Below the pieces are notes generated by a model. That model did no database searches and was not told where the DNA came from. It saw nothing but the letters and a program-made list of their open reading frames with translations. Of a stretch of DNA of 64,000 nt, positions 1 to 64,000 are shown piece by piece. Position 1 is the stretch's first letter. Each line of letters opens with the position of its first letter. The position numbers and the translations under genes were made by a program. The stretch is from Haloplanus vescus. GTDB lineage: Archaea; Halobacteriota; Halobacteria; Halobacteriales; Haloferacaceae. The DNA lies in the NCBI RefSeq assembly GCF_900107665.1, contig NZ_FNQT01000003.1, positions 124,001-188,000 of the forward strand. Direction: 5' to 3'.

Positions 1-423
1 CGGGACGACCGACCCGACCCGGACCTCCTCCTCATCGACGGCGGCGACGGCCAACTCGCCGCCGCTCGGGACGCCCTCGCCGAAACCGGGTGGGACGTGC
101 CCGCCGTGGCACTCGCCAAGGCCGAAGAGCGAGTCGTCACGCCAGACGGCGTTCACGACTGGCCCGCCGACGCCTCTTACCTCCACCTCCTCCAGCGGGT
201 CCGCGACGAGGCCCATCGCTTCGCCGTCCAGTATCACAGCAGCGTCCGCGACGAGGTGTCGACAGCCCTCGACGACGTGCCGGGTGTCGGCCCCGAGACG
301 CGCCGGCGACTCCTCCGGCGGTTCGGGAGCGTCGAGAACGTGCGCGCAGCGTCGCGGGCCGACCTGCTGGACGTGGAGGGTGTCGGCGAAAAGACGGCAG
401 CGGAACTGGCCGGGCGACTGTGA
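1..423 (+). CDS. uvrC: UvrABC excinuclease subunit C, C-terminal part (5' end outside window)
   Basis: UvrC makes the dual incisions around bulky DNA lesions in nucleotide excision repair. The reading frame is open from base 1 and encodes the last 140 residues. It begins in the RNase H-like endonuclease domain with the characteristic [10 protein letters not shown] segment, and continues through ALAKAEERV and an [17 protein letters not shown] stretch. The end is a tandem helix-hairpin-helix module ([13 protein letters not shown] and [12 protein letters not shown]) that binds DNA at the bubble. The N-terminal GIY-YIG domain lies upstream of the window. Two strong inverted repeats follow the stop codon. 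Confidence 0.95.
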
Positions 424-424
424 G

Positions 425-478
425 TGCGAACAGGTGGCGCCACGGCGTCGTCGCGGGGCGTGGCGCCACGCGTTCGCA
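425..478. terminator. Large hairpin just after uvrC
   Basis: A 20-base left arm (425-444) pairs with a right arm at 459-478 around a 14-base loop; only three central positions mismatch. Both arms contain TGGCGCCA, itself a palindrome. The arms begin 2 bases after the uvrC stop codon and sit between convergent uvrC and mdh. A bidirectional terminator or an mRNA 3'-end stabiliser is the simplest reading. No T-tract follows, which is unusual for archaeal termination. Confidence 0.5.
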
Positions 479-480
479 AG

Positions 481-512
481 CGCCCCGCGACCAGTCGTCA
501 GGTCACGGGGCG
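481..512. terminator. Second hairpin between uvrC and mdh
   Basis: Twelve-base arms (481-492 and 501-512, one mismatch) flank an 8-base loop, only 2 bases after the preceding larger hairpin. Together they form a tandem stem-loop unit filling most of the gap between the convergent genes uvrC and mdh. The mdh stop codon is 38 bases downstream. Confidence 0.45.
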
Positions 513-549
513 GATGGCCGCGCTATCGGTGATAAACGTCGGGCGTCGG

Positions 550-1464
550 TCAGGCGATTTCGTCGTACTGGTCGCGAAGCTTCTCCGCGGCGTCGTCCAT
601 CAGGTCCGCCTCGTAGTCGTCGAGGTCCCACTCCACGACTTCCTCGACGCCGTTGGACCCGAGTTTGACGGGGACGCCGAACGCGGTGTCTTCGTAGCCG
701 TACTCGCCGTCGAGGACGACGCTCCCGGGAAGCACCTCGCCCGTGTCGCGGATGACGGCCTCGACCATGTGGCCGACCCCCGTCGCCGGACCCCACTCGG
801 TCGACCCCTTGCGCTCGATGACGTCCATCGCGGACTCCTGCAGGTTGCCGAGAATCTCCTCGCGTTCGTCGGCGTCGAACTCGGGGTCGCGGCCGTCGAC
901 GCGTACCTTCGAGAACGCGGGGACCTGCGCGTCGCCGTGTTCGCCGAGGATAGTCGCCTCGACGTTCTGGACTGGCGCGTCGAAGCGCTCCGAGAGGACG
1001 TAGCGGAAGCGCGCGGAGTCGAGGCGGCCGCCGAAGCCGATGACCGAGTGTCGGTCGCGGTCACCCGCCTCGTAGAGGTGGCGGTTGAGCAGGTCGACCG
1101 GGTTCGAGGTGGTGATGGACACGAAGTCGTCGTTGTACTCCGCGAGCGACGAGCTGATGTCCTCCATGATGGGAGTGTTGTCGCCCGCGAGGTCGATTCG
1201 CGTCTGGCCCGGTTTGCGGGGAATGCCCGCCGTGATGACGACGACGTCCGACCCCTCCGTCGCCGAATAGTCGCCCTGTCGAACGACCGTGTTCGAGTCG
1301 TAGGCGATGCCGTGATTCGTGTCGGCGGCTTGGCCGACGGTTTCCGACTCCATATCCGGGATGTCCACGAAGACGACTTCGTCCGCGATGTCCCGGAGGG
1401 CGATGTTGTAGCCTGCCGCGGCCCCGACGTTCCCCGCCGCGCCGATGACACTCACTTTCGTCAT
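550..1464 (-). CDS. mdh: Malate dehydrogenase (LDH-like halophilic type)
   Basis: Catalyses NAD-dependent interconversion of malate and oxaloacetate in the TCA cycle. The 304-residue protein has an N-terminal Rossmann motif (GAAGNVG, residues 8-14). Asp34 at the end of strand beta-2 fits NAD preference. Catalytic-loop arginines Arg83 and Arg89 are in IPRKPGQTR, followed by the Asp149/Arg152 pair and proton-acceptor His176 in LGEHGD. Length and acidity match haloarchaeal MDH. A TATA-like element (GTTTAATC on the coding strand, about 1490-1500) lies about 30 nt upstream of the ATG, so the transcript is probably leaderless and the start secure. Confidence 0.95.
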
Positions 1465-1598
1465 ATCGTCTATCGGTGGCGTCGGATTCCGATTAAACGC
1501 TTCGGATGCCCCGAATTCGGCCCGCAGTCGGCACGCAGCCGTTCGACTCGTGTCGAAATGTCGTGAGGTTTTTCGACGTCGCCCGCCTGTTCGTCTCC

Positions 1599-2156
1599 AT
1601 GAGCGGGTTCGACGAGGAGGCCGAGCGTGAGCGACTCCGGGAGAAGTACGAGGAGAATCAGGAGGAACGCGAGGCCACCCAGCGCATGAGCGAACTGCTC
1701 TTGAAGGGGGCGACGATGACCAACAGCCACTGCGACACCTGCGGCGACCCCCTCTTTCGCCACGACGGGCAGACCTTCTGCCCGACGTGTCAGGCCGCCG
1801 GCGGTGAACAGGCCGCCACCGACGCCGAGGCCGCTTCCGCCGAGGACTCGTCGGACGCCGAGCCGTCGCCCGCCGCTACCGAACCGGCGCGTGACGCCCC
1901 CGCGACGCCGACGCCGAACACCGCCCGCGAATCGCCGAGCGGTGGCGACGCCTCCACTGACGCCGCCCCCGTCGCGGACCGCCCCGCTCCGCGCACCGAG
2001 GCCGGCGGCGACCCGCGAGCGACCGCTCGGGCGTCGCTCTCGCGGACGCTCGTGAAGTACGCGCAGGCAGCCGAGGAGACGGACGACCCCCGGCGCGCGA
2101 AGGAACTCCTCGCCGCCGCCCGCGAGGCGGCGGAGACGCTCGCGGCGCTCGACTAA
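1599..2156 (+). CDS. Sjogren-syndrome/autoantigen-1 (p27)-like zinc-ribbon protein
   Basis: A 185-residue acidic protein. The N-terminal part (residues 1-65) has a charged helix, an [13 protein letters not shown] segment and a zinc ribbon with Cys pairs CDTC and CPTC, typical of COG1645 (autoantigen p27 homologues). The middle (about 70-145) is low-complexity Ala/Asp/Glu/Pro-rich, and a helix ends the protein. The function of archaeal members is unknown; nucleic-acid binding is often suggested. An in-frame codon further upstream exists, but the ATG at 1599 begins the conserved domain and has a T-rich promoter-like element about 30 nt before it. It overlaps the stop of hef by 4 bases, convergently. 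Confidence 0.8.
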
Positions 2157-4549
2157 TCGCCGGCGCCCGTGTAGTCGCTCCCGACGACCGACCGAATCCG
2201 GTCGGCGGTGACCTCGCCGACGCCGTCCACCTCCAGTAAATCCTCTTCTCGCGCCGTCATCACGCCCTCGACGCTCCCGAAGTGGTCGAGTAGCGACCGC
2301 GCCGTCACCGGCCCGATGTCCGCGATGGCGCCGACGACGTACTCCTGCTGTTCGGCCAGCGTCTTCGCGCTCTTCTCGCCGTGGACGCTCACCGTGCGGT
2401 TGCGGGTCGTCTGCTCGCGCTTGGCGATGACCGCCAGCATGTCGGCGGTGTCTCCCTCGTCGGCCGTCTGTATCACGCTCACGCCGAAATCGACCGAGAG
2501 CGACGCCAGCGCGCCACGGATGGCGTCCGGGTGGACGTTGCGCTCCTCGTAGAGGCCCTCGCCTTCGAGGACGACCACCGGGCGGGCGTAGTGACGCGCC
2601 ATGTCGCCCACCTGCTCGAACAGGGAGCGGTCGCCGCCGGTGAGCGTGTCGAGGAAGTCAGACACCGATTTTCGTTCCACAGCTACCCGGTCCGAGAGGA
2701 CGTAGTCGCCGACTTCCAGCGTCTCCAGCCGCGTTTCGACTCCCTCTCGTTTCGAGAGGTCGCGGGCGATGGTCGAGTCGAGTTCTCGCTGGTCGACGAC
2801 GAGTTCGACCGTGTCGTCGTCGGTGCCGGCGGTGGCGACGACGCTTTCCTCGACATCGGTCGCCTCGGTGTCCTCTTCTGTCTCGTCGTCTCCCGTCTCT
2901 GTTCCGTCCGCGTCGTCCGCGCCGAACTCTTCGAGGCCGTGGTCGTCCGCGTCGCTATCGTCGGCGTCGAACGCGTCCAGCGCCGTCTGGGAGTCGTCGA
3001 GTTCCGCTTCCATCTCGTCAGCGGCACTTTTCAGCGACGCGAGTTCGTCCTCCATCTCCTGTTCGCGGCGCCGGGATATCCAGAAGAACGCCTCGTCGCG
3101 GGTGTCCTCGGCCATCAGCACGACCACGCGCCCCTCGTCCTGCCGTCCCGTCCGCCCCTTCCGCTGGATGGAGCGAATCGCCGTCGGCACGGGTTCGTAG
3201 AAGAGCACCAGGTCGACTTCGGGCACGTCCAGTCCCTCCTCGGCGACGGAGGTGGAGACGAGCACTTCGAACTCGCCCGCCCGGAAGGCGTCGAGCGTCT
3301 CGCCCTGCTCTTTCTGTGTCATGCCGTCCGACCCCTCCTTGTCGCCCTGCCCGACGAACCGCCGCACGTCGAAGCTCTCGCTCAGGAAGTCGGTGAGCGC
3401 CTCCGCCGTGTCGCGGGACTCGGTGAAGACGATGACGCGTTCGCCACCGCCGATGCCGAGGGTCTGGGCCAGCAACACCCGCGTCTGCCGGAACTTGGGG
3501 TGGAGGTCGTCGAACTCTGTCGCCTTCCGCATCGCCTCCCGAACCTTCGGTTCGGCGACGAGGCGCTGACTCGCCTTCGACGCCCCCGAGGCGCGCGCGG
3601 CGTTGCGCTGGCGTTCGAAGTACCGCCGCAGCGACTCCACCGACTGCGTCTCCGCGAGTTCGACCGCGCGCCGAAGCTTCATCACTTCGGCGTGGACCGA
3701 CATCCCCTCGTACCCCTCCGACTGGTCGGCGTCGATGAGGTCCTGTAACTGCCCGCGCATCTGGTTCAGGTCGCGCTGTGAGAGGTCCGGACTCGTCGTG
3801 TTCGTCACGCCGAGTTCCTTCAGCGTCTCCAGACGCTCCGTGATCACCTCGTTGATCGCGTCCCGAATCTCCAGCACCGCGTCGGGGAGTGTGACGCGCT
3901 CCCACTCCACCTCGGTGTCGTGCGTGTAGTCGGCCACGTCGGCGTCGTCCTCGGTCATCACCGCCACCTCCTGCAGGCCGAGGTTCTCGCAGACGGTGAG
4001 GATGGCCTCCTCGTCGCCGCCGGGCGAGGCGCTCATCCCCGTCACGAGCGGGTTCGTCGCGTCCGCGTGGTACCGTTCCGCGATGTAAACGTACGCGTAG
4101 TCGCCGGTGGCGCGGTGACACTCGTCGAAGGTGAGGTGGGTCACGTCCGAGAGCGAGATGCGCCCGCCGATGAGGTCGTTCTCGACGACCTGTGGCGTCG
4201 CGATGACGATGCGACTCGACTCCCACAGGTCGGCCCGGTCCTCCGGGCGTACCTCGCCCGTGAACACCGTGATGTCGTCGTCCGGCATCGAGAGGGCTTC
4301 GCGATAGAACGTCGCGTGTTGCTGGACGAGTGGCTTCGTCGGGGCTAGAAAGAGTGCTGTCCCGCCGATGTCGGTGAGTCGGTCCGCGGTCACGAGCAGA
4401 CTCACCGTCGTCTTCCCGAGTCCAGTCGGGAGACAGACCAGCGTGTGCGTGTCGCGCGCGTCGCTGGCGAGTTCGAGTTGGTAGCGACGCTGCTCGATGA
4501 AGTCGGGTTCGAGCAGCGGGTGGTCGACGTACGCGTCCGTGGCCGCCAT
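2153..4549 (-). CDS. hef: Hef: SF2 helicase / XPF-family structure-specific nuclease
   Basis: Hef processes stalled replication forks and is the archaeal relative of FANCM/XPF. The 798-residue protein has an SF2 helicase core with Walker A PTGLGKT (41-47) and a DECH box near residue 143. An insert and the second RecA lobe with QRKGRTGR follow. A low-complexity acidic linker (about 500-560) separates this from the XPF/Mus81 nuclease domain, which carries the GDY and VERKSVSDF catalytic signature. Two C-terminal HhH motifs end with VDGVGEVTADRI. Helicase and nuclease motifs all look intact. The promoter has a TATA-like CCTTAACC about 26 nt upstream and a 16-base element shared with radA. Confidence 0.95.
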   Translation of the reverse strand: MAATDAYVDHPLLEPDFIEQRRYQLELASDARDTHTLVCLPTGLGKTTVSLLVTADRLTDIGGTALFLAPTKPLVQQHATFYREALSMPDDDITVFTGEVRPEDRADLWESSRIVIATPQVVENDLIGGRISLSDVTHLTFDECHRATGDYAYVYIAERYHADATNPLVTGMSASPGGDEEAILTVCENLGLQEVAVMTEDDADVADYTHDTEVEWERVTLPDAVLEIRDAINEVITERLETLKELGVTNTTSPDLSQRDLNQMRGQLQDLIDADQSEGYEGMSVHAEVMKLRRAVELAETQSVESLRRYFERQRNAARASGASKASQRLVAEPKVREAMRKATEFDDLHPKFRQTRVLLAQTLGIGGGERVIVFTESRDTAEALTDFLSESFDVRRFVGQGDKEGSDGMTQKEQGETLDAFRAGEFEVLVSTSVAEEGLDVPEVDLVLFYEPVPTAIRSIQRKGRTGRQDEGRVVVLMAEDTRDEAFFWISRRREQEMEDELASLKSAADEMEAELDDSQTALDAFDADDSDADDHGLEEFGADDADGTETGDDETEEDTEATDVEESVVATAGTDDDTVELVVDQRELDSTIARDLSKREGVETRLETLEVGDYVLSDRVAVERKSVSDFLDTLTGGDRSLFEQVGDMARHYARPVVVLEGEGLYEERNVHPDAIRGALASLSVDFGVSVIQTADEGDTADMLAVIAKREQTTRNRTVSVHGEKSAKTLAEQQEYVVGAIADIGPVTARSLLDHFGSVEGVMTAREEDLLEVDGVGEVTADRIRSVVGSDYTGAGD

Positions 4550-4588
4550 CGGCCGATATTCGTCGTCGTCGCGGTTAAGGGTTGGCGA

Positions 4589-4604
4589 ACCGCGGTGAAA
4601 GTGA
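4589..4604 (-). promoter_or_regulatory. Upstream element shared with radA
   Basis: On the plus strand this reads ACCGCGGTGAAAGTGA. It begins 40 nt upstream of the hef ATG and about 15 nt upstream of its TATA-like box (4572-4579). The radA promoter carries a 15/16-identical copy in the same orientation and at nearly the same distance. The hef copy continues into a GTGATATCAC palindrome (4601-4610). Position just upstream of BRE/TATA suggests an activator site. Confidence 0.55.
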
Positions 4605-4636
4605 TATCACGGTTCGTTCGGAGACGGTACGCCGCC

Positions 4637-4879
4637 TCAAACGACTCGCTCCCCGTCGTCGTCGTAGAGGCGGATGGCGTCGACGGGACAGGCCCGCGCC
4701 GCGAACTCCGCGTCCAGTTCCGCGTCCTCGGGCACCTCGCGGACGAACAGGTCCTCGTCTGTCTCCTCGCTGTCCGCCAAGTCGGCTTTGCCGTCGTCGC
4801 GGTTCTCCTCGAAGGCTCCCCACTCCTCGACGCACTGGAACATCCCGATACAGGTGTCGCGGTCGTACTCGACGTGCAT
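4637..4879 (-). CDS. Small ferredoxin, probably [3Fe-4S] type
   Basis: An 80-residue acidic electron carrier. Only three cysteines are present: Cys10 and Cys16 in CIGMFQC, and Cys64 followed by Pro in CPVDAI. In single-cluster [4Fe-4S] ferredoxins the middle position of the first motif holds a Cys or Asp ligand; here it is Met13. The pattern C-x5-C...CP with a following acidic patch resembles the [3Fe-4S] ferredoxins that serve cytochromes P450. It is transcribed toward hef; no obvious redox partner is adjacent. The cluster type is inferred from ligands only. Confidence 0.8.
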   Translation of the reverse strand: MHVEYDRDTCIGMFQCVEEWGAFEENRDDGKADLADSEETDEDLFVREVPEDAELDAEFAARACPVDAIRLYDDDGERVV

Positions 4880-4928
4880 GGCCGCCCGTTGACGTGGCGC
4901 CGAGAAAGGTGTGGCGCTCGTGGGGCCG

Positions 4929-5615
4929 TCAGTTCGTCGTCGACTTGGAGTCGCCGCCGTCTCGCGGCGGTTCGACGCCCTCGACGACTTCCGCGACTTC
5001 CGTTTCCTTCTCGGTGTCGACGTGCCAGCGGTCGACGTCGTCCTCGTACTCCGTGAGGGACTCGCTCACCGCTTCCTTCAGCTCGTCGTCGTTGATGTTC
5101 ACCTCGAAGATGAACTGGTCGCCGTCGCCGCCCCGCGCCGTCTTCTGGACGTTCGCGCTCACGAGTTCGTTGTCGAAGTAGTACGGCGCCAGTTGGGTCA
5201 TCACCTTCCGGTAGACGGTGCCCTCGACGGCGCGCAACGCCTTCCGCCCCGCCGAGTCGGCGGCGCGAGCGACGTAGTTGAGCGAGTCCTGCCAGTTAGA
5301 GACTGCCCCCTCGTTGTCGCCGTCCTCGACGTGCTTGTACGACTCCGAGAGCTTCTCGCCCGCCGTCCGGAGGTCCTCGTCCGGGTTCTTGCCCGCCTTC
5401 TCGCCTTTCCCCTCGCCGACGCTGGCCTGTTCGGCCGTCTTCTCGCTCACGTCCTCGCCGAGGCGTTCGTGTGTCTTGGGGCGCCACTCGTTCCACTCCT
5501 CGAACGCCTCGCTCTCGGCGCCGGCCTCGCGGAGCGCGGCGGTGATTCGCTCCCCGTGCTCGACGATTTCTGCCCACGTCCCCCGGCGTTTGAATCCGGA
5601 TACACTCTCTTCCAT
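4929..5615 (-). CDS. Conserved haloarchaeal protein of unknown function (possibly DUF5828)
   Basis: A 228-residue, highly charged soluble protein with no signal peptide or membrane segment. The N-terminal half is helical (TWAEIVEHGERITAALREAG), followed by a Lys/Glu-rich linker around residues 65-85. A more ordered second half contains YRKVMTQLAPYYFDNELVSANV and a beta-rich QFIFEVNIN segment. The tail is acidic. I recognise the general look of a haloarchaea-only family, possibly the one Pfam calls DUF5828, but cannot confirm it. No catalytic motif is visible. Confidence 0.75.
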   Translation of the reverse strand: MEESVSGFKRRGTWAEIVEHGERITAALREAGAESEAFEEWNEWRPKTHERLGEDVSEKTAEQASVGEGKGEKAGKNPDEDLRTAGEKLSESYKHVEDGDNEGAVSNWQDSLNYVARAADSAGRKALRAVEGTVYRKVMTQLAPYYFDNELVSANVQKTARGGDGDQFIFEVNINDDELKEAVSESLTEYEDDVDRWHVDTEKETEVAEVVEGVEPPRDGGDSKSTTN

Positions 5616-5653
5616 CGCTTATCGACCGTCCACGGTGTTCGGGTACAAAACAG

Positions 5654-5860
5654 TTATCGGCCGTACGTTAGTCGCGTGGCGTACTCGTCCAGTCGACGCT
5701 TGAGACGCCCGACCCACGCCGCCGGCGAGACGGCGCGCAGCTGTCGGTCGTCGACTTCGATTCGGTCACCGGCGTACGGGTCGTTCGACTCCTCCACCGT
5801 CGCGTCGACGACAGAGCTCATCGCACAGCGGCCGCACGCTTCGGCGTCTTTGCCACCCAT
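5654..5860 (-). CDS. Small conserved protein with CxxC, unknown function
   Basis: A 68-residue protein with an N-terminal CGRC pair and a basic C-terminal helix (WVGRLKRRLDEYATRL). A longer in-frame opening to 5935 exists. The ATG at 5860 is preferred because a TATA-like GTTTAATC (coding strand, about 5886-5894) lies about 28 nt upstream, giving a leaderless transcript. The family is not recognised. One CxxC pair alone is not enough for a mononuclear zinc site, so dimerisation or a structural role is possible. Confidence 0.6.
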   Translation of the reverse strand: MGGKDAEACGRCAMSSVVDATVEESNDPYAGDRIEVDDRQLRAVSPAAWVGRLKRRLDEYATRLTYGR

Positions 5861-5949
5861 CGTGGCCTCGCGTACGGCCGCTGACCGATTAAACCTTGTC
5901 GTGTGCCGGTGACGACGCGCTTTTCCTCCTGCCACTACAGTAGCCGCGT

Positions 5950-6321
5950 ATGGGTTACCACGTCATCGACACCGACGACGTCGAACCGGACCCCGACCGC
6001 CCCTGCACGCGCCGGTCGCTGTCCGACCTGGGCAATCTCTCGAACATGGCTATCAATCGCTACACCGCCGCCCCCGGCGAGGAACTCCCGCTCGCCTACC
6101 ACTACCACGACGAGCAAGAGGAGGCCTTCTACGTGCTCTCGGGGACGCTCCACGTGAAGACGCCCGAGGGGACGCTGGAGGCGGGCCCGGACCACCTCGT
6201 CACCATCGAACCCGACAGCCCGCAGTTCGCGTACAACCCCGAAGACGCCGACGACCCCGTGGACGTCATCGCCGTCGGGGCGCCGGCCGTCGAGGGAGAG
6301 GTCCACGCCTACGAGCCGTGA
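5950..6321 (+). CDS. Cupin-domain protein
   Basis: A 123-residue single-domain cupin. The metal-binding motif 1 is visible as YHYHDEQEEAFYVLSG, with two His and a Glu in the expected G(x)5HxH(x)3,4E(x)6G spacing. Motif 2 is weak: the segment PDSPQFAYNPEDADD has no clear His. The enzymatic role cannot be deduced, since the fold serves isomerases, dioxygenases and ligand sensors. Its TGA overlaps the GTG start of the next gene, so the two are translationally coupled. Confidence 0.85.
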   Translation: MGYHVIDTDDVEPDPDRPCTRRSLSDLGNLSNMAINRYTAAPGEELPLAYHYHDEQEEAFYVLSGTLHVKTPEGTLEAGPDHLVTIEPDSPQFAYNPEDADDPVDVIAVGAPAVEGEVHAYEP

Positions 6322-6938
6322 CTGACGACGACGCCGGGGTCGAGACGGGGCACGACGACACGGACGAGGTCCCCGAGGACGTTCCCCAGTGGGACGACGA
6401 GTACGTCGACCGCGTCAGCGACCGGTTGATGTTCAACTACGACCTAGAGCGGGCGTACGACCTGGACGCCGAGTCGTTCGACCTCTACGGCCGCCTCGAA
6501 ATCCACACGCAGAAGAAGTTCTTCCACCCGGCCATCACCTACGGCCACCACGCCTCCTTCGAACACCTGTTTCTCCGTCGCACCGACGCGGCCCGCGTCG
6601 AGACGCTCGAACGCTACGTCGACCTCGCCGCCGACCTCGCCGACCGCTGGATAGAGGCCGACGAGGAGCATTACGCCACGGAGTTCACGTTCGTCCTCGT
6701 CGCCCCCACGATTCCCGACGCCGTCCGCGAGTTCGTCACCGGCTTCACCGACCGCACGATGCTCAAGTACGGCTACAACGGCTACTACGAGACACACCTC
6801 GCCGTCGTCGCCCCCGAGGAAGAGGTCGTCGTCACCAGCGGCCGGGCCGATGTCGACGAAGCGCTCACCGTCTGGGAACCCATCGACGCCGACACGCCCG
6901 GACCGCTCGAACGCCTCAAGCGACGACTCCTCGGCTGA
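6318..6938 (+). CDS. Conserved haloarchaeal protein (possibly DUF8052), coupled to the cupin gene
   Basis: A 206-residue acidic cytosolic protein starting with GTG at 6318 and overlapping the cupin stop by 4 bases. It has an N-terminal acidic tail (about residues 1-35), then a mixed alpha/beta domain. Distinctive stretches are LYGRLEIHTQKKFFHPAITYGHHASFEHLF and DRTMLKYGYNGYYETHLAVV. The many His and Tyr residues suggest a ligand or metal site, but no known catalytic signature is present. The family assignment is tentative. Confidence 0.75.
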   Translation: MTDDDAGVETGHDDTDEVPEDVPQWDDEYVDRVSDRLMFNYDLERAYDLDAESFDLYGRLEIHTQKKFFHPAITYGHHASFEHLFLRRTDAARVETLERYVDLAADLADRWIEADEEHYATEFTFVLVAPTIPDAVREFVTGFTDRTMLKYGYNGYYETHLAVVAPEEEVVVTSGRADVDEALTVWEPIDADTPGPLERLKRRLLG

Positions 6939-6950
6939 GTGTCGTTCGGA

Positions 6951-6958
6951 TAAAAAAG
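6951..6958 (-). terminator. T-tract terminator of cstA
   Basis: The coding strand of cstA carries a run of six T within CCTTTTTTA, 11 nt after its stop codon. Archaeal RNA polymerase terminates at such T-tracts without needing a hairpin. It lies between convergent genes. Confidence 0.5.
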
Positions 6959-6968
6959 GTCTGCGCGG

Positions 6969-8786
6969 TTAGTCGTCCGCTTCTTCGCCGCCGTCGGCGA
7001 CTGCGGCGCCCGCCCCGCGGGCCTTGCGGATGTTGTTGATCCCCATATAGGCCAGCGAGAGCGAGAGCCAAATCAACACGAGTGCGATGACGATTTGGAC
7101 GCCCGCAGACGCCATTTCGATGACTGTCCCGCCGTTCGCCCAGTTGTCGAGGACGAACTTCTGATACAGGTTCTGATACAGCGCGAGATACAGCAGCGCC
7201 AACGTGGTGATGACCAGCATGAACGCCATCGGGGCGCCGGTCGAGATGAGCTGCTTCTGATCGTCCCAGTTGGCGAGCCACACCGTCGCGACCAGGAGCG
7301 CGAGCGCCGCGAGGGTCTGGTTCGCGCCGCCGAACAGCGGCCAGAGGTCCGCCCATCGGCCGGAGGCGACGAGGATGTATGCCGGCGCCACCTGCAGGAA
7401 GGCGTTGACGTAGCGGTTGGCCGCCACCTCTTGGACCTGCGTCTCGGGCGTCCCGACGAGTTCCTCGACCATGTATCGGCCGAGGCGGACAGCAGTGTCA
7501 GTACTGGTGAGCAGGAAGCTCACGAGCACCAGCGCCATGAACGGCGCGGCGATGGCCTCGGGGATGCCGAAGCCGACGTTGAGGATGAGGCCGCCGCCGG
7601 AGGCGAAGTTCGGGAGTGCGAGCCCGATACCGCCGCTCGATGGTGTCTGGGCGTACACGCCGACGGTGATGATAGACACAGTCGCGAGCAGGCCCTCACC
7701 GAGCATCCCACCGTAACCGATGGTCCGGGCGTCGGTTTCCTTGTCCAGCTGCTTGGCCGTCGTCCCCGAGGAGACCAGCGAGTGGAAGCCGCTGATCGTC
7801 CCGCAGGCGATGGTGACGAAGAGCAGTGGGAAGAGCGGCAGCGTCGTGTTGACGAGCGCACCACCCCAGAACCCGGCGTACGCGGGCACGTCGATGACGA
7901 GCTGCGAGCCGCCGCCGGTGACCGTGCCGACGATGACGGCCAGCAACGTGCCACCGACCCCGGCGTACAGCAGGCTCGAGGTCAGGAAGTCACGCGGCTG
8001 GAGCAGCACCCAGACCGGGAGGATGCTGGCGATGAACCCGTAGACGAGTACGACCGGAATCCACGTCGCGATGTTGACGCTCCCCAGCACCGGCGGGAGC
8101 GGACTGCCCGACAGGAGGACGATGGTCCTCGCGGGGTAGTCGCCCGGCACCAGCGCGATGGGGTACTGGACGCCGACCCACACGCCCGCGAAGACGGCGG
8201 CGACGAACGCCACCGTCCCCGGCAGGAAGGGTAAGTCGAGTTGATAGAGATAGACGCCGAAGACTAGCGCCAAGAGAATGTAGACGAGTGACGCCGTCGC
8301 GGCCTGCGGATACGCGTTGAACACCACCGCAATCACGAGGCCGAACACGGCGACGACGAGAACGATAGTCAGGAACGCGAACCAGAGAATCATGTCCTTG
8401 CCGCGTTCGCCCACGTACTCGCCGATGATGTAGCCGATCGACTTCCCCTCGTGGCGCATGCTCGCCGTCAGCGACATGAAGTCGTGGACGGACCCGAAGA
8501 GGGGGTTGCCGATGGCGACCCAGAGGAACGCCGGCACCCATCCCCAGACCACCGTCGCGGTGATCGGTCCGACAATCGGTGCCCCACCCGCGATGCTCGA
8601 ATAGTGATGCCCCAACAGCACCGGCTTCTTGGACGGAACGTACTCCTGCCCGTCCCGATACTTGTGTGCTGGCGTCTCTCGCTCGTCGTCCAGGTCGACG
8701 AACTGCGACAGGTACCGAGAGTACCCGAGGTACGCGACCGAGAACGTCACGAGCGTGAGAACCACCACTGTTATTGCCTGTACCAT
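6969..8786 (-). CDS. cstA: CstA-family carbon starvation protein / peptide or pyruvate transporter
   Basis: A 605-residue integral membrane protein with roughly 16 hydrophobic segments. N-terminal features are typical of CstA: VPSKKPVLLGHHYSSIAGGAPIVGP, then WVAIGNPLFGSVHDFMSL. Bacterial members import peptides under starvation (CstA) or pyruvate (BtsT and YjiY relatives); the substrate here is not predictable. An AT-rich TATA-like element on the coding strand at about 8810-8820 sits some 28 nt before the ATG, so the transcript is probably leaderless. A T6 tract follows the stop. Confidence 0.93.
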   Translation of the reverse strand: MVQAITVVVLTLVTFSVAYLGYSRYLSQFVDLDDERETPAHKYRDGQEYVPSKKPVLLGHHYSSIAGGAPIVGPITATVVWGWVPAFLWVAIGNPLFGSVHDFMSLTASMRHEGKSIGYIIGEYVGERGKDMILWFAFLTIVLVVAVFGLVIAVVFNAYPQAATASLVYILLALVFGVYLYQLDLPFLPGTVAFVAAVFAGVWVGVQYPIALVPGDYPARTIVLLSGSPLPPVLGSVNIATWIPVVLVYGFIASILPVWVLLQPRDFLTSSLLYAGVGGTLLAVIVGTVTGGGSQLVIDVPAYAGFWGGALVNTTLPLFPLLFVTIACGTISGFHSLVSSGTTAKQLDKETDARTIGYGGMLGEGLLATVSIITVGVYAQTPSSGGIGLALPNFASGGGLILNVGFGIPEAIAAPFMALVLVSFLLTSTDTAVRLGRYMVEELVGTPETQVQEVAANRYVNAFLQVAPAYILVASGRWADLWPLFGGANQTLAALALLVATVWLANWDDQKQLISTGAPMAFMLVITTLALLYLALYQNLYQKFVLDNWANGGTVIEMASAGVQIVIALVLIWLSLSLAYMGINNIRKARGAGAAVADGGEEADD

Positions 8787-8902
8787 GTGTGTCCCACCGT
8801 CAAATCACGAAAAATAATTACTTAAGCGTTGGGCATTGCGACGCCTCAGCGGACCTATCTCCTCCGATTTAGGTGCTGACACGACCCGTTTTGGGCGTCT
8901 GC

Positions 8903-9853
8903 TCAGACGTCCACGTCGAGTTCGGCCGCCACCTCGTCGAGCAGCGACCCCTTCACTTCGCGGACGCGCGTCTCGATTTCGGCGACCACCGGCGCGTCGA
9001 ACGTCTCGTGGAGTTCGTCGAGGCGCTCTCGCTCCGTCGCCACTCGCTCGCGGAGGAAGCGCGCCCCGCGTCCCGACTCGTCGTCGTCGGGTTCCGGCGT
9101 GAGTTTGTTCACCGCCAGCCCCGCCACCGACAGGCCGTGGTCGGAGAGGCCGTCGATGGCGCGGCGCGTCTCCCGAATCGACAGTTCGTCCGGGTTGACC
9201 ACGAGGACGAACGTCGCCTCGTTCTGGAGTGTCTCCTTCGCGAACTCGAAGGTCTCTTTTCGCTCTTGGAGTCGGGCGATAATCGGGTCGCCCTCCATCA
9301 TTCGCCGCGGTTCTTGGTTCCCGATAGCCGCACGCTCGAACAGGTCGACACTCTCCTTGCGCTTGTGGAGGAGACGCTCGACCCAGCCCTGCAGGAACTC
9401 CGGCAGGCTCAACAGCCGCAGGGTGCCGCCCGTCGGCGACGTGTCGAAGACGATTCGGTCGTACGGGTCGGGGTCGCGCATCACGTCGATGAAGCGGTCG
9501 AACAGCGCCGCCTCGTACGCGCCCGGCGTCTGGTGGGCCATCTCTATCTGCCGGTCGATTTCGTTGACCATCGCCGGACTCACCTGGTCGCCGAGGGCGC
9601 GTTTCGTCTCCATCAGGTGGCGCTCCACCTCGTCGTCGGGGTCGATTTCCATGACCGAGAGGTTGTCGATGCCCTCGACGGGTTTCGGGGAGTCGTCGAA
9701 CGGCTGGTCGAACACGTCGGCGGTGCTGTGGGCGGGGTCCGTCGAGACGACCAGCGTCTCCAGTCCCGCGCGAGCACATTTCAGGCCGTAGGCGCTCGAC
9801 ACCGTGGTCTTGCCGACGCCGCCCTTGCCGCCGAAGAAGACGAAGCGGTCCAT
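8903..9853 (-). CDS. arsA: ArsA/Get3-family ATPase
   Basis: A 316-residue deviant-Walker P-loop ATPase starting MDRFVFFGGKGGVGKTT (P-loop 9-16). Switch I (STDPAHSTADVFDQP) and the Asp-rich FDTSPTGGTLRLLSLP segment are intact. It has one ATPase domain, as in Get3 homologues, rather than the tandem arrangement of bacterial ArsA. No arsenical efflux genes are adjacent, so a Get3-like chaperone role for tail-anchored membrane proteins is at least as likely as arsenite export. The frame extends 83 codons upstream, but that part overlaps the next gene; ATG at 9853 fits the family start and abuts the preceding TGA. Confidence 0.9.
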   Translation of the reverse strand: MDRFVFFGGKGGVGKTTVSSAYGLKCARAGLETLVVSTDPAHSTADVFDQPFDDSPKPVEGIDNLSVMEIDPDDEVERHLMETKRALGDQVSPAMVNEIDRQIEMAHQTPGAYEAALFDRFIDVMRDPDPYDRIVFDTSPTGGTLRLLSLPEFLQGWVERLLHKRKESVDLFERAAIGNQEPRRMMEGDPIIARLQERKETFEFAKETLQNEATFVLVVNPDELSIRETRRAIDGLSDHGLSVAGLAVNKLTPEPDDDESGRGARFLRERVATERERLDELHETFDAPVVAEIETRVREVKGSLLDEVAAELDVDV

Positions 9854-10149
9854 CAGAAGTGGTACTGCTTGCCCTTTCGTTCCAGCAGCGACCCACGGTC
9901 CCACATCCGCCGCTCCCATGCCTCGAACTCGTCTTCGAGATACGGCAGGAGCTCCGCCGTGTAGTAGGACACGGGACTCGGGATGCCGAAGGCGTCGGGG
10001 AAACACGCGAGCATGAAGGTGTCCTCCCGGTCTTCGGCCTCCGCCTCGATTTTCTCGTAGGCCGGGTGCGTCACCATGCCGTGATACAGGCCACGGAGCC
10101 ACTCCTCGGCGACACGCCGGACGGTAGCGATGCGTTCCGCGAGGTCCAT
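9853..10149 (-). CDS. Small conserved protein coupled to the ArsA/Get3 ATPase
   Basis: A 98-residue mostly helical protein containing VAEEWLRGLYHGMVTHPAYEKIE, a central CFPDAFGIPSPVSYYTAELLPYLEDEFEAWERRMWDRG and a basic tail. No membrane segment or known motif. Its TGA shares one base with the ATG of the downstream ATPase gene, so co-translation and possibly a physical partnership are suggested. I do not recognise the family. ATG at 10149 was chosen over the one six codons earlier because it begins the conserved-looking helix. Confidence 0.7.
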   Translation of the reverse strand: MDLAERIATVRRVAEEWLRGLYHGMVTHPAYEKIEAEAEDREDTFMLACFPDAFGIPSPVSYYTAELLPYLEDEFEAWERRMWDRGSLLERKGKQYHF

Positions 10150-10275
10150 ACCTCGTCTCGCCGCCACGCGGAGAAAAACGTGTCGTCAGGGCCTATCGCC
10201 TGCGCGTGCCGGAACAGGCCTGCGGCGCGACCCTCTGTCCGCGGCGTTAAGTCCGTCCCCCGCCCATCCGGGCGT

Positions 10276-11484
10276 ATGCACGACGCCATTCCCGTCACGA
10301 TTCTGAGCGGGAGCCTCGGGGCCGGGAAGACGACGCTGCTCAATCACCTGCTCACCGACGCCGGAGACCGCGATATCGCCGTCCTCGTCAACGACATGGG
10401 CGACGTCAACGTCGACGCCGACCTCGTGAGTCAGAACACGGACCTCGCCGTCGACGACGGCGTGACGGAGCTATCCAACGGGTGTATCTGCTGTGAACTG
10501 CAGGACGACCTCGAAACCGCCGTCGTCCGCCTCGCCCGTGACCGCGACTTCGACCACCTCGTCGTCGAGGCGTCGGGCATCTCCGAACCCCGCCCCGTCG
10601 CCCGCCTGTTCACCACGGGGTCGCGCGCCGCCGCCCGCTACGAGGTGTCGTCGGTCGTCGCCGTCGTCGACGCCCGCCAGTTCCACGACGCCTTCGGCGA
10701 CGCGGGCGTCGCGACCCGCCGGGGCGACAGCGATTCGGACACCCGACCGCTCTCCGACCTCCTCGTCGAGGGCGTCGAGTTCGCCGACCTCGTCGTCCTC
10801 AACAAGACCGACCTCGTCACGGCCGCGGAGCTCGACGCCGTCGAGGAGATGGTGCGGACGCTCCGCCCCGACGCCGAGGTGGTCCGCACCGAACACAGCC
10901 GCGTCGACCCCGACACCGTCTTCCAGCGGCGGTACGACCCCGCGACGGCAGACGAAGCGGGCTGGAAGCAGACGCTGGCGGACGACGACGATTCGCACGA
11001 CCACGCCGACCACGACCACGCCCACCCCGAGACTGTCTACGGCGTCACCTCCTTCACCTACCGCCGACGCCGCCCCTTCCACCCGCGGCGCCTCTACACC
11101 GTCCTCGACGACCTGCCCACCGCCGTCGTGCGCTCGAAGGGCACCTGCTGGATAGCCACCGGCGCGGACCTCTCCTACACGCTGGCGCAGGCCGGCCCCT
11201 CGGTTCGAGTGGAGGCCGCCGGCCCGTGGGTCGCCAGCCTTCCCGAATTCGAACAGGACGCCTACCGGCGCAACCGCTCGGACCTCGACTGGGACGAGGA
11301 GTGGGGGGACCGCCGGACCGAACTCGTCGTCATCGGGCGCGAGATGGACGACGACGCGCTAATCGCGGCGCTCGACGACTGTTTGCTCACCGACGACGAG
11401 ATGGCCGCCGCGTGGGACGACTTCGAGAACCCATTTCCCACCGACGCGGGCAACGAACTCGTCGTGACCGAACCGACGCGTTAG
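10276..11484 (+). CDS. COG0523 (CobW/ZNG1-like) metal-chaperone GTPase
   Basis: A 402-residue G3E-family GTPase. The P-loop is SGSLGAGKTT (11-20), the metal-binding motif is CICC (Cys70, Cys72, Cys73), and NKTD is the guanine-specificity motif. A His/Asp-rich loop around residues 235-254 (DSHDHADHDHAHPE) is typical of zinc-handling members. The C-terminal CobW_C domain is present. These proteins deliver zinc or cobalt to client enzymes. No cobalamin or Zur-regulated genes are adjacent. ATG at 10276 follows a GTTAAG TATA-like element about 30 nt upstream, so the longer in-frame opening is rejected. Confidence 0.9.
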   Translation: MHDAIPVTILSGSLGAGKTTLLNHLLTDAGDRDIAVLVNDMGDVNVDADLVSQNTDLAVDDGVTELSNGCICCELQDDLETAVVRLARDRDFDHLVVEASGISEPRPVARLFTTGSRAAARYEVSSVVAVVDARQFHDAFGDAGVATRRGDSDSDTRPLSDLLVEGVEFADLVVLNKTDLVTAAELDAVEEMVRTLRPDAEVVRTEHSRVDPDTVFQRRYDPATADEAGWKQTLADDDDSHDHADHDHAHPETVYGVTSFTYRRRRPFHPRRLYTVLDDLPTAVVRSKGTCWIATGADLSYTLAQAGPSVRVEAAGPWVASLPEFEQDAYRRNRSDLDWDEEWGDRRTELVVIGREMDDDALIAALDDCLLTDDEMAAAWDDFENPFPTDAGNELVVTEPTR

Positions 11485-11702
11485 CAGGCACACCCGGTCG
11501 ACCCGGGCGAGCGTTCGAACGCCATCTCGTCGCCACAGGTCGGGCACGTCGGGGCGTCGTCACCCTTGACGTCGAGGTCGAGAATCCGCTCCTCGCAGTC
11601 GTGACACCAGTACGCCCCCGCCGACTCGCTCGACCCCTCGCCGCGGTTCGACGCGGACGACGACGCCGCCAGCGTCTCGGTAATCGTGTTCAACAGTCCC
11701 AT
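11481..11702 (-). CDS. Small zinc-ribbon protein
   Basis: A 73-residue protein with two Cys pairs (CHDC and CPTC) spaced as a zinc ribbon. An N-terminal amphipathic helix (MGLLNTITETLAA) and a C-terminal GCAC precede the stop. The helix resembles membrane-tethering or oligomerising helices, but there is no true transmembrane segment. It overlaps the end of the COG0523 GTPase gene by 4 bases on the opposite strand. Role unknown; small zinc-ribbon proteins are abundant in haloarchaea. Confidence 0.7.
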   Translation of the reverse strand: MGLLNTITETLAASSSASNRGEGSSESAGAYWCHDCEERILDLDVKGDDAPTCPTCGDEMAFERSPGSTGCAC

Positions 11703-11766
11703 ACCGACACGTTCGTGTCTCGACAGGTAAAGCCACGGCCGGCTGTCCGCGCGCGGCGCACAGTCG

Positions 11767-12177
11767 TCACGTCGCCTCGTCCGCAAGCGCGTCCAGCAGG
11801 CGGTTCAGTTCTCCCTGTCGCTTCCACGTCGCCAGTCGGTCCGTCAGCGTCGAGAGCGGAAGCCCGAGACTCACCGACGACCGCGCGGTGACGCGGGCGC
11901 CCTCGTCTTCGGCCGTGACGGTCAGGTCGGTCGTCATGGCGTCGAACGGCCCCGCGGACCCCGCCTGCGTGTAGTGGAGGCCGTCCGGTCGCTCCTCGAA
12001 TCGGAGCGTGAGTTCCAGCCCTCGCGCGCCCGCCGTGACGAGCGTTCCGTCGTCGGTTTCGGTCACGTCGCGGACCGTGAAACTCCCCTCGCTCTCGACG
12101 ACGGTCGCGGGCGTCAGCACCCGCCAGACCGCCGTCGGCGTCGCCCGGACGAACCGTGACACCTCGACCTCGCGCAT
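11767..12177 (-). CDS. SRPBCC (START-like) domain protein
   Basis: A 136-residue protein whose start (MREVEVSRFVRATPTAVWRVLTP) is typical of the polyketide cyclase/START-like fold: a first beta strand, then a helix with the P-xx-VW motif. The rest alternates beta strands (LELTLRF, TTDLTVTAEDEGARVTARSSVSL) and ends with a long C-terminal helix. These domains bind hydrophobic ligands; the ligand is unknown. It probably shares a transcript with the upstream small membrane protein, 16 bases away on the same strand. Confidence 0.8.
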   Translation of the reverse strand: MREVEVSRFVRATPTAVWRVLTPATVVESEGSFTVRDVTETDDGTLVTAGARGLELTLRFEERPDGLHYTQAGSAGPFDAMTTDLTVTAEDEGARVTARSSVSLGLPLSTLTDRLATWKRQGELNRLLDALADEAT

Positions 12178-12193
12178 CGACGCATCCTTCGAG

Positions 12194-12514
12194 TCAGCGC
12201 ACCAAAAACGGGAGGGACAGCGCGCCGAGGACTGCCGTCCCGACGATGGCGGCGTAGAACAGCCCGCGGATGCGCTGCTCGGGCGGAATCTCGCCCCTGA
12301 TTTCGGGTCGAGCGGTGTAGACGAGGCGGTGATACGCCACGCCGACGGCGGCGAGACAGGCCACTCCGGGGAGGCCGAACACCGCCGGGCCCTCCAGCCC
12401 CACCGCCAGCGCGTATATCGGGCCGACTGAGAAGCAGACGAGGGCGGCCATCGCCGCGACGACGAAGAAGGGCACGGCGTCGACGGCGGTGCCGTCGCGG
12501 TTCCGGAGACGCAT
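12194..12514 (-). CDS. Small membrane protein of unknown function
   Basis: A 106-residue protein with three predicted membrane helices, around residues 13-38 (VPFFVVAAMAALVCFSVGPIYA), 45-63 and 85-105. A charged segment (YTARPEIRGEIPPEQRIRG) lies before the last helix. ATG at 12514 was chosen because the 11 upstream codons overlap the region just before the SAMP2-GNAT gene and are not hydrophobic. Family not recognised. Confidence 0.6.
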   Translation of the reverse strand: MRLRNRDGTAVDAVPFFVVAAMAALVCFSVGPIYALAVGLEGPAVFGLPGVACLAAVGVAYHRLVYTARPEIRGEIPPEQRIRGLFYAAIVGTAVLGALSLPFLVR

Positions 12515-12594
12515 ACGCGCGCTACGGCCTCCGTGGGGAAAATTCACACGGGCACACCCGAAGGTTCAGGGCCGTCCATCGCCTGCGCTCACGC

Positions 12595-13173
12595 ATGCCG
12601 ACGGTGCGCGCCGACGTGGTCGGTGAAGAGACACAGGAGGTCAGCCTCGACGCCGACGCGACGTACGGCGACTTGCTCGCCGAACTCGACTTCAGCCCGC
12701 ACGAGGCGACGGTCCTCGTCGACGACTCGCCCGTGCCCGAGGACCGACGGGTCGACCACGACGAGGTGCGCATCCTCAGACTCGTGAAAGGCGGCGCCGT
12801 CGCCGACGGCGTATCCGTGCGCGCGGCGACGCCCGAGGACCACCTCGACGTGATGCGAATTCTCGACGGCGCGATGCTGGACGTGGACGCCGCGACGGTG
12901 CGCGACCGTATCGGGACCGGCGAGGTGTCGGTCGCGATTCTCGACGACCGAGTCGTCGGCGCCCTCGTCCGCGACGGCGACCGAGTGGCCGCGGTGGCGA
13001 CTCGGAAGCGTCGCCGCGGGCAGGGAGTCGGCACCGCGCTGGTGTCGGCCGCGGCCGCCGACCGGGACCGCCTCGTCGCCGAGTTCGACCCGCGGGTTCG
13101 ACCCTTCTACGAGTCGCTGGGCTTCGATATCGAGCCGATAGCGGGCAGTGACCGCCTCAGCGGGCGATTATAG
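12595..13173 (+). CDS. SAMP2-like ubiquitin-like domain fused to GNAT acetyltransferase
   Basis: Residues 1-67 form a beta-grasp small archaeal modifier domain closely resembling Haloferax SAMP2 (VVGEETQEVSLDADATYGDLL, FSPHEATVLVDDSPVPED). It ends in the diglycine KGG (Gly66-Gly67) that normally is the protein's C-terminus. There is no stop codon: the frame continues directly into a GNAT domain (about 73-190) with acetyl-CoA loop RGQGVGTAL (141-149) and the C-terminal RPFYESLGF signature. The Lys reported as the poly-SAMP2 chain site (Lys58 in Haloferax) is Arg59 here. Release of the modifier would need cleavage after GG, for example by a JAMM/MPN+ protease. Alternatively, the Ubl acts as a fixed domain. 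Confidence 0.85.
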   Translation: MPTVRADVVGEETQEVSLDADATYGDLLAELDFSPHEATVLVDDSPVPEDRRVDHDEVRILRLVKGGAVADGVSVRAATPEDHLDVMRILDGAMLDVDAATVRDRIGTGEVSVAILDDRVVGALVRDGDRVAAVATRKRRRGQGVGTALVSAAAADRDRLVAEFDPRVRPFYESLGFDIEPIAGSDRLSGRL

Positions 13174-13857
13174 CCGGCACGAGACGGCCGCGCCCACCTC
13201 GTCCGCCCAGTAGAGAAGGGCGACGGTGAGACAGAACACGAGCGTCGAGAGGTCCCACGACAGCCCCGTCAGCGTCGACCCGAACAGGGTCGTGGCACCG
13301 AGCAGGGGAAGCAGAATCGAGAACGTACAGCCGACACAGGAGACGAGGCCGAGGACGCCCGAGAGCACCGCCCGCGTCGCGTCGAGCAGGCGGACGTAGA
13401 CGAGGTAGGTCATCGCGACGTAGCCGACGAATTTGAACGGGATGAGTGTCAGTCGGAGCCGTGGCGTGCCGTAGACGAGCGTCGGCCCCCAGCCGGGTAC
13501 GTTCCAGTGAATCGACGAGACGGCGCCGCCGGGGAGCGGGCCGCTCACGCCGAGCAATACGAGGCCGCCGGCCCACGAGAGCACGAGGAGGTAGACGGCG
13601 GCGACGGCGGTGGCGACGGCCCGGTGGCGGCTATCGACGCTCGGCACGTCGACGCGGAGCATCGCCCACACGCCGAGATTTATCCAGACGAACGGGTAGA
13701 CGACGTAGCGCGGTTCGGTGACGATGGTGCCCGTCACCGAGAGATAGGCGGTGACGAGCGCGATTTCGCCCGCGACGACCAGACACCACCAGCGGATGGC
13801 GGCGCTTTCGTCGAGCAGGCGTCGTCGCAGGCGCGACCCAGCCGGCGCTTCGCTCAC
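13168..13857 (-). CDS. Haloarchaeal multi-pass membrane protein, unknown function
   Basis: A 229-residue protein with about six membrane helices. A distinctive Cys-x2-Cys lies within the fifth (LVSCVGCTFSILLPLLGA), which could bind a metal or heme. The N-terminus (about 20 residues) is basic and cytoplasmic. It resembles conserved haloarchaeal proteins annotated only as domains of unknown function. The 3' end overlaps the 3' end of the SAMP2-GNAT gene by 6 bases on the opposite strand. Confidence 0.75.
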   Translation of the reverse strand: MSEAPAGSRLRRRLLDESAAIRWWCLVVAGEIALVTAYLSVTGTIVTEPRYVVYPFVWINLGVWAMLRVDVPSVDSRHRAVATAVAAVYLLVLSWAGGLVLLGVSGPLPGGAVSSIHWNVPGWGPTLVYGTPRLRLTLIPFKFVGYVAMTYLVYVRLLDATRAVLSGVLGLVSCVGCTFSILLPLLGATTLFGSTLTGLSWDLSTLVFCLTVALLYWADEVGAAVSCRL

Positions 13858-13930
13858 GCACCCGTCACCTCGCTGTCCATACTCGAACGCTCCGCCGCCA
13901 CGAGTATGGGCGCTTCGGTCGCCTACCGCC

Positions 13931-15298
13931 TCAGAGGTGTGACTCCACCAGGTCGCGGCCGGCCTCGAGGAGTGCGTCCACTCGCTCGCGACTCCCCGCT
14001 TCGGCGTAGACGCGCATCTTCGGTTCCGTCCCGCTCGGCCGGACGAGGAGCCACGAGCCGTTGGCCAGCAGGAGTTTGAAGCCGTCGAGGGTCACTACCT
14101 CTTCGACCGCCTCGCCGACCACTCGGTCGGGAATCGCCTCGCCGAGGGCCTCGATGACTGGCTCCTTTCGTTCGTCCGGGCAGTCGACGCTCACCTTGTC
14201 CGCGACGATGTCGCCGTGGGTGGCAAGCAAGTCGTCGACGTGGCGGTCCAGCGACTCCGTCGCCGCGGCGTCGGCGGCGAGGACAGCCATCAACACGCCG
14301 TCCTTCTCGGGGACGTGCCCCCGAATCGAGAAGCCGCCGGACTCCTCGCCGCCCATCAGGGCGTCGTTCGCCATCATCGCCTCGGCGACCCACTTGAACC
14401 CGACCGCCGTCTCGACTACCTCTTCGCCGTGGGCTTCGGCGACTCGGTCGACGAGGAACGTCGTCGAGACGGTGCGGACCGCCGGCCCCGACTCCTCTTC
14501 GAGCAGGGAGTCGTACATCGCGGCGAAAAACAGGTTCTCGTCGAGGTAGCCGCGCTTCGGCGTGACCACCGCGAGGCGGTCGGCGTCGCCGTCGTTCGCG
14601 ATACCGAGGTCGGCGTCGTGGGCCTCGACGGCGCTGACGAGGCCTTGGAGGTGGTCCGCGCTGGGTTCGGGGGGCGTGCCGCCGAAGGAGGTGTCCCGCT
14701 CACAGCGCCGGCGAATCACCGTCGCCCCCGCGGCTTCGAGGAGTTCGTCGGTGACGCCCCGACCGCTCCCGTGCATCGCGTCGTAGACGACAGTCAGCCC
14801 CGAGCAGTCTGGCTCGACCAGTCGCTCGACCTGTTGGGCGTGGGGGGACACGAAGTCGACGCGCTCTATCGAGCCGCGCGACCCCTCCGCTCGCGGGTAG
14901 GCGAGTCGCTCCTCGATGGCGTCGGTCACCTCCGGGAGCGCAGGTGCGCCGTCACCGGGGATGAACTTCACGCCGTTGTACTCCGGCGGGTTGTGGGAGG
15001 CGGTGACCATCAGCGCACCGGCGAGGTCGCGGTCGACGATGGTCCACGCGACGAGCGGTGTCGGGCAGTCGCGCTCGGGGAGGAGGACGTCGATTCCGTT
15101 GTCGGCGAGGACATCGGCTAGCGACTCGGCGAAGCCCTCCGAGGTCGCTCGCGCGTCGTACCCGACCGCCACCGGGGCGTCGTGACCGACGTCGGCGAGG
15201 TAGTCCGCGACCGCCTGTCCGACCATCCGCACCCGCTCGTCGGTGAAGGTGTCGAGGCGAGCGCGCCACCCGTCCGTCCCGAATGAGATGGCGTCCAT
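13931..15298 (-). CDS. Phosphohexomutase (phosphoglucomutase/phosphomannomutase family)
   Basis: A 455-residue alpha-D-phosphohexomutase interconverting hexose 1- and 6-phosphates. Visible signatures are FGTDGWR at the N-terminus, the active-site TASHNPPEYNGVKF with the phosphorylated Ser, the metal-binding DGDADR loop, the sugar-binding GGEESGG and the phosphate-binding RPSGTEPK near the C-terminus. Which sugar (glucose, mannose or glucosamine) cannot be told from motifs. The frame stays open 250 codons upstream, but that stretch overlaps other genes and is not family sequence, so ATG at 15298 is used. Confidence 0.93.
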   Translation of the reverse strand: MDAISFGTDGWRARLDTFTDERVRMVGQAVADYLADVGHDAPVAVGYDARATSEGFAESLADVLADNGIDVLLPERDCPTPLVAWTIVDRDLAGALMVTASHNPPEYNGVKFIPGDGAPALPEVTDAIEERLAYPRAEGSRGSIERVDFVSPHAQQVERLVEPDCSGLTVVYDAMHGSGRGVTDELLEAAGATVIRRRCERDTSFGGTPPEPSADHLQGLVSAVEAHDADLGIANDGDADRLAVVTPKRGYLDENLFFAAMYDSLLEEESGPAVRTVSTTFLVDRVAEAHGEEVVETAVGFKWVAEAMMANDALMGGEESGGFSIRGHVPEKDGVLMAVLAADAAATESLDRHVDDLLATHGDIVADKVSVDCPDERKEPVIEALGEAIPDRVVGEAVEEVVTLDGFKLLLANGSWLLVRPSGTEPKMRVYAEAGSRERVDALLEAGRDLVESHL

Positions 15299-15357
15299 GT
15301 CCGACCCTTTCGCGCCGCCGAGAAAAAGATGGGCGTCAGCCGTCGACGAGTCCGACC

Positions 15358-15609
15358 TTACTGCGGCGTCCCGTCCTCGACCAGTCGCTCCTTCTCCGAC
15401 CGCGACAGCGACTTGATTTCGTGTTCCCGAGACATCGCCGCCGACCGCGTCTCGAACTCCTCGACGTGGCGTAGGTCGACCGGCGTCCGCCCGCGGGTGT
15501 ACTTCGCCCCCTCGCCGGCGTCGTGTTCGGCGACGCGTCGCTCCACGTCCGTCGTATACCCCGTGTAGTAGGTGCCGTCCGCGCATTCGAGGACGTAGAC
15601 GTAATGCAT
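15358..15609 (-). CDS. GIY-YIG nuclease-fold protein (UPF0213/YhbQ-like)
   Basis: An 83-residue stand-alone GIY-YIG domain: [17 protein letters not shown] forms the two signature strands. An Arg ([11 protein letters not shown]) and a Glu in the C-terminal helix ([17 protein letters not shown]) complete the catalytic set. The KYTRGRTPV segment is typical of the YhbQ/UPF0213 group, whose members nick branched DNA weakly. It sits in a run of small genes on the same strand. Confidence 0.88.
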
Positions 15610-15684
15610 CGTCGGTGCGAGGACCCGCCCGCACGTAGGCGTTCCGAGAAGGCTTCGCGTGGTGGTCAGACGTCGTTACCCTGA

Positions 15685-15834
15685 CTACGCGTTCGGGGTC
15701 CGGCGTCTCGACGCCTCCGCGATACCGGCGTTCGCCGAGCAACTTGGACAGGCGAGCAGTCGCCCACTCGCGTCGGCGAACACCCGCGCGAAGCGCTCCG
15801 AGACGTGTGACCCACAGTGATCGCAGCGTGCCAT
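15685..15834 (-). CDS. Very small zinc-finger protein (DUF7563-like)
   Basis: A 49-residue protein with CDHC near the N-terminus and CPSC in the middle (ARVFADASGRLLACPSCSANAGIAEA). It forms one compact zinc finger with a short basic tail. It matches the pattern of a family of about 50-residue haloarchaeal zinc fingers that I believe is DUF7563. The longer frame upstream is low-complexity and crosses the promoter region, so ATG at 15834 is used. Function unknown. Confidence 0.7.
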   Translation of the reverse strand: MARCDHCGSHVSERFARVFADASGRLLACPSCSANAGIAEASRRRTPNA

Positions 15835-15971
15835 GGTTGTGCCGGCTACCACCGGTGCCGACGGTTCTGTGTAGGGTTCCCACACGTAAAGGGAAACGCG
15901 CGCGCACGAAAGAATAAGACAAATGTCCAGAAATACGCGATAAAAATATTTGTCGAGGCGCCACACCGGGC

Positions 15972-16730
15972 TCATTCTTCGCGAGCGCTGGCAACGGCAC
16001 GAGCGACGAGCCCCGCCTGTGCGCCCGCAGTGAATCCGGCGTCGACATTGACCACCGACAGCACCGTACACGACTGGAGCATGCCGAGTATCGCCGCCTC
16101 GCCGTCGCCGCCGTGGCCGTACCCCGTCGACACCGGGACGCCGATGACCGGCGTGTCTATCAACCCGGCGACGACGGTCGGAAGCGCGCCCTCTCGACCC
16201 GCCGCGACGACGACCACGTCCGCCGCTCGAAGGGTGTCGAGGTGGTCGACGATTCGGCCGAGGTGGGCGACGCCCACGTCGTCGATTCGCTCGACGGTGG
16301 CGCCGACAGCGCGGGCGAGCACCGCGGCTTCGCCCCCTACCGCAGCGTCCGAGGTGCCCGCGGTGACGACGGCGACTCGCGCGTCGATGTCGGGCGGTTC
16401 GAAGTCGGGAGCGCGAATCACGAGCGTCCGCGCGCGTTCGTCGCGGTCGACCGTCGCGTCCGCGGGCACGTCGTCGGTGACGGCGGTGACGTGGTCGTCG
16501 TCGGCGCGGGTGATCAGCGCCCGGCCGGTCGTCTCCAGCGCCGCGAGCGCCATCGACGCCACCTCGTCGGGCGTCTTGCCCTCGGCGAGAATCGCCTCCG
16601 GAATTCCACGGCGCGTCTCGCGGGCGGCGTCGAACCGCCCCGCCTCGGTCGTCGCGTAGCCGGCGAGTTGCGCCTCCGCGGCCGCGGGCGAGAGGTCGCC
16701 GCTCGCCACCGCGTCGAGAATATCGCGCAT
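15972..16730 (-). CDS. larB: LarB, pyridinium-3,5-biscarboxylic acid mononucleotide synthase
   Basis: LarB carboxylates nicotinic acid adenine dinucleotide and hydrolyses it, the first step of nickel-pincer nucleotide synthesis for lactate racemase-type enzymes. The 252-residue protein has the N-terminal helix RDILDAVASGDLSP and the PurE-like domain with VAVVTAGTSDAAV, VAAGREGALPTVVAGL and the PVIGVPVSTGYGHGGDGEAAILGMLQSC active-site region. ATG at 16730 begins the conserved helix. A TATA-like TATATAAATA on the coding strand (16781-16790) is about 50 nt upstream, implying a short leader. larE lies 8 kb away; larA and larC are not in the window. Confidence 0.92.
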   Translation of the reverse strand: MRDILDAVASGDLSPAAAEAQLAGYATTEAGRFDAARETRRGIPEAILAEGKTPDEVASMALAALETTGRALITRADDDHVTAVTDDVPADATVDRDERARTLVIRAPDFEPPDIDARVAVVTAGTSDAAVGGEAAVLARAVGATVERIDDVGVAHLGRIVDHLDTLRAADVVVVAAGREGALPTVVAGLIDTPVIGVPVSTGYGHGGDGEAAILGMLQSCTVLSVVNVDAGFTAGAQAGLVARAVASAREE

Positions 16731-16779
16731 ACCCCGCGTCCGGTCCTGAACCACTCGTAGGTGTCGGTTCTGGACCCAG

Positions 16780-16790
16780 TATTTATATAT
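16780..16790 (-). promoter_or_regulatory. TATA box of larB
   Basis: The coding strand reads ATATATAAATA, preceded by a GTTTCGCG BRE-like stretch. The predicted start of transcription is near 16755, leaving a leader of about 25 nt before the larB ATG. Confidence 0.5.
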
Positions 16791-16850
16791 CTGGCGCGAA
16801 ACGCGCGAGAACGGCCCCTGTGGCGGCACGCGCGGCCGATTTGGGAAATC

Positions 16851-16860
16851 TTATTAATAA
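16851..16860 (+). promoter_or_regulatory. TATA box and BRE of the histone-like gene
   Basis: GGGAAAT (BRE, 16843-16849) is followed by TTATTAATAA, ending 21 nt before the ATG at 16882. The spacing predicts a leaderless transcript and fixes the start codon. Confidence 0.6.
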
Positions 16861-16881
16861 GGGTTGGTTTGTGTGGGGTGT

Positions 16882-17049
16882 ATGGCAGACCTTATCGTCA
16901 AAGCCGCCGTGAAGGAAGCGCTCCAGGACAAGAACGTCTCTTCGGACTTCTACAGTGCCCTCGACGAGGAAGTCGAGGAACTGCTCGACGACGCCGCCCG
17001 TCGTGCCGAGCAGAACGACCGTAAGACGGTCCAGCCGCGCGACCTCTAA
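16882..17049 (+). CDS. Histone-fold protein (DUF1931-like)
   Basis: A 55-residue protein (MADLIVKAAVKEALQDKN...) that is essentially one short histone fold: a first helix, then the long ALDEEVEELLDDAARRAEQNDRKTV helix and the terminal VQPRDL that matches the L2 region of archaeal and NF-YB-type histone folds. Haloarchaeal relatives are annotated DUF1931. DNA binding is plausible but unproven, since the strongly acidic surface is atypical for a histone. An in-frame ATG-like start six codons upstream overlaps the promoter and is rejected. Confidence 0.85.
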   Translation: MADLIVKAAVKEALQDKNVSSDFYSALDEEVEELLDDAARRAEQNDRKTVQPRDL

Positions 17050-17071
17050 GACGGTTTATTGTACGTCAGTC

Positions 17072-17157
17072 CCGGAGGTTCGCCGGCCCTCTCGGCGAAC
17101 CACCGGAAACAGTTACAGTAATCCGCACAAGTCGGCGGTTCCAGTCTTCTCCGTTTT
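17072..17157 (+). terminator. Hairpin plus T-tract terminator after the histone-like gene
   Basis: A 14-base stem (17072-17085 with 17093-17106, one mismatch, 7-base loop) lies 23 nt after the histone-like stop codon. A CCGTTTTTTCG T-tract follows at about 17148-17156, before the convergent rpiA stop. The hairpin looks like an mRNA 3'-end element and the T-tract like the actual termination site. Confidence 0.55.
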
Positions 17158-17177
17158 TTCGCGTCCGCTAGCGACCG

Positions 17178-17867
17178 CTATCGCTCGCGGACGGTCACGC
17201 CGTCGTCGGTGCCGACGTGTACCTCGTCGGCGAGGCCGACGAACAGGCCGTGGGCCACCACACCCGGAATCGTCGCGAGGTCCGTCGCCAGCGCCCCCGG
17301 ATTGCTGATGGTCCCGAACGCGCAGTCGAGGACGAGATTGCCGTTGTCGGTCACGACGGGGCCGTCTTTCCCCTCCGCGGCCCGGAGCGTCGGCGTCCCG
17401 TCGAGCTCGCGGACCGCCCGCTCGACTGTCGCCCGCGCGTCGGGCAACAGCTCGACCGGCACCGACCGGTCGAGTTCCGGCGTCTCCTTCGTCGGGTCGG
17501 CGACGACGACGAACCGTTCGGCCGCCGCGTCGACGATTTTCTCGCGGGCGTGGGCCGCGCCGCCTCCTTTGATGAGCGCCAGGTCGTCGCTCACCTGATC
17601 GGCGCCGTCGATGGCGATATCGAGCGTCTCGATGGCGTCCAGTCCCACGAGCGGAACCCCCACCTCACGCGCCAGGTCACGCGATGCGTAGGAGGTGGCG
17701 ACGCCGCGCACGTCGAGGCCGTCGTCGACCGCTCGTCCGAGCGCGCGGATGGCGTGGGCCGCCGTGCTCCCCGTCCCCAGTCCCACCGTGTCGCCGTCGG
17801 TCACGAGGGCGGCGGCGTGCTCACCCGCGCGACGCTTCGCCGCGTCCGGTCCGCCGGGTGTCTTCAT
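17178..17867 (-). CDS. rpiA: Ribose-5-phosphate isomerase A
   Basis: Interconverts ribose 5-phosphate and ribulose 5-phosphate for nucleotide synthesis. The 229-residue protein shows all RpiA signatures: GLGTGSTAAHAI (phosphate loop), DIAIDGADQV (catalytic Asp), LIKGGGAAHAREKIV (catalytic Glu/Lys region), VVVADPTKETP and the terminal GVVAHGLFVGLADEVHVG. Haloarchaea lack a classical oxidative pentose-phosphate pathway, so its role is likely ribose supply. ATG at 17867 begins the family domain; the 118 upstream codons are Arg-rich frame noise. Confidence 0.95.
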   Translation of the reverse strand: MKTPGGPDAAKRRAGEHAAALVTDGDTVGLGTGSTAAHAIRALGRAVDDGLDVRGVATSYASRDLAREVGVPLVGLDAIETLDIAIDGADQVSDDLALIKGGGAAHAREKIVDAAAERFVVVADPTKETPELDRSVPVELLPDARATVERAVRELDGTPTLRAAEGKDGPVVTDNGNLVLDCAFGTISNPGALATDLATIPGVVAHGLFVGLADEVHVGTDDGVTVRER

Positions 17868-17947
17868 ACGCTCACGCTCCACCGGCGGCGACAAAAGCGA
17901 CCCGGTGCGGCCACAGGTATACGGCGCTCGACCGCGTCGAGGCGCGC

Positions 17948-18367
17948 ATGGTCCCCCTTGCCCTGGCCGTCCGCTGGCTCCACGTGCTGGCGATGGCCGT
18001 CGCCCTCGGCGGCGGCGCCCTCGCGTGGGCCGTGAGCCACACCGCCGACGCGGAGACGACACTCGCCGTCGCGACGACGTACGAACTCGCGTTCTGGGGC
18101 GCCTTCGGCGTCCTCGTGATGACCGGCGTCGGCAACCTCGGTGCGCTCGCGCCCGCCATCCCCCGCGGGGCGTGGGGCGCCGCCTTCCTCGCCAAACTCG
18201 GATTTGTGGGTGCGCTCGCACTCGGGTCGGCCGTCCGGAGCACCGCCGTCCACGCCGCCCGCGACGCCGCCACGCCCGCGACGGCGACGCTCGAACGCGG
18301 CTACGCCGTCACGACGCTCGCCCTGACGCTCGTCGTCGCCCTCGCGGCGGTGATGGCCCATGGCTGA
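17948..18367 (+). CDS. CopD-like four-helix membrane protein
   Basis: A 139-residue protein with four membrane helices, starting with VRWLHVLAMAVALGGGALAW. That His in the first helix and the small-residue-rich packing are typical of the CopD/YcnJ-type copper-resistance and putative cytochrome-like membrane domain. Additional helices run through ELAFWGAFGVLVMTGVGNLGA, AKLGFVGALALGSAV and TTLALTLVVALAAVM. The next membrane-protein gene overlaps it by 8 bases. Copper transport is only a family-level guess. Confidence 0.75.
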   Translation: MVPLALAVRWLHVLAMAVALGGGALAWAVSHTADAETTLAVATTYELAFWGAFGVLVMTGVGNLGALAPAIPRGAWGAAFLAKLGFVGALALGSAVRSTAVHAARDAATPATATLERGYAVTTLALTLVVALAAVMAHG

Positions 18368-18806
18368 CCCGGACGCGCGGCTCGCGTGGGTGCTCTCGAG
18401 TTTTCACACCGCCGCCCTCGTCGTCGCGGGCGTCGCCGTCCTCTACGCGGTCGGTGCGCTGGGGTCGCTCCTGCAGGGCGTCCACACCGCCACCGGCGTC
18501 GCCCTCTATCTGTCGCTCTGGGGGCTGACGTGGCGGACAAACGCGCGGTGGCTGGCAACTACCTCGTTCGGTGCCGGGCGGGAGGCACTCACCGCGGCGG
18601 CGACGTGGGGCGCCGTCACCGGCGTCGGCTTCCTGTTCGCGATACTGGTCGTCATCGGCGTCGTCGTCCGCGAACTCGTCCTCGTGGCCGTCTTCGCGTT
18701 CGTCGGGGCGCCCGTCGCGGCAGTCGTCGGTGCCGTCGTCGGCGTCGCGTTCGCGCTCCTCGATGCGCTGCTCGTCGGGGTCGGAACCCGTCTCGGGACG
18801 GCCTAG
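18360..18806 (+). CDS. Membrane protein coupled to CopD-like gene, unknown function
   Basis: A 148-residue protein with four predicted helices (around residues 13-40, 42-58, 78-103 and 107-142), the last region very rich in Val, Ala and Gly. Its ATG lies inside the 3' end of the CopD-like gene (8-base overlap), so the two are co-translated and may form one complex. No conserved charged or metal-binding residues within the helices are obvious. Its stop overlaps the stop of the convergent PQQ-repeat gene by 4 bases. Confidence 0.65.
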   Translation: MADPDARLAWVLSSFHTAALVVAGVAVLYAVGALGSLLQGVHTATGVALYLSLWGLTWRTNARWLATTSFGAGREALTAAATWGAVTGVGFLFAILVVIGVVVRELVLVAVFAFVGAPVAAVVGAVVGVAFALLDALLVGVGTRLGTA

Positions 18807-20197
18807 ACGCTCGTGAACGCGAACAGCCGGCCGTCCGAGGTGATGGCGTAGAGGTAGCCGTTGGCGGCCATCACGTCCACCAGCGGGTCGTAAATCTCCT
18901 GTGTCCACCGCACGTCGCCCGACCGGGCGTCGACTGCGGCCAGCAGGATGCGTTTGCTCGTCGGGTCCGCCCGCCCGACGGCGAAGAGCGTGTTCTCGAC
19001 GAAGATGACGTCGCCCCGGACGCCGAAGCCGAGCGACCACTGCTGCTCGCCGGTGGCAACGTCGCGGCCGTAGAGCTGCCGGCGCGTGCCGTAGACGGCC
19101 AGTCCGTTCGAGACGGCGAGCGTATCGGGGCGAATCGAGGTGTCGCTACTCGCGCGCCAGCGTTGCTCGCCGGACGCGGGGTCGAGGCCGACGACGCCGT
19201 TGCCCGTCGTGAGCGTGACGGTGTCGTCGGCGACGGCGACGCGGCCGACCGGGCCGTCGAGCGGGACGTGCCACCGCATCCCCGAAATGTCGGGGTCGAC
19301 GGCGTAGACGTGTCCGACTTCGGTCGTCGGCTGGCTGTCCGGATACCCCGTGCCGACGTACGCCACGCCGTCGCCGACGGCGGCCGCGCGAATCTTCCGG
19401 TCTTGGCGGTCCGTGCCCGTCACGTCGTTGGGGGCGAACGACCAGCAGAACTCGCCGCTGCGCGCGTCGACGACGCGGTACGCGTCCTCGCTCGGCATCA
19501 CGAGACTCGTCCCGGCCGTGCCGAGTTCGCCCACGAACCGGCCGGGTAGGGTGTAGGAGTTCCGTAGCGTTCCCTCCGAGCGGTCGATGGCGAGGACGCG
19601 CGCGTTCTCCGCCGGGCCGAAGGGGACGTACACCATCCCCGCGGCCGCGACGGGCGGGCCGACGGGCATGGCGTCCACGCGGTGGCGCCACTGAATCTCG
19701 CCGTTGCGTCGCGGGTCGTGACACAGCACCGCCGCGACTGGCACGCCGGGCTGAGGTTCCGGGTCCGCGGCGACGAGATAGACGTACTTGTCGTCGGCGA
19801 CCGGCATGGTCACCTGCGCCTCCAGCGCCGACATAGTCCAGCGCTCGTTGAGTGGGAAGCCCGTCGGGCCGTTGGCCGCGGGCGCGGCGTTCGTCCCCGC
19901 GGGGTCGCGGTGGGACATCGGCCACGTCCCCTCGGGCACCGGGTCGGCCGCCAACGCGCAGTCGCCCGGTCCCTGCTCGAACGAGTCGGCGTCGACCGAC
20001 ATCGACTCCTCGACGCCGTCGGTCGCCCCCGAGGCCGCCGCCGTCGTCGTGGGCGGCGCCGTCGCCGTCGGCCGCGTCGTCGCCGTCGCCGTCGCCGTTT
20101 CCGAGTCACGCTCGGCCGCCCGGCCGCCACACCCGGCGGTCACACCGCCAGCGACGACGGCGAGCCACTCGCGGCGTGTGAACAACTCACGTGACAT
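18803..20197 (-). CDS. PQQ-repeat beta-propeller lipoprotein (BamB-like fold), Tat-exported
   Basis: A 464-residue exported protein. The N-terminus has a twin-arginine motif (TRREWLAVVAGG) and a lipobox TAGC, so it is a Tat-dependent lipoprotein. A Thr/Ala/Ser-rich spacer runs to about residue 75. The rest is a beta propeller of PQQ-like repeats, each with blades such as YVPFGPAENARVLAIDRSEGT, VGLDPASGEQRWRAS and VDARSGDVRWTQEIYDP. PQQ-binding residues of alcohol dehydrogenases are not evident, so a scaffold role on the cell surface is more likely than catalysis. Confidence 0.88.
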   Translation of the reverse strand: MSRELFTRREWLAVVAGGVTAGCGGRAAERDSETATATATTRPTATAPPTTTAAASGATDGVEESMSVDADSFEQGPGDCALAADPVPEGTWPMSHRDPAGTNAAPAANGPTGFPLNERWTMSALEAQVTMPVADDKYVYLVAADPEPQPGVPVAAVLCHDPRRNGEIQWRHRVDAMPVGPPVAAAGMVYVPFGPAENARVLAIDRSEGTLRNSYTLPGRFVGELGTAGTSLVMPSEDAYRVVDARSGEFCWSFAPNDVTGTDRQDRKIRAAAVGDGVAYVGTGYPDSQPTTEVGHVYAVDPDISGMRWHVPLDGPVGRVAVADDTVTLTTGNGVVGLDPASGEQRWRASSDTSIRPDTLAVSNGLAVYGTRRQLYGRDVATGEQQWSLGFGVRGDVIFVENTLFAVGRADPTSKRILLAAVDARSGDVRWTQEIYDPLVDVMAANGYLYAITSDGRLFAFTSV

Positions 20198-20255
20198 GGT
20201 CTACACACACGCGGGATTCCGCGGCTAAATGTGTTCCGCCTGACTCGTGGCTCCG

Positions 20256-21380
20256 TTACAATCGGTCGAGAACGGCGTCGGAATCGTAGGAGAGTGTCAG
20301 CGACCGCGACCGGCCTCGGCCCTCCACGTCGGCGTAGTCGGCTTCGATGACGCCCAGCTGGTCGAGTTTGTTGACGATTTCCGAGTAGCGCGTGTACCCG
20401 AGGTCGGTCGCCTCGTGGAACGCCTCGTACACCGTCCCGGCCTGTTGGCCGTCGTGTTCCGCGATGGTCTCGACGAGTGCGCGCTCCGACTCCGAGAGCT
20501 CGCGCAGACACCGCGAGAGGTGGACATACTTCGACTTGTCGTAGGCCGCTTCCACGTCCTCGATGTTGACGGTCCGACTGGCCCGCATCTCCGCGTTGAG
20601 ACCCGCGCGTCGCAACAGGTCGATGCCGACCCGGAGGTCACCGCTCTCGGCGGTGAGTTCGGCCACCCGGTCGAGTTCCTGCGTGCCGATGACGCCGTCG
20701 TGGAACCCGCGTTCGATGCGCTCGCCGAGGATGTCGACGATTTCGTCCGCGTCGTAGACGGGGAAGTACACCTCCTCCGGCCGGAAGACGCTCTGGACGC
20801 GCCCGTCGAGTTCCTCCATGATGTCGAGGCCGAGGTCCGAGGAGACGACGATGACGCCGATGCGGGCGCCCGTCGACCCCTCGTGGGCGCGCAACAGCGA
20901 GTAGAGCGTGTCCGACGCCTCGTTCTCGTAGAAGAGGTAGTTCACGTCGTCGAGCGCCACCACCAGTACCTCGTCGTCGTCGACGAGGCGGTCCGTAATC
21001 TGTCCGAACAGTTTCTTGAACGAGATGCCCGAGGAGGGGGGTTCGTAGTCGAAGACGTTCTCGAACACCCGAGAGAAGACGGCGTAGCGCGTCGAGTCGA
21101 GCTGGCAGTTCACCCGCACCGTCCGCACGCCCGGTTGTCCGGAGAGCTCGCCGAACAGCTTCAACACCGCCGTCGTCTTCCCCGTCCCCGGCGGCCCGCG
21201 GACCATCGTGTTGAGCGGGCGGGAGCCACGGACCGCCGGTCGGAGCGCGTACTTCAGACTCTCGAGTTGCGTCTCTCGGTGGTCGAAAGTCTCCGGGACG
21301 TAGTCGATTTCGAAGACGTGTTCGTCTCGAAAGACGGACTCGTCCCACGACAGCATCCCCTCCTCGGGGTCCTCTGTCAT
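20256..21380 (-). CDS. Orc1/Cdc6-family replication initiator
   Basis: A 374-residue AAA+ protein. Walker A is GPPGTGKT (62-69), Walker B is VALDDVNYL, the sensor region is VIVVSSDLG, and the C-terminal winged-helix domain holds YTRYSEIVNKLDQLGVIEADY. Haloarchaea have several paralogues, of which only some act at origins. No ORB-type repeats or AT-rich unwinding element flank this gene, so it is probably not an origin-linked copy. ATG at 21380 follows GAGGTGAAAG (a possible Shine-Dalgarno) and a CATTAAG TATA-like element; the longer frame is rejected. Confidence 0.93.
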   Translation of the reverse strand: MTEDPEEGMLSWDESVFRDEHVFEIDYVPETFDHRETQLESLKYALRPAVRGSRPLNTMVRGPPGTGKTTAVLKLFGELSGQPGVRTVRVNCQLDSTRYAVFSRVFENVFDYEPPSSGISFKKLFGQITDRLVDDDEVLVVALDDVNYLFYENEASDTLYSLLRAHEGSTGARIGVIVVSSDLGLDIMEELDGRVQSVFRPEEVYFPVYDADEIVDILGERIERGFHDGVIGTQELDRVAELTAESGDLRVGIDLLRRAGLNAEMRASRTVNIEDVEAAYDKSKYVHLSRCLRELSESERALVETIAEHDGQQAGTVYEAFHEATDLGYTRYSEIVNKLDQLGVIEADYADVEGRGRSRSLTLSYDSDAVLDRL

Positions 21381-21427
21381 TACTTTCACCTCGCTCGCGT
21401 GACCACTTAATGGTTGCCGCGAACCGC

Positions 21428-21781
21428 CTATTCCGTCTCGATGTCCGCGTCGTCGGCACCGTCTTGGACCCGCTCTGCGGCGTCGCGCGCGGCGCTCCGA
21501 CTTCCGTACCCCTCTCCGCTGTCCGCGCCGATTTCGCCGTTCGCGTAGCGGAGCCGCCAGCGCCATTCGCCGGCCGAGTCCTCGTACACCTCGAACGCCG
21601 GGCCGTCGATGTCGGGGAGGTCCGCCTCGGGCGCCCCGCCGCGAACCCGCTCTGCCGCCTCGCGTGCGCCGCTTCGACTCCCGTAGCCTTCGCCGCTGTC
21701 CGCGACGATTTCACCGTTCCGCGCCACGAGTCGCCAGCGCCACTCACCCGCCGCGTCCTCGTACACTTCGAAGGTCGACAT
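21428..21781 (-). CDS. Tandem DUF1508 (YegP/HVO_2922-like) protein
   Basis: A 117-residue protein made of two near-identical 48-residue repeats. Each begins FEVYED-AGEWRWRL and continues ARNGEI or YANGEI then DSGEGYGSRS-AR-AAERV. The repeat is the DUF1508 domain, and the tandem form corresponds to the small HVO_2922 family known structurally from Haloferax. The function is unknown. The two copies share most residues, indicating recent or constrained duplication. Confidence 0.88.
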   Translation of the reverse strand: MSTFEVYEDAAGEWRWRLVARNGEIVADSGEGYGSRSGAREAAERVRGGAPEADLPDIDGPAFEVYEDSAGEWRWRLRYANGEIGADSGEGYGSRSAARDAAERVQDGADDADIETE

Positions 21782-21861
21782 ACGTTACCATTCGACTTCG
21801 GCGCCCGTATAGGTGGTGGCTACGACGCGTTCCCGGCGTACGCTCACGACAGGCCCTGCGG

Positions 21862-22251
21862 TCAGTCCGTATACCAGTACGCCCACAGTATCAACACGCC
21901 CTGTAGCGGCAGTCGCGCCCAGCGAACGAGCGGGGAGGGGTCCCCGCCCGGCAGTCCCTCGACGGTAACCATCGAGACGGCCATGTAGACGTTCGCGGGG
22001 AAGACGGCGACGAGTAGGGCGATGGTCGCCCACGCCGCGTACCGGCGCGTCCGTGGCACCACCACGCCCACCCCGACGCCGACTTCGGCGACACCGGACA
22101 GATAAACCAGCGCCAGCGGTGCGGGCAGTATCGGCGGCACTATCTGGACGTACAGCGACGGCACGACGAAATGCAGGAGGCCCGCGACGACGTACAGTGC
22201 GCCCATGACGTAGCGGAGCGGCCGCTTGCACTGCGCCAAGACAGCGTGCAT
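21862..22251 (-). CDS. DoxX-family membrane protein
   Basis: A 129-residue protein with four helices. The start (LRYVMGALYVVAGLLHFVVPSLYVQIVPPILP) is the DoxX signature with His in the first helix. LVYLSGVAEVGVGVGVVVP and a Tyr/Trp-rich C-terminus follow. DoxX proteins are linked to terminal oxidases or redox enzymes in a few systems; no partner is adjacent here. Confidence 0.85.
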   Translation of the reverse strand: MHAVLAQCKRPLRYVMGALYVVAGLLHFVVPSLYVQIVPPILPAPLALVYLSGVAEVGVGVGVVVPRTRRYAAWATIALLVAVFPANVYMAVSMVTVEGLPGGDPSPLVRWARLPLQGVLILWAYWYTD

Positions 22252-22293
22252 CTGCCACCCGTTACGGGGCTGGGCAGATAGGGATTGTCACCG

Positions 22294-24267
22294 TCAGAAC
22301 TTCTCCAGCAACCGGCCGTAGAACGCCGCGTCGTCCTCCGTCGCCAGCTTCTCCACGATGAGCTCGGGCGTCGAGCGCGCGAGGTGGTCGGTCACGGGGG
22401 AGCGGTTCACCTCGAGCTCGCCGTCGACGAGGCCAACGGCCTCGATACCGTCGACGGCGATGTCGACGCTCGCGGCGTCCCGAATCTCGCCCGCGAGGTG
22501 GGAGACGAAGACGGCCGTCACCGACTGGCCGTCCAGAGATTCGAGGATGCCCGCAATTATTTTCGCGCTCGCGCCGGGTTCCGTGATGCTCTCCAGTTCG
22601 TCGACGAGGACGAGGCGCGAGTCGGTCCCCCGGGCCAACTCCGCGAAGTCCCGGAGCGTCGCCTCGAACGCCCCGGCGTCGAGGGTGCCCTGACTCTTCG
22701 CGTAGTAGTGGAGTTCGTCGACGCGTTCGACCCGCGCCGATTCGGCGGGCACCGGCAGGCCCATGTGGGCCAGAATCGCCACCAGCGCCAGCAGGTCGAG
22801 CGTCGACGTCTTGCCACCGCTGTTGACCCCGGAGAGGAGCGTCACGCCGGCGACGGTGTAGTCGACGGGTTCCACGTCCTCGAAGGCCACGTCGAGGAGC
22901 GGCGAGCGCCCGCCCTCGATGGCGACGCCCGCCACGTCGTCGCTGATTTCGGGGAGCGTGCAGTCGAAGTCGTCGGCGAACCGGGCGAGCGCGAGTTCCA
23001 CGTCGCGTTCGAGCGCCGCCCGCACCAGCGTCTCCGCCGGCTCTCGGAGCGCGTCCAGGTCGTCGGCCAGTTCGGTCTTCAGGCGTGCCGCGCGGCGGTC
23101 CCGCGTCGCCTTCAGTTCCGTCCGCAGGCGCGAGACGGCCTCGTCGTTTCGCTCCAGCGGGAAGGTGGGGTCGTCGTCGAAGACGCGTTCCGCGAGGCCC
23201 GACTCGTCTTCGAGCGAGAGGCTGTCGACGAGGTGACCTCGCGCTTTCTCCAGCGCCCGGTCGAAGTCGTCGGCGAGCTCTCGCGAGAGCAGGGCGTCGA
23301 CGCGCGCCCCTTGTTCGACCAACGAGAGGAAGTCCGTCCCCTCGATGGTCACGTCGCGTTCGCGGATGACCTCGCGGAGGTGGTCGTTGGCGACCGACTC
23401 TGCCGTGCTGACCGCCGCGTCGAGGTCGTCGACCGCCGTCGTGAGTCGGTCGAGTTCGTCGTCGCCGACGGGCGTGCCGTCGTCGTCGAGACGCGACAGG
23501 GCGTCCCGGAGCGCGTCGAGGTCACAGGGCGGGTCCATCCCCGCCGTCTCGTGGACGCGCGCCGCCGCGAGCAACGAGTCGCGGTTCGCGGCGAAGAAGG
23601 CGAGCGGTCGTTCGGGCACGATGTCCGCCGGGTTCTCGAAGGCATCGGGGCGCACGCGCACGTCCCCCTCCACGTCGACGCCCGCGAACGACTCGTCGAG
23701 GGCGATGACCGTCGCGTACGACCGCGCGAGCTCCGCGAGGTCGCGGGCGTCGTCGACCACCTCGACCGAGAGTTCGGGGAAAGCGTCGTCGGCCTCGGCG
23801 TATCGCTCGGCGTCGGTCGTCGCGAGACAGCGGTCGCGGACCCGCGTCGCCGGCGGGGTGTCGAGGGGTTCGACGGCCGAGAGGGCGTCTATCGTCGCCG
23901 CCGACACCTCCCGACTCGTCGCGCGGTCGACCAGCGTTCGAACCTCTTCGATGCGGGAGGGCGCACCCGTGGGGACGAACGTCTCCAAGCGCCGGGCGGC
24001 GTAGTCGGTCACCGTTCGCTCGCGGAGTAGGGCGAGAATGTTCTCGAAGACGTCGCGCGCCCGGTCGGTCGCGAGGAACTCCCCGTCAGCGCCGTGTTCG
24101 TGGCGGACGGCGGCGCGGGCGATGGCCGCGGCCCGGCCCGCGGAGAGGCCGGGTGCCTGCGAGAGTGCCGCCACGTCGCCCTCCCGGAGCGCTCGTTCGG
24201 CGTCGTCGAGGTCGGCGAGCGCCGACGCCGTCTTCTCGCCGACGCCCGGGATGGCCGTGAACTCCAT
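22294..24267 (-). CDS. MutS-family ATPase with N-terminal HhH (MutS5-like)
   Basis: A 657-residue protein. An N-terminal helix-hairpin-helix pair (IPGVGEKTASALADL and APGLSAGRAAAIARAAV, residues 5-55) is followed by a MutS core. The ATPase has Walker A GVNSGGKTSTLD (about 480-491), Walker B RLVLVDELESITEP and a VFVSHLAGEI switch. The mismatch-recognition Phe-x-Glu motif of MutS1 is absent, so this is a MutS5/MutS2-like DNA-structure ATPase, not classical mismatch repair. Halophilic archaea carry several such paralogues. No MutL gene is adjacent. Confidence 0.88.
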   Translation of the reverse strand: MEFTAIPGVGEKTASALADLDDAERALREGDVAALSQAPGLSAGRAAAIARAAVRHEHGADGEFLATDRARDVFENILALLRERTVTDYAARRLETFVPTGAPSRIEEVRTLVDRATSREVSAATIDALSAVEPLDTPPATRVRDRCLATTDAERYAEADDAFPELSVEVVDDARDLAELARSYATVIALDESFAGVDVEGDVRVRPDAFENPADIVPERPLAFFAANRDSLLAAARVHETAGMDPPCDLDALRDALSRLDDDGTPVGDDELDRLTTAVDDLDAAVSTAESVANDHLREVIRERDVTIEGTDFLSLVEQGARVDALLSRELADDFDRALEKARGHLVDSLSLEDESGLAERVFDDDPTFPLERNDEAVSRLRTELKATRDRRAARLKTELADDLDALREPAETLVRAALERDVELALARFADDFDCTLPEISDDVAGVAIEGGRSPLLDVAFEDVEPVDYTVAGVTLLSGVNSGGKTSTLDLLALVAILAHMGLPVPAESARVERVDELHYYAKSQGTLDAGAFEATLRDFAELARGTDSRLVLVDELESITEPGASAKIIAGILESLDGQSVTAVFVSHLAGEIRDAASVDIAVDGIEAVGLVDGELEVNRSPVTDHLARSTPELIVEKLATEDDAAFYGRLLEKF

Positions 24268-24382
24268 TCGGCGCAGTGTATCGCCCCATCCGGCAAAACG
24301 TTGCGGGTCGATTGGCCGTCACGCCGCGCGGCCGACGGGCTAGACAACGCGCTTTTGGCCGTCGGCGCGGTACGGGGGCGTA

Positions 24383-25243
24383 ATGAGCGCTCCCGCCCTC
24401 GACGCGAAACTCGACGCCGTTCGCGACGCTCTCGCCGACCGCGACGGCGTCGTCGTCGCCTTCTCCGGTGGCGTCGACTCCAGCGTCGTCGCCGCCCTCG
24501 CACACGACGCTCTCGGCGACGACGCCGTGGCGTGTACCGCCCGCAGCGAGACCCTCCCCGCCGAAGAACTCGACGACGCCACGCGGGTGGCCGAGGAAAT
24601 CGGCATCCGCCACGAGACGGTCACCTTCTCCGAGCTCGACAACCCCGACTTCGTCGCCAACGACGACGACCGGTGTTACCACTGCCGGACGATGCGACTC
24701 GGCAAGATGTACGAGGTGGCCCGTGACCTCGGCATCGGGACCGTCTGTGACGGCACCAACGCCTCCGACCCCGGCGAGGGCCACCGCCCCGGCCTCCGCG
24801 CCGTCGAGGAGCTCGAAGTGTTCTCGCCGCTCCTCGCCCACGACATCACCAAAGACGAGGTGCGCGAGGCCGCCGAGCGCTACGGCCTCTCCGTCGCCGA
24901 CAAGCCCTCGATGGCCTGTCTCTCCTCGCGCATCCCGACGGGACTGGAGGTGACTGAGGAGAAGCTCTCACGCGTCGAAAAAGCCGAACGCCTCCTGCGG
25001 ACGTGGGGCTTCTCGCAGTTCCGCGTCCGCGACCACGACGGCCTCGCGCGCATCGAAGTCGCCCCCGACGAACTCGACGCGGCCCTCGACTCGGACTTCG
25101 CCCGCGCGGCCCGCGAACACCTCACCGACGCCGGCTTCGACCACGTCACCCTCGACCTGCAGGGCTACCGGACGGGGAGCGTGAGTCCGGCAGAAGAGGG
25201 CGACGGGCCGGACCTCGAACAGGAGTATCCGGTTCGCGACTAG
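24383..25243 (+). CDS. larE: LarE, pyridinium-bis-thiocarboxylate synthase (sulfur transferase)
   Basis: LarE adenylates and thiolates pyridinium biscarboxylate during nickel-pincer nucleotide synthesis. The 286-residue protein has the PP-loop SGGVDSS (28-34). Cys98 and Cys101 lie in RCYHC, and Cys179 in SMACLSSRIP is equivalent to the sacrificial Cys176 of Lactobacillus plantarum LarE. Three cysteines together fit the LarE subgroup that holds a [4Fe-4S] cluster and uses it for repeated sulfur transfer, rather than the single-Cys sacrificial type. Its stop overlaps the convergent phosphatase by 4 bases. Confidence 0.92.
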   Translation: MSAPALDAKLDAVRDALADRDGVVVAFSGGVDSSVVAALAHDALGDDAVACTARSETLPAEELDDATRVAEEIGIRHETVTFSELDNPDFVANDDDRCYHCRTMRLGKMYEVARDLGIGTVCDGTNASDPGEGHRPGLRAVEELEVFSPLLAHDITKDEVREAAERYGLSVADKPSMACLSSRIPTGLEVTEEKLSRVEKAERLLRTWGFSQFRVRDHDGLARIEVAPDELDAALDSDFARAAREHLTDAGFDHVTLDLQGYRTGSVSPAEEGDGPDLEQEYPVRD

Positions 25244-25869
25244 GCCCGCGGCGCGTCGAGGAAGTCCGTCCGATTCTCGCTGACCAGTCGCGTCTCGCCG
25301 TCGCGAACGCGCAGTTCGTTCAGCCCGCAGTTGTCTTGCTCGCCCTCGAGCATCGCGTCCACGATGTCGCGCCCGTCGAGTTCGCCGACGAGGAGTTCGA
25401 GCGGCCCGGTGTGACAGACGACAGCGACCGTTTCGTCCGGGTCGCTCGTCGCGAGGACGTGGTCCCACCCCGACAGCACGCGTTCGCGCACGTCGCGCAG
25501 ACTCTCGCCACTCTCGGGCCGTGCGTCCACCGCGTCCCGGCCCGCCTGGGGAATCGCGAAGCGGTCGTGGTCCTCGAGGACCTCGTCGTGCGGAAGCCCC
25601 TGATACCGGCCGAAGTCGCGTTCGCGCCACGCCGCCCGGTGGACGGGGTCGACCCCCGTCCGTTCGCCGAGATGGGCGGCGGTCTGGCGGGCGCGCCGCA
25701 GGTCCGAGGTGAGGATTCGGTCCACGTCGTACTCGGTGTCGACGGCGGTTGCGAGCGCACGGGCTTGCTCGTGGCCGCGGTCTGTCAGCGGCGTCGGTGC
25801 CCACCCCTGCAGGCGGCCGTCCCGGTTCCACGTCGTCTCGCCGTGGCGGGCGAGGAGTACGGTCGGCAT
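25240..25869 (-). CDS. Histidine phosphatase (phosphoglycerate-mutase-like)
   Basis: A 209-residue branch-1 histidine phosphatase. The catalytic signature LLARHGETTWN is at the N-terminus, with ERDFG, and the second catalytic His is in VAVVCHTGPLELLV. Substrates of this family range from phosphoglycerate to alpha-ribazole phosphate; the short length and absence of loops do not discriminate. ATG at 25869 begins the conserved strand, and nine upstream codons are not conserved. Confidence 0.87.
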   Translation of the reverse strand: MPTVLLARHGETTWNRDGRLQGWAPTPLTDRGHEQARALATAVDTEYDVDRILTSDLRRARQTAAHLGERTGVDPVHRAAWRERDFGRYQGLPHDEVLEDHDRFAIPQAGRDAVDARPESGESLRDVRERVLSGWDHVLATSDPDETVAVVCHTGPLELLVGELDGRDIVDAMLEGEQDNCGLNELRVRDGETRLVSENRTDFLDAPRA

Positions 25870-25965
25870 GGGCGTCGCTACACCAGTGCCATACAAGAGC
25901 CTTCCTCGGGACGCCGAGAAATCACACAGGTCCGCTCCGGACGAGATAGATTCTCACACGACCCG

Positions 25966-27258
25966 TCAGTTGCCAGTCCAGCGCAGGAGCGCGAGGGTGC
26001 CCTCGAACAGGCCAATCATCGTCGCGGCGACGATGATGGGCGCCATTCCCGTCGGGTCCGGGCTGACGAGGAAGGCGACGCCGAGGAAGCCACCCCAGAA
26101 CAGGAAGCGGCGCTGTTCCAGCCACGCCCGGGTGGTGAGGTTCATCATGATTGCGAGCATGATGAACAGCGGAATCTGGAAGACGAGCGCCATGTACCCC
26201 ATCAGGACGAGGATGAGGCTGAACGTCTCCTTGAGACCGAACGCGACGACGGCGGTGCCGGTGGTGTAGGAGGTGAAGTACGCGAAGATGGCGGGGAGGA
26301 CGACGAAATGTGCGAAGGCGACGCCGATGAGCGCCAACACGAGGCTAGTCGGGACGGCGGCGAGGTAGTAACGGCGTTCGCGGGGGAAGAGCCCGGGTCG
26401 CATGAACAGGTACGTCTCGTAGACAGCGATGGGGAGTCCGACGACGAAGCCCGCGAGCGCCGACACTTTCAGTTCGGTCACGAGGAGCTCGAGCGGACCG
26501 TACAGCCGGGGTCGGCGGTCGGTAATCGTCTGCGCGCCGGGGATGTGGGAGTTCCAGAGGAAGTTGATAATCTGGTCGGCGAACGGAAAGACGGCGAGAG
26601 CGACGATACCGCCGACGACGAGGACGACGCCGAGTCGACGGACCATCTCCTCGATGTGGTCCGCGAGGGGCATCTCCTCGTCCGAGGCCGGCCCCTCGCC
26701 GAGGATGCCGTCCTCGGCAACGTCGCCGTCGGGCGCTGGGTCGGCCGGTTCGTCGACTGTCTCCGGTGCCGCCGGCTCGGCCGGCGTCTCCGTCGCTACT
26801 GCTTCGGCCGGCGCTTCCGACGCTTCGGTCGGCGCTTCCGTCTGCGACTCGCCCCCGGTCACCGACTCGTCGTCGCGTTCGACGACCGAATTGTCCTCGT
26901 CGGTGTCGATGACCGATTCGTCGCTCGGGTCGTCGTCCGTCTCGATGACGGACTCCTCGCTGTCGACGCTGGGGTCGAGTTCGATGTCCGGGTCGTCGTC
27001 GAGTTCGGAGTCGGGAACGGGCGCGCCGACGGCGTCCGAGACGTTCTTGCGTTCCTCGGGGTCGAAGGGGTCGGGTGTGCCGGTCGCCCCCATCGGCGCC
27101 TGTTCGTCCGTCCGGATGACGGACTCGTCGTCGACGAAGTCCTCGATGGACCCGCCGGGGATGTCGTCCTCGTCGCTCTCGGCGTCCGTCGACGACCGAG
27201 AGGAGTCCCCGTCCGTCGGCGACTCTGACGGACTCCCCGACTCCGGTTCCTCAGCCAT
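25966..27258 (-). CDS. tatC: Tat translocase subunit TatC with long acidic N-terminal extension
   Basis: A 430-residue Tat pathway receptor. Residues 1 to about 195 are an acidic, Ser/Asp/Glu-rich extension containing repeats of the form D/E-ESVI-x-TD (near residues 44, 105 and 117). Conserved TatC begins at ADHIEEMVRR, with six membrane helices, and a loop ETYLFMRPGLFPRERR matching the TatC twin-arginine-binding region. Haloarchaea export most secreted proteins by Tat; this is the single-copy type (TatCo in Haloferax). It is divergent from the twin-TatC gene with a 111-bp intergenic promoter region. Confidence 0.92.
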   Translation of the reverse strand: MAEEPESGSPSESPTDGDSSRSSTDAESDEDDIPGGSIEDFVDDESVIRTDEQAPMGATGTPDPFDPEERKNVSDAVGAPVPDSELDDDPDIELDPSVDSEESVIETDDDPSDESVIDTDEDNSVVERDDESVTGGESQTEAPTEASEAPAEAVATETPAEPAAPETVDEPADPAPDGDVAEDGILGEGPASDEEMPLADHIEEMVRRLGVVLVVGGIVALAVFPFADQIINFLWNSHIPGAQTITDRRPRLYGPLELLVTELKVSALAGFVVGLPIAVYETYLFMRPGLFPRERRYYLAAVPTSLVLALIGVAFAHFVVLPAIFAYFTSYTTGTAVVAFGLKETFSLILVLMGYMALVFQIPLFIMLAIMMNLTTRAWLEQRRFLFWGGFLGVAFLVSPDPTGMAPIIVAATMIGLFEGTLALLRWTGN

Positions 27259-27369
27259 TCACCCGACATATCTCCCGTGCTGTTATAGGCCTTTTTCCAT
27301 CGTGGCGCGACGGCGTTCGGCCGTACGCGGAGAAAAAGATTGATAGCAACGAGACGGTTTCGTTCGTGC

Positions 27370-29541
27370 ATGTCGAGCGCGCTCGATGAGGACACCCGTC
27401 AGACACTGGACGCCGGCCGCGAGACTGCCGGCGCGATGCTCCGGTCCGCACAGAAGGACCTCCAGAAGGTGTTCATCGTCTTTCTCGTCGGGTTCATCGG
27501 CTCGTTCTACGCCCTTCGGCTCTACATCTGGGAGTTCCTTGAAGCAGTCACGCGGTCGAAGATGGACGCCGCGACGTCGGGCGAACTCCAGATCATCGCG
27601 CAGACGCCGTTCGACGTCATCCTCCTGCAGGCGAAAATCGGCTTAGTCACGGGCATCATCCTCTGTCTCCCGGTCTTCCTCTACTATTCGCGTGACGCCC
27701 TCAAAGTTCGAGGGCTGTGGCCCTCCTCGCCCGTCACGCCGTGGAAACTCGCCGTTGGGGGCCTGATCGCGACGGGACTTTTCTTCCTCGGCCTCGCCTA
27801 CGGCTACCTCGTCTTCTTCCCCGTCATGTTCGCCTTCCTCGCGAACAACGCGATCACCGCCGGGTTCACGCCGACGTACTCCATCGTCCTCTGGGCGCAG
27901 TTCATCTTCCTGCTCACGCTCTCTTTCGGCCTCGCGGCGCAACTCCCGCTGGCGATGAGCGGCCTCGCGTACGCCGAAATCGTTTCCTACGAGGCGTTCC
28001 GCGATTACTGGCGTCACGCCGTCGTCGCCATGGTCCTCTTCGGTGCGCTGTTCACGCCGCCGGACCCCTTCACGCAGATTATGTGGGCAATCCCCATGAT
28101 CGCACTCTACGCCTTCAGCCTCTATTTCACGCGCATCGTCGTCACCGCCAAGCGGGGGAGCGAACAGGTCAGCGTCCGCGTCGCCGCCCTCCGGCACTGG
28201 AACATCATCCTCGGCATCGCGCTCCTCGGCGGACTGGCGACGTACGCCTTCCTCACTCGCGGCGGACTGGCCGCCGCCAACGACGCGCTGGCGTGGCTGG
28301 ATAGCAGTCGACGCCTCGCCCAACCCGGTGCGACGCTGCCCGTCTCTCGGGCCGCCGCGCTCGGACTCTGGGGCGCACTCGGCGGCCTCGTCGCCGGGGT
28401 GGCGGCGTTCATGTACTACGTCTACACGGAGTTCGACGCCGCGGTCGACCCGACGGCCGTCGGCGACCCCGCCGATATCGACCTCTCGGAGCTCGACGCC
28501 GACGGGATTCGGGCCGCGCCGCCGGAGGCGTTCGCGGAACTGAGCGAAGACGACGCGGTGTCGATGGCGGGCGACGCCGTCGACGAAGGCGACAAGGAGA
28601 AAGGGCGGGCCATCCTGGACCGCTTCGACGAAGTCGAGACGGCGGACGAGGAGGCTGAAGGCGAAGCCGAGGATGCATCGACCACCGAGGAAATCGGCGA
28701 CCGAGCGTCCCGGGCCAGTGGCACCTTCCTCGACGAACTCACCGACGGCGAGAAAGACGAGGACGACATCGGCGGCTACTACACCGACATCCGGTTCGTC
28801 CTCGACAGCCTCACCTCGCGGGCCTTCCGCATCGTCGCCGTGTTCGGCATCGTCCTCGCGGCGACGTTCGGGTGGCTCTACACCGGCGGCATCGGCCGCG
28901 TCTTCGAGCAGTTCCTCTCGCAGCTACCCCAGCAGGTGACGCCCGAGGACATCAACGTCGTCGCGCTCCACCCGATGGAAGCGCTCATCTTCGAGGTGAA
29001 GTTCTCGACGCTCATCGCCGCCGCCGTCACGTTCCCGATGGTCGCGTACTACGCGTGGCCGGCGCTGCGAGAGCGGGGCATCGTCTACGGCAATCGGAAC
29101 CTCATCTTCGGGTGGGCGGCCGCGCTCGTCGTCGGTCTGTTCGCCGGGTTCGCGCTCGGATACTCCATCGTCGCGCCGACGGTCATCTCCTATCTCGTCG
29201 CCGACGGTGTCCGGGCGAACATGGTCATCGCCTACCGCATCACCAACTTCTTCTGGCTCATCTTCCTCACCACCGCGGGCATCGGCATCCTCGCCGACGT
29301 GCCCGTCCTCATGCTCTTGCTCAACTCCGCCGGCGTCACCTACCGGACGATGCGCGAGCGCTGGCGAGAGGTGACCGTCGGCATCATGGCCTTCGCTGCC
29401 CTCGCGACGCCCGCGGACGTGACGACGATGCTCATGGTCACGATTCCGCTCATGGTCGCCTACGGCGTTGGCCTCGCCATACTGTTCCTCGTCACCTTCG
29501 GCGGGCGGCGGAACCTCGGCGGCCGGACGGCGAAAGCGTAA
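27370..29541 (+). CDS. tatCt: Twin TatC (TatCt): two fused TatC domains
   Basis: A 723-residue protein containing two TatC units. The first spans about residues 20-300 (QKDLQKVFIVFLVGFIGSFYALRLYIWEFL), with extra helices. An acidic linker lies at about 365-465, followed by the second TatC (about 475-720, with LSQLPQQVTPEDINVVALHPMEALIFEVKFSTLIAA and MRERWREVTVGIMAFAALATP). This tandem form is specific to halophilic archaea and is essential in Haloferax. ATG at 27370 starts a family-like MSSALDEDTRQTL; ten codons upstream overlap the promoter region. Confidence 0.93.
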   Translation: MSSALDEDTRQTLDAGRETAGAMLRSAQKDLQKVFIVFLVGFIGSFYALRLYIWEFLEAVTRSKMDAATSGELQIIAQTPFDVILLQAKIGLVTGIILCLPVFLYYSRDALKVRGLWPSSPVTPWKLAVGGLIATGLFFLGLAYGYLVFFPVMFAFLANNAITAGFTPTYSIVLWAQFIFLLTLSFGLAAQLPLAMSGLAYAEIVSYEAFRDYWRHAVVAMVLFGALFTPPDPFTQIMWAIPMIALYAFSLYFTRIVVTAKRGSEQVSVRVAALRHWNIILGIALLGGLATYAFLTRGGLAAANDALAWLDSSRRLAQPGATLPVSRAAALGLWGALGGLVAGVAAFMYYVYTEFDAAVDPTAVGDPADIDLSELDADGIRAAPPEAFAELSEDDAVSMAGDAVDEGDKEKGRAILDRFDEVETADEEAEGEAEDASTTEEIGDRASRASGTFLDELTDGEKDEDDIGGYYTDIRFVLDSLTSRAFRIVAVFGIVLAATFGWLYTGGIGRVFEQFLSQLPQQVTPEDINVVALHPMEALIFEVKFSTLIAAAVTFPMVAYYAWPALRERGIVYGNRNLIFGWAAALVVGLFAGFALGYSIVAPTVISYLVADGVRANMVIAYRITNFFWLIFLTTAGIGILADVPVLMLLLNSAGVTYRTMRERWREVTVGIMAFAALATPADVTTMLMVTIPLMVAYGVGLAILFLVTFGGRRNLGGRTAKA

Positions 29542-29572
29542 GACGTAGATATTCGCTGGATAATACTCCAGC

Positions 29573-29749
29573 ATGGCCAAGATAAGCGTCGAGATACCCG
29601 ACGAGCTGCTCGCGGACCTCGACGACCACGTCGGTGACGACGGGAAGTTCGTAAACCGGAGCGACGCCATCCGCGCGTCCGTCCGGAAGACGCTCGACTT
29701 GCTCGACGAAATCGACGCCCGCCACGACCGACTGGAGACGGACGAATGA
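29573..29749 (+). CDS. Ribbon-helix-helix DNA-binding protein
   Basis: A 58-residue protein. The N-terminal beta strand KISVEIPDELLADLD, then NRSDAIRASVRKTLDLLDEID, is the classic CopG/MetJ/Arc ribbon-helix-helix fold, with R-S-D-A-I-R at the start of helix 2. Such dimers bind operator DNA. The ATGA overlap with the downstream queuosine-precursor-type transporter gene implies translational coupling, and it may control that gene. It is preceded by a TATA-like GATAATAC about 20 nt before the ATG. Confidence 0.85.
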   Translation: MAKISVEIPDELLADLDDHVGDDGKFVNRSDAIRASVRKTLDLLDEIDARHDRLETDE

Positions 29750-30471
29750 GTGCTCGAACCGAGTGGCCGGTCGGCCGCGTCGCCATCCTGTCGCTGTTCG
29801 TGACGGCGCTCGTCACCTCCCAGTTGACCGCCTCGAAAGTGCTCGCGATTCCGCTGCCCGTCGCGCTACCGCGTGTCGGTAGCTCCATCCTCCTCCCCGG
29901 TGCGGCGCTGGCGTACGCGCTCACCTTCTTCGCCTCCGACTGTTACAGCGAACTCTACGGCCGCCGCGACGCGCAGGTGATGGTCAACGTCGGGTTCGTG
30001 ATGAACTTCGTCCTGTTGGCGCTGGTGTGGTCCACCATCTTCGCCCCGGGCCGTAACGCCGAGTTCGCCGCGCAGTTCGAGAGCGTCCTCGCTCCCGCGA
30101 CCAACATCGTCGCCGGGAGCCTCCTCGCCTACATCGTCAGTCAGAACTGGGACGTGGTCGTCTTCCACCGCCTCCGCGAGGCGACCGAGGGCGACTTCCT
30201 CTGGCTCCGAAACATCGTCTCGACGGCGACGAGTCAGGTTCTCGACACCGTCATCTTCGTCGGCGTCGCCTTCTACCTTCTGCCCCAGTACGCCGGCATC
30301 GGCCCGACCACGCCGTGGTCCGTCGTGGTCACGCTGATGATCGGTCAGTACCTCCTGAAACTCCTCATCGCCCTCGTCGACACGCCCTTCGTCTACGCTG
30401 TCGTCGGCCTCGTTCGCTCGCGCGACGACGCCGCCGCGAAGGCCGCCGTGTCCGCGACTGACCGAGACTAA
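29746..30471 (+). CDS. VUT/YhhQ-family transporter (putative queuosine or preQ0 precursor importer)
   Basis: A 241-residue protein with six to seven membrane helices and the family hallmark TASKVLAIPLPV near the N-terminus, LTFFASDCYSELYGRRDAQ in the second region and NWDVVVFHRLREATEGDFLWLRNIVSTATSQVLDTVIF in the third. Bacterial YhhQ imports 7-deazaguanine precursors. In archaea the analogous need is preQ0 for archaeosine in tRNA. The stop overlaps the stop of the convergent rlmE gene by 4 bases. Confidence 0.88.
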   Translation: MSARTEWPVGRVAILSLFVTALVTSQLTASKVLAIPLPVALPRVGSSILLPGAALAYALTFFASDCYSELYGRRDAQVMVNVGFVMNFVLLALVWSTIFAPGRNAEFAAQFESVLAPATNIVAGSLLAYIVSQNWDVVVFHRLREATEGDFLWLRNIVSTATSQVLDTVIFVGVAFYLLPQYAGIGPTTPWSVVVTLMIGQYLLKLLIALVDTPFVYAVVGLVRSRDDAAAKAAVSATDRD

Positions 30472-31235
30472 CGGCGCTCGGCGAACGCGAACCGCGGTTT
30501 CACGTCCTCGATTCGAATCTCGACTTCCTCGCCTATCGTCCCGTCCGGGACGAACACGGTGAACCCGTCGACGCTGGCGATGCCGTCACCCTCGTCACCC
30601 TCGTCGGTGATTTCGACGGTGAGTTCGTCGCCCGCGGCGATGGGCGCGGTGAGATACCCCTTCGCCACCAGATACAGCTCCGAGGAGGCGTCGCGTGACG
30701 CGTCGGGCCGGACCGTGCGGACGTACTCGAAGTCGGCCTCCATCTCCTCGCGGAGGTCCGCGAGGTCCGGGCCATCGAAGGCCTTGGCCACGAAATCGCC
30801 GCCGGGCACGAGCAGGTCGAGCGCGACCTGGTAGGCCTGTCGCGCGAGGTGAATCGACCGCGCGTGGTCGACCGAATACTCGCCGGTCATGTTGGGGGCC
30901 ATGTCGGAGACGACGGCGTCGACGCCGCTGTCACCGACGACCTCTCGCAGGCGGTCGAGCGTCGCGTCCTCGGTCATGTCGCCCCGGACCGTCGACACGT
31001 TCTCGTAGTCGAGCGCCCGGATTCGCTGGCGGTCGACGCCGACGACGGTTCCGCTCTCGCCGACCGCCTCGGCGGCGACTTGGAGCCACCCACCGGGCGC
31101 CGCACCGAGGTCCACGACGGTGTCGCCCGGCGCGAACAGGTTCGACGTTTCGTCGAGCTGTTTGAGCTTGTACGCCGACCGTGCGCGGTAGCCCTCCTGT
31201 TTCGAGCGGTTGTAGTAGTCGTCTTTCCCGGTCAT
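30468..31235 (-). CDS. rlmE: RlmE-type 2'-O-methyltransferase with C-terminal TRAM domain
   Basis: Methylates the 2'-OH of a 23S rRNA uridine. The 255-residue protein starts TGKDDYYNRSKQEGYRARSAYKLKQLDE, with catalytic Lys in SAYKL. SAM motif I is VVDLGAAPGGWLQVA, the catalytic Asp is in VVSDMAPNM and the Lys in FVAKAFDG. A C-terminal TRAM RNA-binding domain (about 195-255, GDELTVEITDEG to PRFAFAERR) is the archaeal addition. Start chosen at the family-typical MTGKDD. Confidence 0.93.
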   Translation of the reverse strand: MTGKDDYYNRSKQEGYRARSAYKLKQLDETSNLFAPGDTVVDLGAAPGGWLQVAAEAVGESGTVVGVDRQRIRALDYENVSTVRGDMTEDATLDRLREVVGDSGVDAVVSDMAPNMTGEYSVDHARSIHLARQAYQVALDLLVPGGDFVAKAFDGPDLADLREEMEADFEYVRTVRPDASRDASSELYLVAKGYLTAPIAAGDELTVEITDEGDEGDGIASVDGFTVFVPDGTIGEEVEIRIEDVKPRFAFAERR

Positions 31236-31365
31236 GACACACACACCCGCCTCACACACCCGTCGCGTGCGTCTGAGGACGTTCGAATCATGGTCGTAAC
31301 GAGGCGGTCGAACCGGAAAGACGTGCCGAATTCGACACCTGCCGTGACGGCCCGTCTCGTCCGGC

Positions 31366-31719
31366 CTACACTTGCTCTAACAGCGTCTCGACCAGCGGTG
31401 CGTCGCCGTAGCGCACCGCGGCGCCGTCGTCCACCATCTCGACGACGCCGGTCGCCTCGAGTTTCGGCAGGTGGACGTGTCTGAGCGACACCGTGAGTCG
31501 CTCCGGTTCGTGCTCGCCGGGTTCTCGGACCGCGAGCGCGGCCGCGAGGTCGGACACCGGCGTCGCGTCGCCGTGGTCTCGCAACACTCGAACGACGCGG
31601 CGTCGGCGTGCGTCCGAAAGTACGTCGAATACGGCGTCGACGCGGCCCTCCTCGTATCGGTTCCCGCCCACTCCTTCGACCGTCGTCCGCTTGTGTTGAT
31701 TTGCGTTCGACGTCGTCAT
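31366..31719 (-). CDS. ArsR-like winged-helix protein (DUF7344-like)
   Basis: A 117-residue transcription-factor-like protein. The central VDAVFDVLSDARRRRVVRVLRDHGDATPVSDLAAALAVRE is a winged helix typical of a large haloarchaeal family (DUF7344), with LTVSLRHVHLPKLEATGVVE as the recognition wing. The tail is short. No partner domain is present; such proteins occur in dozens per haloarchaeal genome. ATG at 31719 is chosen over an upstream one at 31740. Confidence 0.8.
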   Translation of the reverse strand: MTTSNANQHKRTTVEGVGGNRYEEGRVDAVFDVLSDARRRRVVRVLRDHGDATPVSDLAAALAVREPGEHEPERLTVSLRHVHLPKLEATGVVEMVDDGAAVRYGDAPLVETLLEQV

Positions 31720-31800
31720 CCTCTCCCCCCTTTGGGACAAACCAGGATTCGATAGGTTCGTACATCAATGTGTCGACGCGCCGTACAGTCAGATTCAGTG

Positions 31801-32454
31801 TCACTCATCGTCGAGCAAGAGCGCGTTGGTGACGAACGTCACGATGCCGCGACGGAGCCGTTCGGTGACTGCCTGGTCCGAGATGCCGAGTTCGTCGGCG
31901 AGTTCGATGGTCGTGCACCGGCGGGGGATGTCGTAGTAACCGCGCTCGACGGCGAGTTCGAGCGTCCGACGCTGGCGCGGCGTGAGTCCGTACCAGGCAC
32001 CAGTCCCCTGTCGCGTCGGGTTGTACACGCGTAGCACCTCGACGTTCGCCTTGGCGCCGTCGACTGCGGAGCGAAAGGAGTCAAAGGCCTCGTGTGTCGG
32101 GAACTGCGTCTCGAACGTCCAGGCGTCGGTGCTCCCCGTGCCGCGGCGAATCGACCCGTCGTGTTCCTCGAGGAGTCGGACGAGTGGGTCCGCGTCCGCG
32201 TCCCACTCCAGGACGTGAAGCGTCCGCTCGTCGCCTAAGTGAATCCGGTCGAGTTGATATCCGTCGGTGCCGGTGAAGGGATTTTCACCCCCGTCCGTTC
32301 GGTTCGTCGGTGGATTCGAGAGCGAGAAAATCGCAACATCGTCGTCCCCCCTCGGCTCGACGCGTTCGAGCTCGGCGTCGCCGTCCCGTATCGGGAATCG
32401 ACGACCGAACTCGAAGTCGTGAGCCGGAATTCGTACGTCAACTATGACACCCAT
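31801..32454 (-). CDS. Bacterio-opsin-activator-like HTH regulator (HTH_10)
   Basis: A 217-residue regulator. The N-terminal sensor-like half is beta-rich with no recognisable cofactor motif. The C-terminal HTH_10 domain starts at about residue 155, with the signature LTPRQRRTLELAVERGYYDIPRRCTTIELADELGISDQAVTERLRRG. The Met at 32490 would overlap the promoter; 32454 fits a TATA-like GGTTAACC upstream. That element lies within a 14-base palindrome (32501-32514), suggesting autoregulation. The end of the gene is separated from the DUF7344 gene by 81 bp, same strand. Confidence 0.85.
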   Translation of the reverse strand: MGVIVDVRIPAHDFEFGRRFPIRDGDAELERVEPRGDDDVAIFSLSNPPTNRTDGGENPFTGTDGYQLDRIHLGDERTLHVLEWDADADPLVRLLEEHDGSIRRGTGSTDAWTFETQFPTHEAFDSFRSAVDGAKANVEVLRVYNPTRQGTGAWYGLTPRQRRTLELAVERGYYDIPRRCTTIELADELGISDQAVTERLRRGIVTFVTNALLLDDE

Positions 32455-32500
32455 AGATAGTCCGTTGGGCACTTGCTTACGAAGGGTCATAGCAGGTATG

Positions 32501-32521
32501 CTTGGTTAACCAAGTTTGGTT
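32501..32521 (-). promoter_or_regulatory. Palindromic operator before the HTH_10 gene
   Basis: CTTGGTTAACCAAG is a perfect 14-base palindrome (32501-32514). A third direct half-site TTGGTT follows at 32516-32521. The palindrome contains the TATA-like GGTTAACC that best explains expression of the regulator on the minus strand, so binding would block or activate that promoter. The divergent pcn gene lies 125 bp further. Confidence 0.5.
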
Positions 32522-32604
32522 CGGCCGCGAGCTCTCCGTGATAAACATATCGTGTTGCGACGCTCACCCGCGCGGGTCGCGCGCGGCCGCGACCGAACAG
32601 CGGG

Positions 32605-32614
32605 TATTATTTAA
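32605..32614 (+). promoter_or_regulatory. TATA box of pcn
   Basis: TATTATTTAA ends 24 nt before the ATG at 32639, indicating a leaderless transcript. This rules out the in-frame ATG at 32618, which lies only a few nt beyond the box. Confidence 0.65.
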
Positions 32615-32638
32615 CGCATGGAGCACACCACTCGATAC

Positions 32639-33382
32639 ATGTTCAAGGCCATCGTGAGCGCGTCGACGCTCCGGGATGCCCTCGACTCCGTGAGCGTGTT
32701 GGTCGACGAGTGCAAGATGCGGCTCAACGAGGACGGGCTGTCGATCCGCGCCGTCGATCCGGCGAACGTGGGGATGGTCGACCTCTCGCTTGACGCGGGG
32801 GCGTTCGAATCCTACGAGGCCGACGGCGGCGTCATCGGCGTCAACCTCGCTCGTCTCGAAGACATCGCGGGCATGGGGAACGCCGGCGACCTCGTCCACC
32901 TCGAACTCGACGAGGAGACTCGGAAACTTCACATCCGAATCGACGGTCTCTCCTACACGCTGGCGCTCATCGACCCCGACTCCATCCGCCAAGAACCGGA
33001 CATCCCCGACCTCGACCTGCCGGCCGAAATCGTCGTCGAGGGGAACCAACTCGACCGCGGTATCACCGCCGCCGACATGGTCTCCGACCACATCAACCTC
33101 CGCGTCGACGAGAGCGCGGAGACGTTCCACATCGAGGCCGAGGGCGACACCGACGACGTGGACTTCGAAATGGGGACCGACGACCTGATTCGTCTGGACG
33201 CCGGGCCCGCCGACTCGCTGTTCTCCCTTGACTACCTCAAGGACATGAACAAGGCGATTCCGGGCGATGCCGAGGTGACCATCGAACTCGGCGAGGAGTT
33301 CCCGGTGAAACTCCACTACGACTTCGCCGAGGGCATGGGCAACGTGACGTTCATGCTCGCGCCGCGCATCCAGAGCGAGTAA
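32639..33382 (+). CDS. pcn: PCNA sliding clamp
   Basis: The trimeric clamp tethers polymerase B/D, ligase and FEN1. The 247-residue protein begins [22 protein letters not shown] and has the two-domain clamp fold. The interdomain linker is [11 protein letters not shown] and the C-terminal strand region is [14 protein letters not shown]. As in other haloarchaeal PCNAs the surface is very acidic, yet basic residues remain in the inner ring. It is divergent from the HTH_10 regulator and upstream of tfb. Confidence 0.95.
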
Positions 33383-33666
33383 CGCCACGAGCGTCGTCCG
33401 ACGGACGGCACGACGCCCTTGCGGTTCTGTCTCCGTTCTCCGAACTCGTGAGTCTCCCGTCCGTGTCAACAACGCACAAAGGATTTTTATAGTAGATGTA
33501 ATCGACAGACGGGGATATGTCAGTATAGTTGGTGTATATTTCGGTGTCCTTATATGCACTCGGCTATTTCAGCGAAATCTTTATATACTTGTCAGACTTA
33601 CTATTGGTAAGAAGCGCTACGAGGGCCGGTCCCCCCGCTCGGCACCTCGTGGCGTCCCACCCTATC
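33383..33666 (+). promoter_or_regulatory. AT-rich 284-bp promoter region of tfb with three TATA-like boxes
   Basis: This is the longest gap in the window. It is visibly AT-richer than its surroundings. TATA-like elements occur at about 33483-33490 (TTTTATAG), 33549-33556 (CCTTATAT) and 33580-33587 (TTTATATA). The last is preceded by an ATTTC-AGC-GAAAT inverted repeat (33566-33578) that contains the BRE, and would give a leader of about 60 nt. No coding potential was seen. Confidence 0.5.
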
Positions 33667-34653
33667 ATGACTGAAACACACACGTGGACGGCAAACGAGA
33701 CGCGGACCATCGACGAACAGCAATCGACAACCGAGAGCGAACAGGAACACGTCTGCCCGGAGTGTGGCGGTTCGCTGGTGACGGACGCGGAACACGGCGA
33801 GACGGCCTGTAGCGAGTGTGGCCTCGTGGTCGAGGAAGACGAAATCGACCACGGCCCCGAGTGGCGCGCCTTCGACTCCAGCGAACGGGACTCGAAGTCC
33901 CGCGTCGGTGCCCCGACGACCCAGATGATGCACGACAAGGGTCTGTCGACCACCATCGACTGGCAGAACAAGGACGCCTACGGCAACGCGCTGAGCTCGA
34001 ATCAGCGCGAGAAGATGCAGCGACTTCGCACCTGGAACCGACGGTTCCAGACCCGTGACCATCAGGAGCGAAACCTCCGACAGGCGCTCGGCGAAATCGA
34101 CCGGATGGCCTCCGCGCTCGGCCTCCCCGAGAACGTCCGCGAGACGGCCAGCGTCATCTATCGCCGCGCGCTGGAGGACGACCTGCTCCCCGGCCGCTCC
34201 ATCGAGGGCGTCGCGACGAGTTCGCTCTACGCCGCGGCCCGACAGGCCGGTGTCCCCCGAACCATCGACGAAGTCGCCCGCGTCAGCCGCGTCGAGGAAG
34301 AGGAGTTCAAACGCACCTACCGCTACGTGGTGCGCGAACTCAACCTCGAAGTCGCGCCCGCGGACCCGGTGAGCTACGTCACTCGGTTCGCCTCCGAACT
34401 CGACATCTCGGACGAGGCCGAACACCTCGCTCGCGAGATGCTCGAAGCCGCGAAGGAACGCGGCGTCCACAGCGGGAAGAACCCCGTCGGCCTCGCCGCC
34501 GCGTCCGTCTACGCCGCACCCCTGCTCACCAACGAGCAGATCACCCAGCAGGAAGTGAGTGAGGTGGCGGACATCTCCGAGGTCACCATCCGCAACCGCT
34601 ACCGCGAACTCCTCGAAGCCTACGAGGACGCCGACCGGGCCCTCGCGGCCTAA
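33667..34653 (+). CDS. tfb: Transcription initiation factor TFB
   Basis: Archaeal TFIIB homologue recruiting RNA polymerase to TBP-bound promoters. The 328-residue protein has an N-terminal zinc ribbon (Cys30, Cys33, Cys48, Cys51), the B-reader region with GPEWRAFDSSERDSKSRVGAPTTQMMHDKGLSTTIDW, and two cyclin-fold repeats (about 140-225 and 235-325). The BRE-binding helix-turn-helix sits in the second (TQQEVSEVADISEVTIRNRYRELLEAY). Haloarchaea have several TFBs with different promoter preferences. The preceding region has several promoter-like elements. Confidence 0.95.
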   Translation: MTETHTWTANETRTIDEQQSTTESEQEHVCPECGGSLVTDAEHGETACSECGLVVEEDEIDHGPEWRAFDSSERDSKSRVGAPTTQMMHDKGLSTTIDWQNKDAYGNALSSNQREKMQRLRTWNRRFQTRDHQERNLRQALGEIDRMASALGLPENVRETASVIYRRALEDDLLPGRSIEGVATSSLYAAARQAGVPRTIDEVARVSRVEEEEFKRTYRYVVRELNLEVAPADPVSYVTRFASELDISDEAEHLAREMLEAAKERGVHSGKNPVGLAAASVYAAPLLTNEQITQQEVSEVADISEVTIRNRYRELLEAYEDADRALAA

Positions 34654-34698
34654 CTCCCGGAATCCTTTTACTCGGCAGCCACCTACCCGGAGGTAACT

Positions 34699-35118
34699 AT
34701 GGGTATGGGCTCGGATATGTACCGACAGCAGATTCTCGACCACTACAAGAACCCCCGGAATCACGGGGCTCTCGAGGACCCGTCGTTCTCTCACGTCGGC
34801 GAGAATCCGTCGTGCGGTGACACCATCCAGATAGATGTCCAGCTCGCCGACGACGGTGAAACCATCGAGTACGTCAGCTTCTCCGGTGACGGCTGTGCCA
34901 TCAGTCAGGCCAGCGCCAGCATGCTCACCGAACGTCTCCCCGGGAAGACCCTCGACGAAGTCGCCGAGATGGACACCGACGACGTGGTGGAGATGCTCGG
35001 CGTCGACATCAGTCCGATGCGAATCAAGTGTGCCGTCCTCGCGGAGAAGGTGGTTCAGGACGGCGCCAAAATCCACGAGGGCGACCTCGAAATCGACGAG
35101 ACGACGACCGAAGAGTAG
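34699..35118 (+). CDS. sufU: SufU-type Fe-S cluster assembly protein
   Basis: A 139-residue IscU/SufU-fold protein that accepts sulfur from SufS for Fe-S cluster assembly. Ligands are Cys39 with Asp41 (NPSCGD), Cys66 (GDGCAIS) and Cys111 (IKCAVL). The 18-residue insertion between the second and third ligand, characteristic of SufU over IscU, is present (LPGKTLDEVAEMDTDDVVEML). A GGAGGT Shine-Dalgarno (34689-34694) sits 4 nt before the first ATG, unusual among its leaderless neighbours. An ATG two codons later (34705) is an alternative start. Confidence 0.92.
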   Translation: MGMGSDMYRQQILDHYKNPRNHGALEDPSFSHVGENPSCGDTIQIDVQLADDGETIEYVSFSGDGCAISQASASMLTERLPGKTLDEVAEMDTDDVVEMLGVDISPMRIKCAVLAEKVVQDGAKIHEGDLEIDETTTEE

Positions 35119-36150
35119 TTACTCGGGCATCAGGCCGCCGTCTTGGACGCGCATCACGGCCTCGCCGTCGGCGAGGTTCGGCGCGTCGACCAGTCGGACG
35201 ATACGTTTGTCACCCTTGGACTTGCGGAGATACATCCGGAACGTCGAGGTGTGGCCGAGGATGTTGCCACCGATGGGTTGGGTGGGGTCGCCGAAGTACG
35301 AGTCCGGATTCGAGGCCACCTGATTCGTGACGAGGACGGCGGTGTTGTAGAGGTCGCCGATGCGCATCAGGTCGTGCAGGTGTTTGTTGAGTTTCTGCTG
35401 CCGGTCCGCGAGTTCGCCACGGCCCACGTACTCGGCGCGGAAGTGCGCGGTGAGCGAGTCGACACAGAGCAGACGCACCGGCCACTCGGTGTCCTCGTGT
35501 TCGCTCGCGAGTTCCTTTGCCTTCTCCGCCAGCAGAATCTGGTGATTGGAGTTGAACGCCTTGGCGACGTGAATCTTGTCGAGAACGTCGGTGACGAGCG
35601 CTTCCATCGCCTCCTCGTCGCCGGGCGACCCCTCGATGCCGCGGTCGTCCATCGTCGCTTGAATTATCTCGTCGTCCAGCCCTCGCACCATGTCGTCGAT
35701 GCGCTCGGGGCGGAACGTGTCCTCGCTGTCCACGAAGATGGCGCTCCCCCGGAGGCCACCGTACTCTTTGGGCAACTGGACGTTCACCGAGAGCTGGTGC
35801 GTGACCTGTGACTTCCCGGCACCGAACTCGCCGTAGACTTCCGTGATGGACTGTGTCTCGACGCCGCCGCCGAGCAGTTCGTCCACCTCGGGGACGTTCC
35901 AGGTGAGCTTGCCAATCTGTTCGCGGCGTTCGAGGACGGCCGCCCCGCTCTCGAATCCGCCGATGTCCGCGGCGTCACGCGCCGCGTTGATGATGTCGCT
36001 CGCCGTCGATTCGCCGATGTCGGCGGTGTTCGAGAGTTCCGCCGGACTGGCGACTGCGATGCTCTGATAGCTTTCGAACCCCGCGTCGACCAACTTGTCT
36101 GCCGTCGCCGGCCCTACGCCCGGAAGCTTCTCCAAATCGTCTTCTGCCAT
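35119..36150 (-). CDS. radA: RadA recombinase
   Basis: Archaeal Rad51/RecA homologue for strand exchange. The 343-residue protein has an N-terminal HhH domain ([24 protein letters not shown], 9-60), the Walker [10 protein letters not shown] (107-115), Walker [16 protein letters not shown], and L2/ATP-cap regions. No intein is present. The radA TATA-like GCTTTATG (coding strand, about 36176-36183) is 27 nt upstream of the ATG, so the mRNA is leaderless. An element shared with hef lies upstream of it. Confidence 0.96.
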
Positions 36151-36192
36151 GTTCCCTCGCTTGTGCCGGCCCGTACATAAAGCCTCGTTAAC

Positions 36193-36208
36193 ACCGTGGT
36201 GAAAGTGA
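36193..36208 (-). promoter_or_regulatory. radA copy of the hef/radA promoter element
   Basis: On the plus strand this reads ACCGTGGTGAAAGTGA, identical to the hef copy except for one base. It begins 43 nt upstream of the radA ATG and about 15 nt upstream of the TATA box, on the same strand relative to the gene as at hef. Candidate binding site for a shared DNA-repair regulator. Confidence 0.55.
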
Positions 36209-36269
36209 AACTCGATGACGGCATGCGGGTCGCTGACGCGTCACGCGAACGTTTAGGAGCGAAGTCGCG

Positions 36270-36881
36270 CTACTCCCAGGGGTGGCCGTCGGGGGCGTCG
36301 GGCCACATCGGGTACCAGTAGCTCTCGTCGTTTTCCACGTCGAGTTCGCCGTCGAGGACCGAGGCGAGTTTGAACTCCACGCGGTTGTCTCGCTCGTGGC
36401 CGCCAGTCGGGGCGAACGGGTAGTACGCCCCGCGCCGGAAGGAGTAGACCCAGTATGCGCGGGTGTCGTCGCGCGGGCGGACGAACCCGAAGACGGCGGC
36501 GAGGAGTCGAGAGCCGAAATCCGCCTCCTCGAACGTGTCCGCCGCGAAGTGGACGCTCGTCACCAGGTCCTCCGGGTCGTCGTCTTCGAGGACGACCCAG
36601 TGATAGCCGTGGTCGTCCTCGTGGTGGTGGAAGGTGGTCCCCGTCTCCTCGGCGCCGGCGTCGAGAATCGTCGACACCTCGTCGACGGCGGCGTCGAAGT
36701 CGGTGCTGTCGACGGAAGCGAAACAGAGCGCCGCGGCACCGGCGGGGACGAAATCGAGGTCCGCCTCCATGGTGACGTAGGCGGTACTCATCCCGAACAG
36801 GTCCTCGGGGTCGGCGTCTCGCGTCGCGGCGGCGTCGGCGCCGAAGCCGAGCACCGAGCGGAGGGTGTCGAACAGCCCCAT
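36270..36881 (-). CDS. pspAB: PspAB-family protein (PspA-associated)
   Basis: A 203-residue cytosolic acidic protein starting MGLFDTLRSVLGFG, with no membrane segment. Its sequence, for example LFGMSTAYVTMEADLDF and YWVYSFRRGAYYPFAP, and its place immediately behind htpX with no spacer, match the PspA-associated PspAB protein described in Actinobacteria and archaea. There pspA, htpX and pspAB cluster in envelope-stress operons. PspA itself is not in the window. Confidence 0.8.
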   Translation of the reverse strand: MGLFDTLRSVLGFGADAAATRDADPEDLFGMSTAYVTMEADLDFVPAGAAALCFASVDSTDFDAAVDEVSTILDAGAEETGTTFHHHEDDHGYHWVVLEDDDPEDLVTSVHFAADTFEEADFGSRLLAAVFGFVRPRDDTRAYWVYSFRRGAYYPFAPTGGHERDNRVEFKLASVLDGELDVENDESYWYPMWPDAPDGHPWE

Positions 36882-37751
36882 CTACGTCTCCAGGTCACGC
36901 GCCATGTCGCGAAGCCGTTCGACCCGCCTCTCCGTCGGCGGGTGCGTCGAGAACAGGCGGCCGACCACGCCGCTCTTGATGGGGATGACGAAGAAGGCGT
37001 TCATCTCCGCCTGTTCGCGCAGGTCCTCCTGTGGCACTCGGTCCATCCGCCCGGAGATGGTCATGAGCGCCGAGGCGAGCGCCGACGGGTTGCCCGTAAT
37101 CGCCGCCGCACCGCGGTCCGCGGCGTACTCGCGGTATCGCGAGAGTGCCCGGATGAGGACGAAGGAGACGGCCCACACTACCAGCGAGACGAGGATGGCG
37201 ACGAACACGCCCCCGCCGCCCTGTCGGTTGCGGTTCCCGCCGAATAGCCACCCCCAGCGGACGACCATGAACGCAATCGTCGAGAGGAAGGAGGCGATGG
37301 TCATCACCATCACGTCCCGGTTCTTGACGTGGGCGAGTTCGTGTGCCAGCACCCCCTCCAGTTCGTCGTCGTCGAGGCTGCGGAGCAATCCCTTCGTCAC
37401 ACAGACCGTCGAGTTCGACGGCGAGCGCCCCGTCGCGAAGGCGTTCGGCACCTCCGTCTCCGCGACGGCGACGGTGGGTTTCGGCAGGTCGGCCTGCTGT
37501 GACAGTCGGCCAATCGTCGCGTGTAGGTCGGGATACTCGCTCTCGTCGACCCGGTGGGCGCCCATGCTGTACAGCGCCAGTCGGTCGCTGAAGAAAAACT
37601 GGCCGAGCGAGAACAGCCCCATCACGACGACGATGCCGAACAGGCCCATGTACTGCGACAGGATGGCGATGAAGACGATGTAGAGGGCAAAGAGGAGGAA
37701 CATCGTCAGGACCATCCGCCCTCGCAGTCCCCAGTCGGCTTTCCACTCCAT
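36882..37751 (-). CDS. htpX: HtpX-like M48 membrane metalloprotease
   Basis: A 289-residue zinc protease for quality control of membrane proteins. Two N-terminal helices (13-55) precede the catalytic VLAHELAHVKNRD (HELAH, His137-Glu138-His141), with two more helices and the downstream zinc ligand Glu in SRYREYAADRGA. The two-helix-protease-two-helix layout is typical of HtpX. ATG at 37751 lies about 28 nt after a TATA-like CTGTTTACC on the coding strand. pspAB follows directly, so they form an operon. Confidence 0.92.
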   Translation of the reverse strand: MEWKADWGLRGRMVLTMFLLFALYIVFIAILSQYMGLFGIVVVMGLFSLGQFFFSDRLALYSMGAHRVDESEYPDLHATIGRLSQQADLPKPTVAVAETEVPNAFATGRSPSNSTVCVTKGLLRSLDDDELEGVLAHELAHVKNRDVMVMTIASFLSTIAFMVVRWGWLFGGNRNRQGGGGVFVAILVSLVVWAVSFVLIRALSRYREYAADRGAAAITGNPSALASALMTISGRMDRVPQEDLREQAEMNAFFVIPIKSGVVGRLFSTHPPTERRVERLRDMARDLET

Positions 37752-37836
37752 ACCTACCGATATTCGCGGCCGAAGGTAAACAGTATCGCTCGCCATGTCG
37801 CGGGGCTTAACCGCCACGACCGACTACTGCCGGCCG

Positions 37837-38940
37837 ATGAGCGATAGCGAGTCTCGCGAGTTCTGCCCCCGCTGTGGCGACCCGGTCCCGACCCGTGCGG
37901 AGCCGTTACCGGGCGAGCCGCGGGACCGAGACCGGCGGCTCTGTGACGCCTGTTACTTCGACGACTTCGACCTGGTCGACGCACCTGACCGAATCGAGGT
38001 GCTCGTCTGTTCTGGCTGTGGCGCCGTCCAGCGCGGCAACCGCTGGGTCGACGTCGACGCCCGCGACTACACCGACGTGGCCATCGACGAGGTGAGCGAA
38101 GCCCTCGGCGTCCACGTCGACGCCCGCGACGTGACGTGGGCGGTCGACCCCGAACAGGTCGACGAGACCACCATCCGCATGCACTGCCAGTTCACCGGCG
38201 TCGTCCGCCAGACGCCGCTCGAGGAGTCGGTGGTCGTCCCCGTCAAAATCTCGCGGGGCACCTGTGACCGCTGTGGGCGCATCGCCGGCGGTTACTACGC
38301 CAGCACCGTCCAGGTTCGGGCGACCGACCGCACGCCCACCCCCGAGGAGCGGTCCCGCGCGGTCGAAATCGCCGAGTCACACGTCGCCGACAAGGAGGGC
38401 GACGGTGACCGCGAGGCGTTCGTGACCGAGGTCAAAGAGACCGACGACGGCCCGAACGTGAAGCTCTCGACCAACGGACTGGGCGAGGAGGTGTCCCGTC
38501 GCATCACGCGCGAGCTCGGCGGCGACGTGGAGAGTTTCCCCACCCTCGTTACGGAGGACGGCGACGGCAACGAGGTGTATCGCGTCACCTACGCGGTCCG
38601 CCTGCCCAAGTTCACGCCCGGCGACATCATCGACCCAGAGGACGACGACGGCCCCGTCCTCGTCACCAGCGTCACCGGGAATCTGAAAGGTGTCCGCCTC
38701 GCGACGGGCGACGACTACGAGGAACCCTTCGAGGGCGACACGCCGGGGCACCGTCTCGCCACCCGCGACGACGCCGTCGAGACGACGGTGGTAACCGTCG
38801 AGGACGACCACGCCGTCCAGATACTCGACCCCGAGACGTACGCCGCCAAAACGGTGCCGCGCCCGGACTTCTTCGACCCCGACGCGGAGACGACGCCCGT
38901 CGTCAAAACTCGCGCCGGACTTCACGTCCTGCCCGAGTGA
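37837..38940 (+). CDS. nmd3: NMD3-family ribosome export/assembly-like protein
   Basis: A 367-residue homologue of the eukaryotic 60S export adaptor NMD3. Four CxxC pairs form two zinc ribbons: CPRC (10-13) with CDAC, and CSGC with CDRC. Long acidic beta-rich domains follow (KISRGTCDRCGRIAGGYYASTVQVRA; later LPKFTPGDIID). In archaea it is presumed to act in large-subunit biogenesis or quality control. ATG at 37837 follows a CTTAACC TATA-like element by about 28 nt. Confidence 0.9.
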   Translation: MSDSESREFCPRCGDPVPTRAEPLPGEPRDRDRRLCDACYFDDFDLVDAPDRIEVLVCSGCGAVQRGNRWVDVDARDYTDVAIDEVSEALGVHVDARDVTWAVDPEQVDETTIRMHCQFTGVVRQTPLEESVVVPVKISRGTCDRCGRIAGGYYASTVQVRATDRTPTPEERSRAVEIAESHVADKEGDGDREAFVTEVKETDDGPNVKLSTNGLGEEVSRRITRELGGDVESFPTLVTEDGDGNEVYRVTYAVRLPKFTPGDIIDPEDDDGPVLVTSVTGNLKGVRLATGDDYEEPFEGDTPGHRLATRDDAVETTVVTVEDDHAVQILDPETYAAKTVPRPDFFDPDAETTPVVKTRAGLHVLPE

Positions 38941-38946
38941 GGGCAG

Positions 38947-39135
38947 TCAGACGTCGACGGAGCGACTGAGCGCGGTGCCGTCGGCGCTCGTGTCTGATGT
39001 CGTCCGCGCAGACTGCGTCGTCGCCGCCGCGGCCATCGCCGCCTCCGAACAGCCAGCGTGTCGCGCCGCCTGCGCGAGCGTGAGAGTTCCGTTGCGATAC
39101 AGCGTCACCGACGACCGAAACGAGTGGCTACGCAT
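38947..39135 (-). CDS. Small HTH-like protein (UPF0175/DUF7317-like)
   Basis: A 62-residue protein with the short helix-turn-helix pattern VTLYRNGTLTLAQAARHAGCSEAAM, typical of a haloarchaeal family (I believe DUF7317) related to UPF0175 antitoxin-like proteins. The C-terminal half is low-complexity Thr/Ser/Ala. No toxin gene adjoins it. It is convergent with nmd3, 6 bp between stops. Confidence 0.65.
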   Translation of the reverse strand: MRSHSFRSSVTLYRNGTLTLAQAARHAGCSEAAMAAAATTQSARTTSDTSADGTALSRSVDV

Positions 39136-39261
39136 TTGAGTAGACTCGACCTACGATTCGACGGTACCTAAGGCTTCGTAGACTGAATTGCTCAAATCCC
39201 ACAATCGAGCGGTGATTGAAAAACGAATGGCCACTTTGTGGGTGGCGTTGTCACCCATGCC

Positions 39262-41052
39262 TCATTCTCCCCACACGTCCGAGAGGGGGTGGCTGTCGTC
39301 GCCCCCGTCGTCGCCGCCACTCGCGCCGCCCCCGTTCGACGACTGGCGCGTCTGTGTCCGCTTGGTCCGTCCGTTTCCACGTGACGCCGCGCCGTTCGTC
39401 TCGGCAAGCGCCGCCTGCGGGTCGAACTCGGGCAAGTCGGGGCGACTCATCGCATCCACGGCGTCCGCGAACCAGTCAGGCATGTCGGTCCGCGCCCGGT
39501 CGAACAGGTCCAGCAGGCTCGAATCCGCGAGGTAGGTCGCGCCGTGGTCGTCGGGAGCGCGGACGACCCGGCCCGCCGCCTGAATCACCGTCCGGAGCGC
39601 GACCCGGTAGTACCAGCTCCACTGCCCGTCTTCGAGGCGGCGCGCCACCCGCGAATCGCTCGTGTTGAGATACGGTGCCTTACAGAGCACCTGCCAGCGC
39701 GCGAGGTCACCCCGTAGGTCCAACGCTTCCTCCATCTTCACCGAGAGGAACACGTCGGGACGGCCCGTTGCTTTCCACGACTCCAGTTCGGCGTCCCGGT
39801 CGTCCCGGTCGTGAGTCCGCACACGCGCCGCGACGCCGAAGTCGTCGAGGTGGTCGGCCAGTCGCTCCTGAATCGCGTAGGAGTGACAGTGGACGATGCC
39901 CTTCTCCGACGGGTGGGCGGCCATCAGGCGGACGAGCAGTCGCGCGACGTTCGGCACCGTCTCGTCCCGATGCTCGTAGGTCATCTTCCCCTGTGTCACG
40001 TCGTAGAGCGGGCGGTTGTCCAGCGGGAAGGTGTGTGGCACGTCGACGAGTGCCACGTTCGAGGGGTCGAGCCCGACGCCGCGACAGAACGCCTCCTTGT
40101 CCAGAATCGTCGCCGAGAGGAGCGCGAACTTGTTGCCCCGGTCCCAGACGGTGTGATGGAGGTAGCGCGCTGGGTCGAGGGGCTTGATAGTTATCGGCGT
40201 CCCTTCGCCGTCCGGTTGGTCGACCACCCACGTCGTCGTGCTGGTGGGGTCGCGGTAGTCGGAGACGAACCACGAGAGTTCGGAGCGAAGGTCCTGTAGT
40301 CTGTCGCGTCGCGCCGCCTCGCCCGGGGTCAACTCCGCGCTGGCGGTCAGGTCCTCCGCTGCCCGCTCACAGACGCCCGCGAGCGTCTCTGCGAAGCGTG
40401 CCGTCCGCTCGACGGGGTCGTCTGCCGCCGACACGTCGGGCACGCCCACGTCGTCCCAGACGGGCACTGTCGCGGGTTGGAGGTCGACGGTGGCGTACAT
40501 CTCCGCCCACTCCGAGAGGCCGTGGGCCTCGTCGACGACGACCACGTCCCGTCGCCCGAACACCTCGGAACCGGCGGTCTGCATGAAGTAGGCGAGCGTC
40601 ATCGCGGCAATCGAGCGGTTCGAGGCGATGGCTCGGTCGGCGTAGTACGGACAGCGGTGCTTGACCGAGCAGTCGTAGCCCGACTCGCGGGCGCAGGGCG
40701 CGCGGTCGACGGGCGTCGACTGCTCGTCGGGGAGGATGCAGGTGTAGTTGCGCTTGCCCCGAATCACGTTCAGGTCTTCGAGCAGGTCGTCCTCGGCCAC
40801 GTCGTCGAGTTGGGACACCTGCGGTGTGGTGTAGTAGGCCCCGGTGGCGTCCGATGGCTCGGCCTCCTCGGGGGTTCGGGCCGCGCCGGCGACGGCGCGC
40901 GCGAGGAGGGACTTGCCGCTCCCGGTCGGCGCGCGCACCAACACGGCGTCGTTGCCGGCGGCGAAGGCGTCGCGGATGGCGTCGAGCGCTTCGCGCTGAT
41001 TGCCGCGGAAAGAGGGAGCCGGAAACGAGGCCGGAATGCGGTCGGGGTCCAC
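39262..41052 (-). CDS. XPD/DinG-type Fe-S DNA helicase
   Basis: A 596-residue SF2 helicase. Walker A is APTGSGKS (41-48) and the DEAH box is at 174-177. Four cysteines (105, 120, 128, 134) between them form the [4Fe-4S] cluster domain of XPD, DinG and FANCJ relatives. The second RecA lobe includes the arginine-finger motif QAAGRVVRAPDDHG. The C-terminal 60 residues are low-complexity. The role (nucleotide-excision or general 5'-3' unwinding) is not distinguishable; archaeal XPD-like helicases of this length are common. Confidence 0.92.
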   Translation of the reverse strand: MDPDRIPASFPAPSFRGNQREALDAIRDAFAAGNDAVLVRAPTGSGKSLLARAVAGAARTPEEAEPSDATGAYYTTPQVSQLDDVAEDDLLEDLNVIRGKRNYTCILPDEQSTPVDRAPCARESGYDCSVKHRCPYYADRAIASNRSIAAMTLAYFMQTAGSEVFGRRDVVVVDEAHGLSEWAEMYATVDLQPATVPVWDDVGVPDVSAADDPVERTARFAETLAGVCERAAEDLTASAELTPGEAARRDRLQDLRSELSWFVSDYRDPTSTTTWVVDQPDGEGTPITIKPLDPARYLHHTVWDRGNKFALLSATILDKEAFCRGVGLDPSNVALVDVPHTFPLDNRPLYDVTQGKMTYEHRDETVPNVARLLVRLMAAHPSEKGIVHCHSYAIQERLADHLDDFGVAARVRTHDRDDRDAELESWKATGRPDVFLSVKMEEALDLRGDLARWQVLCKAPYLNTSDSRVARRLEDGQWSWYYRVALRTVIQAAGRVVRAPDDHGATYLADSSLLDLFDRARTDMPDWFADAVDAMSRPDLPEFDPQAALAETNGAASRGNGRTKRTQTRQSSNGGGASGGDDGGDDSHPLSDVWGE

Positions 41053-41095
41053 GATGGGTCCAGCCCGTCAGCGCAAGTAATACTGTCGGACGCGG

Positions 41096-41305
41096 CTACT
41101 CCGACAGCGCTGCCACGTCCTCGGCGGTCACCTCGCGGTCGTCGGGGAGGCGCTCGATGCAGTCGAAACACAGGAAGTGCTCGCTCCCGTCTTCGAGTTC
41201 GAGCGTCATCCCGCCCGTCGTCTCGGATTCGAACGTCCAGAAGTCGCCGATGCCGCCCCCGACGTGCACGTCTTCGCCACAGCCGTCACAGGGATCGGAA
41301 CTCAT
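41096..41305 (-). CDS. Small zinc-binding protein, haloarchaeal
   Basis: A 69-residue protein with CDGC (Cys6, Cys9) and CFDC (Cys46, Cys49), four ligands for a single zinc. Between them is a beta-hairpin with FWTFESETTGGMTLEL. The helix ERLPDDREVTAEDVAALSE ends the protein. ATG at 41305 starts the conserved part. The function is unknown. It ends 43 bp before the helicase start, same strand, so cotranscription is possible. Confidence 0.7.
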   Translation of the reverse strand: MSSDPCDGCGEDVHVGGGIGDFWTFESETTGGMTLELEDGSEHFLCFDCIERLPDDREVTAEDVAALSE

Positions 41306-41398
41306 TGCTCCCATCGAGCGGGTCGAGCGGGAAAGACCTGCCGTCGCTCGCCCTCGGCTGCCCCAAACAGGTAACACCGTCGCGCGCCCACGAAGGGT

Positions 41399-42304
41399 AT
41401 GCACACGCTCGTCACCGGTGCCACGGGCTTCGTCGGTGGCCGCCTCGTCCCGGCGCTTCTCGACGCCGGCCACGAGGTGACCGTCCTCGTCCGCTCTCCA
41501 ACGGGATACGACCCGCCCGAGGGAGTCCGCGTCGTCGTCGGTGACCTGCTGGACCCCGACTCGATTGCCGCCGCCGTCAACGGCGTCGACGCCGCGTACT
41601 ACCTCGTCCACTCCATGTCTGCGCGCGACGACTTCGAGGCCCGGGACCGACAGGCGGCCGCGAACTTCGCCGACGCCGCCAGCGCCGCGGGGGTCGACCG
41701 CGTCATCTATCTCGGCGGCCTCGGCGAGGACCGGGACCAACTCTCGGCGCATCTCCGGTCCCGCCGCGAGGTCGAGCGAGTGCTGGCGACCGGCGACTAC
41801 GCGCTCACGACGCTCCGGGCGGCCATCATCGTCGGCGCCCGGAGCGCCGGCTTCGAGATGGTCGTCCAACTCGCCGCTCGCCTCCCCGTGATGGTGACGC
41901 CCCGGTGGGTGCGGACTCCGTGTCAGCCCGTCGCCATCGACGACGTGATTGCCACGCTGGTCGGCGTCCTCGACGTGCCGGAGACGGCCGGCGAGACGTA
42001 CGACATCGGCGGCCCGGAGGTGCTGACCTACGCCGAGATGCTTCGGCGCACGGGCCGTCACATGGGCCGCGAGCCGATTATCGTCGCCGTGCCGGTGTTG
42101 ACACCGCGGCTCTCCGCGTACTGGGTCGGCCTGATGACCGACGTTCCTTGGAGCGTCGCCCGCCCCCTGATTGCGGGGTTGAAGAATCCGGTCGTGGTCG
42201 ACGACGACCGACTGTCGCGGCTGGTTCCCATCGACCCCACTCCCTTCGACGAAGCCGTCCGGCGAGCGTTGACAGCCCGCGAGTCGGCCGGGGTGGCCCC
42301 GTGA
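41399..42304 (+). CDS. NAD(P)-binding SDR/NmrA-like protein
   Basis: A 301-residue atypical short-chain dehydrogenase. The Rossmann motif TGATGFVGGRL is at residues 6-16 and the Tyr-Leu-Val-His region (YYLVHSMS) follows. The family (COG0702, NAD(P)H-binding) includes NmrA-like sensors and quinone or sterol-modifying enzymes; a catalytic YxxxK is not obvious, so a redox sensor or cofactor-binding scaffold is equally possible. Overlap of its TGA with the next GTG indicates coupling to a membrane protein. Confidence 0.82.
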   Translation: MHTLVTGATGFVGGRLVPALLDAGHEVTVLVRSPTGYDPPEGVRVVVGDLLDPDSIAAAVNGVDAAYYLVHSMSARDDFEARDRQAAANFADAASAAGVDRVIYLGGLGEDRDQLSAHLRSRREVERVLATGDYALTTLRAAIIVGARSAGFEMVVQLAARLPVMVTPRWVRTPCQPVAIDDVIATLVGVLDVPETAGETYDIGGPEVLTYAEMLRRTGRHMGREPIIVAVPVLTPRLSAYWVGLMTDVPWSVARPLIAGLKNPVVVDDDRLSRLVPIDPTPFDEAVRRALTARESAGVAP

Positions 42305-43041
42305 CCGGAACCGGGGACGACCCCGAGCGACGGGCCGCGGCCACCCCGCGGGACGACGGGCATCCAATCTTCGGCGACACGTGGGTCTACGAGAGCCTCG
42401 TCCGCGGGATTCCCGGCTTCGGACTCTCGACGCGGCAGGCCATCGGCATCCAGTTGGTCCTCTTCGAGTCGCTCGTGGTCGGTCTCGCGTTCTACTACGG
42501 TCTCCCCTCTACCGCCGTCGTCGCGGGCACCGTCGCCGTCGCCGTCGCGACAGGGGGAAGCGTCGCCATGCTCTATATCGGCGCCGCAACGCGTCACCTC
42601 GCGCTCCCGGCCGTCCACCGGCGCCTCCTGTTCGGGTCGAGCGTCGAGGTTTTCTTCGGCCTGATGGCCTTCGTCATCACGCTCACGTACCTGTTCACCG
42701 GGTCGCCCACGCCGCTCGCGTCGCTGTTCGGGTCGTCGCCCCCGGCACCCGTGGTCTTCGTGACCCTGTTGATTCTCTGGGACCTGTGCTATCGCGTCGG
42801 CACCTCGTGGTGGACGGCGATGGTGTCGCTGTGGCGGTCGCTCCGGTTTCGCGTCACGCCCGAGGCCGCCCACCAGTGTCGACGCATCGACGCCGTCAAC
42901 GTCGGATTCGCGTTCCTCGAACTGGCGCTGTTGCCGTTCGTCGCCACGCACACCGTCGTCGTCGCGGCGTTGCTCGGTCACGTCGCCGCCGTGACCGTCG
43001 TCTCGACGGCGGCGGCGCTCCTCCTCGAAACTGAGCGGTAA
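42301..43041 (+). CDS. Haloarchaeal membrane protein coupled to the SDR gene
   Basis: A 246-residue protein starting with GTG, with an acidic N-terminus (about 35 residues) and five to six helices. Notable stretches are AIGIQLVLFESLVVGLAFYYGL, VEVFFGLMAFVITLTYLF and CYRVGTSWWTAMVSLWRSLRF. The Trp/Arg-rich loop after the fourth helix is conserved-looking. Translational coupling to the SDR suggests the two act together at the membrane, perhaps in lipid or quinone metabolism. Family not recognised with certainty. Confidence 0.72.
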   Translation: MTGTGDDPERRAAATPRDDGHPIFGDTWVYESLVRGIPGFGLSTRQAIGIQLVLFESLVVGLAFYYGLPSTAVVAGTVAVAVATGGSVAMLYIGAATRHLALPAVHRRLLFGSSVEVFFGLMAFVITLTYLFTGSPTPLASLFGSSPPAPVVFVTLLILWDLCYRVGTSWWTAMVSLWRSLRFRVTPEAAHQCRRIDAVNVGFAFLELALLPFVATHTVVVAALLGHVAAVTVVSTAAALLLETER

Positions 43042-43062
43042 GTCCGTGGCGAGCGCCGACTC

Positions 43063-43236
43063 CTACTCCCCTTGCAGCTGCTTGAACTGGTCCAGCAGGG
43101 CTTCCGTGGAGTCGCCGGAGTCGTACGAGAGGGTCCCTCGGTACTGCGACCGGTCGTCGTCGAAGTCCGCGTCGACCTGCGCCGTTTTCTGCTCGCGACG
43201 TTCGTGCTCGGCTTCGTCATAGGCACCCATTGACAT
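43063..43236 (-). CDS. Small acidic protein (DUF5786-like)
   Basis: A 57-residue protein (MSMGAYDEAEHERREQ...) with strongly charged sequence, a YRGTLSYDSGDSTEALLDQFKQLQ core and no Cys. It matches a conserved haloarchaeal family that I believe is DUF5786. The coding-strand TATA-like TCTATAAATC (about 43261-43270) is 28 nt upstream of this ATG, supporting a leaderless mRNA and the start. The internal ATG two codons later is an alternative. Function unknown. Confidence 0.75.
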   Translation of the reverse strand: MSMGAYDEAEHERREQKTAQVDADFDDDRSQYRGTLSYDSGDSTEALLDQFKQLQGE

Positions 43237-43333
43237 GGTACGTGCTCACTTGGCAGTACCTTGATTTATAGATAACGGGTGGAACGACCCGCAGAGCCCA
43301 CACGTTTTTGGCCGGTCGCCCGAAGGCGCGTGT

Positions 43334-44269
43334 ATGGCACGGCAACGCAAGCCCGACTGGTTGCGCATGCAACCGCCGTCGGGCCAGCGGTTCACGGAGA
43401 TAAAGCAGACGCTCCGCGACCGCGACCTCAACACCGTGTGTGAGGAGGCCAACTGTCCGAATCTGGGCGAATGCTGGAGCGGGCGCAACGGACCGGGAAC
43501 GGCGACGTTCATGCTCATGGGCGACCGCTGTTCGCGGGGCTGTAACTTCTGTGACGTACAGACCGGCGGGATGGAGGCGCTCGACCCCGAGGAACCCGAC
43601 ACCGTCGCCGACGCCGTCGCCGACATCGGACTGGACTACGTCGTCCTGACGAGCGTCGACCGCGACGACCTGCCCGACCAGGGTGCCGACCACTTCGCCC
43701 GCACCGTCGAGGCCATCAAGGCCCGCGACCCGAGCGTCCTCGTCGAAGTCCTCGTCCCCGACTTCCAGGGCGACCTCGACTGCGTGGACCGCATCCTCGA
43801 CGCCGGGCCGGACGTGTTCGCCCACAACGTCGAGACGGTCGAACGCCTCCAGTGGCCCGTCCGCGACCGCCGCGCGGGCTACCACCAGTCGCTCTCGGTC
43901 CTCGAACACGCCGCCGATACCAGCGACGCCTACACCAAGACGAGTCTCATGCTCGGCCTCGGCGAGTACGACCACGAACTCTACCGAGCGCTCTCGGACT
44001 GCCGGGAGGCGGGCGTCGATATCGTCACCCTCGGCCAGTACCTCCAACCCTCTCGTTCCCATCTCGACGTGTACGACTACGTCCATCCCCACGCCTTCGA
44101 GACGTGGCGCCGCGTCGCCGAGGAAGAACTCGACTTCCTCTACTGTGCTAGCGGGCCGATGGTCCGGTCGTCGTACCGCGCGGGCGAACTGTTCGTCGAC
44201 GCCCTCCTCCGCGACGGGCGGAGCGTCGCCGAGGCACGCCGCGAGGCCCGCGAGGGGACGCACGCGTGA
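43334..44269 (+). CDS. lipA: Lipoyl synthase
   Basis: Radical SAM enzyme inserting two sulfurs into octanoyl-E2 or octanoyl-GcvH. The 311-residue protein has both clusters: the auxiliary [4Fe-4S] ligands C36-x4-C41-x5-C47 and the radical SAM C66-x3-C70-x2-C73 (CSRGCNFC). The C-terminal RSSYRAGELF supplies the Ser ligand. The next gene, overlapping by 4 bases, encodes the lipoylated E2 acyltransferase, its likely substrate. No lplA or lipB is in the window. Confidence 0.95.
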   Translation: MARQRKPDWLRMQPPSGQRFTEIKQTLRDRDLNTVCEEANCPNLGECWSGRNGPGTATFMLMGDRCSRGCNFCDVQTGGMEALDPEEPDTVADAVADIGLDYVVLTSVDRDDLPDQGADHFARTVEAIKARDPSVLVEVLVPDFQGDLDCVDRILDAGPDVFAHNVETVERLQWPVRDRRAGYHQSLSVLEHAADTSDAYTKTSLMLGLGEYDHELYRALSDCREAGVDIVTLGQYLQPSRSHLDVYDYVHPHAFETWRRVAEEELDFLYCASGPMVRSSYRAGELFVDALLRDGRSVAEARREAREGTHA

Positions 44270-45660
44270 CCGTCGAAACGGTCGCACTCCCGGACTTGGG
44301 CGAGGGCGTCGCCGAGGGCGAACTCCTCCAGTGGCTGGTCGACGTCGACGAGACGGTGACTGAAGACCAAGTGCTCGCCCAGATGGAGACGGACAAGGCC
44401 ATCGTCGACCTTCCCGCGCCCCACGACGGCCGGGTGGTCGAGCGCCACGCCGAGGCCGGCGATATGGTCCCGGTCGGCGACCCGGTGGTCTCCATCGACG
44501 TCGACGACGACGCCGCGCAGAGCGACACCGACGATACTGCGCCGAGCGACGACGACACTTCAGACCCCGACGAAACGCCACCTCTCGTCCCCGACGGCCG
44601 CGTGTTCGCCCCGCCGCGCGTCCGCCGACTCGCCCGCGAACTTGGCGTCGACATCGGTCGCGTCACCGGTACGGGGCCGAACGGTCGCGTCACGGACGCG
44701 GACGTGCGGGCGGCGAGCGAGGGCGACGAATCCGCAGACTGCGGCGAGGAATCGACCCACGAGACCGACGAGAGGACGACGCCCCAGACCGACGAGGCGG
44801 CGGAATCCACCGCCACGGACGACCGCCCCACCCCACGGACCCCCGCCGACGACGCGACCGACGTGATGCGACCGCGGAGCGACACCGAGGGGCGGACCCA
44901 CCGCGAATCGGCGTCGGCCGTCGACGCCGCGAGCGAGGTCAAGACGACGGTCGATGCGGGGGCGACTCCCCCAGCGGACGACCGGGACTCCGACGGCCCC
45001 ACCACCGTCGAGTTCGACCCCGCGAACGCCGCCGTCTCCCAGACGACACACACCGACCACGCGGACGTGACCGACCTCGTCGAACTGACGACCGAACTCG
45101 ACCCGTACGCCGCGGACGCGGGCGTCGACCTCACGCCGCTTCCCTTCGTGTTGCGCGCCGTGACGCACGCCCTCGCCGAGGTGCCGCGCCTCAACGCCAC
45201 CCTTGACGATGGCGAGGCCGTCCGCCACGACGACTACCACCTCGGCGTGGCGACGGCGACGGGCGCGGGACTCGCGGTGCCCGTCGTCGAACATGTCGAC
45301 CAGCTGGACCTCCTCACTCTCGCGTCCGAGACGGCCGCCGCGCTCGACGCTTCGTCGCCCGACTCCGACGCGACTCGCGCGACGTTCACCGTCACGAACA
45401 CCGGCGCCATCGGCGGGGAGTACGCCACGCCCGCCGTCCGCCCGCCACAGGTGGCGACGCTCGCCCTCGGGCGTCTCCAACCGCGGCCGCGGGTCGTCGA
45501 CGACGCCATCGTCGTCCGGCACACCCTCCCGCTCTCGCTGTCGGTCGACCACCGCGTCGTCGACGGGGCGACGGCCGCTCGCTTCACCAATCGAGTGCGA
45601 GCGTGTCTCTCCGACCCGACGCGCCTGCTCTCGCCGCCGGCGGAGGAACAGTTGCGGTAA
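44266..45660 (+). CDS. Dihydrolipoamide acyltransferase (E2 of 2-oxoacid dehydrogenase complex)
   Basis: A 464-residue E2. One lipoyl domain has its Lys44 in METDKAIVDLP. A low-complexity acidic linker follows, then a peripheral-subunit-binding domain (VFAPPRVRRLARELGVDIGRVTGTGPNGRVTDADVRAAS, 107-145). A second linker is very long and Asp/Thr-rich. The catalytic acyltransferase domain has the intact HRVVDG (His429 to Gly434). No E1 gene is adjacent; E3 (lpdA) is 16 kb away in this window. The substrate is unknown. GTG start overlaps lipA. Confidence 0.9.
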   Translation: MTVETVALPDLGEGVAEGELLQWLVDVDETVTEDQVLAQMETDKAIVDLPAPHDGRVVERHAEAGDMVPVGDPVVSIDVDDDAAQSDTDDTAPSDDDTSDPDETPPLVPDGRVFAPPRVRRLARELGVDIGRVTGTGPNGRVTDADVRAASEGDESADCGEESTHETDERTTPQTDEAAESTATDDRPTPRTPADDATDVMRPRSDTEGRTHRESASAVDAASEVKTTVDAGATPPADDRDSDGPTTVEFDPANAAVSQTTHTDHADVTDLVELTTELDPYAADAGVDLTPLPFVLRAVTHALAEVPRLNATLDDGEAVRHDDYHLGVATATGAGLAVPVVEHVDQLDLLTLASETAAALDASSPDSDATRATFTVTNTGAIGGEYATPAVRPPQVATLALGRLQPRPRVVDDAIVVRHTLPLSLSVDHRVVDGATAARFTNRVRACLSDPTRLLSPPAEEQLR

Positions 45661-45699
45661 CCCCGCCATTTAATCACCCTCTCCGTGCAGGGTATCCCC

Positions 45700-46917
45700 A
45701 TGACAGTCACTCTTGAGGATATCGAGGCGGCGCGCGCCCGATTCGACGACCCGGACATCGTCCGACAGACGCCAATCGAGACGAACCGTTCGCTCAGCAA
45801 GATGTCGGGCGGGGACGTCCACCTGAAGATGGAGCACCTCCAGCGGACTGGCTCGTTCAAGACGCGCGGCGCCTACAACAAACTGAAACAGGAGGCCGAG
45901 GACGGCAGCGACAAACACGTCGTCGCCGCCAGCGCCGGCAACCACGCACAGGGCGTCGCCCTCGCGGCCACGACGGTCGGTCTCGACTCGACCATCGTCA
46001 TGCCGACGAACGCCCCACAGGCCAAAATCGACGCCACCCGGAGCTACGGCGCCTCGGTCGAACTCCACGGTGCGAACTTCGGCGAGGCGATGAGCCACGC
46101 ACAGGCGATGGCCGAAGAGCCCGGTCGACTGTTCGTCCACGCCTACGACGACCCCGACATCGTCGCCGGACAGGGGACGCTCGGCCTCGAAATCTACGAG
46201 CAGGTACCCGACGTCGACACCGTCCTCGTCCCCATCGGCGGCGGCGGCCTCATCGGCGGCATCAGCACGGCGCTGAAGTCGCTCGACGATTCGGTGCGCG
46301 TCGTCGGCGTGCAGGCCGAGATGGCCGCGACGGTGCCAGACAGCCTCAACAAGGGCATCCCGGTCGACGAGGACTCGCCCAAGACAATCGCGGACGGCAT
46401 CGCCACGGGGAGCATCTCCGAACTCACGCTCGGGTTGATAGAGGAACACGTCGACGAGGTGGTGACGGTGAGCGACGACGAAATCGCCCAGAGCATCCTC
46501 ACGGTGCTCGAACGCGCGAAGCAGCTGATAGAGGGCGCGGGCGGGGCGTCGGTCGCCGCGCTGTTGAGCGACGAAATCGACGTCGAGGGCGAGACGGTCG
46601 TCCCCCTGCTCTGTGGCGGCAACATCGACATGTCGATGCTCCAGACGGTGCTGACACACGCCCTGACCGACCGCAGCCAACTCCTCCGCCTGCGCATCCG
46701 CATCCGCGACGAACCCGGCGAGATGGGTCGCATCTCGGGCATCATCGGCGACAAGGGGGCGAACATCCGGACGGTCAGACACGACCGCGCTGTCGGCGAC
46801 CTGCACGTCGGCGACGCCTACCTCGTCTTCCAGGTGCTCACGAGCGGTGAGAGCCACGCCACGAACGTCATCGGCGCCATCGAGGACGCCGGCTACGAAG
46901 TCGAGCGCGTCAACTGA
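45700..46917 (+). CDS. ilvA: Threonine ammonia-lyase (serine/threonine dehydratase) with ACT domain
   Basis: Deaminates threonine to 2-oxobutyrate for isoleucine synthesis and can act on serine. The 405-residue fold-type II PLP enzyme has Lys54 in SFKTRGA, the PLP-phosphate loop PIGGGGLIGG and the NHAQGVA cofactor segment. The C-terminal ACT regulatory domain is at about 325-403 (LLRLRIRIRDEPGEMGRISGIIGDKGANI). The CATTTAAT element about 30 nt before the ATG at 45700 favours this start over a GTG 15 bases earlier. Confidence 0.92.
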   Translation: MTVTLEDIEAARARFDDPDIVRQTPIETNRSLSKMSGGDVHLKMEHLQRTGSFKTRGAYNKLKQEAEDGSDKHVVAASAGNHAQGVALAATTVGLDSTIVMPTNAPQAKIDATRSYGASVELHGANFGEAMSHAQAMAEEPGRLFVHAYDDPDIVAGQGTLGLEIYEQVPDVDTVLVPIGGGGLIGGISTALKSLDDSVRVVGVQAEMAATVPDSLNKGIPVDEDSPKTIADGIATGSISELTLGLIEEHVDEVVTVSDDEIAQSILTVLERAKQLIEGAGGASVAALLSDEIDVEGETVVPLLCGGNIDMSMLQTVLTHALTDRSQLLRLRIRIRDEPGEMGRISGIIGDKGANIRTVRHDRAVGDLHVGDAYLVFQVLTSGESHATNVIGAIEDAGYEVERVN

Positions 46918-46964
46918 CGGACGCCAAGAAGTGTGTGCGATTAGTGGATGAGCGGTCGGTTCCT

Positions 46965-46974
46965 ATTATATAAC
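46965..46974 (+). promoter_or_regulatory. TATA box of the polyamine-type ABC operon
   Basis: ATTATATAAC gives a predicted transcription start near 46998 and a leader of about 80 nt. In the leader, a GACACG-ACGTC-CGTGTC inverted repeat (47046-47062) lies 18 nt before the potD-like start codon and could be an operator or an mRNA hairpin. Confidence 0.45.
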
Positions 46975-47080
46975 TTAAACGCCCGCACATAGCCTGCGTA
47001 ATGGTGATGCGTGACACTGTTGCACTCTCTACCGTAACGTGACCGGACACGACGTCCGTGTCAGGCACGAGTCGACTACT

Positions 47081-48313
47081 ATGACCAACGATCACGACCT
47101 CACGCGACGAACGTACCTGCGGGCGGCGGCTGCTGGCGCCGCGATGACCGGGGCGGCCGGTTGCCTCGGCGGCGGTGGCGGCGGCGGTAGCGAGGGGAAC
47201 AGCTGGCGAACACAAGAGCTCGCGACGGTCCCGGCGCCGGGTGACGCTGCACTCTACGAACCCACCGACCAAGACCAGACGGGCGAGACCATCAATCACC
47301 TCACCTGGACGGGGTACGACGCCTCGAACGTCCAAGGCCCGTTCCGGGAACAGTTCGACTGCCAGACGCAGTTGGACCTGTTCACGTCGAATCCGAAGGC
47401 ATTCAACCGGCTCCAGTCCGGCGAGTGGCAGCAGTTCCACCAAGCTACGTTCGACATGGCGTGGATTCCGCGCTTGGCCGAGGCGGGGCTGATTCGGCCC
47501 ATCGACTACGAGGACTGGAAGCCGTACACCTTCGACCAGTACATCGACCTGTTCAAGAAGGAGAACGGGTACAAGTACGCCTTCGTCAACGAGGACGACT
47601 ACACCTTCGACATCGACGGCACGATGTACGGCGCGCCCCAGCGGTTCGGGTGGGCCTCGTTCGTCGTCAACACCGACAACGTCTCCGAGGACGCCTACTC
47701 CAGCTACGACGCCGCGTGGTCCGACGAGTTCGAGGTCGGCATCTACGACCTGATGTTCTGGGGCATCCAGATTATCATGCTCCGCGAGGGCATCGACCCC
47801 TTCAAAGAGCACACCGAAGCCGAAGTCGAACAGGTCCGACAGGCCACCTTCGACCTCTTCGACAACGCGAAGACGCTCCTGCCCGACTTCGCCTCGATGA
47901 ATCAGGCGATGAAGTCCGGCGAAATCGACATCGGCTTCATCTCCGGCAACTGGATCAACGGGACGCTCCGCCGCGGTGGCAACATGCAGTTCGAGGCCGT
48001 CGTCCCGGAGGAGGGGAGCGTCATCTGGGTCGAGACGACAGCCTTCGTCAAGGGCGACCAGCCCACCGTCTCCGACAACTACCTCGCCTACATGCAGCGC
48101 GGCGAGAACGCGCTCAAGCTCTCCTGGCCCACCTCGGGTGGGACGAACGTCGTCCCCCACCAGACGGCGTGGGAGAACTACAACGACCGACAGCGCGAAG
48201 TGCTTCGCGTCGACGAAGTGCGGGACATCATCGACCGGTCGGTGTTCTACACCGGGATTCCGGATCTGGACAAGTTCGAGCCGATCTGGCGCGAAGCCAA
48301 GAGTCGACTCTGA
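47081..48313 (+). CDS. potD: Tat-exported lipoprotein, polyamine-type ABC substrate-binding protein
   Basis: A 410-residue solute receptor. The N-terminus TRRTYLRAAAAGAAMTGAAGC is a twin-arginine signal with lipobox AAGC, so the protein is exported folded and lipid-anchored. After a Gly-rich spacer the mature part resembles the PotD/spermidine-putrescine fold, with a typical hinge stretch (APQRFGWASFVVNTDN). The specific ligand is unknown. ATG at 47081, after a 14-codon in-frame extension that I reject because it precedes the twin-arginine motif. It heads the potD-A-B-C operon. Confidence 0.88.
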   Translation: MTNDHDLTRRTYLRAAAAGAAMTGAAGCLGGGGGGGSEGNSWRTQELATVPAPGDAALYEPTDQDQTGETINHLTWTGYDASNVQGPFREQFDCQTQLDLFTSNPKAFNRLQSGEWQQFHQATFDMAWIPRLAEAGLIRPIDYEDWKPYTFDQYIDLFKKENGYKYAFVNEDDYTFDIDGTMYGAPQRFGWASFVVNTDNVSEDAYSSYDAAWSDEFEVGIYDLMFWGIQIIMLREGIDPFKEHTEAEVEQVRQATFDLFDNAKTLLPDFASMNQAMKSGEIDIGFISGNWINGTLRRGGNMQFEAVVPEEGSVIWVETTAFVKGDQPTVSDNYLAYMQRGENALKLSWPTSGGTNVVPHQTAWENYNDRQREVLRVDEVRDIIDRSVFYTGIPDLDKFEPIWREAKSRL

Positions 48314-48339
48314 GCGGTCCTCGGCTGCGGCGATTATCA

Positions 48340-49401
48340 ATGTTACAGGCAACCGATCTACGGAAGGAGTATGGCTCGCTCGTCGCCGTCGACGATGTCG
48401 ACCTCGAAATCGAGACCGGCGAGTTCGCGACCATCGTCGGCCCGTCCGGGAGTGGCAAGAGTACGCTGTTGCACATGCTCGCCGGCCACCTCGAACCCAG
48501 CGGCGGGACGATTACGCTCGATGGGGAGGACATCACCGACACGAAACCACAGGAGCGCCCCACCAGCCTCGTCTTTCAGTCGTGGGCGCTGTTCCCCCAC
48601 ATGACCGTCCGGGAGAACATCGAGTTCCCGATTCGGACCACGGGGCGGTCGGTGGATGGGCAGGTGGAAACGCTGCTCGAACAGGTTCAGCTCGACCCCG
48701 AGGTGCAGGCGGACAAGCAGGTGTCGGAGCTCTCCGGCGGGCAGCGCCAGCGGGTCGCGCTCGCGCGTTCGCTCGCCTACGACCCCGACATCCTCTTGCT
48801 CGACGAACCGCTCGCGTCGCTCGACTACGTCCTGCAAAAACAGCTCCAGCGCGAACTCGCCGACCTGAACGTCGAACTCGACATGACGTTCGTCTACGTC
48901 ACACACTCGCTGGAAGCGGCGCTCGTGATGAGTGACAAGCTCTTCGTCATCGACGAGGGTGACCTGATTCAGACTGGTCCGCCCGAGGAAATCTACCGCG
49001 AACCGAACAACAAGTTCATCGCGGAGTTCATGGGCGACGCCAACGTCTTCGCCGTCGACGTCGTCGACAGCGACGGCGAGACAGTGACGGTCGACAGCGG
49101 CGAGTTCGAGGGGTCGGTGACGGTGTCGACACCTATCGACGACGCGCCCGAGTACCTCGTCGTCCGCCACGACGACTGTGTGGTCGAACCGACGCTCCGA
49201 CGCGCCGTCGGCGCACCCGTCCACGTCGACAACGTTCTCGTCCGCGGCAACACCGTCCTGGTCGAGTGTTCGTCGACCACTACCGACGACGACTACGTCG
49301 CCGAGGTGGACTACGACCACTTCGAATCGGTCGACATCGCGGTCGGTGATACCGCGTACATCCAGTGGGAGACCGAGAAATCGATTCTGGTGCCCGAGTG
49401 A
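48340..49401 (+). CDS. potA: ABC transporter ATPase, PotA-like
   Basis: A 353-residue ATPase of the spermidine/putrescine importer group. Walker A is GPSGSGKST (34-42), the signature is LSGGQRQRVALAR, and Walker B is ILLLDEP. The C-terminal TOBE domain (about 270-350) is present, as in PotA. Its TGA shares one base with the ATG of the permease gene. The gap of 26 bp to potD and the overlaps downstream indicate one operon. Confidence 0.93.
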   Translation: MLQATDLRKEYGSLVAVDDVDLEIETGEFATIVGPSGSGKSTLLHMLAGHLEPSGGTITLDGEDITDTKPQERPTSLVFQSWALFPHMTVRENIEFPIRTTGRSVDGQVETLLEQVQLDPEVQADKQVSELSGGQRQRVALARSLAYDPDILLLDEPLASLDYVLQKQLQRELADLNVELDMTFVYVTHSLEAALVMSDKLFVIDEGDLIQTGPPEEIYREPNNKFIAEFMGDANVFAVDVVDSDGETVTVDSGEFEGSVTVSTPIDDAPEYLVVRHDDCVVEPTLRRAVGAPVHVDNVLVRGNTVLVECSSTTTDDDYVAEVDYDHFESVDIAVGDTAYIQWETEKSILVPE

Positions 49402-50336
49402 TGTCCGCGCTAGATACGCTCCGCGGCCGGATGGACGCGGTGGCGACGAGTGACAACCCGCTTGCGACGCTCGTCACGCCCCCGTACGTTCTCTTGCTTC
49501 CGCTCGCGGTTCTGTTGCTCGTCATGTTCGTCGGCCCGATGGTCGCCATCGTGTTGTTCTCCGTCCAGCCGGGCAACGCCATCTCGCTGAACCCCGGGAC
49601 GTGGACGGTCGAACACTACGCCGAGATACTCGGCGGCATGGCGAGCGGCGAGGGGGTGTACGGCGACGTCCTCGTCAACACGGCCGCCGTGAGCGCCGTC
49701 ACCACCGTCGTGACGCTCGTGCTCTCCTACCCGGCGGCCTACGCGCTCGCCCGCAAAATCAAGCGGTACAAGACGGTGTTCTTGCTCGTGCTCATCATCC
49801 CCCTGTTCACGAGCGTGAACATCCGGGTGTTCGGATGGGCGCTCTTTCTCGTCAACAACGGCGTCCTCGAAAGCGTCGTCAGCCTGTTCGGCGTGTCGAA
49901 CTACCCCACGATGATGTACCAGCGGTGGACGATTATCCTCGGGACGACATACGTCTACATGCCGTTCATGCTGTTCCCCATCTACCTGTCTCTCCTCTCC
50001 ATCGAGGACGAGACTATCGCGGCGGCGCAGGACTTGGGCGCGAACCGGTGGACGCTCTTCCGGCGAATCGTCCTCCCGCTGAGCAAGCCCGGCGTCATCA
50101 TCGGCTCGCTGTTCGTGTTCATCCTCAGCCTCGGTGCCGACGTGGAGGCACAGATTCTCGGCGGTGGCTCGATTTTCACCATGGCGAGCAACATCAACTA
50201 CTCGTTCGGGTACAGTCAGAACTGGCCACTCGGTTCCGCACAGGCCGTCGGCCTCCTCATCATCACCGTCGTCTGCGGGGTCATCATTCTGCGGACGATC
50301 AATCTGAAGGAAATCGCGTCGCGAGGTGACGCATGA
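49401..50336 (+). CDS. potB: ABC transporter permease 1, PotB-like
   Basis: A 311-residue permease with six membrane helices and the cytoplasmic EAA-like loop AAQDLGANRWTLFRRIVLPLSKPG that contacts the ATPase. It overlaps potA by 1 base and potC by 4. ATG at 49401 is used; the upstream in-frame start lies within potA. Confidence 0.9.
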   Translation: MSALDTLRGRMDAVATSDNPLATLVTPPYVLLLPLAVLLLVMFVGPMVAIVLFSVQPGNAISLNPGTWTVEHYAEILGGMASGEGVYGDVLVNTAAVSAVTTVVTLVLSYPAAYALARKIKRYKTVFLLVLIIPLFTSVNIRVFGWALFLVNNGVLESVVSLFGVSNYPTMMYQRWTIILGTTYVYMPFMLFPIYLSLLSIEDETIAAAQDLGANRWTLFRRIVLPLSKPGVIIGSLFVFILSLGADVEAQILGGGSIFTMASNINYSFGYSQNWPLGSAQAVGLLIITVVCGVIILRTINLKEIASRGDA

Positions 50337-51139
50337 GCGCCGAATCCAGCACGCTGACCGACCGCCTCGGCGCCGGTGCGTGGTACGGCTACGTCGCCCT
50401 CGTGGCGCTCTTTTTCCTGACGCCGCTGTTCTCGCTCGTCATCGCCTCCTTCTACGACGGGCGCTTTTTCTCCATCGTCGACTACGAGTTCTCGCTCGAC
50501 TGGTACCGGGCGGCGCTCGCGTCGGGGAGCATCCGCTCTGCCTTCCTGAACACCGTCCGCATCTCGGTGCCGGTGACGATTCTGAGCACCATCATCGGCA
50601 CGGGCGGCGCTATCGCGTACACTCGCTACGAGTTCCCGTGGCAAGAGCAGTTCAAACTGCTCGCGCTCCTGCCCATCTTCTTCCCCCTCATCCTCCTCGG
50701 TCTCGGGATGTCGATGTGGTCGAGCGTCATCGGCCTCGGCTACGGCATCGTCCCGTCGATAATCGGCGAACTCGTCTGGATTTCGCCCATCGTCATGTTC
50801 GTCGTCTCCATCACCGCACTGGGTGTCGACCCCAACATCGAGGAGGCGGCGCGTGACCTCGGCGCCGACACCGTCACGCTCTACCGGGAGGTGACGCTTC
50901 CCCTCATCAAGGACGGCGTCGTCTCCGGCGCCATCTTCGCGTTCGTGCTCTCGTGGAACAACTACTACATCGTCTCCTATCTCTCCGGACCGCAGAGCAC
51001 GATTACGACGTGGATTCACGGCCGGATGACGCAGGGCTTTACGCCCGTCGTCCCCGCCGTAGCGTCGCTTATCTTCTACGTCTCGCTCCTCCTGGTCGTC
51101 GCCGCCTTCGTCGTCGAGTTCCGTGACGACGGTGAGTGA
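50333..51139 (+). CDS. potC: ABC transporter permease 2, PotC-like
   Basis: A 268-residue permease. Six helices, EAA loop AARDLGADTVTLYREVTLPLIKDG. ATGA overlap with potB. Both permeases keep the conserved Gly of the EAA loop, so the importer should be functional. A region rich in palindromes follows before the HTH_10 regulator. Confidence 0.9.
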   Translation: MSAESSTLTDRLGAGAWYGYVALVALFFLTPLFSLVIASFYDGRFFSIVDYEFSLDWYRAALASGSIRSAFLNTVRISVPVTILSTIIGTGGAIAYTRYEFPWQEQFKLLALLPIFFPLILLGLGMSMWSSVIGLGYGIVPSIIGELVWISPIVMFVVSITALGVDPNIEEAARDLGADTVTLYREVTLPLIKDGVVSGAIFAFVLSWNNYYIVSYLSGPQSTITTWIHGRMTQGFTPVVPAVASLIFYVSLLLVVAAFVVEFRDDGE

Positions 51140-51160
51140 GCGACGACCCGATTCTATTAC

Positions 51161-51238
51161 CCGGATATATCCGGCTCGATTGGGCACAACCCGTAAATAT
51201 GTGGGTAGTCAATTGCCCACAACCACCACAGGGTGTGG
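51161..51238 (+). promoter_or_regulatory. Palindrome-rich operator region of the HTH_10 regulator
   Basis: Three symmetric elements lie between potC and the regulator gene: a perfect 14-base palindrome CCGGATATATCCGG (51161-51174) with a TATA core, TGTGGG-N10-CCCACA (51200-51221), and CCACA-GGG-TGTGG (51226-51238). A TATA-like GTAAATAT (51193-51200) predicts transcription from about 51222-51226, so the second and third elements would cover the start of transcription. The four TGTGG/CCACA half-sites suggest one dimeric regulator, possibly the gene's own product. Confidence 0.5.
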
Positions 51239-51242
51239 CTCG

Positions 51243-51938
51243 ATGCTCGAATACACATTCAGAATCAGACACGAGGGGTGTTGGACCGAGACGGTCGACG
51301 ACGCGTTCCCGGGCGTCGCGGCGACTATCATCTACTCTTATCGCTTGACTGGGACGAGCATCACGATGATTGAAGCGACGGGAATCGACGAGAGCCGGGT
51401 CGACGCGCTGGTGGAGTGGCTTGGCGACCACGAGGTCATGACCTCGGCCCAGTTGGTCAGCTACCACGAGGGGCGGGACACGGCGTTCATCAGCCTCGAG
51501 GGCGACTATCGCACCGACACCGAACCCGTGTTGAACGTCCTCCTGCGGAACAACTGCTTCCCGACGATTCCCGCCACCGTCTCCAACGGGCGCGAACACT
51601 GGAGCGTCCTCGCCTCCACACGCGAGGAGGTGAGCACGACTCACGAAGAGCTCCGGGCCATCGGCTCCGTCGAGGTTGACGCGCTCCGACAGCCGGAACT
51701 CGGCCGACTCCTCACGGGCTTGACGGAGATTAAACAGGCAGTCCAAGACCTCTCGCCCCGGCAGACCGAGGTGCTCGCCCGCGCTATCGAACACGGCTAC
51801 TACGACTCGCCCCGCGGCTGCAACATCGAAGAACTCGCGGCGATGGATTCGGCGAACACCTCGACGGTCGGCGAACACCTCCGTCGCTCGGAAGCGAAGA
51901 TTCTGGAGGCGGTCGGGTCGATGCTGACCCAGACCTAG
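51243..51938 (+). CDS. Bacterio-opsin-activator-like HTH_10 regulator of the amine cluster
   Basis: A 231-residue regulator: an N-terminal sensor-like half (MLEYTFRIRHEGCWTETVDDAFPG) with no obvious cofactor motif, then HTH_10 (LSPRQTEVLARAIEHGYYDSPRGCNIEELAAMDSANTSTVGEHLRRSEAKIL). It lies between the ABC operon and the glutamine-synthetase-like gene, so it is the natural candidate regulator of both. ATG at 51243 is used; the 40 codons upstream cover the operator region. Its 3' end overlaps the convergent GS gene by 4 bases. Confidence 0.87.
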   Translation: MLEYTFRIRHEGCWTETVDDAFPGVAATIIYSYRLTGTSITMIEATGIDESRVDALVEWLGDHEVMTSAQLVSYHEGRDTAFISLEGDYRTDTEPVLNVLLRNNCFPTIPATVSNGREHWSVLASTREEVSTTHEELRAIGSVEVDALRQPELGRLLTGLTEIKQAVQDLSPRQTEVLARAIEHGYYDSPRGCNIEELAAMDSANTSTVGEHLRRSEAKILEAVGSMLTQT

Positions 51939-53257
51939 AACTCGTCGCTGTACTCCGCTCGCTCCCACTCCGTGACCGAATCCATGTAGCGGTCGAACTC
52001 GTCGCGTTTGAGCTTCAGGAACTCCTCGACCAGCGGCTCACCGAGCGCTTCCGTCAGCACCTCGTCGGCCTCCAGTTCGTCCAGCGCCGCCCAGAGGGTT
52101 CGAGGGAGCCTGTCGTAGTCCTCCTCGTAGGCGTTGGCGAGCGTCGGCTCGCCCGGGTCGGTCTCGTTTCGAATCCCGTCCAGCCCCGCCGCGAGCGTCG
52201 CCGCCAGCCCTAGGTAGGGGTTGCACGACGAGTCGGGTACTCGGTGTTCGACTCGGGCCGCCGACCCGAGTTCCGGCGGGATGCGGAGGACCGTCGAGCG
52301 GTTGTCCGGTCCCCACGCGACGTTGACGGGCGCCCAGATACCCGGCAGGAGGCGACGGTAGGAGTTCACCGTCGGCGCACAGAGCGCGGTGAGCGCCTGC
52401 ATGTGGTCGAGCAAGCCGCCGATGAAGTGGTGAGCCGTCTCGGAGAGGCCTGAGTCTCCCTCCGGGTGCTTTCCCGCCGGGAACTGCAGGTTCCCCGTCT
52501 CGCTGGCGAACAGGTTCTCCCCGACCGACTCGTCCCAGAGACTGAGGTGGAAGTGCAGGCCGTTGGCGTCTTCGCCCGAGTAGGGGCGGGGCATGAACGA
52601 CGCTCGATAGCCGCGCTCGCGGGCGATGGCCTTCGCAGCGTGCCGGAAGAACATGAGCGAGTCCGCGGTGGTGAGGGCGTCGTCGTACTGGACGTTCACC
52701 TCGAACTGACCGGGTTGGGACTCCTGATGGACGCCGAGCATCGACGCGCCCGCCGTCTCCATCGCGTCCGACCACGCTCGAACGATGCCGTCCGCGCCGT
52801 CGAGTGCCGTCATGTCGTACGAGCACCGGGTGTTGTAGGGCTCCCAGTCGCCCTCGCCGTCGGGTTTGAGCAGGGAGAACTCGGCTTCGACGCCGGCGAG
52901 GGGGACGAACCCTTCGTCGCGCACATCGTCGACGACGCGGCGGAGCGCGCTCCGCGAACAGAGGTCGAACGCCGAGCCGTCGACGTTCGTCAGATTCGAG
53001 AAGACGGCGGCGGTGTCGTCGGTCCACGTAATCTCGCGCAGCGAGTCGGGGTCCGCGACGGCCAGCATGTCGCCCCCTTCCGCCCCGTAGCGCGGGTCGT
53101 CGAGCAGTCCCGGTTCCAGCGTGAGCTCCGCGACGCCGTTGGCGAAGCCGACGCCCTCGTCGACGGCCGCTTCGTACTCGCTCGCCGGTAACGAGATGCC
53201 GCGCGCGACGCCGTTCAGGTCCGTCCAGACCAGTCGAACCCGGTCGTATTCGGTCAT
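51935..53257 (-). CDS. Glutamine synthetase-family gamma-glutamylamide ligase (PuuA/GlnA4-like)
   Basis: A 440-residue GS-fold ATP-dependent ligase. The opening WTDLNGVARGISLP and the HESQPGQFEVNVQYDDAL and NGLHFHLSLWDES segments fit the PuuA/GlnA4-type subgroup rather than ordinary GS, which would read differently around the Asp/Glu ammonium-binding residues. PuuA glutamylates putrescine; GlnA4 glutamylates ethanolamine. The neighbours (polyamine-type importer, aldehyde dehydrogenase, metallohydrolase, iron alcohol dehydrogenase) support such a catabolic ligase. It is transcribed alone, opposite to its neighbours. Confidence 0.85.
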   Translation of the reverse strand: MTEYDRVRLVWTDLNGVARGISLPASEYEAAVDEGVGFANGVAELTLEPGLLDDPRYGAEGGDMLAVADPDSLREITWTDDTAAVFSNLTNVDGSAFDLCSRSALRRVVDDVRDEGFVPLAGVEAEFSLLKPDGEGDWEPYNTRCSYDMTALDGADGIVRAWSDAMETAGASMLGVHQESQPGQFEVNVQYDDALTTADSLMFFRHAAKAIARERGYRASFMPRPYSGEDANGLHFHLSLWDESVGENLFASETGNLQFPAGKHPEGDSGLSETAHHFIGGLLDHMQALTALCAPTVNSYRRLLPGIWAPVNVAWGPDNRSTVLRIPPELGSAARVEHRVPDSSCNPYLGLAATLAAGLDGIRNETDPGEPTLANAYEEDYDRLPRTLWAALDELEADEVLTEALGEPLVEEFLKLKRDEFDRYMDSVTEWERAEYSDEF

Positions 53258-53314
53258 TGCAATAGTATACCAACCACGCTACCTCCTGATAGCGATTCAC
53301 CCGTGTACTTACGA

Positions 53315-53331
53315 GTGACTAAGTAGGTCAC
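53315..53331. promoter_or_regulatory. Inverted repeat between divergent GS-like and aldehyde dehydrogenase genes
   Basis: GTGAC-N7-GTCAC is centred in the 153-bp divergent promoter region: 58 nt from the GS-like ATG and about 80 nt from the aldehyde dehydrogenase ATG. It is a candidate shared operator. A GTATAAAC element (53350-53357) may be the TATA box of the dehydrogenase operon. Confidence 0.4.
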
Positions 53332-53410
53332 ACGCCCTCACGCCCCCGACGTATAAACGACCGCACATCCGGTGGACAACCCTTAGGCCGGGTCGCGGGG
53401 GAATCGTCGC

Positions 53411-54862
53411 ATGGAGAATCAGGCGTACGACCTGTTGATCGACGGAACGCGGCGACAGGCCGCGTCGACGCTCGCAGTCGAGAACCCGGCGACCGGCGAG
53501 ACGGTCGGTCGCGTGGCGAAAGGCGACGCGGCCGACGCTGCCGCGGCCATCGACGCCGCCGCCGCTGCGGCCCCGGCGTGGGCCGAGAGCGCGCCCGGCG
53601 AGCGCGAAGCACCGCTTCACGCCGTCGCCGATGCCATCGAGGCGGACGACGAACTCGCGACGCTCCTCGCGGCCGAGGCGGGCAAACCCCTCGCCACCGC
53701 CGAGGGCGAAGTCGCCGAGACAGCGGCGCAGTTCCGCTTCTACGCGGGTGTGACCGACAAGGTTCGTGGCGACACGATTCCGACGGCGACGAACCGCTTT
53801 GCCTACACCAAGCGCTCGCCCTACGGCGTCACCGCCCACGTCGTCCCGTGGAACTACCCGCTCTTGCTCGGGACGCGCGGGTTCGCGAGTGCACTCGCGA
53901 CGGGGAACACGCTGGTCGTCAAGCCGCCGAGTAACGCCCCTCTCTCGACGATGCGCGTCGGCGAGATGCTCGACGACGCCTTCCCCGACGGCGTCGTCAA
54001 CGTCGTCCCCGGGCCGGGGAGCGAGGTGGGTGCGGAACTCGCGGGCAGCGCCGGCGTCGACGCCATCACCTTCACCGGGTCGACGGGCGTCGGTCGGGGC
54101 GTCCTCGAAGCCGCGGCAGAGCACATCACGCCCGTCGACGTCGAACTCGGGGGGAAGGCCCCCGCCATCGTCCTCCCCGACGCCGACGTGGAGAACGCCG
54201 CCCGTGGCGTCGTCGCCGGCATCTTCTCGAACGCCGGTCAGAACTGCGTCGCCACCTCTCGGTGTCTTGTTCACGAGGATATCCACGACGAACTCGTCGA
54301 CCGAGTCGTCGAGAAGACCCGGCGGATTACGCTCGGCGAGGGAACCGACCCCGAGACGGACATGGGCCCGGTCATCTCCGAGGACGCGCAGGCGGAGGTC
54401 CTCGACTACATCGACTCCGCCCGCGACGAGGGCGCGACGCTCCTCACGGGCGGCGAGGTGCCCGACGACCCCGCCCTCGCCGACGGCCACTTCGTCGAGC
54501 CGACGGTGTTCGACGACGTGACCCCCGACATGACCATCGCGTGCGAGGAGATTTTCGGGCCGGTGCTGGGCTTCGTCACCGTCTCCTCCGCCGAGGAGGC
54601 AATCGAGGTGGCGAACGACTCGCCGTTCGCACTCGCGGCGTCGCTGTGGACAGAGTCCATCGACGCGACCCGAATCGCGGACCGACTGGACCACGGCCTC
54701 GTCGCCGTCAACACCTTCCCGGTGTCGATGCCACAGAGTCCGTGGGGCGGGAACAAGGAAAGCGGCATCGGGCGCGAGGGCGGCTTGGAGGGCGTCGAAG
54801 CCTTCACCACCGTCGACAGCGTCGTCGTCGAACACGACGACATCGGAGAGCCGTATGAGTGA
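53411..54862 (+). CDS. NAD(P)-dependent aldehyde dehydrogenase
   Basis: A 483-residue class ALDH. Catalytic Cys279 is in NAGQNC, the general base Glu245 in ELGGKAP, Asn148 in PWNYP and Lys171 in the cofactor site. All catalytic residues are intact. The substrate could be a gamma-glutamylated amino aldehyde, by analogy with PuuC. It overlaps the next gene by 8 bases (ATGAGTG), so it is translationally coupled to the M81 hydrolase. Confidence 0.92.
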   Translation: MENQAYDLLIDGTRRQAASTLAVENPATGETVGRVAKGDAADAAAAIDAAAAAAPAWAESAPGEREAPLHAVADAIEADDELATLLAAEAGKPLATAEGEVAETAAQFRFYAGVTDKVRGDTIPTATNRFAYTKRSPYGVTAHVVPWNYPLLLGTRGFASALATGNTLVVKPPSNAPLSTMRVGEMLDDAFPDGVVNVVPGPGSEVGAELAGSAGVDAITFTGSTGVGRGVLEAAAEHITPVDVELGGKAPAIVLPDADVENAARGVVAGIFSNAGQNCVATSRCLVHEDIHDELVDRVVEKTRRITLGEGTDPETDMGPVISEDAQAEVLDYIDSARDEGATLLTGGEVPDDPALADGHFVEPTVFDDVTPDMTIACEEIFGPVLGFVTVSSAEEAIEVANDSPFALAASLWTESIDATRIADRLDHGLVAVNTFPVSMPQSPWGGNKESGIGREGGLEGVEAFTTVDSVVVEHDDIGEPYE

Positions 54863-56327
54863 GACGGTCCTCGTCGGCCAGATAGAACACGAGACGAACA
54901 CGTTCTCGTCGTTCGAAACGGGGCTGGCCGAGTTCGCGGACGCGTCGCTCCACTACGGTGACGACGTCATCGCCGACCTGGGCGGGACGAACACGGCGGT
55001 CGGGGGCTTCCTCCGCGTCGCCGACCGCGAGGACTGGGACGTGGTGCCGACCGTCGCCGCCGACGCCACGCCGGGCGCCCCCGTCACCGCCGAGGCCCGC
55101 GAGACACTGCTCGACGAGGTGCTCGCGGGAATCGAGCGGACCGACCCCGACGGCGTCCTGTTGGCGCTTCACGGGGCGATGGTGAGTGACGGCGTCAGCG
55201 ACGGCGACGGGTACATCCTCGACCAGGTGCGCCGCGCCGTCGGTCCCGACGTGCCCGTGATGGCGTCACTCGACCTCCACGCCAACGTCTCGGACCGGAT
55301 GGCCCGTCACGCGGACGGCCTGTTCGGCTACGACACGTACCCACACGTCGACATCGGCGATACGGGCGAGACGGCGGCGCAGGCGATGGCCGCGACGCTC
55401 CGTGGTGACCTCGACCCGACGGTGGTCGTCGAGCGCGCGCCCCTTCTCCCGCCGCTTCCCGAGCTTCGGACGGAACTCGACCCGATGCGCTCGCTACTCG
55501 CGGCGGCCGCCGAAGCGGAAGGCGACCAGCTGCCCGACGTGTCGGTGTTCGGTGGCTTCGCACAGGCCGACGTGGCTCACGCCGGCTTCTCGGTCGTCGG
55601 CGTCGCCGACCAGTCAGTCGCCGACGACGCCCGTGAGACGTGTCGGGGCCTCGCGGACGAGGCCTACGACCGGCGCCACGAGTTCGACCGCGAGTACACG
55701 AGCGTCGCCGACGCGGCGTCGCGAGCGGCGTCGTGGGACGGCGACGACCCCATTCTCCTCGCGGACATCTCCGACAATCCCGGCGGCGGGAGCGCACAGG
55801 ACGGCACGGCGTTGCTCGCGGCCCTCCTTGACGCTGGCGTCGAGGACGCGGCGCTGGCGACGATTTACGACCCTGCGACGGTCGACGCGGCAGTCGAGGC
55901 GGGTGTCGGTGAGACGGTATCCGTGTCGCTCGGCGGGACGAGCGGCGAGACTGGCGAGCCGCTGGACGTGACGGGGCGGGTGCGTCTCCTCTCGGACGGG
56001 GCCTATCGCAACTACGGCCCAATGTCGACCGGACTTCGGGTCTCCTTCGGGCGGACGGCCTGCCTCGAAATCGACGGAATCGACGTGCTCGTCGGCTCGC
56101 ACCGCCAACAGCCGTACGACCCCGAGGCCTTCCGGAGCCAGGGACTCACGCCCGAGCGTGCGAATGTCCTCGTCCTCAAGAGCACGGTCCACTATCGGGC
56201 GGCGTTCGAGCCACTCGTCGACGAGGTGTGTGAGGTGGCGACCCCCGGTCTCTGTAGCCCCGACCTCTCGGCCTTCGCGTACGAGAACGTCCCGCGACCC
56301 ATCTACCCGCTCGACGAGGACGCGTAG
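54855..56327 (+). CDS. M81/MlrC-like metallohydrolase
   Basis: A 490-residue homologue of microcystinase C, a family of amide hydrolases. Asp140 and His142 (LDLHAN), plus His164 in YDTYPHVD, match the zinc ligands Asp167, His169 and His191 of MlrC in identity and in spacing. LLALHGAMV precedes them. The substrate is unknown; in this context a gamma-glutamyl amide is plausible, giving glutamate plus an amino acid. Coupled to the upstream aldehyde dehydrogenase gene. Confidence 0.88.
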   Translation: MSETVLVGQIEHETNTFSSFETGLAEFADASLHYGDDVIADLGGTNTAVGGFLRVADREDWDVVPTVAADATPGAPVTAEARETLLDEVLAGIERTDPDGVLLALHGAMVSDGVSDGDGYILDQVRRAVGPDVPVMASLDLHANVSDRMARHADGLFGYDTYPHVDIGDTGETAAQAMAATLRGDLDPTVVVERAPLLPPLPELRTELDPMRSLLAAAAEAEGDQLPDVSVFGGFAQADVAHAGFSVVGVADQSVADDARETCRGLADEAYDRRHEFDREYTSVADAASRAASWDGDDPILLADISDNPGGGSAQDGTALLAALLDAGVEDAALATIYDPATVDAAVEAGVGETVSVSLGGTSGETGEPLDVTGRVRLLSDGAYRNYGPMSTGLRVSFGRTACLEIDGIDVLVGSHRQQPYDPEAFRSQGLTPERANVLVLKSTVHYRAAFEPLVDEVCEVATPGLCSPDLSAFAYENVPRPIYPLDEDA

Positions 56328-56477
56328 TCGCGCGCGCGACTTAACGGCCCGTCGATATGTGACACAACCGCCTTGCGCCGAAGCGGGAACGTATACCACA
56401 CGCGGCGGTCACGCCATCTCGCGCACGCGCCGCACGCAAGACCGTGGCTCTCCCACGGCGACAGGACTTCACGCATT

Positions 56478-57668
56478 ATGACAGCGACTCACCAGATGTG
56501 GAACGTACCGAATCGAATGCTCTTCGGCTGGGGTGCGGTGGCCGAAATCGGCGACTATCTCGACGAATTCGACGCCGAGCACCCACTCGTCGTCACCGAC
56601 GAGGGCGTTCGGGCGGCGGGCGTCCTCGACCCCCTCCTCGACGCTATCGAGGAATCGGGGCGGACCTACACCGTCTACGATGGCGTCCAGCCAGACCCGA
56701 CGGACGTAATCGTTCACGACGCCGCGGCGGCCTACGACGAGGCGGGCGCCGACCTCGTGTTGGGTGTCGGCGGCGGGTCCTCCATCGACACGGCGAAAGC
56801 TGCGAGCATCCTCGCGACCAACGACGGCCACATCCTCGATTTCGAGGGGAGTGGCAACGTCCCCAACGACCCGCCACCGAGCGTGTTCGTCCCGACGACG
56901 GCGGGCACGGGGAGCGAAGTCGGCCACTGGACCATCGTCAAGGACTCCGAGACATCCATCAAGGAGGAAATCGGTGACGTGAGCCTGCTGGCAGACCTCG
57001 CGCTTGTCGACCCGCAGTTGACGGCGAGCGCGCCCGCCCCCGTCAAGGCCGCGACGGGGATGGACGTGCTGACCCACGCCGTCGAAGCCTCCGTCTCCAT
57101 CAAGGCCCAGAGCCAGACCTCGGCGCTCGCAATCGACTCCATCGAGAAGGTCGGCACCTACCTGCCGCGAGCGGTCGAGTATCGCGGCGGCGACCGCGAG
57201 GCGCTGTCGAAGATGGCGCGCGCGAGTTCGCAGGCCGGCATGGCCTTCAACGGCGCGGGACTCGGCGCCGTCCACGCCCTCTCGCATCAGGTCGGCGGCA
57301 CCTTCGGCGTCCCGCACGGCCTGGCCAACGCCATCCTCCTCCCGTACGTGATGGAGTACAACCTGCCGCAGGTGCCCGAGGAGATGGTGGCCATCGCGTC
57401 GGCGCTCGGCGAGGACATCGACCCCGCGAAACCGGCGCGAGCGGAGGCGACGAAGGCGGTCGACGCGGTGCGCCGCCTCGCGGACGACGTCCGGATTCCC
57501 GAGACCCTCGCGGAGACGGCGGCGGAGCGCGAAGCGGTCCCGCGCTTGGCGGAGCAGGCGATGGACGACGGCTCGCTCACGGGCAATCCGCGAGCGACCG
57601 ACGCCGACGACCTCGCCGCCATCCTCGAACGTGCGTTCGACGGGCAGTTCGAGACGATACAGCGATGA
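56478..57668 (+). CDS. Iron-type alcohol dehydrogenase
   Basis: A 396-residue group III (Fe-dependent) alcohol dehydrogenase. NAD loop GVGGGSSIDTAKA, metal ligands in GMDVLTHAVE, ALSHQVGG and GVPHGLANA. Such enzymes oxidise small alcohols, glycerol or amino alcohols. It follows the M81 gene after a 150-bp gap that includes a GTATACC element near 56391, so it may have its own promoter. ATG at 56478; 35 upstream codons are not conserved. Confidence 0.9.
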   Translation: MTATHQMWNVPNRMLFGWGAVAEIGDYLDEFDAEHPLVVTDEGVRAAGVLDPLLDAIEESGRTYTVYDGVQPDPTDVIVHDAAAAYDEAGADLVLGVGGGSSIDTAKAASILATNDGHILDFEGSGNVPNDPPPSVFVPTTAGTGSEVGHWTIVKDSETSIKEEIGDVSLLADLALVDPQLTASAPAPVKAATGMDVLTHAVEASVSIKAQSQTSALAIDSIEKVGTYLPRAVEYRGGDREALSKMARASSQAGMAFNGAGLGAVHALSHQVGGTFGVPHGLANAILLPYVMEYNLPQVPEEMVAIASALGEDIDPAKPARAEATKAVDAVRRLADDVRIPETLAETAAEREAVPRLAEQAMDDGSLTGNPRATDADDLAAILERAFDGQFETIQR

Positions 57669-57698
57669 GCGTCACGGCAAACCCCGGGACAGCGTCGC

Positions 57699-57707
57699 AT
57701 ATATACG
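57699..57707 (+). promoter_or_regulatory. TATA box of gcvPA
   Basis: CATATATAC ends 24 nt before the ATG at 57732. The expected transcript is leaderless and would cover gcvPA-gcvPB. Confidence 0.55.
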
Positions 57708-57731
57708 TCGAGGGGACTGAGGGCGCCTAGT

Positions 57732-59057
57732 ATGCCGTACGCGACTCACTCCGCGGCCGAACGGGCCGCGATGCTCGACGCCGTCGGCGTCGACGACCCC
57801 GACGACCTGTTCGACGTACCCGACTCGGTTCGGTTCGACGACGAGTACGGAATCGAGGCCCGGTCGGAGCGGGCGACCCGCGCGACGGTCGAGGGGGCCC
57901 TTGAGGACTCCGCGGACATGGTCGAGTTCCTCGGCGGCGGTCACTACGACCACTACGTCCCCTCGGTTGTCGACCACCTCTCGCTTCGCTCGGAGTTTCT
58001 CACGAGTTACACGCAGTACCAACCCGAGGTCACGCAGGGCTTCTTGCAGGCGCTCTTCGAGTTCCAGTCGCTCGTCGTCGAACTCACCGGTCTCGGCGTC
58101 GCCAACTGTTCGATGTACGACCGCGCGACGGCGCTCGGCGAGGCGGCGCTCCTCGCCGACCGGGTGCGCGCCGTCGACGGCGACCGAGTGCTGGTGCCCG
58201 ACTCTCTCCCCGACCGGGTGCGGTCCGTCCTCGACAACTACACCGACGGCCCGGACATCGGCGTCGACACCTACCCCACCAGTTCGGGTACGGTCGACGT
58301 GGACGCCCTCGCCGACTCCATCGACGACGACGTGTCGATGGTGTACGCCGCGACGCCGAACGCACGCGGCCTGCTCGAACCCGACCTGTCTGCCGTCGGC
58401 GACGTGGCCGACGACCACGACGCCCTGTTCTGTGTCGGCACCGACGCCGTGGCGCTGGGACTGCTCGAACCCCCGGCGGCCTACGGCGCAGACGTCGTCG
58501 TCGGCGACGCGAGCGTCCTCGGTCTCCCGACCACCTACGGGATGGGCCTCGGCCTCTTCGCCTGCCGCGAGGACTACCTGCGGCAGGTCCCTGGCCGCCT
58601 CGTCGGCGCCGGCGAGGACGCCGCAGGCAACCGCGCCTACACCCTGACGCTCCAGACGCGCGAACAGCATATCCGCCGGGAGCGTGCCACCTCGAACATC
58701 TGTACGAATCAGGCGTGGCTGGCGCTCCGGGCGGCGATGCACGCCGCGTGGCTCGGCCCCGACGGCCTCGTCGAGTTGGCCGAAACCTGTGTCACTGGGG
58801 TTTCCGACGCCTGCGAGCGCATCGACGCTCTCGACGGGTTCACTGCCCCCGTCTACGACGGCCACCACTTCCGCGAGGCGCTGGTGAACTGCGCCGACCC
58901 CGACGCCGTCGTCGAGCACTGCCGCGACGAGGGGGTCGCGCTCCGCACCGTCGCCGACGGCGACGACGAGTATCTCGCCGTCTGTGTGACCGACACCAAC
59001 CGCGAGCAGGTCGATGCGTTGGTCGACGCCCTCGCGGGCTACGGGGGTGGCGAATGA
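57732..59057 (+). CDS. gcvPA: Glycine dehydrogenase (decarboxylating) subunit 1, P-protein alpha
   Basis: The N-terminal half-subunit of the glycine cleavage P-protein, which decarboxylates glycine and transfers aminomethyl to lipoylated GcvH. The 441-residue protein shows [48 protein letters not shown] and [30 protein letters not shown], all P1 signatures. It lacks the PLP lysine, which is in GcvPB. gcvT and gcvH, commonly upstream in haloarchaea, are replaced here by the amine cluster. Confidence 0.94.
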
Positions 59058-60487
59058 GCGACGACGCCGACGGCGACGTCCCCCACCAGCAGGCGCGCTG
59101 GTTCGCGGGCGAGCAGTACGAACCCCTGCTCTCCGAGAAGCGAACCGAGACGGTCGAGGTAGACTCCTCGCTCCCGGACGACCTGACGCGGGACGAACTC
59201 GAACTCCCGGCGCCCGCGGAACCGGAGTTGGCGCGTCACTACACGCACCTCTCGCAGATGAACTACGGCGTCGAATCTGGCCCCATCCCGCTGGGGTCGT
59301 GTACGATGAAGTACAACCCCTCGTTCACAGAGGACATCGCCGCTCACCCGGGCAACCGCGTGCATCCGCTCCGGGACGACGCCGACAAACAGGGGATTCT
59401 CCGCCTCTGTCACGAGCTACAGGACGCCCTCGCGACCATCGGCGGGATGGATGCGGTGACGCTCCAACCGCCCGCGGGCGCCGCGGGCGAGTTCACGGGC
59501 ATCCAGGTGGCGAAAGCCTACCACGCCGCCGAAGACGACGAGCGCAGCGAGGTCATCGTCCCCGAGTCCGCCCACGGAACCAACTTCGCCAGCGCGGCGA
59601 TGGCCGGCTACGACGTGGTCGAACTCCCCTCGAACGAGAACGGGCGCGTCGAGGTGGACGCGTTGCGGGCGGCGGTCGGGTCTGAGACGGCGCTCCTGAT
59701 GCTCACCAACCCCAACACGCTGGGGTTGTTCGAGCGCGATATCGGGGAAATCGCCGACATCGTCCACGACGCTGGCGGACTCCTCTACTACGACGGGGCG
59801 AACCTCAACTCCCTGCTCGGGAAGGCCCGCCCCGGCGACATGGGCTTCGACGTGATGCATTTCAACCTGCACAAGACGTTCGCGACGCCTCACGGTGGCG
59901 GTGGGCCGGGACAGGGCCCCATCGGCGTCCGGGCCGACCTCGAACCTTTCCTCCCCACGCCGCAGGTCCGCGAAACCGACGCGGGGTACGAGACTTACGC
60001 CCCCGCCCAGAGCATCGGGCGCGTCCACGAGTTCTTGGGCAACTGGCTGGTGCTGGTGAAGGCGTACGCCTACATCCTCCGCCACGGCGACGAGGGCCTC
60101 GAACGCGTGAGCGAAACGGCCGTCCTCAACGCCAACTACCTCGCTTCCCAGATAGATTACGAGGTGCCCTACGGCCCGTTCCACCACGAGTTCGTCGCGA
60201 GTGCAGACGCCGACGCCGCGGACGTGGCGAAGGCGATGCTCGACCACGGCGTCCACCCGCCGACGACGAAGTGGCCCGAAATCGTCGACGAGGCGTTGAT
60301 GACCGAACCGACCGAGACGGAGTCGAAGGCGCGACTCGACGACTTGGCGGCGGCGTTCGACGCCGTCGCTGCGACCGACCCCGAGGACTTGGCCGAGACG
60401 CCGACGGCGACGGCGGCCCGGCGCATCGACCAGGCCGCGGCGGCCCGGACCCCCCGGCTCTCGTGGCACGCCCTCGACGAGGAGTAG
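59054..60487 (+). CDS. gcvPB: Glycine dehydrogenase (decarboxylating) subunit 2, P-protein beta
   Basis: The PLP-binding half-subunit of the P-protein. Lys274 in [19 protein letters not shown] is the Schiff-base residue; [15 protein letters not shown] and [12 protein letters not shown] are further signatures. 477 residues. ATGA overlap with gcvPA indicates stoichiometric translation. The in-frame opening to 58715 is an overlap of gcvPA and not used. Confidence 0.94.
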
Positions 60488-60558
60488 CCGGCTTCACTTT
60501 TAGGGATATTTTGTGATGGACCCTGCTACTTAACTGGGTGTTCGCCATGGTGTGTTGC

Positions 60559-61812
60559 GTGACACCGACGCATACGCACCTTCGGGACACCGACCCCGAT
60601 GTCGCCGAAGCCATCGCTGGAGAGGAGCGCCGTCAGGAGAACAACTTGGAGATGATCGCCTCGGAGAATCACGTCTCCGAAGCGGTGATGGAGGCCCAGG
60701 GAAGCGTCATGACGAACAAGTACGCGGAGGGCTATCCGGGCGAGCGCTACTACGGTGGCTGCGAGCACATGGACACCGTCGAGAACCTCGCCATCGACCG
60801 CGCGAAGCAGCTGTTCGGCGCCGAGCACGTCAACGTCCAGCCCCACAGCGGGACGCAGGCGAACATGGGCGTCTACTTCGCGATGCTCGACCCGGGCGAC
60901 AAGATCATGTCGCTCGACCTGAACCACGGCGGCCATCTGAGCCACGGCCACCACGTCAACTTCTCCGGTCAGCTCTACGAGGTCGAACAGTACGGCGTCG
61001 ACCCCGAGACGGGCTACATCGACTACGACGAGGTAGCGGAGCAGGCCGCCGAGTTCGGCCCCGACATCATCGTCAGCGGGTCCTCGGCATACCCCCGCGA
61101 GTTCGAGTGGGACCGCCTCTCCGCCATCGCCGACGACGTCGACGCCCACCACCTCGCCGACATCGCCCACATCACCGGGCTGGTGGCCGCGGGGATTCAC
61201 TCCTCGCCGGTCGGCTCCGCCGACTTCGTCACCGGGAGCACGCACAAGACCATCCGCGCCGGCCGCGGCGGGATGATAATGACGACCGACGAGCACGCCG
61301 ACGCGGTGGACAAGGCCATCTTCCCCGGCGGGCAGGGCGGCCCCCTGATGCACAACATCGCGGGCAAAGCGGTCGGCTTCGGCGAGGCACTCGAATCCGA
61401 CTTCGTCGACTACGCGGAGCAGGTGGTCTCCAACGCCAAGACGCTCGCCGACGTGTTCACCGACGCGGGCATCCAGCCAGTCTCCGGCGGCACGGACAAA
61501 CACCTCCTCCTCCTCGACCTGCGCGAGTCCCACCCCGACCTGACGGGCGAGGAGGCCGAGGACGCCCTCGACGACGTGGGCATCACCGTCAACAAGAACA
61601 CGGTGCCCGGCGAGACGCGGTCGCCGTTCGTCACCAGCGGCATTCGCGTCGGGACGCCCGCGCTCACCACCCGTGGCTTCGACGACGACGCCATGGCGAC
61701 GGTGGGCGAGCTCATCGTCGAACGCCTGAACAACCCCGACGACGCGGACGTGGCGAGCGAGATTCGGGACGAGGTCGACCGCCTCTGTGCCGAGTTCCCC
61801 GTCTACGAGTAA
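60559..61812 (+). CDS. glyA: Serine hydroxymethyltransferase
   Basis: Interconverts serine and glycine with folate (or a pterin) one-carbon units. PLP Lys230 in [30 protein letters not shown] and [11 protein letters not shown] are conserved. The start is uncertain. GTG at 60559 gives a family-like N-terminus ([13 protein letters not shown]) and lies 25-34 nt after a CTACTTAACT TATA-like element (60525-60534), fitting a leaderless mRNA. ATG at 60547 and an earlier in-frame GTG at 60538 are alternatives. It sits 72 bp after gcvPB, an arrangement that couples glycine cleavage to serine. Confidence 0.92.
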
Positions 61813-61842
61813 GGCGTATAAACGCCCGCCAATCGCCGCCAG

Positions 61843-61849
61843 TATTTAT
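61843..61849 (+). promoter_or_regulatory. TATA box of lpdA
   Basis: TATTTAT ends 26 nt before the ATG at 61876; a leaderless transcript is predicted, so lpdA has its own promoter besides the upstream genes. Confidence 0.55.
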
Positions 61850-61875
61850 CCCTGCGGCCCCCGCGTCGTGTAGGC

Positions 61876-63291
61876 ATGGTCGCTACCGAAGCCACGACGG
61901 ACCCCGAGGTACTGGTCATCGGCGCGGGACCGGGCGGCTACGTCGCCGCCATCCGTGCCGCACAGCGCGGCCTCGACGTGACGCTGGTCGAACGCGACGC
62001 CCTCGGCGGCGTCTGCCTCAACCGTGGCTGTATCCCCTCGAAGGCGTACGTCACGGCGACCGACGTGGCCCACGACGCCGCGACGGCGGAGGAGATGGGT
62101 ATCCACGCCGACCCCGTCGTCGACCTCGCGGCGATGTGTGACTGGAAAGACGGCGTCGTCGACCGACTCACCGGCGGCGTCGAGAAACTCTGCAAGGCAA
62201 ACGGCGTCACCCTCGTCGAGGGCACGGCGTCGTTCGTCGACGGCGAGACGGTGCGGGTCGACGACGGCGACGAGACGGACACGCTCTCTTTCGACCACTG
62301 CATCGTCGCCACCGGGAGTCGCCCCCTCGAACTGCCGGGCTTTCCGTTCGCCGCCGACCCCGTCCTTGACGCGGCGGCGGCGCTCGAACTGTCTTCCGTC
62401 CCCGACCGCCTCGTCGTCGTCGGCGCGGGCTACATCGGGATGGAGCTGTCGACGGTGTTCGCGAAGCTCGGGACCGACGTGACCATCGTGGAGGCACTCG
62501 ATAGCGTCCTGCCGGGCTACGAGGACGACGTGGCGCGCGTGGTGCGAAAGCGTGCCGAGTCGCTGGGCGTCGACTTCCACTTCGGGGAGCGCGCGACGGG
62601 GTGGCGCGACGCCGCCGACGGCGGTATCGTCGTCACTACCGAGTCCGACGACGGCACGGAGTCGACCCACGGCGCCGACCGCGTCCTCGTCGCGGTGGGG
62701 CGAACGCCCGTCACCGACGCGCTCGACCCCGAGAACGCGGGGCTCGAGCCGACCGAGAACGGCGCACTCGAGACGGACGAGCGCTGCGAGACGGCGGTGG
62801 ACGGCATCTACGCCGTCGGCGACGTGGCGGGCGAACCGATGCTCGCCCACGTCGCGTCGGCCGAGGGCGTCGTCGCCGCGGAGGCCATCGCCGGTGAGCC
62901 TGCGGCGTTCGACGCGCAGGCGATTCCCGCCGCGGTGTTCACCGACCCCGAGATTGCGACGGTCGGCCTGACCGAATCGGAAGCCGAGGCGGAGGGGTTC
63001 GACCCCGTCGTGGGCGAGATGCCGCTTCGGTCCAGCGGGCGGGCGCTCACCACGGGCGACACCGAGGGGTTCGTCCGCGTCGTCGCCAGCGCGGACGGCT
63101 TCCTCATCGGCGCCCAAATCGTCGCCCCCGAGGCGTCAGAACTGATAGCGGAGCCGACTCTCGGCATCGAGATGGGGGCGACGCTGGAGGACGTGGCGGC
63201 TACGATTCACACCCACCCGACCCTCTCCGAGGCGGTGATGGAGGCCGCCGAAAACGCACTCGGGCAGGCCATCCACACGCTCAACCGATAG
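61876..63291 (+). CDS. lpdA: Dihydrolipoyl dehydrogenase (E3 / glycine-cleavage L-protein)
   Basis: Reoxidises dihydrolipoyl groups of 2-oxoacid dehydrogenase E2 and GcvH. The 471-residue protein has FAD motif GAGPGGYVAAIRA, redox Cys47 and Cys52 in GGVCLNRGCIPSK, the NAD Rossmann stretch VVGAGYIGMEL, and the C-terminal HTHPTLSEAV with the catalytic His-Glu. Position after gcvPAB-glyA suggests use as L-protein; it could also serve the E2 encoded earlier in the window. Confidence 0.95.
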   Translation: MVATEATTDPEVLVIGAGPGGYVAAIRAAQRGLDVTLVERDALGGVCLNRGCIPSKAYVTATDVAHDAATAEEMGIHADPVVDLAAMCDWKDGVVDRLTGGVEKLCKANGVTLVEGTASFVDGETVRVDDGDETDTLSFDHCIVATGSRPLELPGFPFAADPVLDAAAALELSSVPDRLVVVGAGYIGMELSTVFAKLGTDVTIVEALDSVLPGYEDDVARVVRKRAESLGVDFHFGERATGWRDAADGGIVVTTESDDGTESTHGADRVLVAVGRTPVTDALDPENAGLEPTENGALETDERCETAVDGIYAVGDVAGEPMLAHVASAEGVVAAEAIAGEPAAFDAQAIPAAVFTDPEIATVGLTESEAEAEGFDPVVGEMPLRSSGRALTTGDTEGFVRVVASADGFLIGAQIVAPEASELIAEPTLGIEMGATLEDVAATIHTHPTLSEAVMEAAENALGQAIHTLNR

Positions 63292-63414
63292 TCGCCGTCC
63301 GTCAATATGTCCCGATAGGAACAACTACTGGAACGCTGTCACGTTCCGGGGAAAATCGGGCGACTGCGACGCGATAGAGTCGGTTTCGTAACGATACGTG
63401 AGTCGTCGTCAAGG

Positions 63415-63432
63415 CTTTGCCGAACAGCAAAG
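63415..63432 (+). promoter_or_regulatory. Inverted repeat upstream of the [2Fe-2S] ferredoxin promoter
   Basis: CTTTGC-N6-GCAAAG lies immediately before a TCTAATGG TATA-like element (63433-63440) that is about 26 nt from the ferredoxin ATG. This is where activators or BRE-competing repressors bind in haloarchaea. Confidence 0.4.
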
Positions 63433-63464
63433 TCTAATGGGGTGGCGACTCAACGTTTCGCCTG

Positions 63465-63854
63465 ATGCCCACGGTAGAATACCTCAATTACGAAGTGCTG
63501 GACGATCAGGGCTGGGACATGGACGACGACGACCTCTTCGAGAAGGCCGCCGACTCCGACCTCGGTGAAGAGGACTACGGCTCGCTCGAAGTCAACGAGG
63601 GCGAGTACGTCCTCGAAGCGGCCGAGGCCCAGGGCTACGACTGGCCCTTCTCGTGCCGCGCCGGCGCCTGTGCGAACTGTGCCGCCATCGTCAAGGAGGG
63701 CGATCTGGACATGGACATGCAGCAGATCCTCTCCGACGAGGAAGTCGAGGAGAAGAACGTTCGGCTGACCTGCATCGGCAGCCCGACGGCGGACGAGGTC
63801 AAACTCGTCTTCAACGCGAAGCACCTCGACTACCTCCAGAACCGCGTCATCTAA
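63465..63854 (+). CDS. fdx: Halophilic [2Fe-2S] ferredoxin
   Basis: A 129-residue plant-type ferredoxin. Ligands Cys64, Cys69, Cys72 (CRAGACANC) and Cys103, with an acidic insertion at residues 10-40 ([19 protein letters not shown]) that is the hallmark of haloarchaeal ferredoxins. It serves as electron acceptor of 2-oxoacid:ferredoxin oxidoreductases. ATG at 63465 follows a TCTAATGG TATA-like element and is probably leaderless. A CTTTGC/GCAAAG inverted repeat lies just upstream. Confidence 0.96.
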
Positions 63855-63969
63855 GCCGGTTCAGGCGGTTTTCGCAGCTCCCCAATTTTTATCGACGACG
63901 CCCTTCGAGGCCCCGCCTCGCCGTTCGCCCGACCGGAAACCCTAATTCGATGCCGCGTCCCTACCCGAC

Positions 63970-64000
63970 ATGCTCGCGGCGACGACGGACCTGTTGCGAC
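63970..64000 (+). CDS. Start of a further gene (truncated by window end)
   Basis: An ATG at 63970 begins MLAATTDLLR and runs off the window. A CCTAATTC element about 25-30 nt upstream (63941-63948) fits a leaderless promoter. Ten residues are too few to name a family. An ATG at 63950 in another frame gives Arg/Cys-rich sequence and is unlikely. Confidence 0.4.
   Translation, partial: MLAATTDLLR

Follow-up and report, generated by a model that had tools for sequence, protein, structure and literature searches.

The sole SAMP2 of the haloarchaeon Haloplanus vescus is encoded within the window (the 64,000-nucleotide stretch of DNA analysed here) as the N-terminal part of a longer protein, and we think it probable that this protein is a ubiquitin-precursor-like fusion which is matured by JAMM1 into SAMP2 ending in Gly-Gly and a free GNAT acetyltransferase. 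The primary product would be a precursor in which the cell's only copy of the modifier is linked through its C-terminal Gly-Gly to the enzyme encoded next to it in the operon of most haloarchaea. Cleavage after Gly67 by the metalloprotease JAMM1 would make the exposed C-terminal glycine of SAMP2 available for activation by the E1 enzyme UbaA (for conjugation and tRNA thiolation) and would free the GNAT in a 1:1 amount with SAMP2. Activation by UbaA requires a free Gly-Gly. As the sole SAMP2 runs on into the GNAT, the modifier would have to be freed before use, and the same argument has been given for SAMP1-MoaE (PMC4443979).

The fused open reading frame is confirmed as a genuine SAMP2 joined in frame to a predicted GNAT (Table 1). 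The preliminary description had reported a full-length SAMP2 match for the ubiquitin-like (Ubl) domain, followed after KGG by a GNAT domain without a stop, and both statements hold. The NCBIfam SAMP2 equivalog NF041919 aligns with residues 4-67 at 102.9 bits against a cut-off of 70, its last model position falling on Gly67, while Pfam SAMP2 (PF21965) matches residues 4-64 (E 3e-26; 91.9 bits against a cut-off of 27) and the solved H. volcanii SAMP2 structures align in phmmer with residues 4-67/68. In the primary product this Gly-Gly is internal rather than terminal. The GNAT region extends over approximately residues 73-192, with a Pfam Acetyltransf_7 match at 110-178 (37 bits against a cut-off of 27) and an R/QxxGxG-type motif in the form RRRGQGVGTAL, and a Foldseek search of the PDB with this part returned GNAT enzymes (best E about 1e-7, probability 1.00). 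An AlphaFold model built with the 12-species alignment (mean pLDDT 83) resolves into two folds, a beta-grasp and a GNAT, and its pLDDT falls below 50 only at Val-Lys-Gly-Gly (residues 64-67); the KGG segment, modelled with low confidence, is probably flexible.

Table 1. Features of the SAMP2-GNAT gene (positions in the window)
Feature	Position	Strand	Basis or remarks
Fused ORF	12595-13173	+	ATG to TAG, 192 aa, internal stops 0
SAMP2 domain, residues 1-67, ending Lys65-Gly66-Gly67	12595..12795	+	Profile matches; residues 3-62 form beta-grasp strands and a helix in the model
KGG, predicted maturation/cleavage site after Gly67	12787..12795	+	Invariant in 12/12 species; pLDDT < 50 at residues 64-67
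Variable linker AVADG after GG	12796..12810	+	5-15 aa across the genus; pN/pS 0.94
GNAT N-acetyltransferase domain, arCOG04721-like by neighbourhood	12811..13170	+	Pfam Acetyltransf_7/10/1; Foldseek
Stop codon TAG of the fused ORF	13171..13173	+	ORF reading

SAMP2 junctions were read at 134 loci of haloarchaea where SAMP2 has the standard KGG-type end, and 28 more were inspected directly. A GNAT gene lies just downstream of SAMP2, or is fused to it, at 114 of the 134 loci, and at 26 of those 114 a peroxiredoxin either sits between the two or is itself fused to SAMP2. The SAMP2-GNAT neighbourhood of Halobacteria (arCOG00535-arCOG04721) was listed in 2010 by Makarova and Koonin (PMC2948915, Table 1). 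Separate genes are the usual state, and often an ATGA holds both the SAMP2 stop codon and the start of the following gene (e.g. L018, L025 and L075). In-frame fusions of at least 100 aa to a GNAT were found in all 12 Haloplanus and in one species of a second genus (g2; G108/L114), and those to a peroxiredoxin in Halorussus (g32, 7/7) and in genera g4 (3/3), g18 and g20; the loci with a peroxiredoxin in frame after KGG are L009, L010, L020, L021, L033, L035, L118, L119, L146, L167, L201 and L223. Many further haloarchaeal genera carry short tails of 1-12 aa beyond the Gly-Gly. Fused and unfused relatives are intermixed in two families, which makes several origins look likely, namely two fusion events for the GNAT and two or more for the peroxiredoxin. 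The Haloplanus fusion is a genus-wide trait and one among several independent-looking SAMP2 read-through fusions and short tails. The yeast peroxiredoxin Ahp1 is the classic target of Urm1 (PMC12625751).

Several other observations concern SAMP2 and its relatives. Five haloarchaeal genomes (G014, G187, G314, G317 and G346) have no detectable SAMP2, JAMM1 still being present in at least G014, and in G264 two equally scoring SAMP2 copies lie on contig C1 (at 3.3 kb and at 3.94 Mb), possibly through assembly overlap. The H. vescus genome encodes two other SAMP1/MoaD-like proteins, L056 (C6:69138-69401) and L057 (C1:1247381-1247644), with the ends PPVSGGRA and PPVAGGA; since both carry residues past the Gly-Gly, trimming would be needed there too. 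A ThiS-family protein (L058; C1:66956-67225) ends in Cys-Cys rather than Gly-Gly (YPFIFCC). Within the window, positions 9859-11484 hold an ORF that by eye is CobW/ZNG1-type GTPase-like, with a His/Asp-rich insert (DDDDSHDHADHDHAHPE), and is likely a metal chaperone.

All 12 sampled Haloplanus genomes, each of a different species, encode the full-length fusion at 65-74% identity. Lys65, Gly66 and Gly67 are invariant in the alignment while their codons vary synonymously, and the segment that follows varies both in length (5-15 aa) and in sequence. The pN/pS ratio is 0.94 for this linker, 0.38 for SAMP2 and 0.46 for the GNAT. An invariant KGG followed by an unconstrained segment is the pattern expected for a cleavage site and a free linker. 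A separate, unfused SAMP2 had been considered as a possibility that would count against the precursor reading; a profile search of the H. vescus genome gave no second SAMP2 above cut-off, and each Haloplanus genome has a single copy. The cognate E1 UbaA is present in H. vescus (L060, PF00899, 280 bits), and a search for plasmid relatives gave no match. The resemblance to ubiquitin precursors drawn in the preliminary description thereby gains comparative support from the invariant KGG, the unconstrained segment behind it and the single SAMP2.

The H. vescus genome encodes two JAB proteins, the JAMM1-like L054 (HSHPESDPVPSATD) and the JAMM2-like L055 (HSHPNGVLRPSDAD), both with an intact canonical HSH-x7-S-x2-D motif. 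We searched for JAMM1 in the 159 genomes whose SAMP2 ends were known and found it in 69 of the 70 with a SAMP2 tail or fusion versus 58 of the 89 without. Viewed from the other side, SAMP2 ends exactly at Gly-Gly in 31 of the 32 genomes lacking JAMM1, the exception, and thus the lone tail- or fusion-bearing genome without a detected JAMM1, being a 79% complete Haloplanus MAG (G393). The association is significant by Fisher's test among genomes (P 1.8e-8) and among genera (P 8e-4), and it holds when an exact test is run with families as strata (P 0.003); phylogeny is only partially corrected for in this correlation. After the first 80 genomes we wrote down the prediction that JAMM1 would occur in the tail-bearing genera still unsearched, and it was found in all six such genera outside the family of H. 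vescus (G343, G389, G039, G010/G221, G218 and G021). That tails and fusions are essentially confined to JAMM1-bearing genomes points to JAMM1 as the cutter, and lends comparative support to the earlier prediction that a JAMM protease cleaves after the Gly-Gly. Counting against the assignment, 58 genomes have JAMM1 and no SAMP2 tail, so the main job of the protease is another one (desampylation). Of the 70 residues found directly after Gly-Gly, 56 are Ala, Ser or Thr and none is Pro, related species not being independent here, and the Ser share of this P1' bias could stem from a mutated stop codon.

Work on characterized systems is in keeping with this assignment. HvJAMM1 cuts a linear SAMP1-MoaE fusion exactly after Gly-Gly in vitro and is required for SAMP1-MoaE cleavage in vivo (PMC4443979), CsJAMM cleaves SAMP precursors (PMC6043591), and P. 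furiosus JAMM1, as cited in PMC8832034, recognises SAMP2 regardless of its C-terminal partner. A literature search on the bacterial QbsE/JAMM precedent returned only unrelated matches.

Against this background we weighed the reading that the protein is stable and bifunctional, with the SAMP2 domain staying attached to target or regulate the acetyltransferase. Stable Ubl-domain proteins occur in eukaryotes, and the breadth of the SAMP2-GNAT neighbourhood (114/134 loci) makes a physical partnership plausible. We nevertheless consider this reading unlikely: it has no need of an invariant Gly-Gly beside an unconstrained linker, and it leaves unexplained why both the 1-12 aa tails and the fusions are restricted to JAMM1-bearing genomes. 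It would also leave the genome without a usable SAMP2 while UbaA is kept, a point which is inconclusive because UbaA serves other SAMPs too.

Also improbable is that the precursor is cut by another protease, either JAMM2 or a general one, and that the co-occurrence with JAMM1 reflects lineage history. In H. volcanii a part in the recycling of SAMP2 has been ascribed to JAMM2 (PMC4895103), the H. vescus genome encodes a JAMM2 as well, and the JAMM1 association is phylogenetically structured. However, the association survives stratification by family, and by profile search the genomes lacking JAMM1 keep a JAB protein. Leaving aside MAG G393, 24 of their 25 retrieved JAB loci type as JAMM2, with 60-81% identity to the H. 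vescus protein, and in the remaining one the motif is absent within the retrieved stretch. Since these genomes keep JAMM2 and, with the same exception, have no tails, JAMM2 alone does not accompany tails and is disfavoured as a sufficient processor. In addition, two Haloplanus carry a divergent JAMM1 rather than none (L229 in G391 and L231 in G281, which share only 38-47% identity with the genus type), suggesting that a foreign or divergent copy has taken the place of the original gene.

It is very doubtful that the arrangement is merely leaky, with translation starting anew inside the gene to yield a separate GNAT and the SAMP2 part being a vestige. The H. vescus gene does have an in-frame GTG at residue 75; yet purifying selection on SAMP2 is at least as strong as that on the GNAT (pN/pS 0.38 versus 0.46), and in 6 of the 12 Haloplanus species the linker contains no ATG, GTG or TTG ahead of the first strand of the GNAT, so that an internal start is ruled out for half of the genus and hence as a general route. 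Finally, the chance that an assembly or sequencing error conceals a stop codon after the Gly-Gly, a concern raised in the preliminary description, is negligible, as the identical full-length fusion architecture in 12 separately assembled species rules it out.

With regard to chain formation, it had been claimed that SAMP2 chains of the Lys58 type could not form on this protein because the lysine is replaced. Arg59 of the fusion does align with H. volcanii Lys58, and for Lys58-type chains the claim is right; what it misses is that the change is common and that Lys65 (equivalent to Lys64) is retained, so chains of other types may still form. At the 134 haloarchaeal loci the Lys58 position is occupied by Arg in 54, Thr in 36, Lys in 31, Gln in 7 and Glu in 6, and absence of the equivalent lysine is the rule in haloarchaea and not special to the fusion. 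In H. volcanii, SAMP2 can still be conjugated when both lysines are missing, but it no longer forms chains on NcsA (PMC4048286).

The preliminary description had also raised the distribution of separate and fused SAMP2-GNAT genes in other haloarchaea, where we find mostly adjacent genes, with GNAT fusions in Haloplanus and the one g2 species. A broader proposal, to which we give even chances, is that haloarchaeal SAMP2 is widely a JAMM1-dependent precursor, that the SAMP2-(peroxiredoxin)-GNAT operon has repeatedly lost a stop codon so that the modifier is co-delivered with one of two enzymes of a SAMP2-linked pathway, and that JAMM1 acts in maturation in addition to its desampylase activity. 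Eukaryotic ubiquitin is made only as precursors that are cut by proteases. SAMP2 seems to be a prokaryotic case of this principle that arose more than once through loss of the stop codon between operon genes. The comparative signal names a protease and provides a genetic test of a JAMM1 role in maturation besides desampylation, for which the SAMP2 fusion offers a natural reporter substrate. It also ties SAMP2 to a conserved acetyltransferase and to a peroxiredoxin, the kind of protein that is the classic target of the related eukaryotic Urm1.

The class of architecture in which a Ubl is joined to an enzyme through Gly-Gly and matured by a JAMM protease is already known for MoaD-MoaE; what is new is that the Ubl is SAMP2, that it is joined to a GNAT or a peroxiredoxin, that the fusions recur and that they are associated with JAMM1. 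None of the papers searched was found to describe SAMP2 fused to a GNAT or to a peroxiredoxin. The neighbourhood listed in PMC2948915 comprises the same two families as adjacent genes, with no fusion described there. Like SAMP2-GNAT, the SAMP1/MoaD-MoaE fusions (HvJAMM1, DR0402) have an N-terminal beta-grasp Ubl joined via Gly-Gly to an enzyme, and their cleavage by JAMM exactly after the Gly-Gly is needed for function (PMC4443979, PMC8832034), whereas for SAMP2-GNAT such cleavage is predicted. They differ in that a Ubl of the MoaD type is joined to MoaE, the subunit with which it functions, in contrast to a SAMP2 of the ThiS/Urm1 type and a predicted acetyltransferase. In the Caldiarchaeum CsUb-pre/SAMP precursors the Gly-Gly is likewise followed by a removable tail, the protease being of the JAMM/Rpn11 family (PMC6043591), but that tail is a short peptide where SAMP2-GNAT has an enzyme. 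In the SAMP2-peroxiredoxin fusions of Halorussus and three other genera, the same SAMP2 continues in frame after KGG into the peroxiredoxin whose gene sits between SAMP2 and the GNAT in other species. The ubiquitin-ribosomal precursors UBA52 and RPS27A share with SAMP2-GNAT an in-frame N-terminal modifier ending at Gly-Gly, and equal release of both parts would be expected. The protease class and the partner differ, and ubiquitin has other genes too, whereas the SAMP2 of H. vescus is the sole copy; the likeness is one of analogy, with no shared origin of the architecture.

Follow-up and report, generated by a model that had tools for sequence, protein, structure and literature searches.

Known systems and the gene cluster

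Bat, DmsR and NarO of haloarchaea are HTH_10 regulators, and the Bat site lies upstream of the bop TATA box. For NarO, an effect on nar and dms is described (PMC10062603). In archaeal TrmB homologues, binding downstream of the TATA box is described as inhibiting polymerase recruitment (PMC10817205). The haloarchaeal genomes that we searched had numerous HTH_10 proteins, with many matches per genome, and few have a known operator in the literature examined.

Bacteria have a gamma-glutamylation route for ethanolamine, described for GlnA4 and the repressor EpuRI of Streptomyces coelicolor (PMC6529630) and for the EtoX/ETAGA operon of Phaeobacter (PMC10132767). It leads from ethanolamine through gamma-glutamylethanolamide, the aldehyde and gamma-glutamylglycine to glutamate and glycine. 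What the locus presented here has in common with these systems, as the two reports describe them, is a glutamine synthetase (GS)-like ligase, dehydrogenases for the alcohol and the aldehyde, a predicted hydrolase step, a transporter and a regulator encoded locally; its predicted product is glycine. Unlike them, it is haloarchaeal and has an iron-containing alcohol dehydrogenase (Fe-ADH) as the dehydrogenase, an M81-type protein in the hydrolase role, an ABC transporter, glycine cleavage and serine hydroxymethyltransferase genes in line, and a regulator of the HTH_10 type, while some sister clusters have the ethanolamine ammonia-lyase EutB instead. A haloarchaeal GS-like amine ligase is on record as well: GlnA-2, the glutamate-putrescine ligase of Haloferax mediterranei, which is alike by description and is placed between MATE and ABC transporter genes, near glnA-3 (PMC8394153). 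In the titles and abstract openings of the open-licence PMC literature we found no description of the operator, or of a haloarchaeal glutamylation route for ethanolamine, which is weak evidence of novelty.

The window, meaning the whole 64-kb stretch of DNA that was analysed, contained the following cluster genes:

47039-51139, + strand: ABC transporter (substrate-binding protein, ATPase, two permeases; PotABC-like), by domain searches
51243-51938, + strand: regulator gene, 231 aa, with HTH_10 at residues 170-222 (Pfam PF04967, 3e-13)
51935-53257, - strand: GS-like ligase, candidate gamma-glutamylethanolamide synthetase (Pfam Gln-synt_C, 4.6e-105; below all NCBIfam cut-offs)
53411-54862, + strand: aldehyde dehydrogenase (ALDH; Pfam Aldedh, 6.6e-160)
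54855-56327, + strand: M81/MlrC-type hydrolase (Pfam DUF1485 and MlrC_C)
56478-57668, + strand: Fe-ADH (Pfam Fe-ADH, 3.1e-49)
57732-63291, + strand: two glycine cleavage P genes, serine hydroxymethyltransferase and lipoamide dehydrogenase, by domain searches

The genes for the GS-like ligase and for the alcohol and aldehyde dehydrogenases stand together, and the M81/MlrC-type protein was the only candidate present for the role of gamma-glutamylglycine hydrolase. Most orthologous loci kept the order substrate-binding protein (SBP), PotA, PotB, PotC and regulator, then the convergent GS-like gene, then ALDH and M81. The transporter proteins missed the Pot cut-offs widely, with 284.2 against 355.6 bits or 273.2 against 482 bits for PotA, 154.1 against 348 bits for PotB and 110.3 against 326 bits for PotC. 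Sister clusters had the same regulator, the GS-like gene and mostly the same transporter, together with EutB under the same promoter box. Rather than a simple importer of polyamines, the cluster seems to encode a haloarchaeal pathway that handles ethanolamine by gamma-glutamylation. Ethanolamine appears to be a better guess for the substrate than polyamines, because the genes match the bacterial route, the sister clusters carry EutB and the Pot models are missed widely. These findings suggest a misleading PotABC-like annotation for the transporter, and ethanolamine use by haloarchaea along the glutamylation route described for bacteria. Next to the cluster, in this genus as well as in G079, G210 and G483, lies a threonine dehydratase-like gene with an ACT domain (45685-46917 in the window).

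The regulator was the only transcription factor recognized in the cluster. We aligned 24 orthologues, 23 from the main searches plus one more (G483), and the start codon was conserved; a 46%-identical match in G499 was not counted as an orthologue. The C-terminal HTH_10 domain was confirmed (PF04967), also in two distant orthologues, and is shared with Bat, DmsR and NarO; among these four regulators, the domain search covered the present one. Unlike these three, the protein has no sensor domain recognized by Pfam, and the boxes described below overlap or follow the TATA box instead of preceding it. NCBIfam gave no name for the protein. The AlphaFold model was poor (mean pLDDT 58.9, HTH part <50) and gave no reliable fold match, and by sequence there was no clear solved relative. 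For the N-terminal part, two beta-alpha-beta-beta-alpha-beta units were suggested by modelling.

A shared box at the promoters of the cluster

The SBP, GS and ALDH promoters shared a TATA-anchored box of ~34 bp, TATAAACAnCCGCAnATnnnCGGSnnAAnGnTnA, beginning at the TATA box. It was also found before the Fe-ADH and lipoamide dehydrogenase genes and, in sister clusters, before EutB. The boxes in the window are:

46974-47010, + strand: full box before the SBP gene, by the box models
53287-53323, - strand: full box before the GS-like gene, by the box models
53352-53388, + strand: full box before the ALDH gene, by the box models
56340-56376, + strand: full box before the Fe-ADH gene, present in 17/17 orthologous promoters and found by profile R2, whose training includes it
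61817-61841, + strand: box before the lipoamide dehydrogenase gene (R2, E 0.017), never in training and likely the fifth box of the regulon, with a similar stretch in three other congeners

We used two profiles, R1, a sequence-only box profile, and R2, a wider one; in the window scan, R2 listed five boxes, at 46975, 53352, 53289, 56341 and 61817. Box recognition was evaluated with a whole promoter class removed from training, the TATA part removed, and the 99th percentile of 598 window tiles as threshold. The left-out class was found in 20/20 SBP, 17/24 GS, 8/17 ALDH, 16/17 Fe-ADH and 6/7 EutB upstream regions. With respect to the training sets, 10 of 51 boxes were left out of A4 as near-duplicates, A6 had 46 boxes, and the PWM had 76, omitting two of the 17 Fe-ADH boxes (G146 and G147), for which the stretch was too short. 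Four GS promoters of f7 genomes were left out of the joint EM, and L031-L033 were left out as the same contigs, judged by length, as G146, G148 and G150.

Symmetric elements before the regulator gene

The gap between potC, the second permease gene, and the regulator gene is 103 bp. The elements in it, including those derived below, are:

51161-51174, no strand: perfect 14-bp palindrome CCGGATATATCCGG; site A, the predicted second operator core, 30 bp upstream of site B
51190-51206, + strand: site B, predicted operator core CCCGTAAATATGTGGGT, which covers the regulator's TATA box
51194-51199, + strand: TATA box TAAATA of the regulator gene, the only strongly conserved feature of the orthologous upstream regions
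51200-51221, no strand: TGTGGG-N10-CCCACA inverted repeat, right arm without conservation
51226-51238, no strand: CCACA-GGG-TGTGG inverted repeat, without conservation

The first-pass annotation had described three symmetric elements within 51161-51238 as a dense palindromic operator. All three were in place, at 51161-51174, 51200-51221 and 51226-51238, the first as a perfect palindrome, and a CCACA-N12-TGTGG pair was nested at 51217-51238. Their density was less telling, the crowding being only mildly unusual against shuffles and other stretches of the window. A palindrome of the same length occurred in 21 of 2000 shuffles of the 103-bp intergenic; 64 of 2000 equalled its inverted-repeat count and 16 of 2000 its summed arm length. 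Among 2556 other 103-bp stretches of the window, 458 reached the inverted-repeat count of the gap and 303 its summed arm length. A single 14-bp palindrome is ordinary in 64 kb, because the window had 15 perfect palindromes of at least 14 bp, against a mean of 13 in 30 dinucleotide shuffles. A pattern search of the rest of the window gave no second copy of this one. Symmetry by itself is thus weak evidence for an operator in the gap; what decides is conservation, together with how well the gap matches an operator derived independently.

A 16-nt direct repeat, TCGATTGGGCACAACC and TCAATTGCCCACAACC, at 51176-51191 and 51209-51224 (33 nt apart), flanks site B. The right copy was not kept in the congeners, and a pattern search of the window gave no third copy at three or fewer mismatches.

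Conservation of the regulator promoter

We searched 11 other genomes of the genus, of which G010, G002 and G008 kept the regulator, at 87-94% identity; together with the present genome they make up the four congeners referred to here. The longest invariant block across the four upstream regions was AAnCCGTAAATATGTGGG, matching the limits of the operator core, and site B was kept in all four. Loss of the palindromes from close relatives that keep the gene had been named beforehand as refuting an operator, and the outcome for the 14-bp palindrome was divided: it was absent in G002 and G008 and kept in G010 with two mismatches, as CCGCACATATCCGG. As a core, site A was kept in two of the four congeners, with a similar upstream site in one genome of another family (G443). 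The core scores were 15.8 bits for the aligned site in G010, which lies 28 bp from site B instead of 30 bp as here, and 16.1 bits for the site in G443.

The two TGTGG/CCACA elements did not hold up as operator parts. At one to two mismatches, both were missing from the 23 other orthologous upstream regions, except for one poor match in G222. G010, G002 and G008 all lacked the CCACA-GGG-TGTGG element and the right arm CCCACA; of the two elements, they kept only the left arm TGTGGG, as part of the core overlapping the TATA box. Both pairs are probably due to chance, because they are absent from the congeners. An action of the elements as RNA was also considered: CCACAGGGTGTGG in the leader would fold and hide a weak Shine-Dalgarno-like GGGTG. 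The element does lie 5-17 nt before the start codon, but at one mismatch it was missing from the upstream regions of all 23 other orthologues, and G008 has AGGAGGATCG at that place; we rejected this explanation as highly improbable.

A predicted operator core at the TATA box of the regulator gene

The operator-core consensus, CCGnAnATnnnnGG, is quasi-palindromic. The core model was the 17-nt core of the 76 boxes from other genes, none of them from a regulator promoter. With this model, site B (51190-51206) scored 16.2 bits, rank 1 of the 127,968 positions on both strands of the window, and the palindrome at site A (51161-51174) scored 11.7 bits, rank 8. Without any choice of sub-window, R2 placed 51188-51205 sixth in the window, right after the five true boxes, at E 2.4; R1 did not list the region of site B in the window scan even at E up to 10. 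None of 246 TATA-like control sites reached the score of site B, and the best controls included boxes absent from training. None of 1238 tiles equalled the gap for nearly all core sub-windows of up to 18 nt spanning CCG...GG, a test that is partly post hoc because the R2 match at 51188-51205 had been seen and prompted the choice of the core window.

The second-best core match of the window (17910-17926, 14.3 bits) lies outside the cluster.

In none of the four congeners, nor in G443, did any of 500 shuffles of the same promoter reach the core score. Across the 24 orthologous regulator promoters, the core was found in eight at the 5% level and in five at the 1% level. It was not evident in most of the more distant orthologues, and the shuffle test gave nothing in the regulator promoters of the Halobellus, f7 and f17 orthologues. 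Promoters of paralogous HTH_10 genes, used as control, had the core in 1/23 cases at the 5% level and in 0/23 at the 1% level (paralogue L008 was left out of the shuffle tests). The core alone separated the box classes weakly, with 5/20 SBP, 5/24 GS and 1/17 ALDH promoters found at the 5% level when the class was left out.

The full box was absent from the regulator's own promoter, which had the core. As a class, the regulator promoters lacked the full box, with 3/24 at the 5% level against shuffles and a median rank of 52 of 100. A gapped box exceeded 95% of tiles in 12/24 of them, yet reached the 5% level against their own shuffles in only 3/24. In the upstream regions of the 23 orthologues from the main searches, conservation before the regulator was mainly that of the BRE/TATA region and amounted to 16.5 bits, against 32, 22 and 31 bits before SBP, GS and ALDH.

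These data bear on a rival explanation, in which the regulator acts on the transport and catabolic genes by way of the boxes, but its own gene is read constitutively from an ordinary BRE/TATA promoter. The core match would then be accidental, owing to AT-richness, and the palindromes would be chance as well. The lack of the full box as a class, the restriction of conservation across families to the TATA region and the commonness of 14-bp palindromes in this GC-rich window all agree with this explanation. Against it, site B outscores every other position of the window in the core scan as well as each of the 246 TATA-like controls, and the core is conserved in four congeners and present in a separate family (G443); we hold the explanation to be unlikely. 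The reading that we prefer, with a probability of about 0.6, is that the HTH_10 regulator controls its own gene through two quasi-palindromic cores 30 bp apart, and that the same core would serve at the other promoters of the cluster.

The regulator promoter probably carries the regulator's own operator, in two predicted core copies (sites B and A), because the core taken from the other genes of the cluster scores highest here in the window. The regulator probably controls both the ethanolamine genes and itself, because its likely site precedes both, with the longer form before the pathway genes.

Site B covers the TAAATA box, and therefore bound regulator should exclude TBP/TFB, giving negative autoregulation. 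The comparison of promoters supports such predicted autoregulation for this genus, mainly through site B. Negative autoregulation, possibly by the regulator itself, had been proposed in the first-pass annotation from the palindromes. The presence of the regulator's own predicted operator core agrees with that proposal, with sign and binding inferred; the main site moved to 51190-51206, between the elements originally named. Bound at site B, the regulator would lower its own expression by competing with TBP/TFB. Site A may offer a further contact from almost the same side of the helix, 30 bp being close to three helical turns. At the other cluster promoters, where the core and the conserved right half lie just downstream of the TATA box, bound regulator would block RNA polymerase. 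Release of the regulator from these promoters would be brought about by the substrate, for which ethanolamine or a glutamylated derivative is the likeliest candidate. As in the haloarchaeal TrmB regulons described in PMC10817205, one motif is expected to set the sign of control by its position relative to TATA. The present regulator differs from TrmB in protein family and in its local regulon, and TrmB is reported in that description to be without autoregulation in vivo.

Distribution of the box across genomes

In each of the four genus genomes with the regulator, R1 gave three matches at E <0.05, and in seven of the eight without it there were none. The eighth, G001, had three relic boxes beside a decayed cluster, in which the SBP match (residues 4-227) directly adjoins the GS match (3-381), and neither PotABC nor the regulator gave a match. 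On the G001 contig L091 (~5000-11400), the truncated SBP and GS matches face each other and the ALDH match is split into two frames, while the boxes remain.

In 19 other orthologue-bearing genomes, 41/43 R1 matches were inside the cluster, seven of these preceding genes outside the three training classes, namely Fe-ADH, EutB and an amino-acid-type permease. R1 missed three genomes that belong to a single family (G359, G432 and G448), all of which R2 matched. A sample of 392 genomes had 24 with an R1 match at E <=0.05, and 15 of these were among the 19 with an orthologue. The remaining nine, without orthologue, compare with ~19 expected by chance in 373 genomes, and the cluster was missing from the neighbourhoods of their R1 matches. 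Genome-wide, the box is nearly confined to the cluster.

The HTH_10 protein as binder, the ligand and the sign of control are all inferred; the reasons for the binder are linkage, co-occurrence and its being the only regulator recognized in the cluster. Another, unlinked factor, e.g., a global nitrogen regulator, might instead read the boxes and the core here, as many genomes have several HTH_10 paralogues. This is rather improbable given that the strong boxes are nearly confined to the cluster, that they track the regulator in the genus as described above, and that the HTH_10 protein is the sole transcription factor recognized beside them.

With the HTH_10 protein as the predicted binder, one HTH_10 regulator now has a predicted operator, a predicted regulon and a probable substrate at the sequence level, and its sites are directly testable. 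A broader and more tentative reading, to which we give slightly less than even odds, is that a haloarchaeal ethanolamine regulon is defined by one HTH_10 regulator and one operator, with autoregulation through the core at the regulator's TATA box. The same transporter-regulator-ligase cassette would then be wired to two unrelated routes, either gamma-glutamylation to glycine (Fe-ADH, ALDH, M81, glycine cleavage) or EutB.

In the sister clusters L061, L063, L064, L066, L068, L069 and L070, EutB replaces ALDH, Fe-ADH and M81, and a box precedes EutB. L070 has a box before a permease gene as well.
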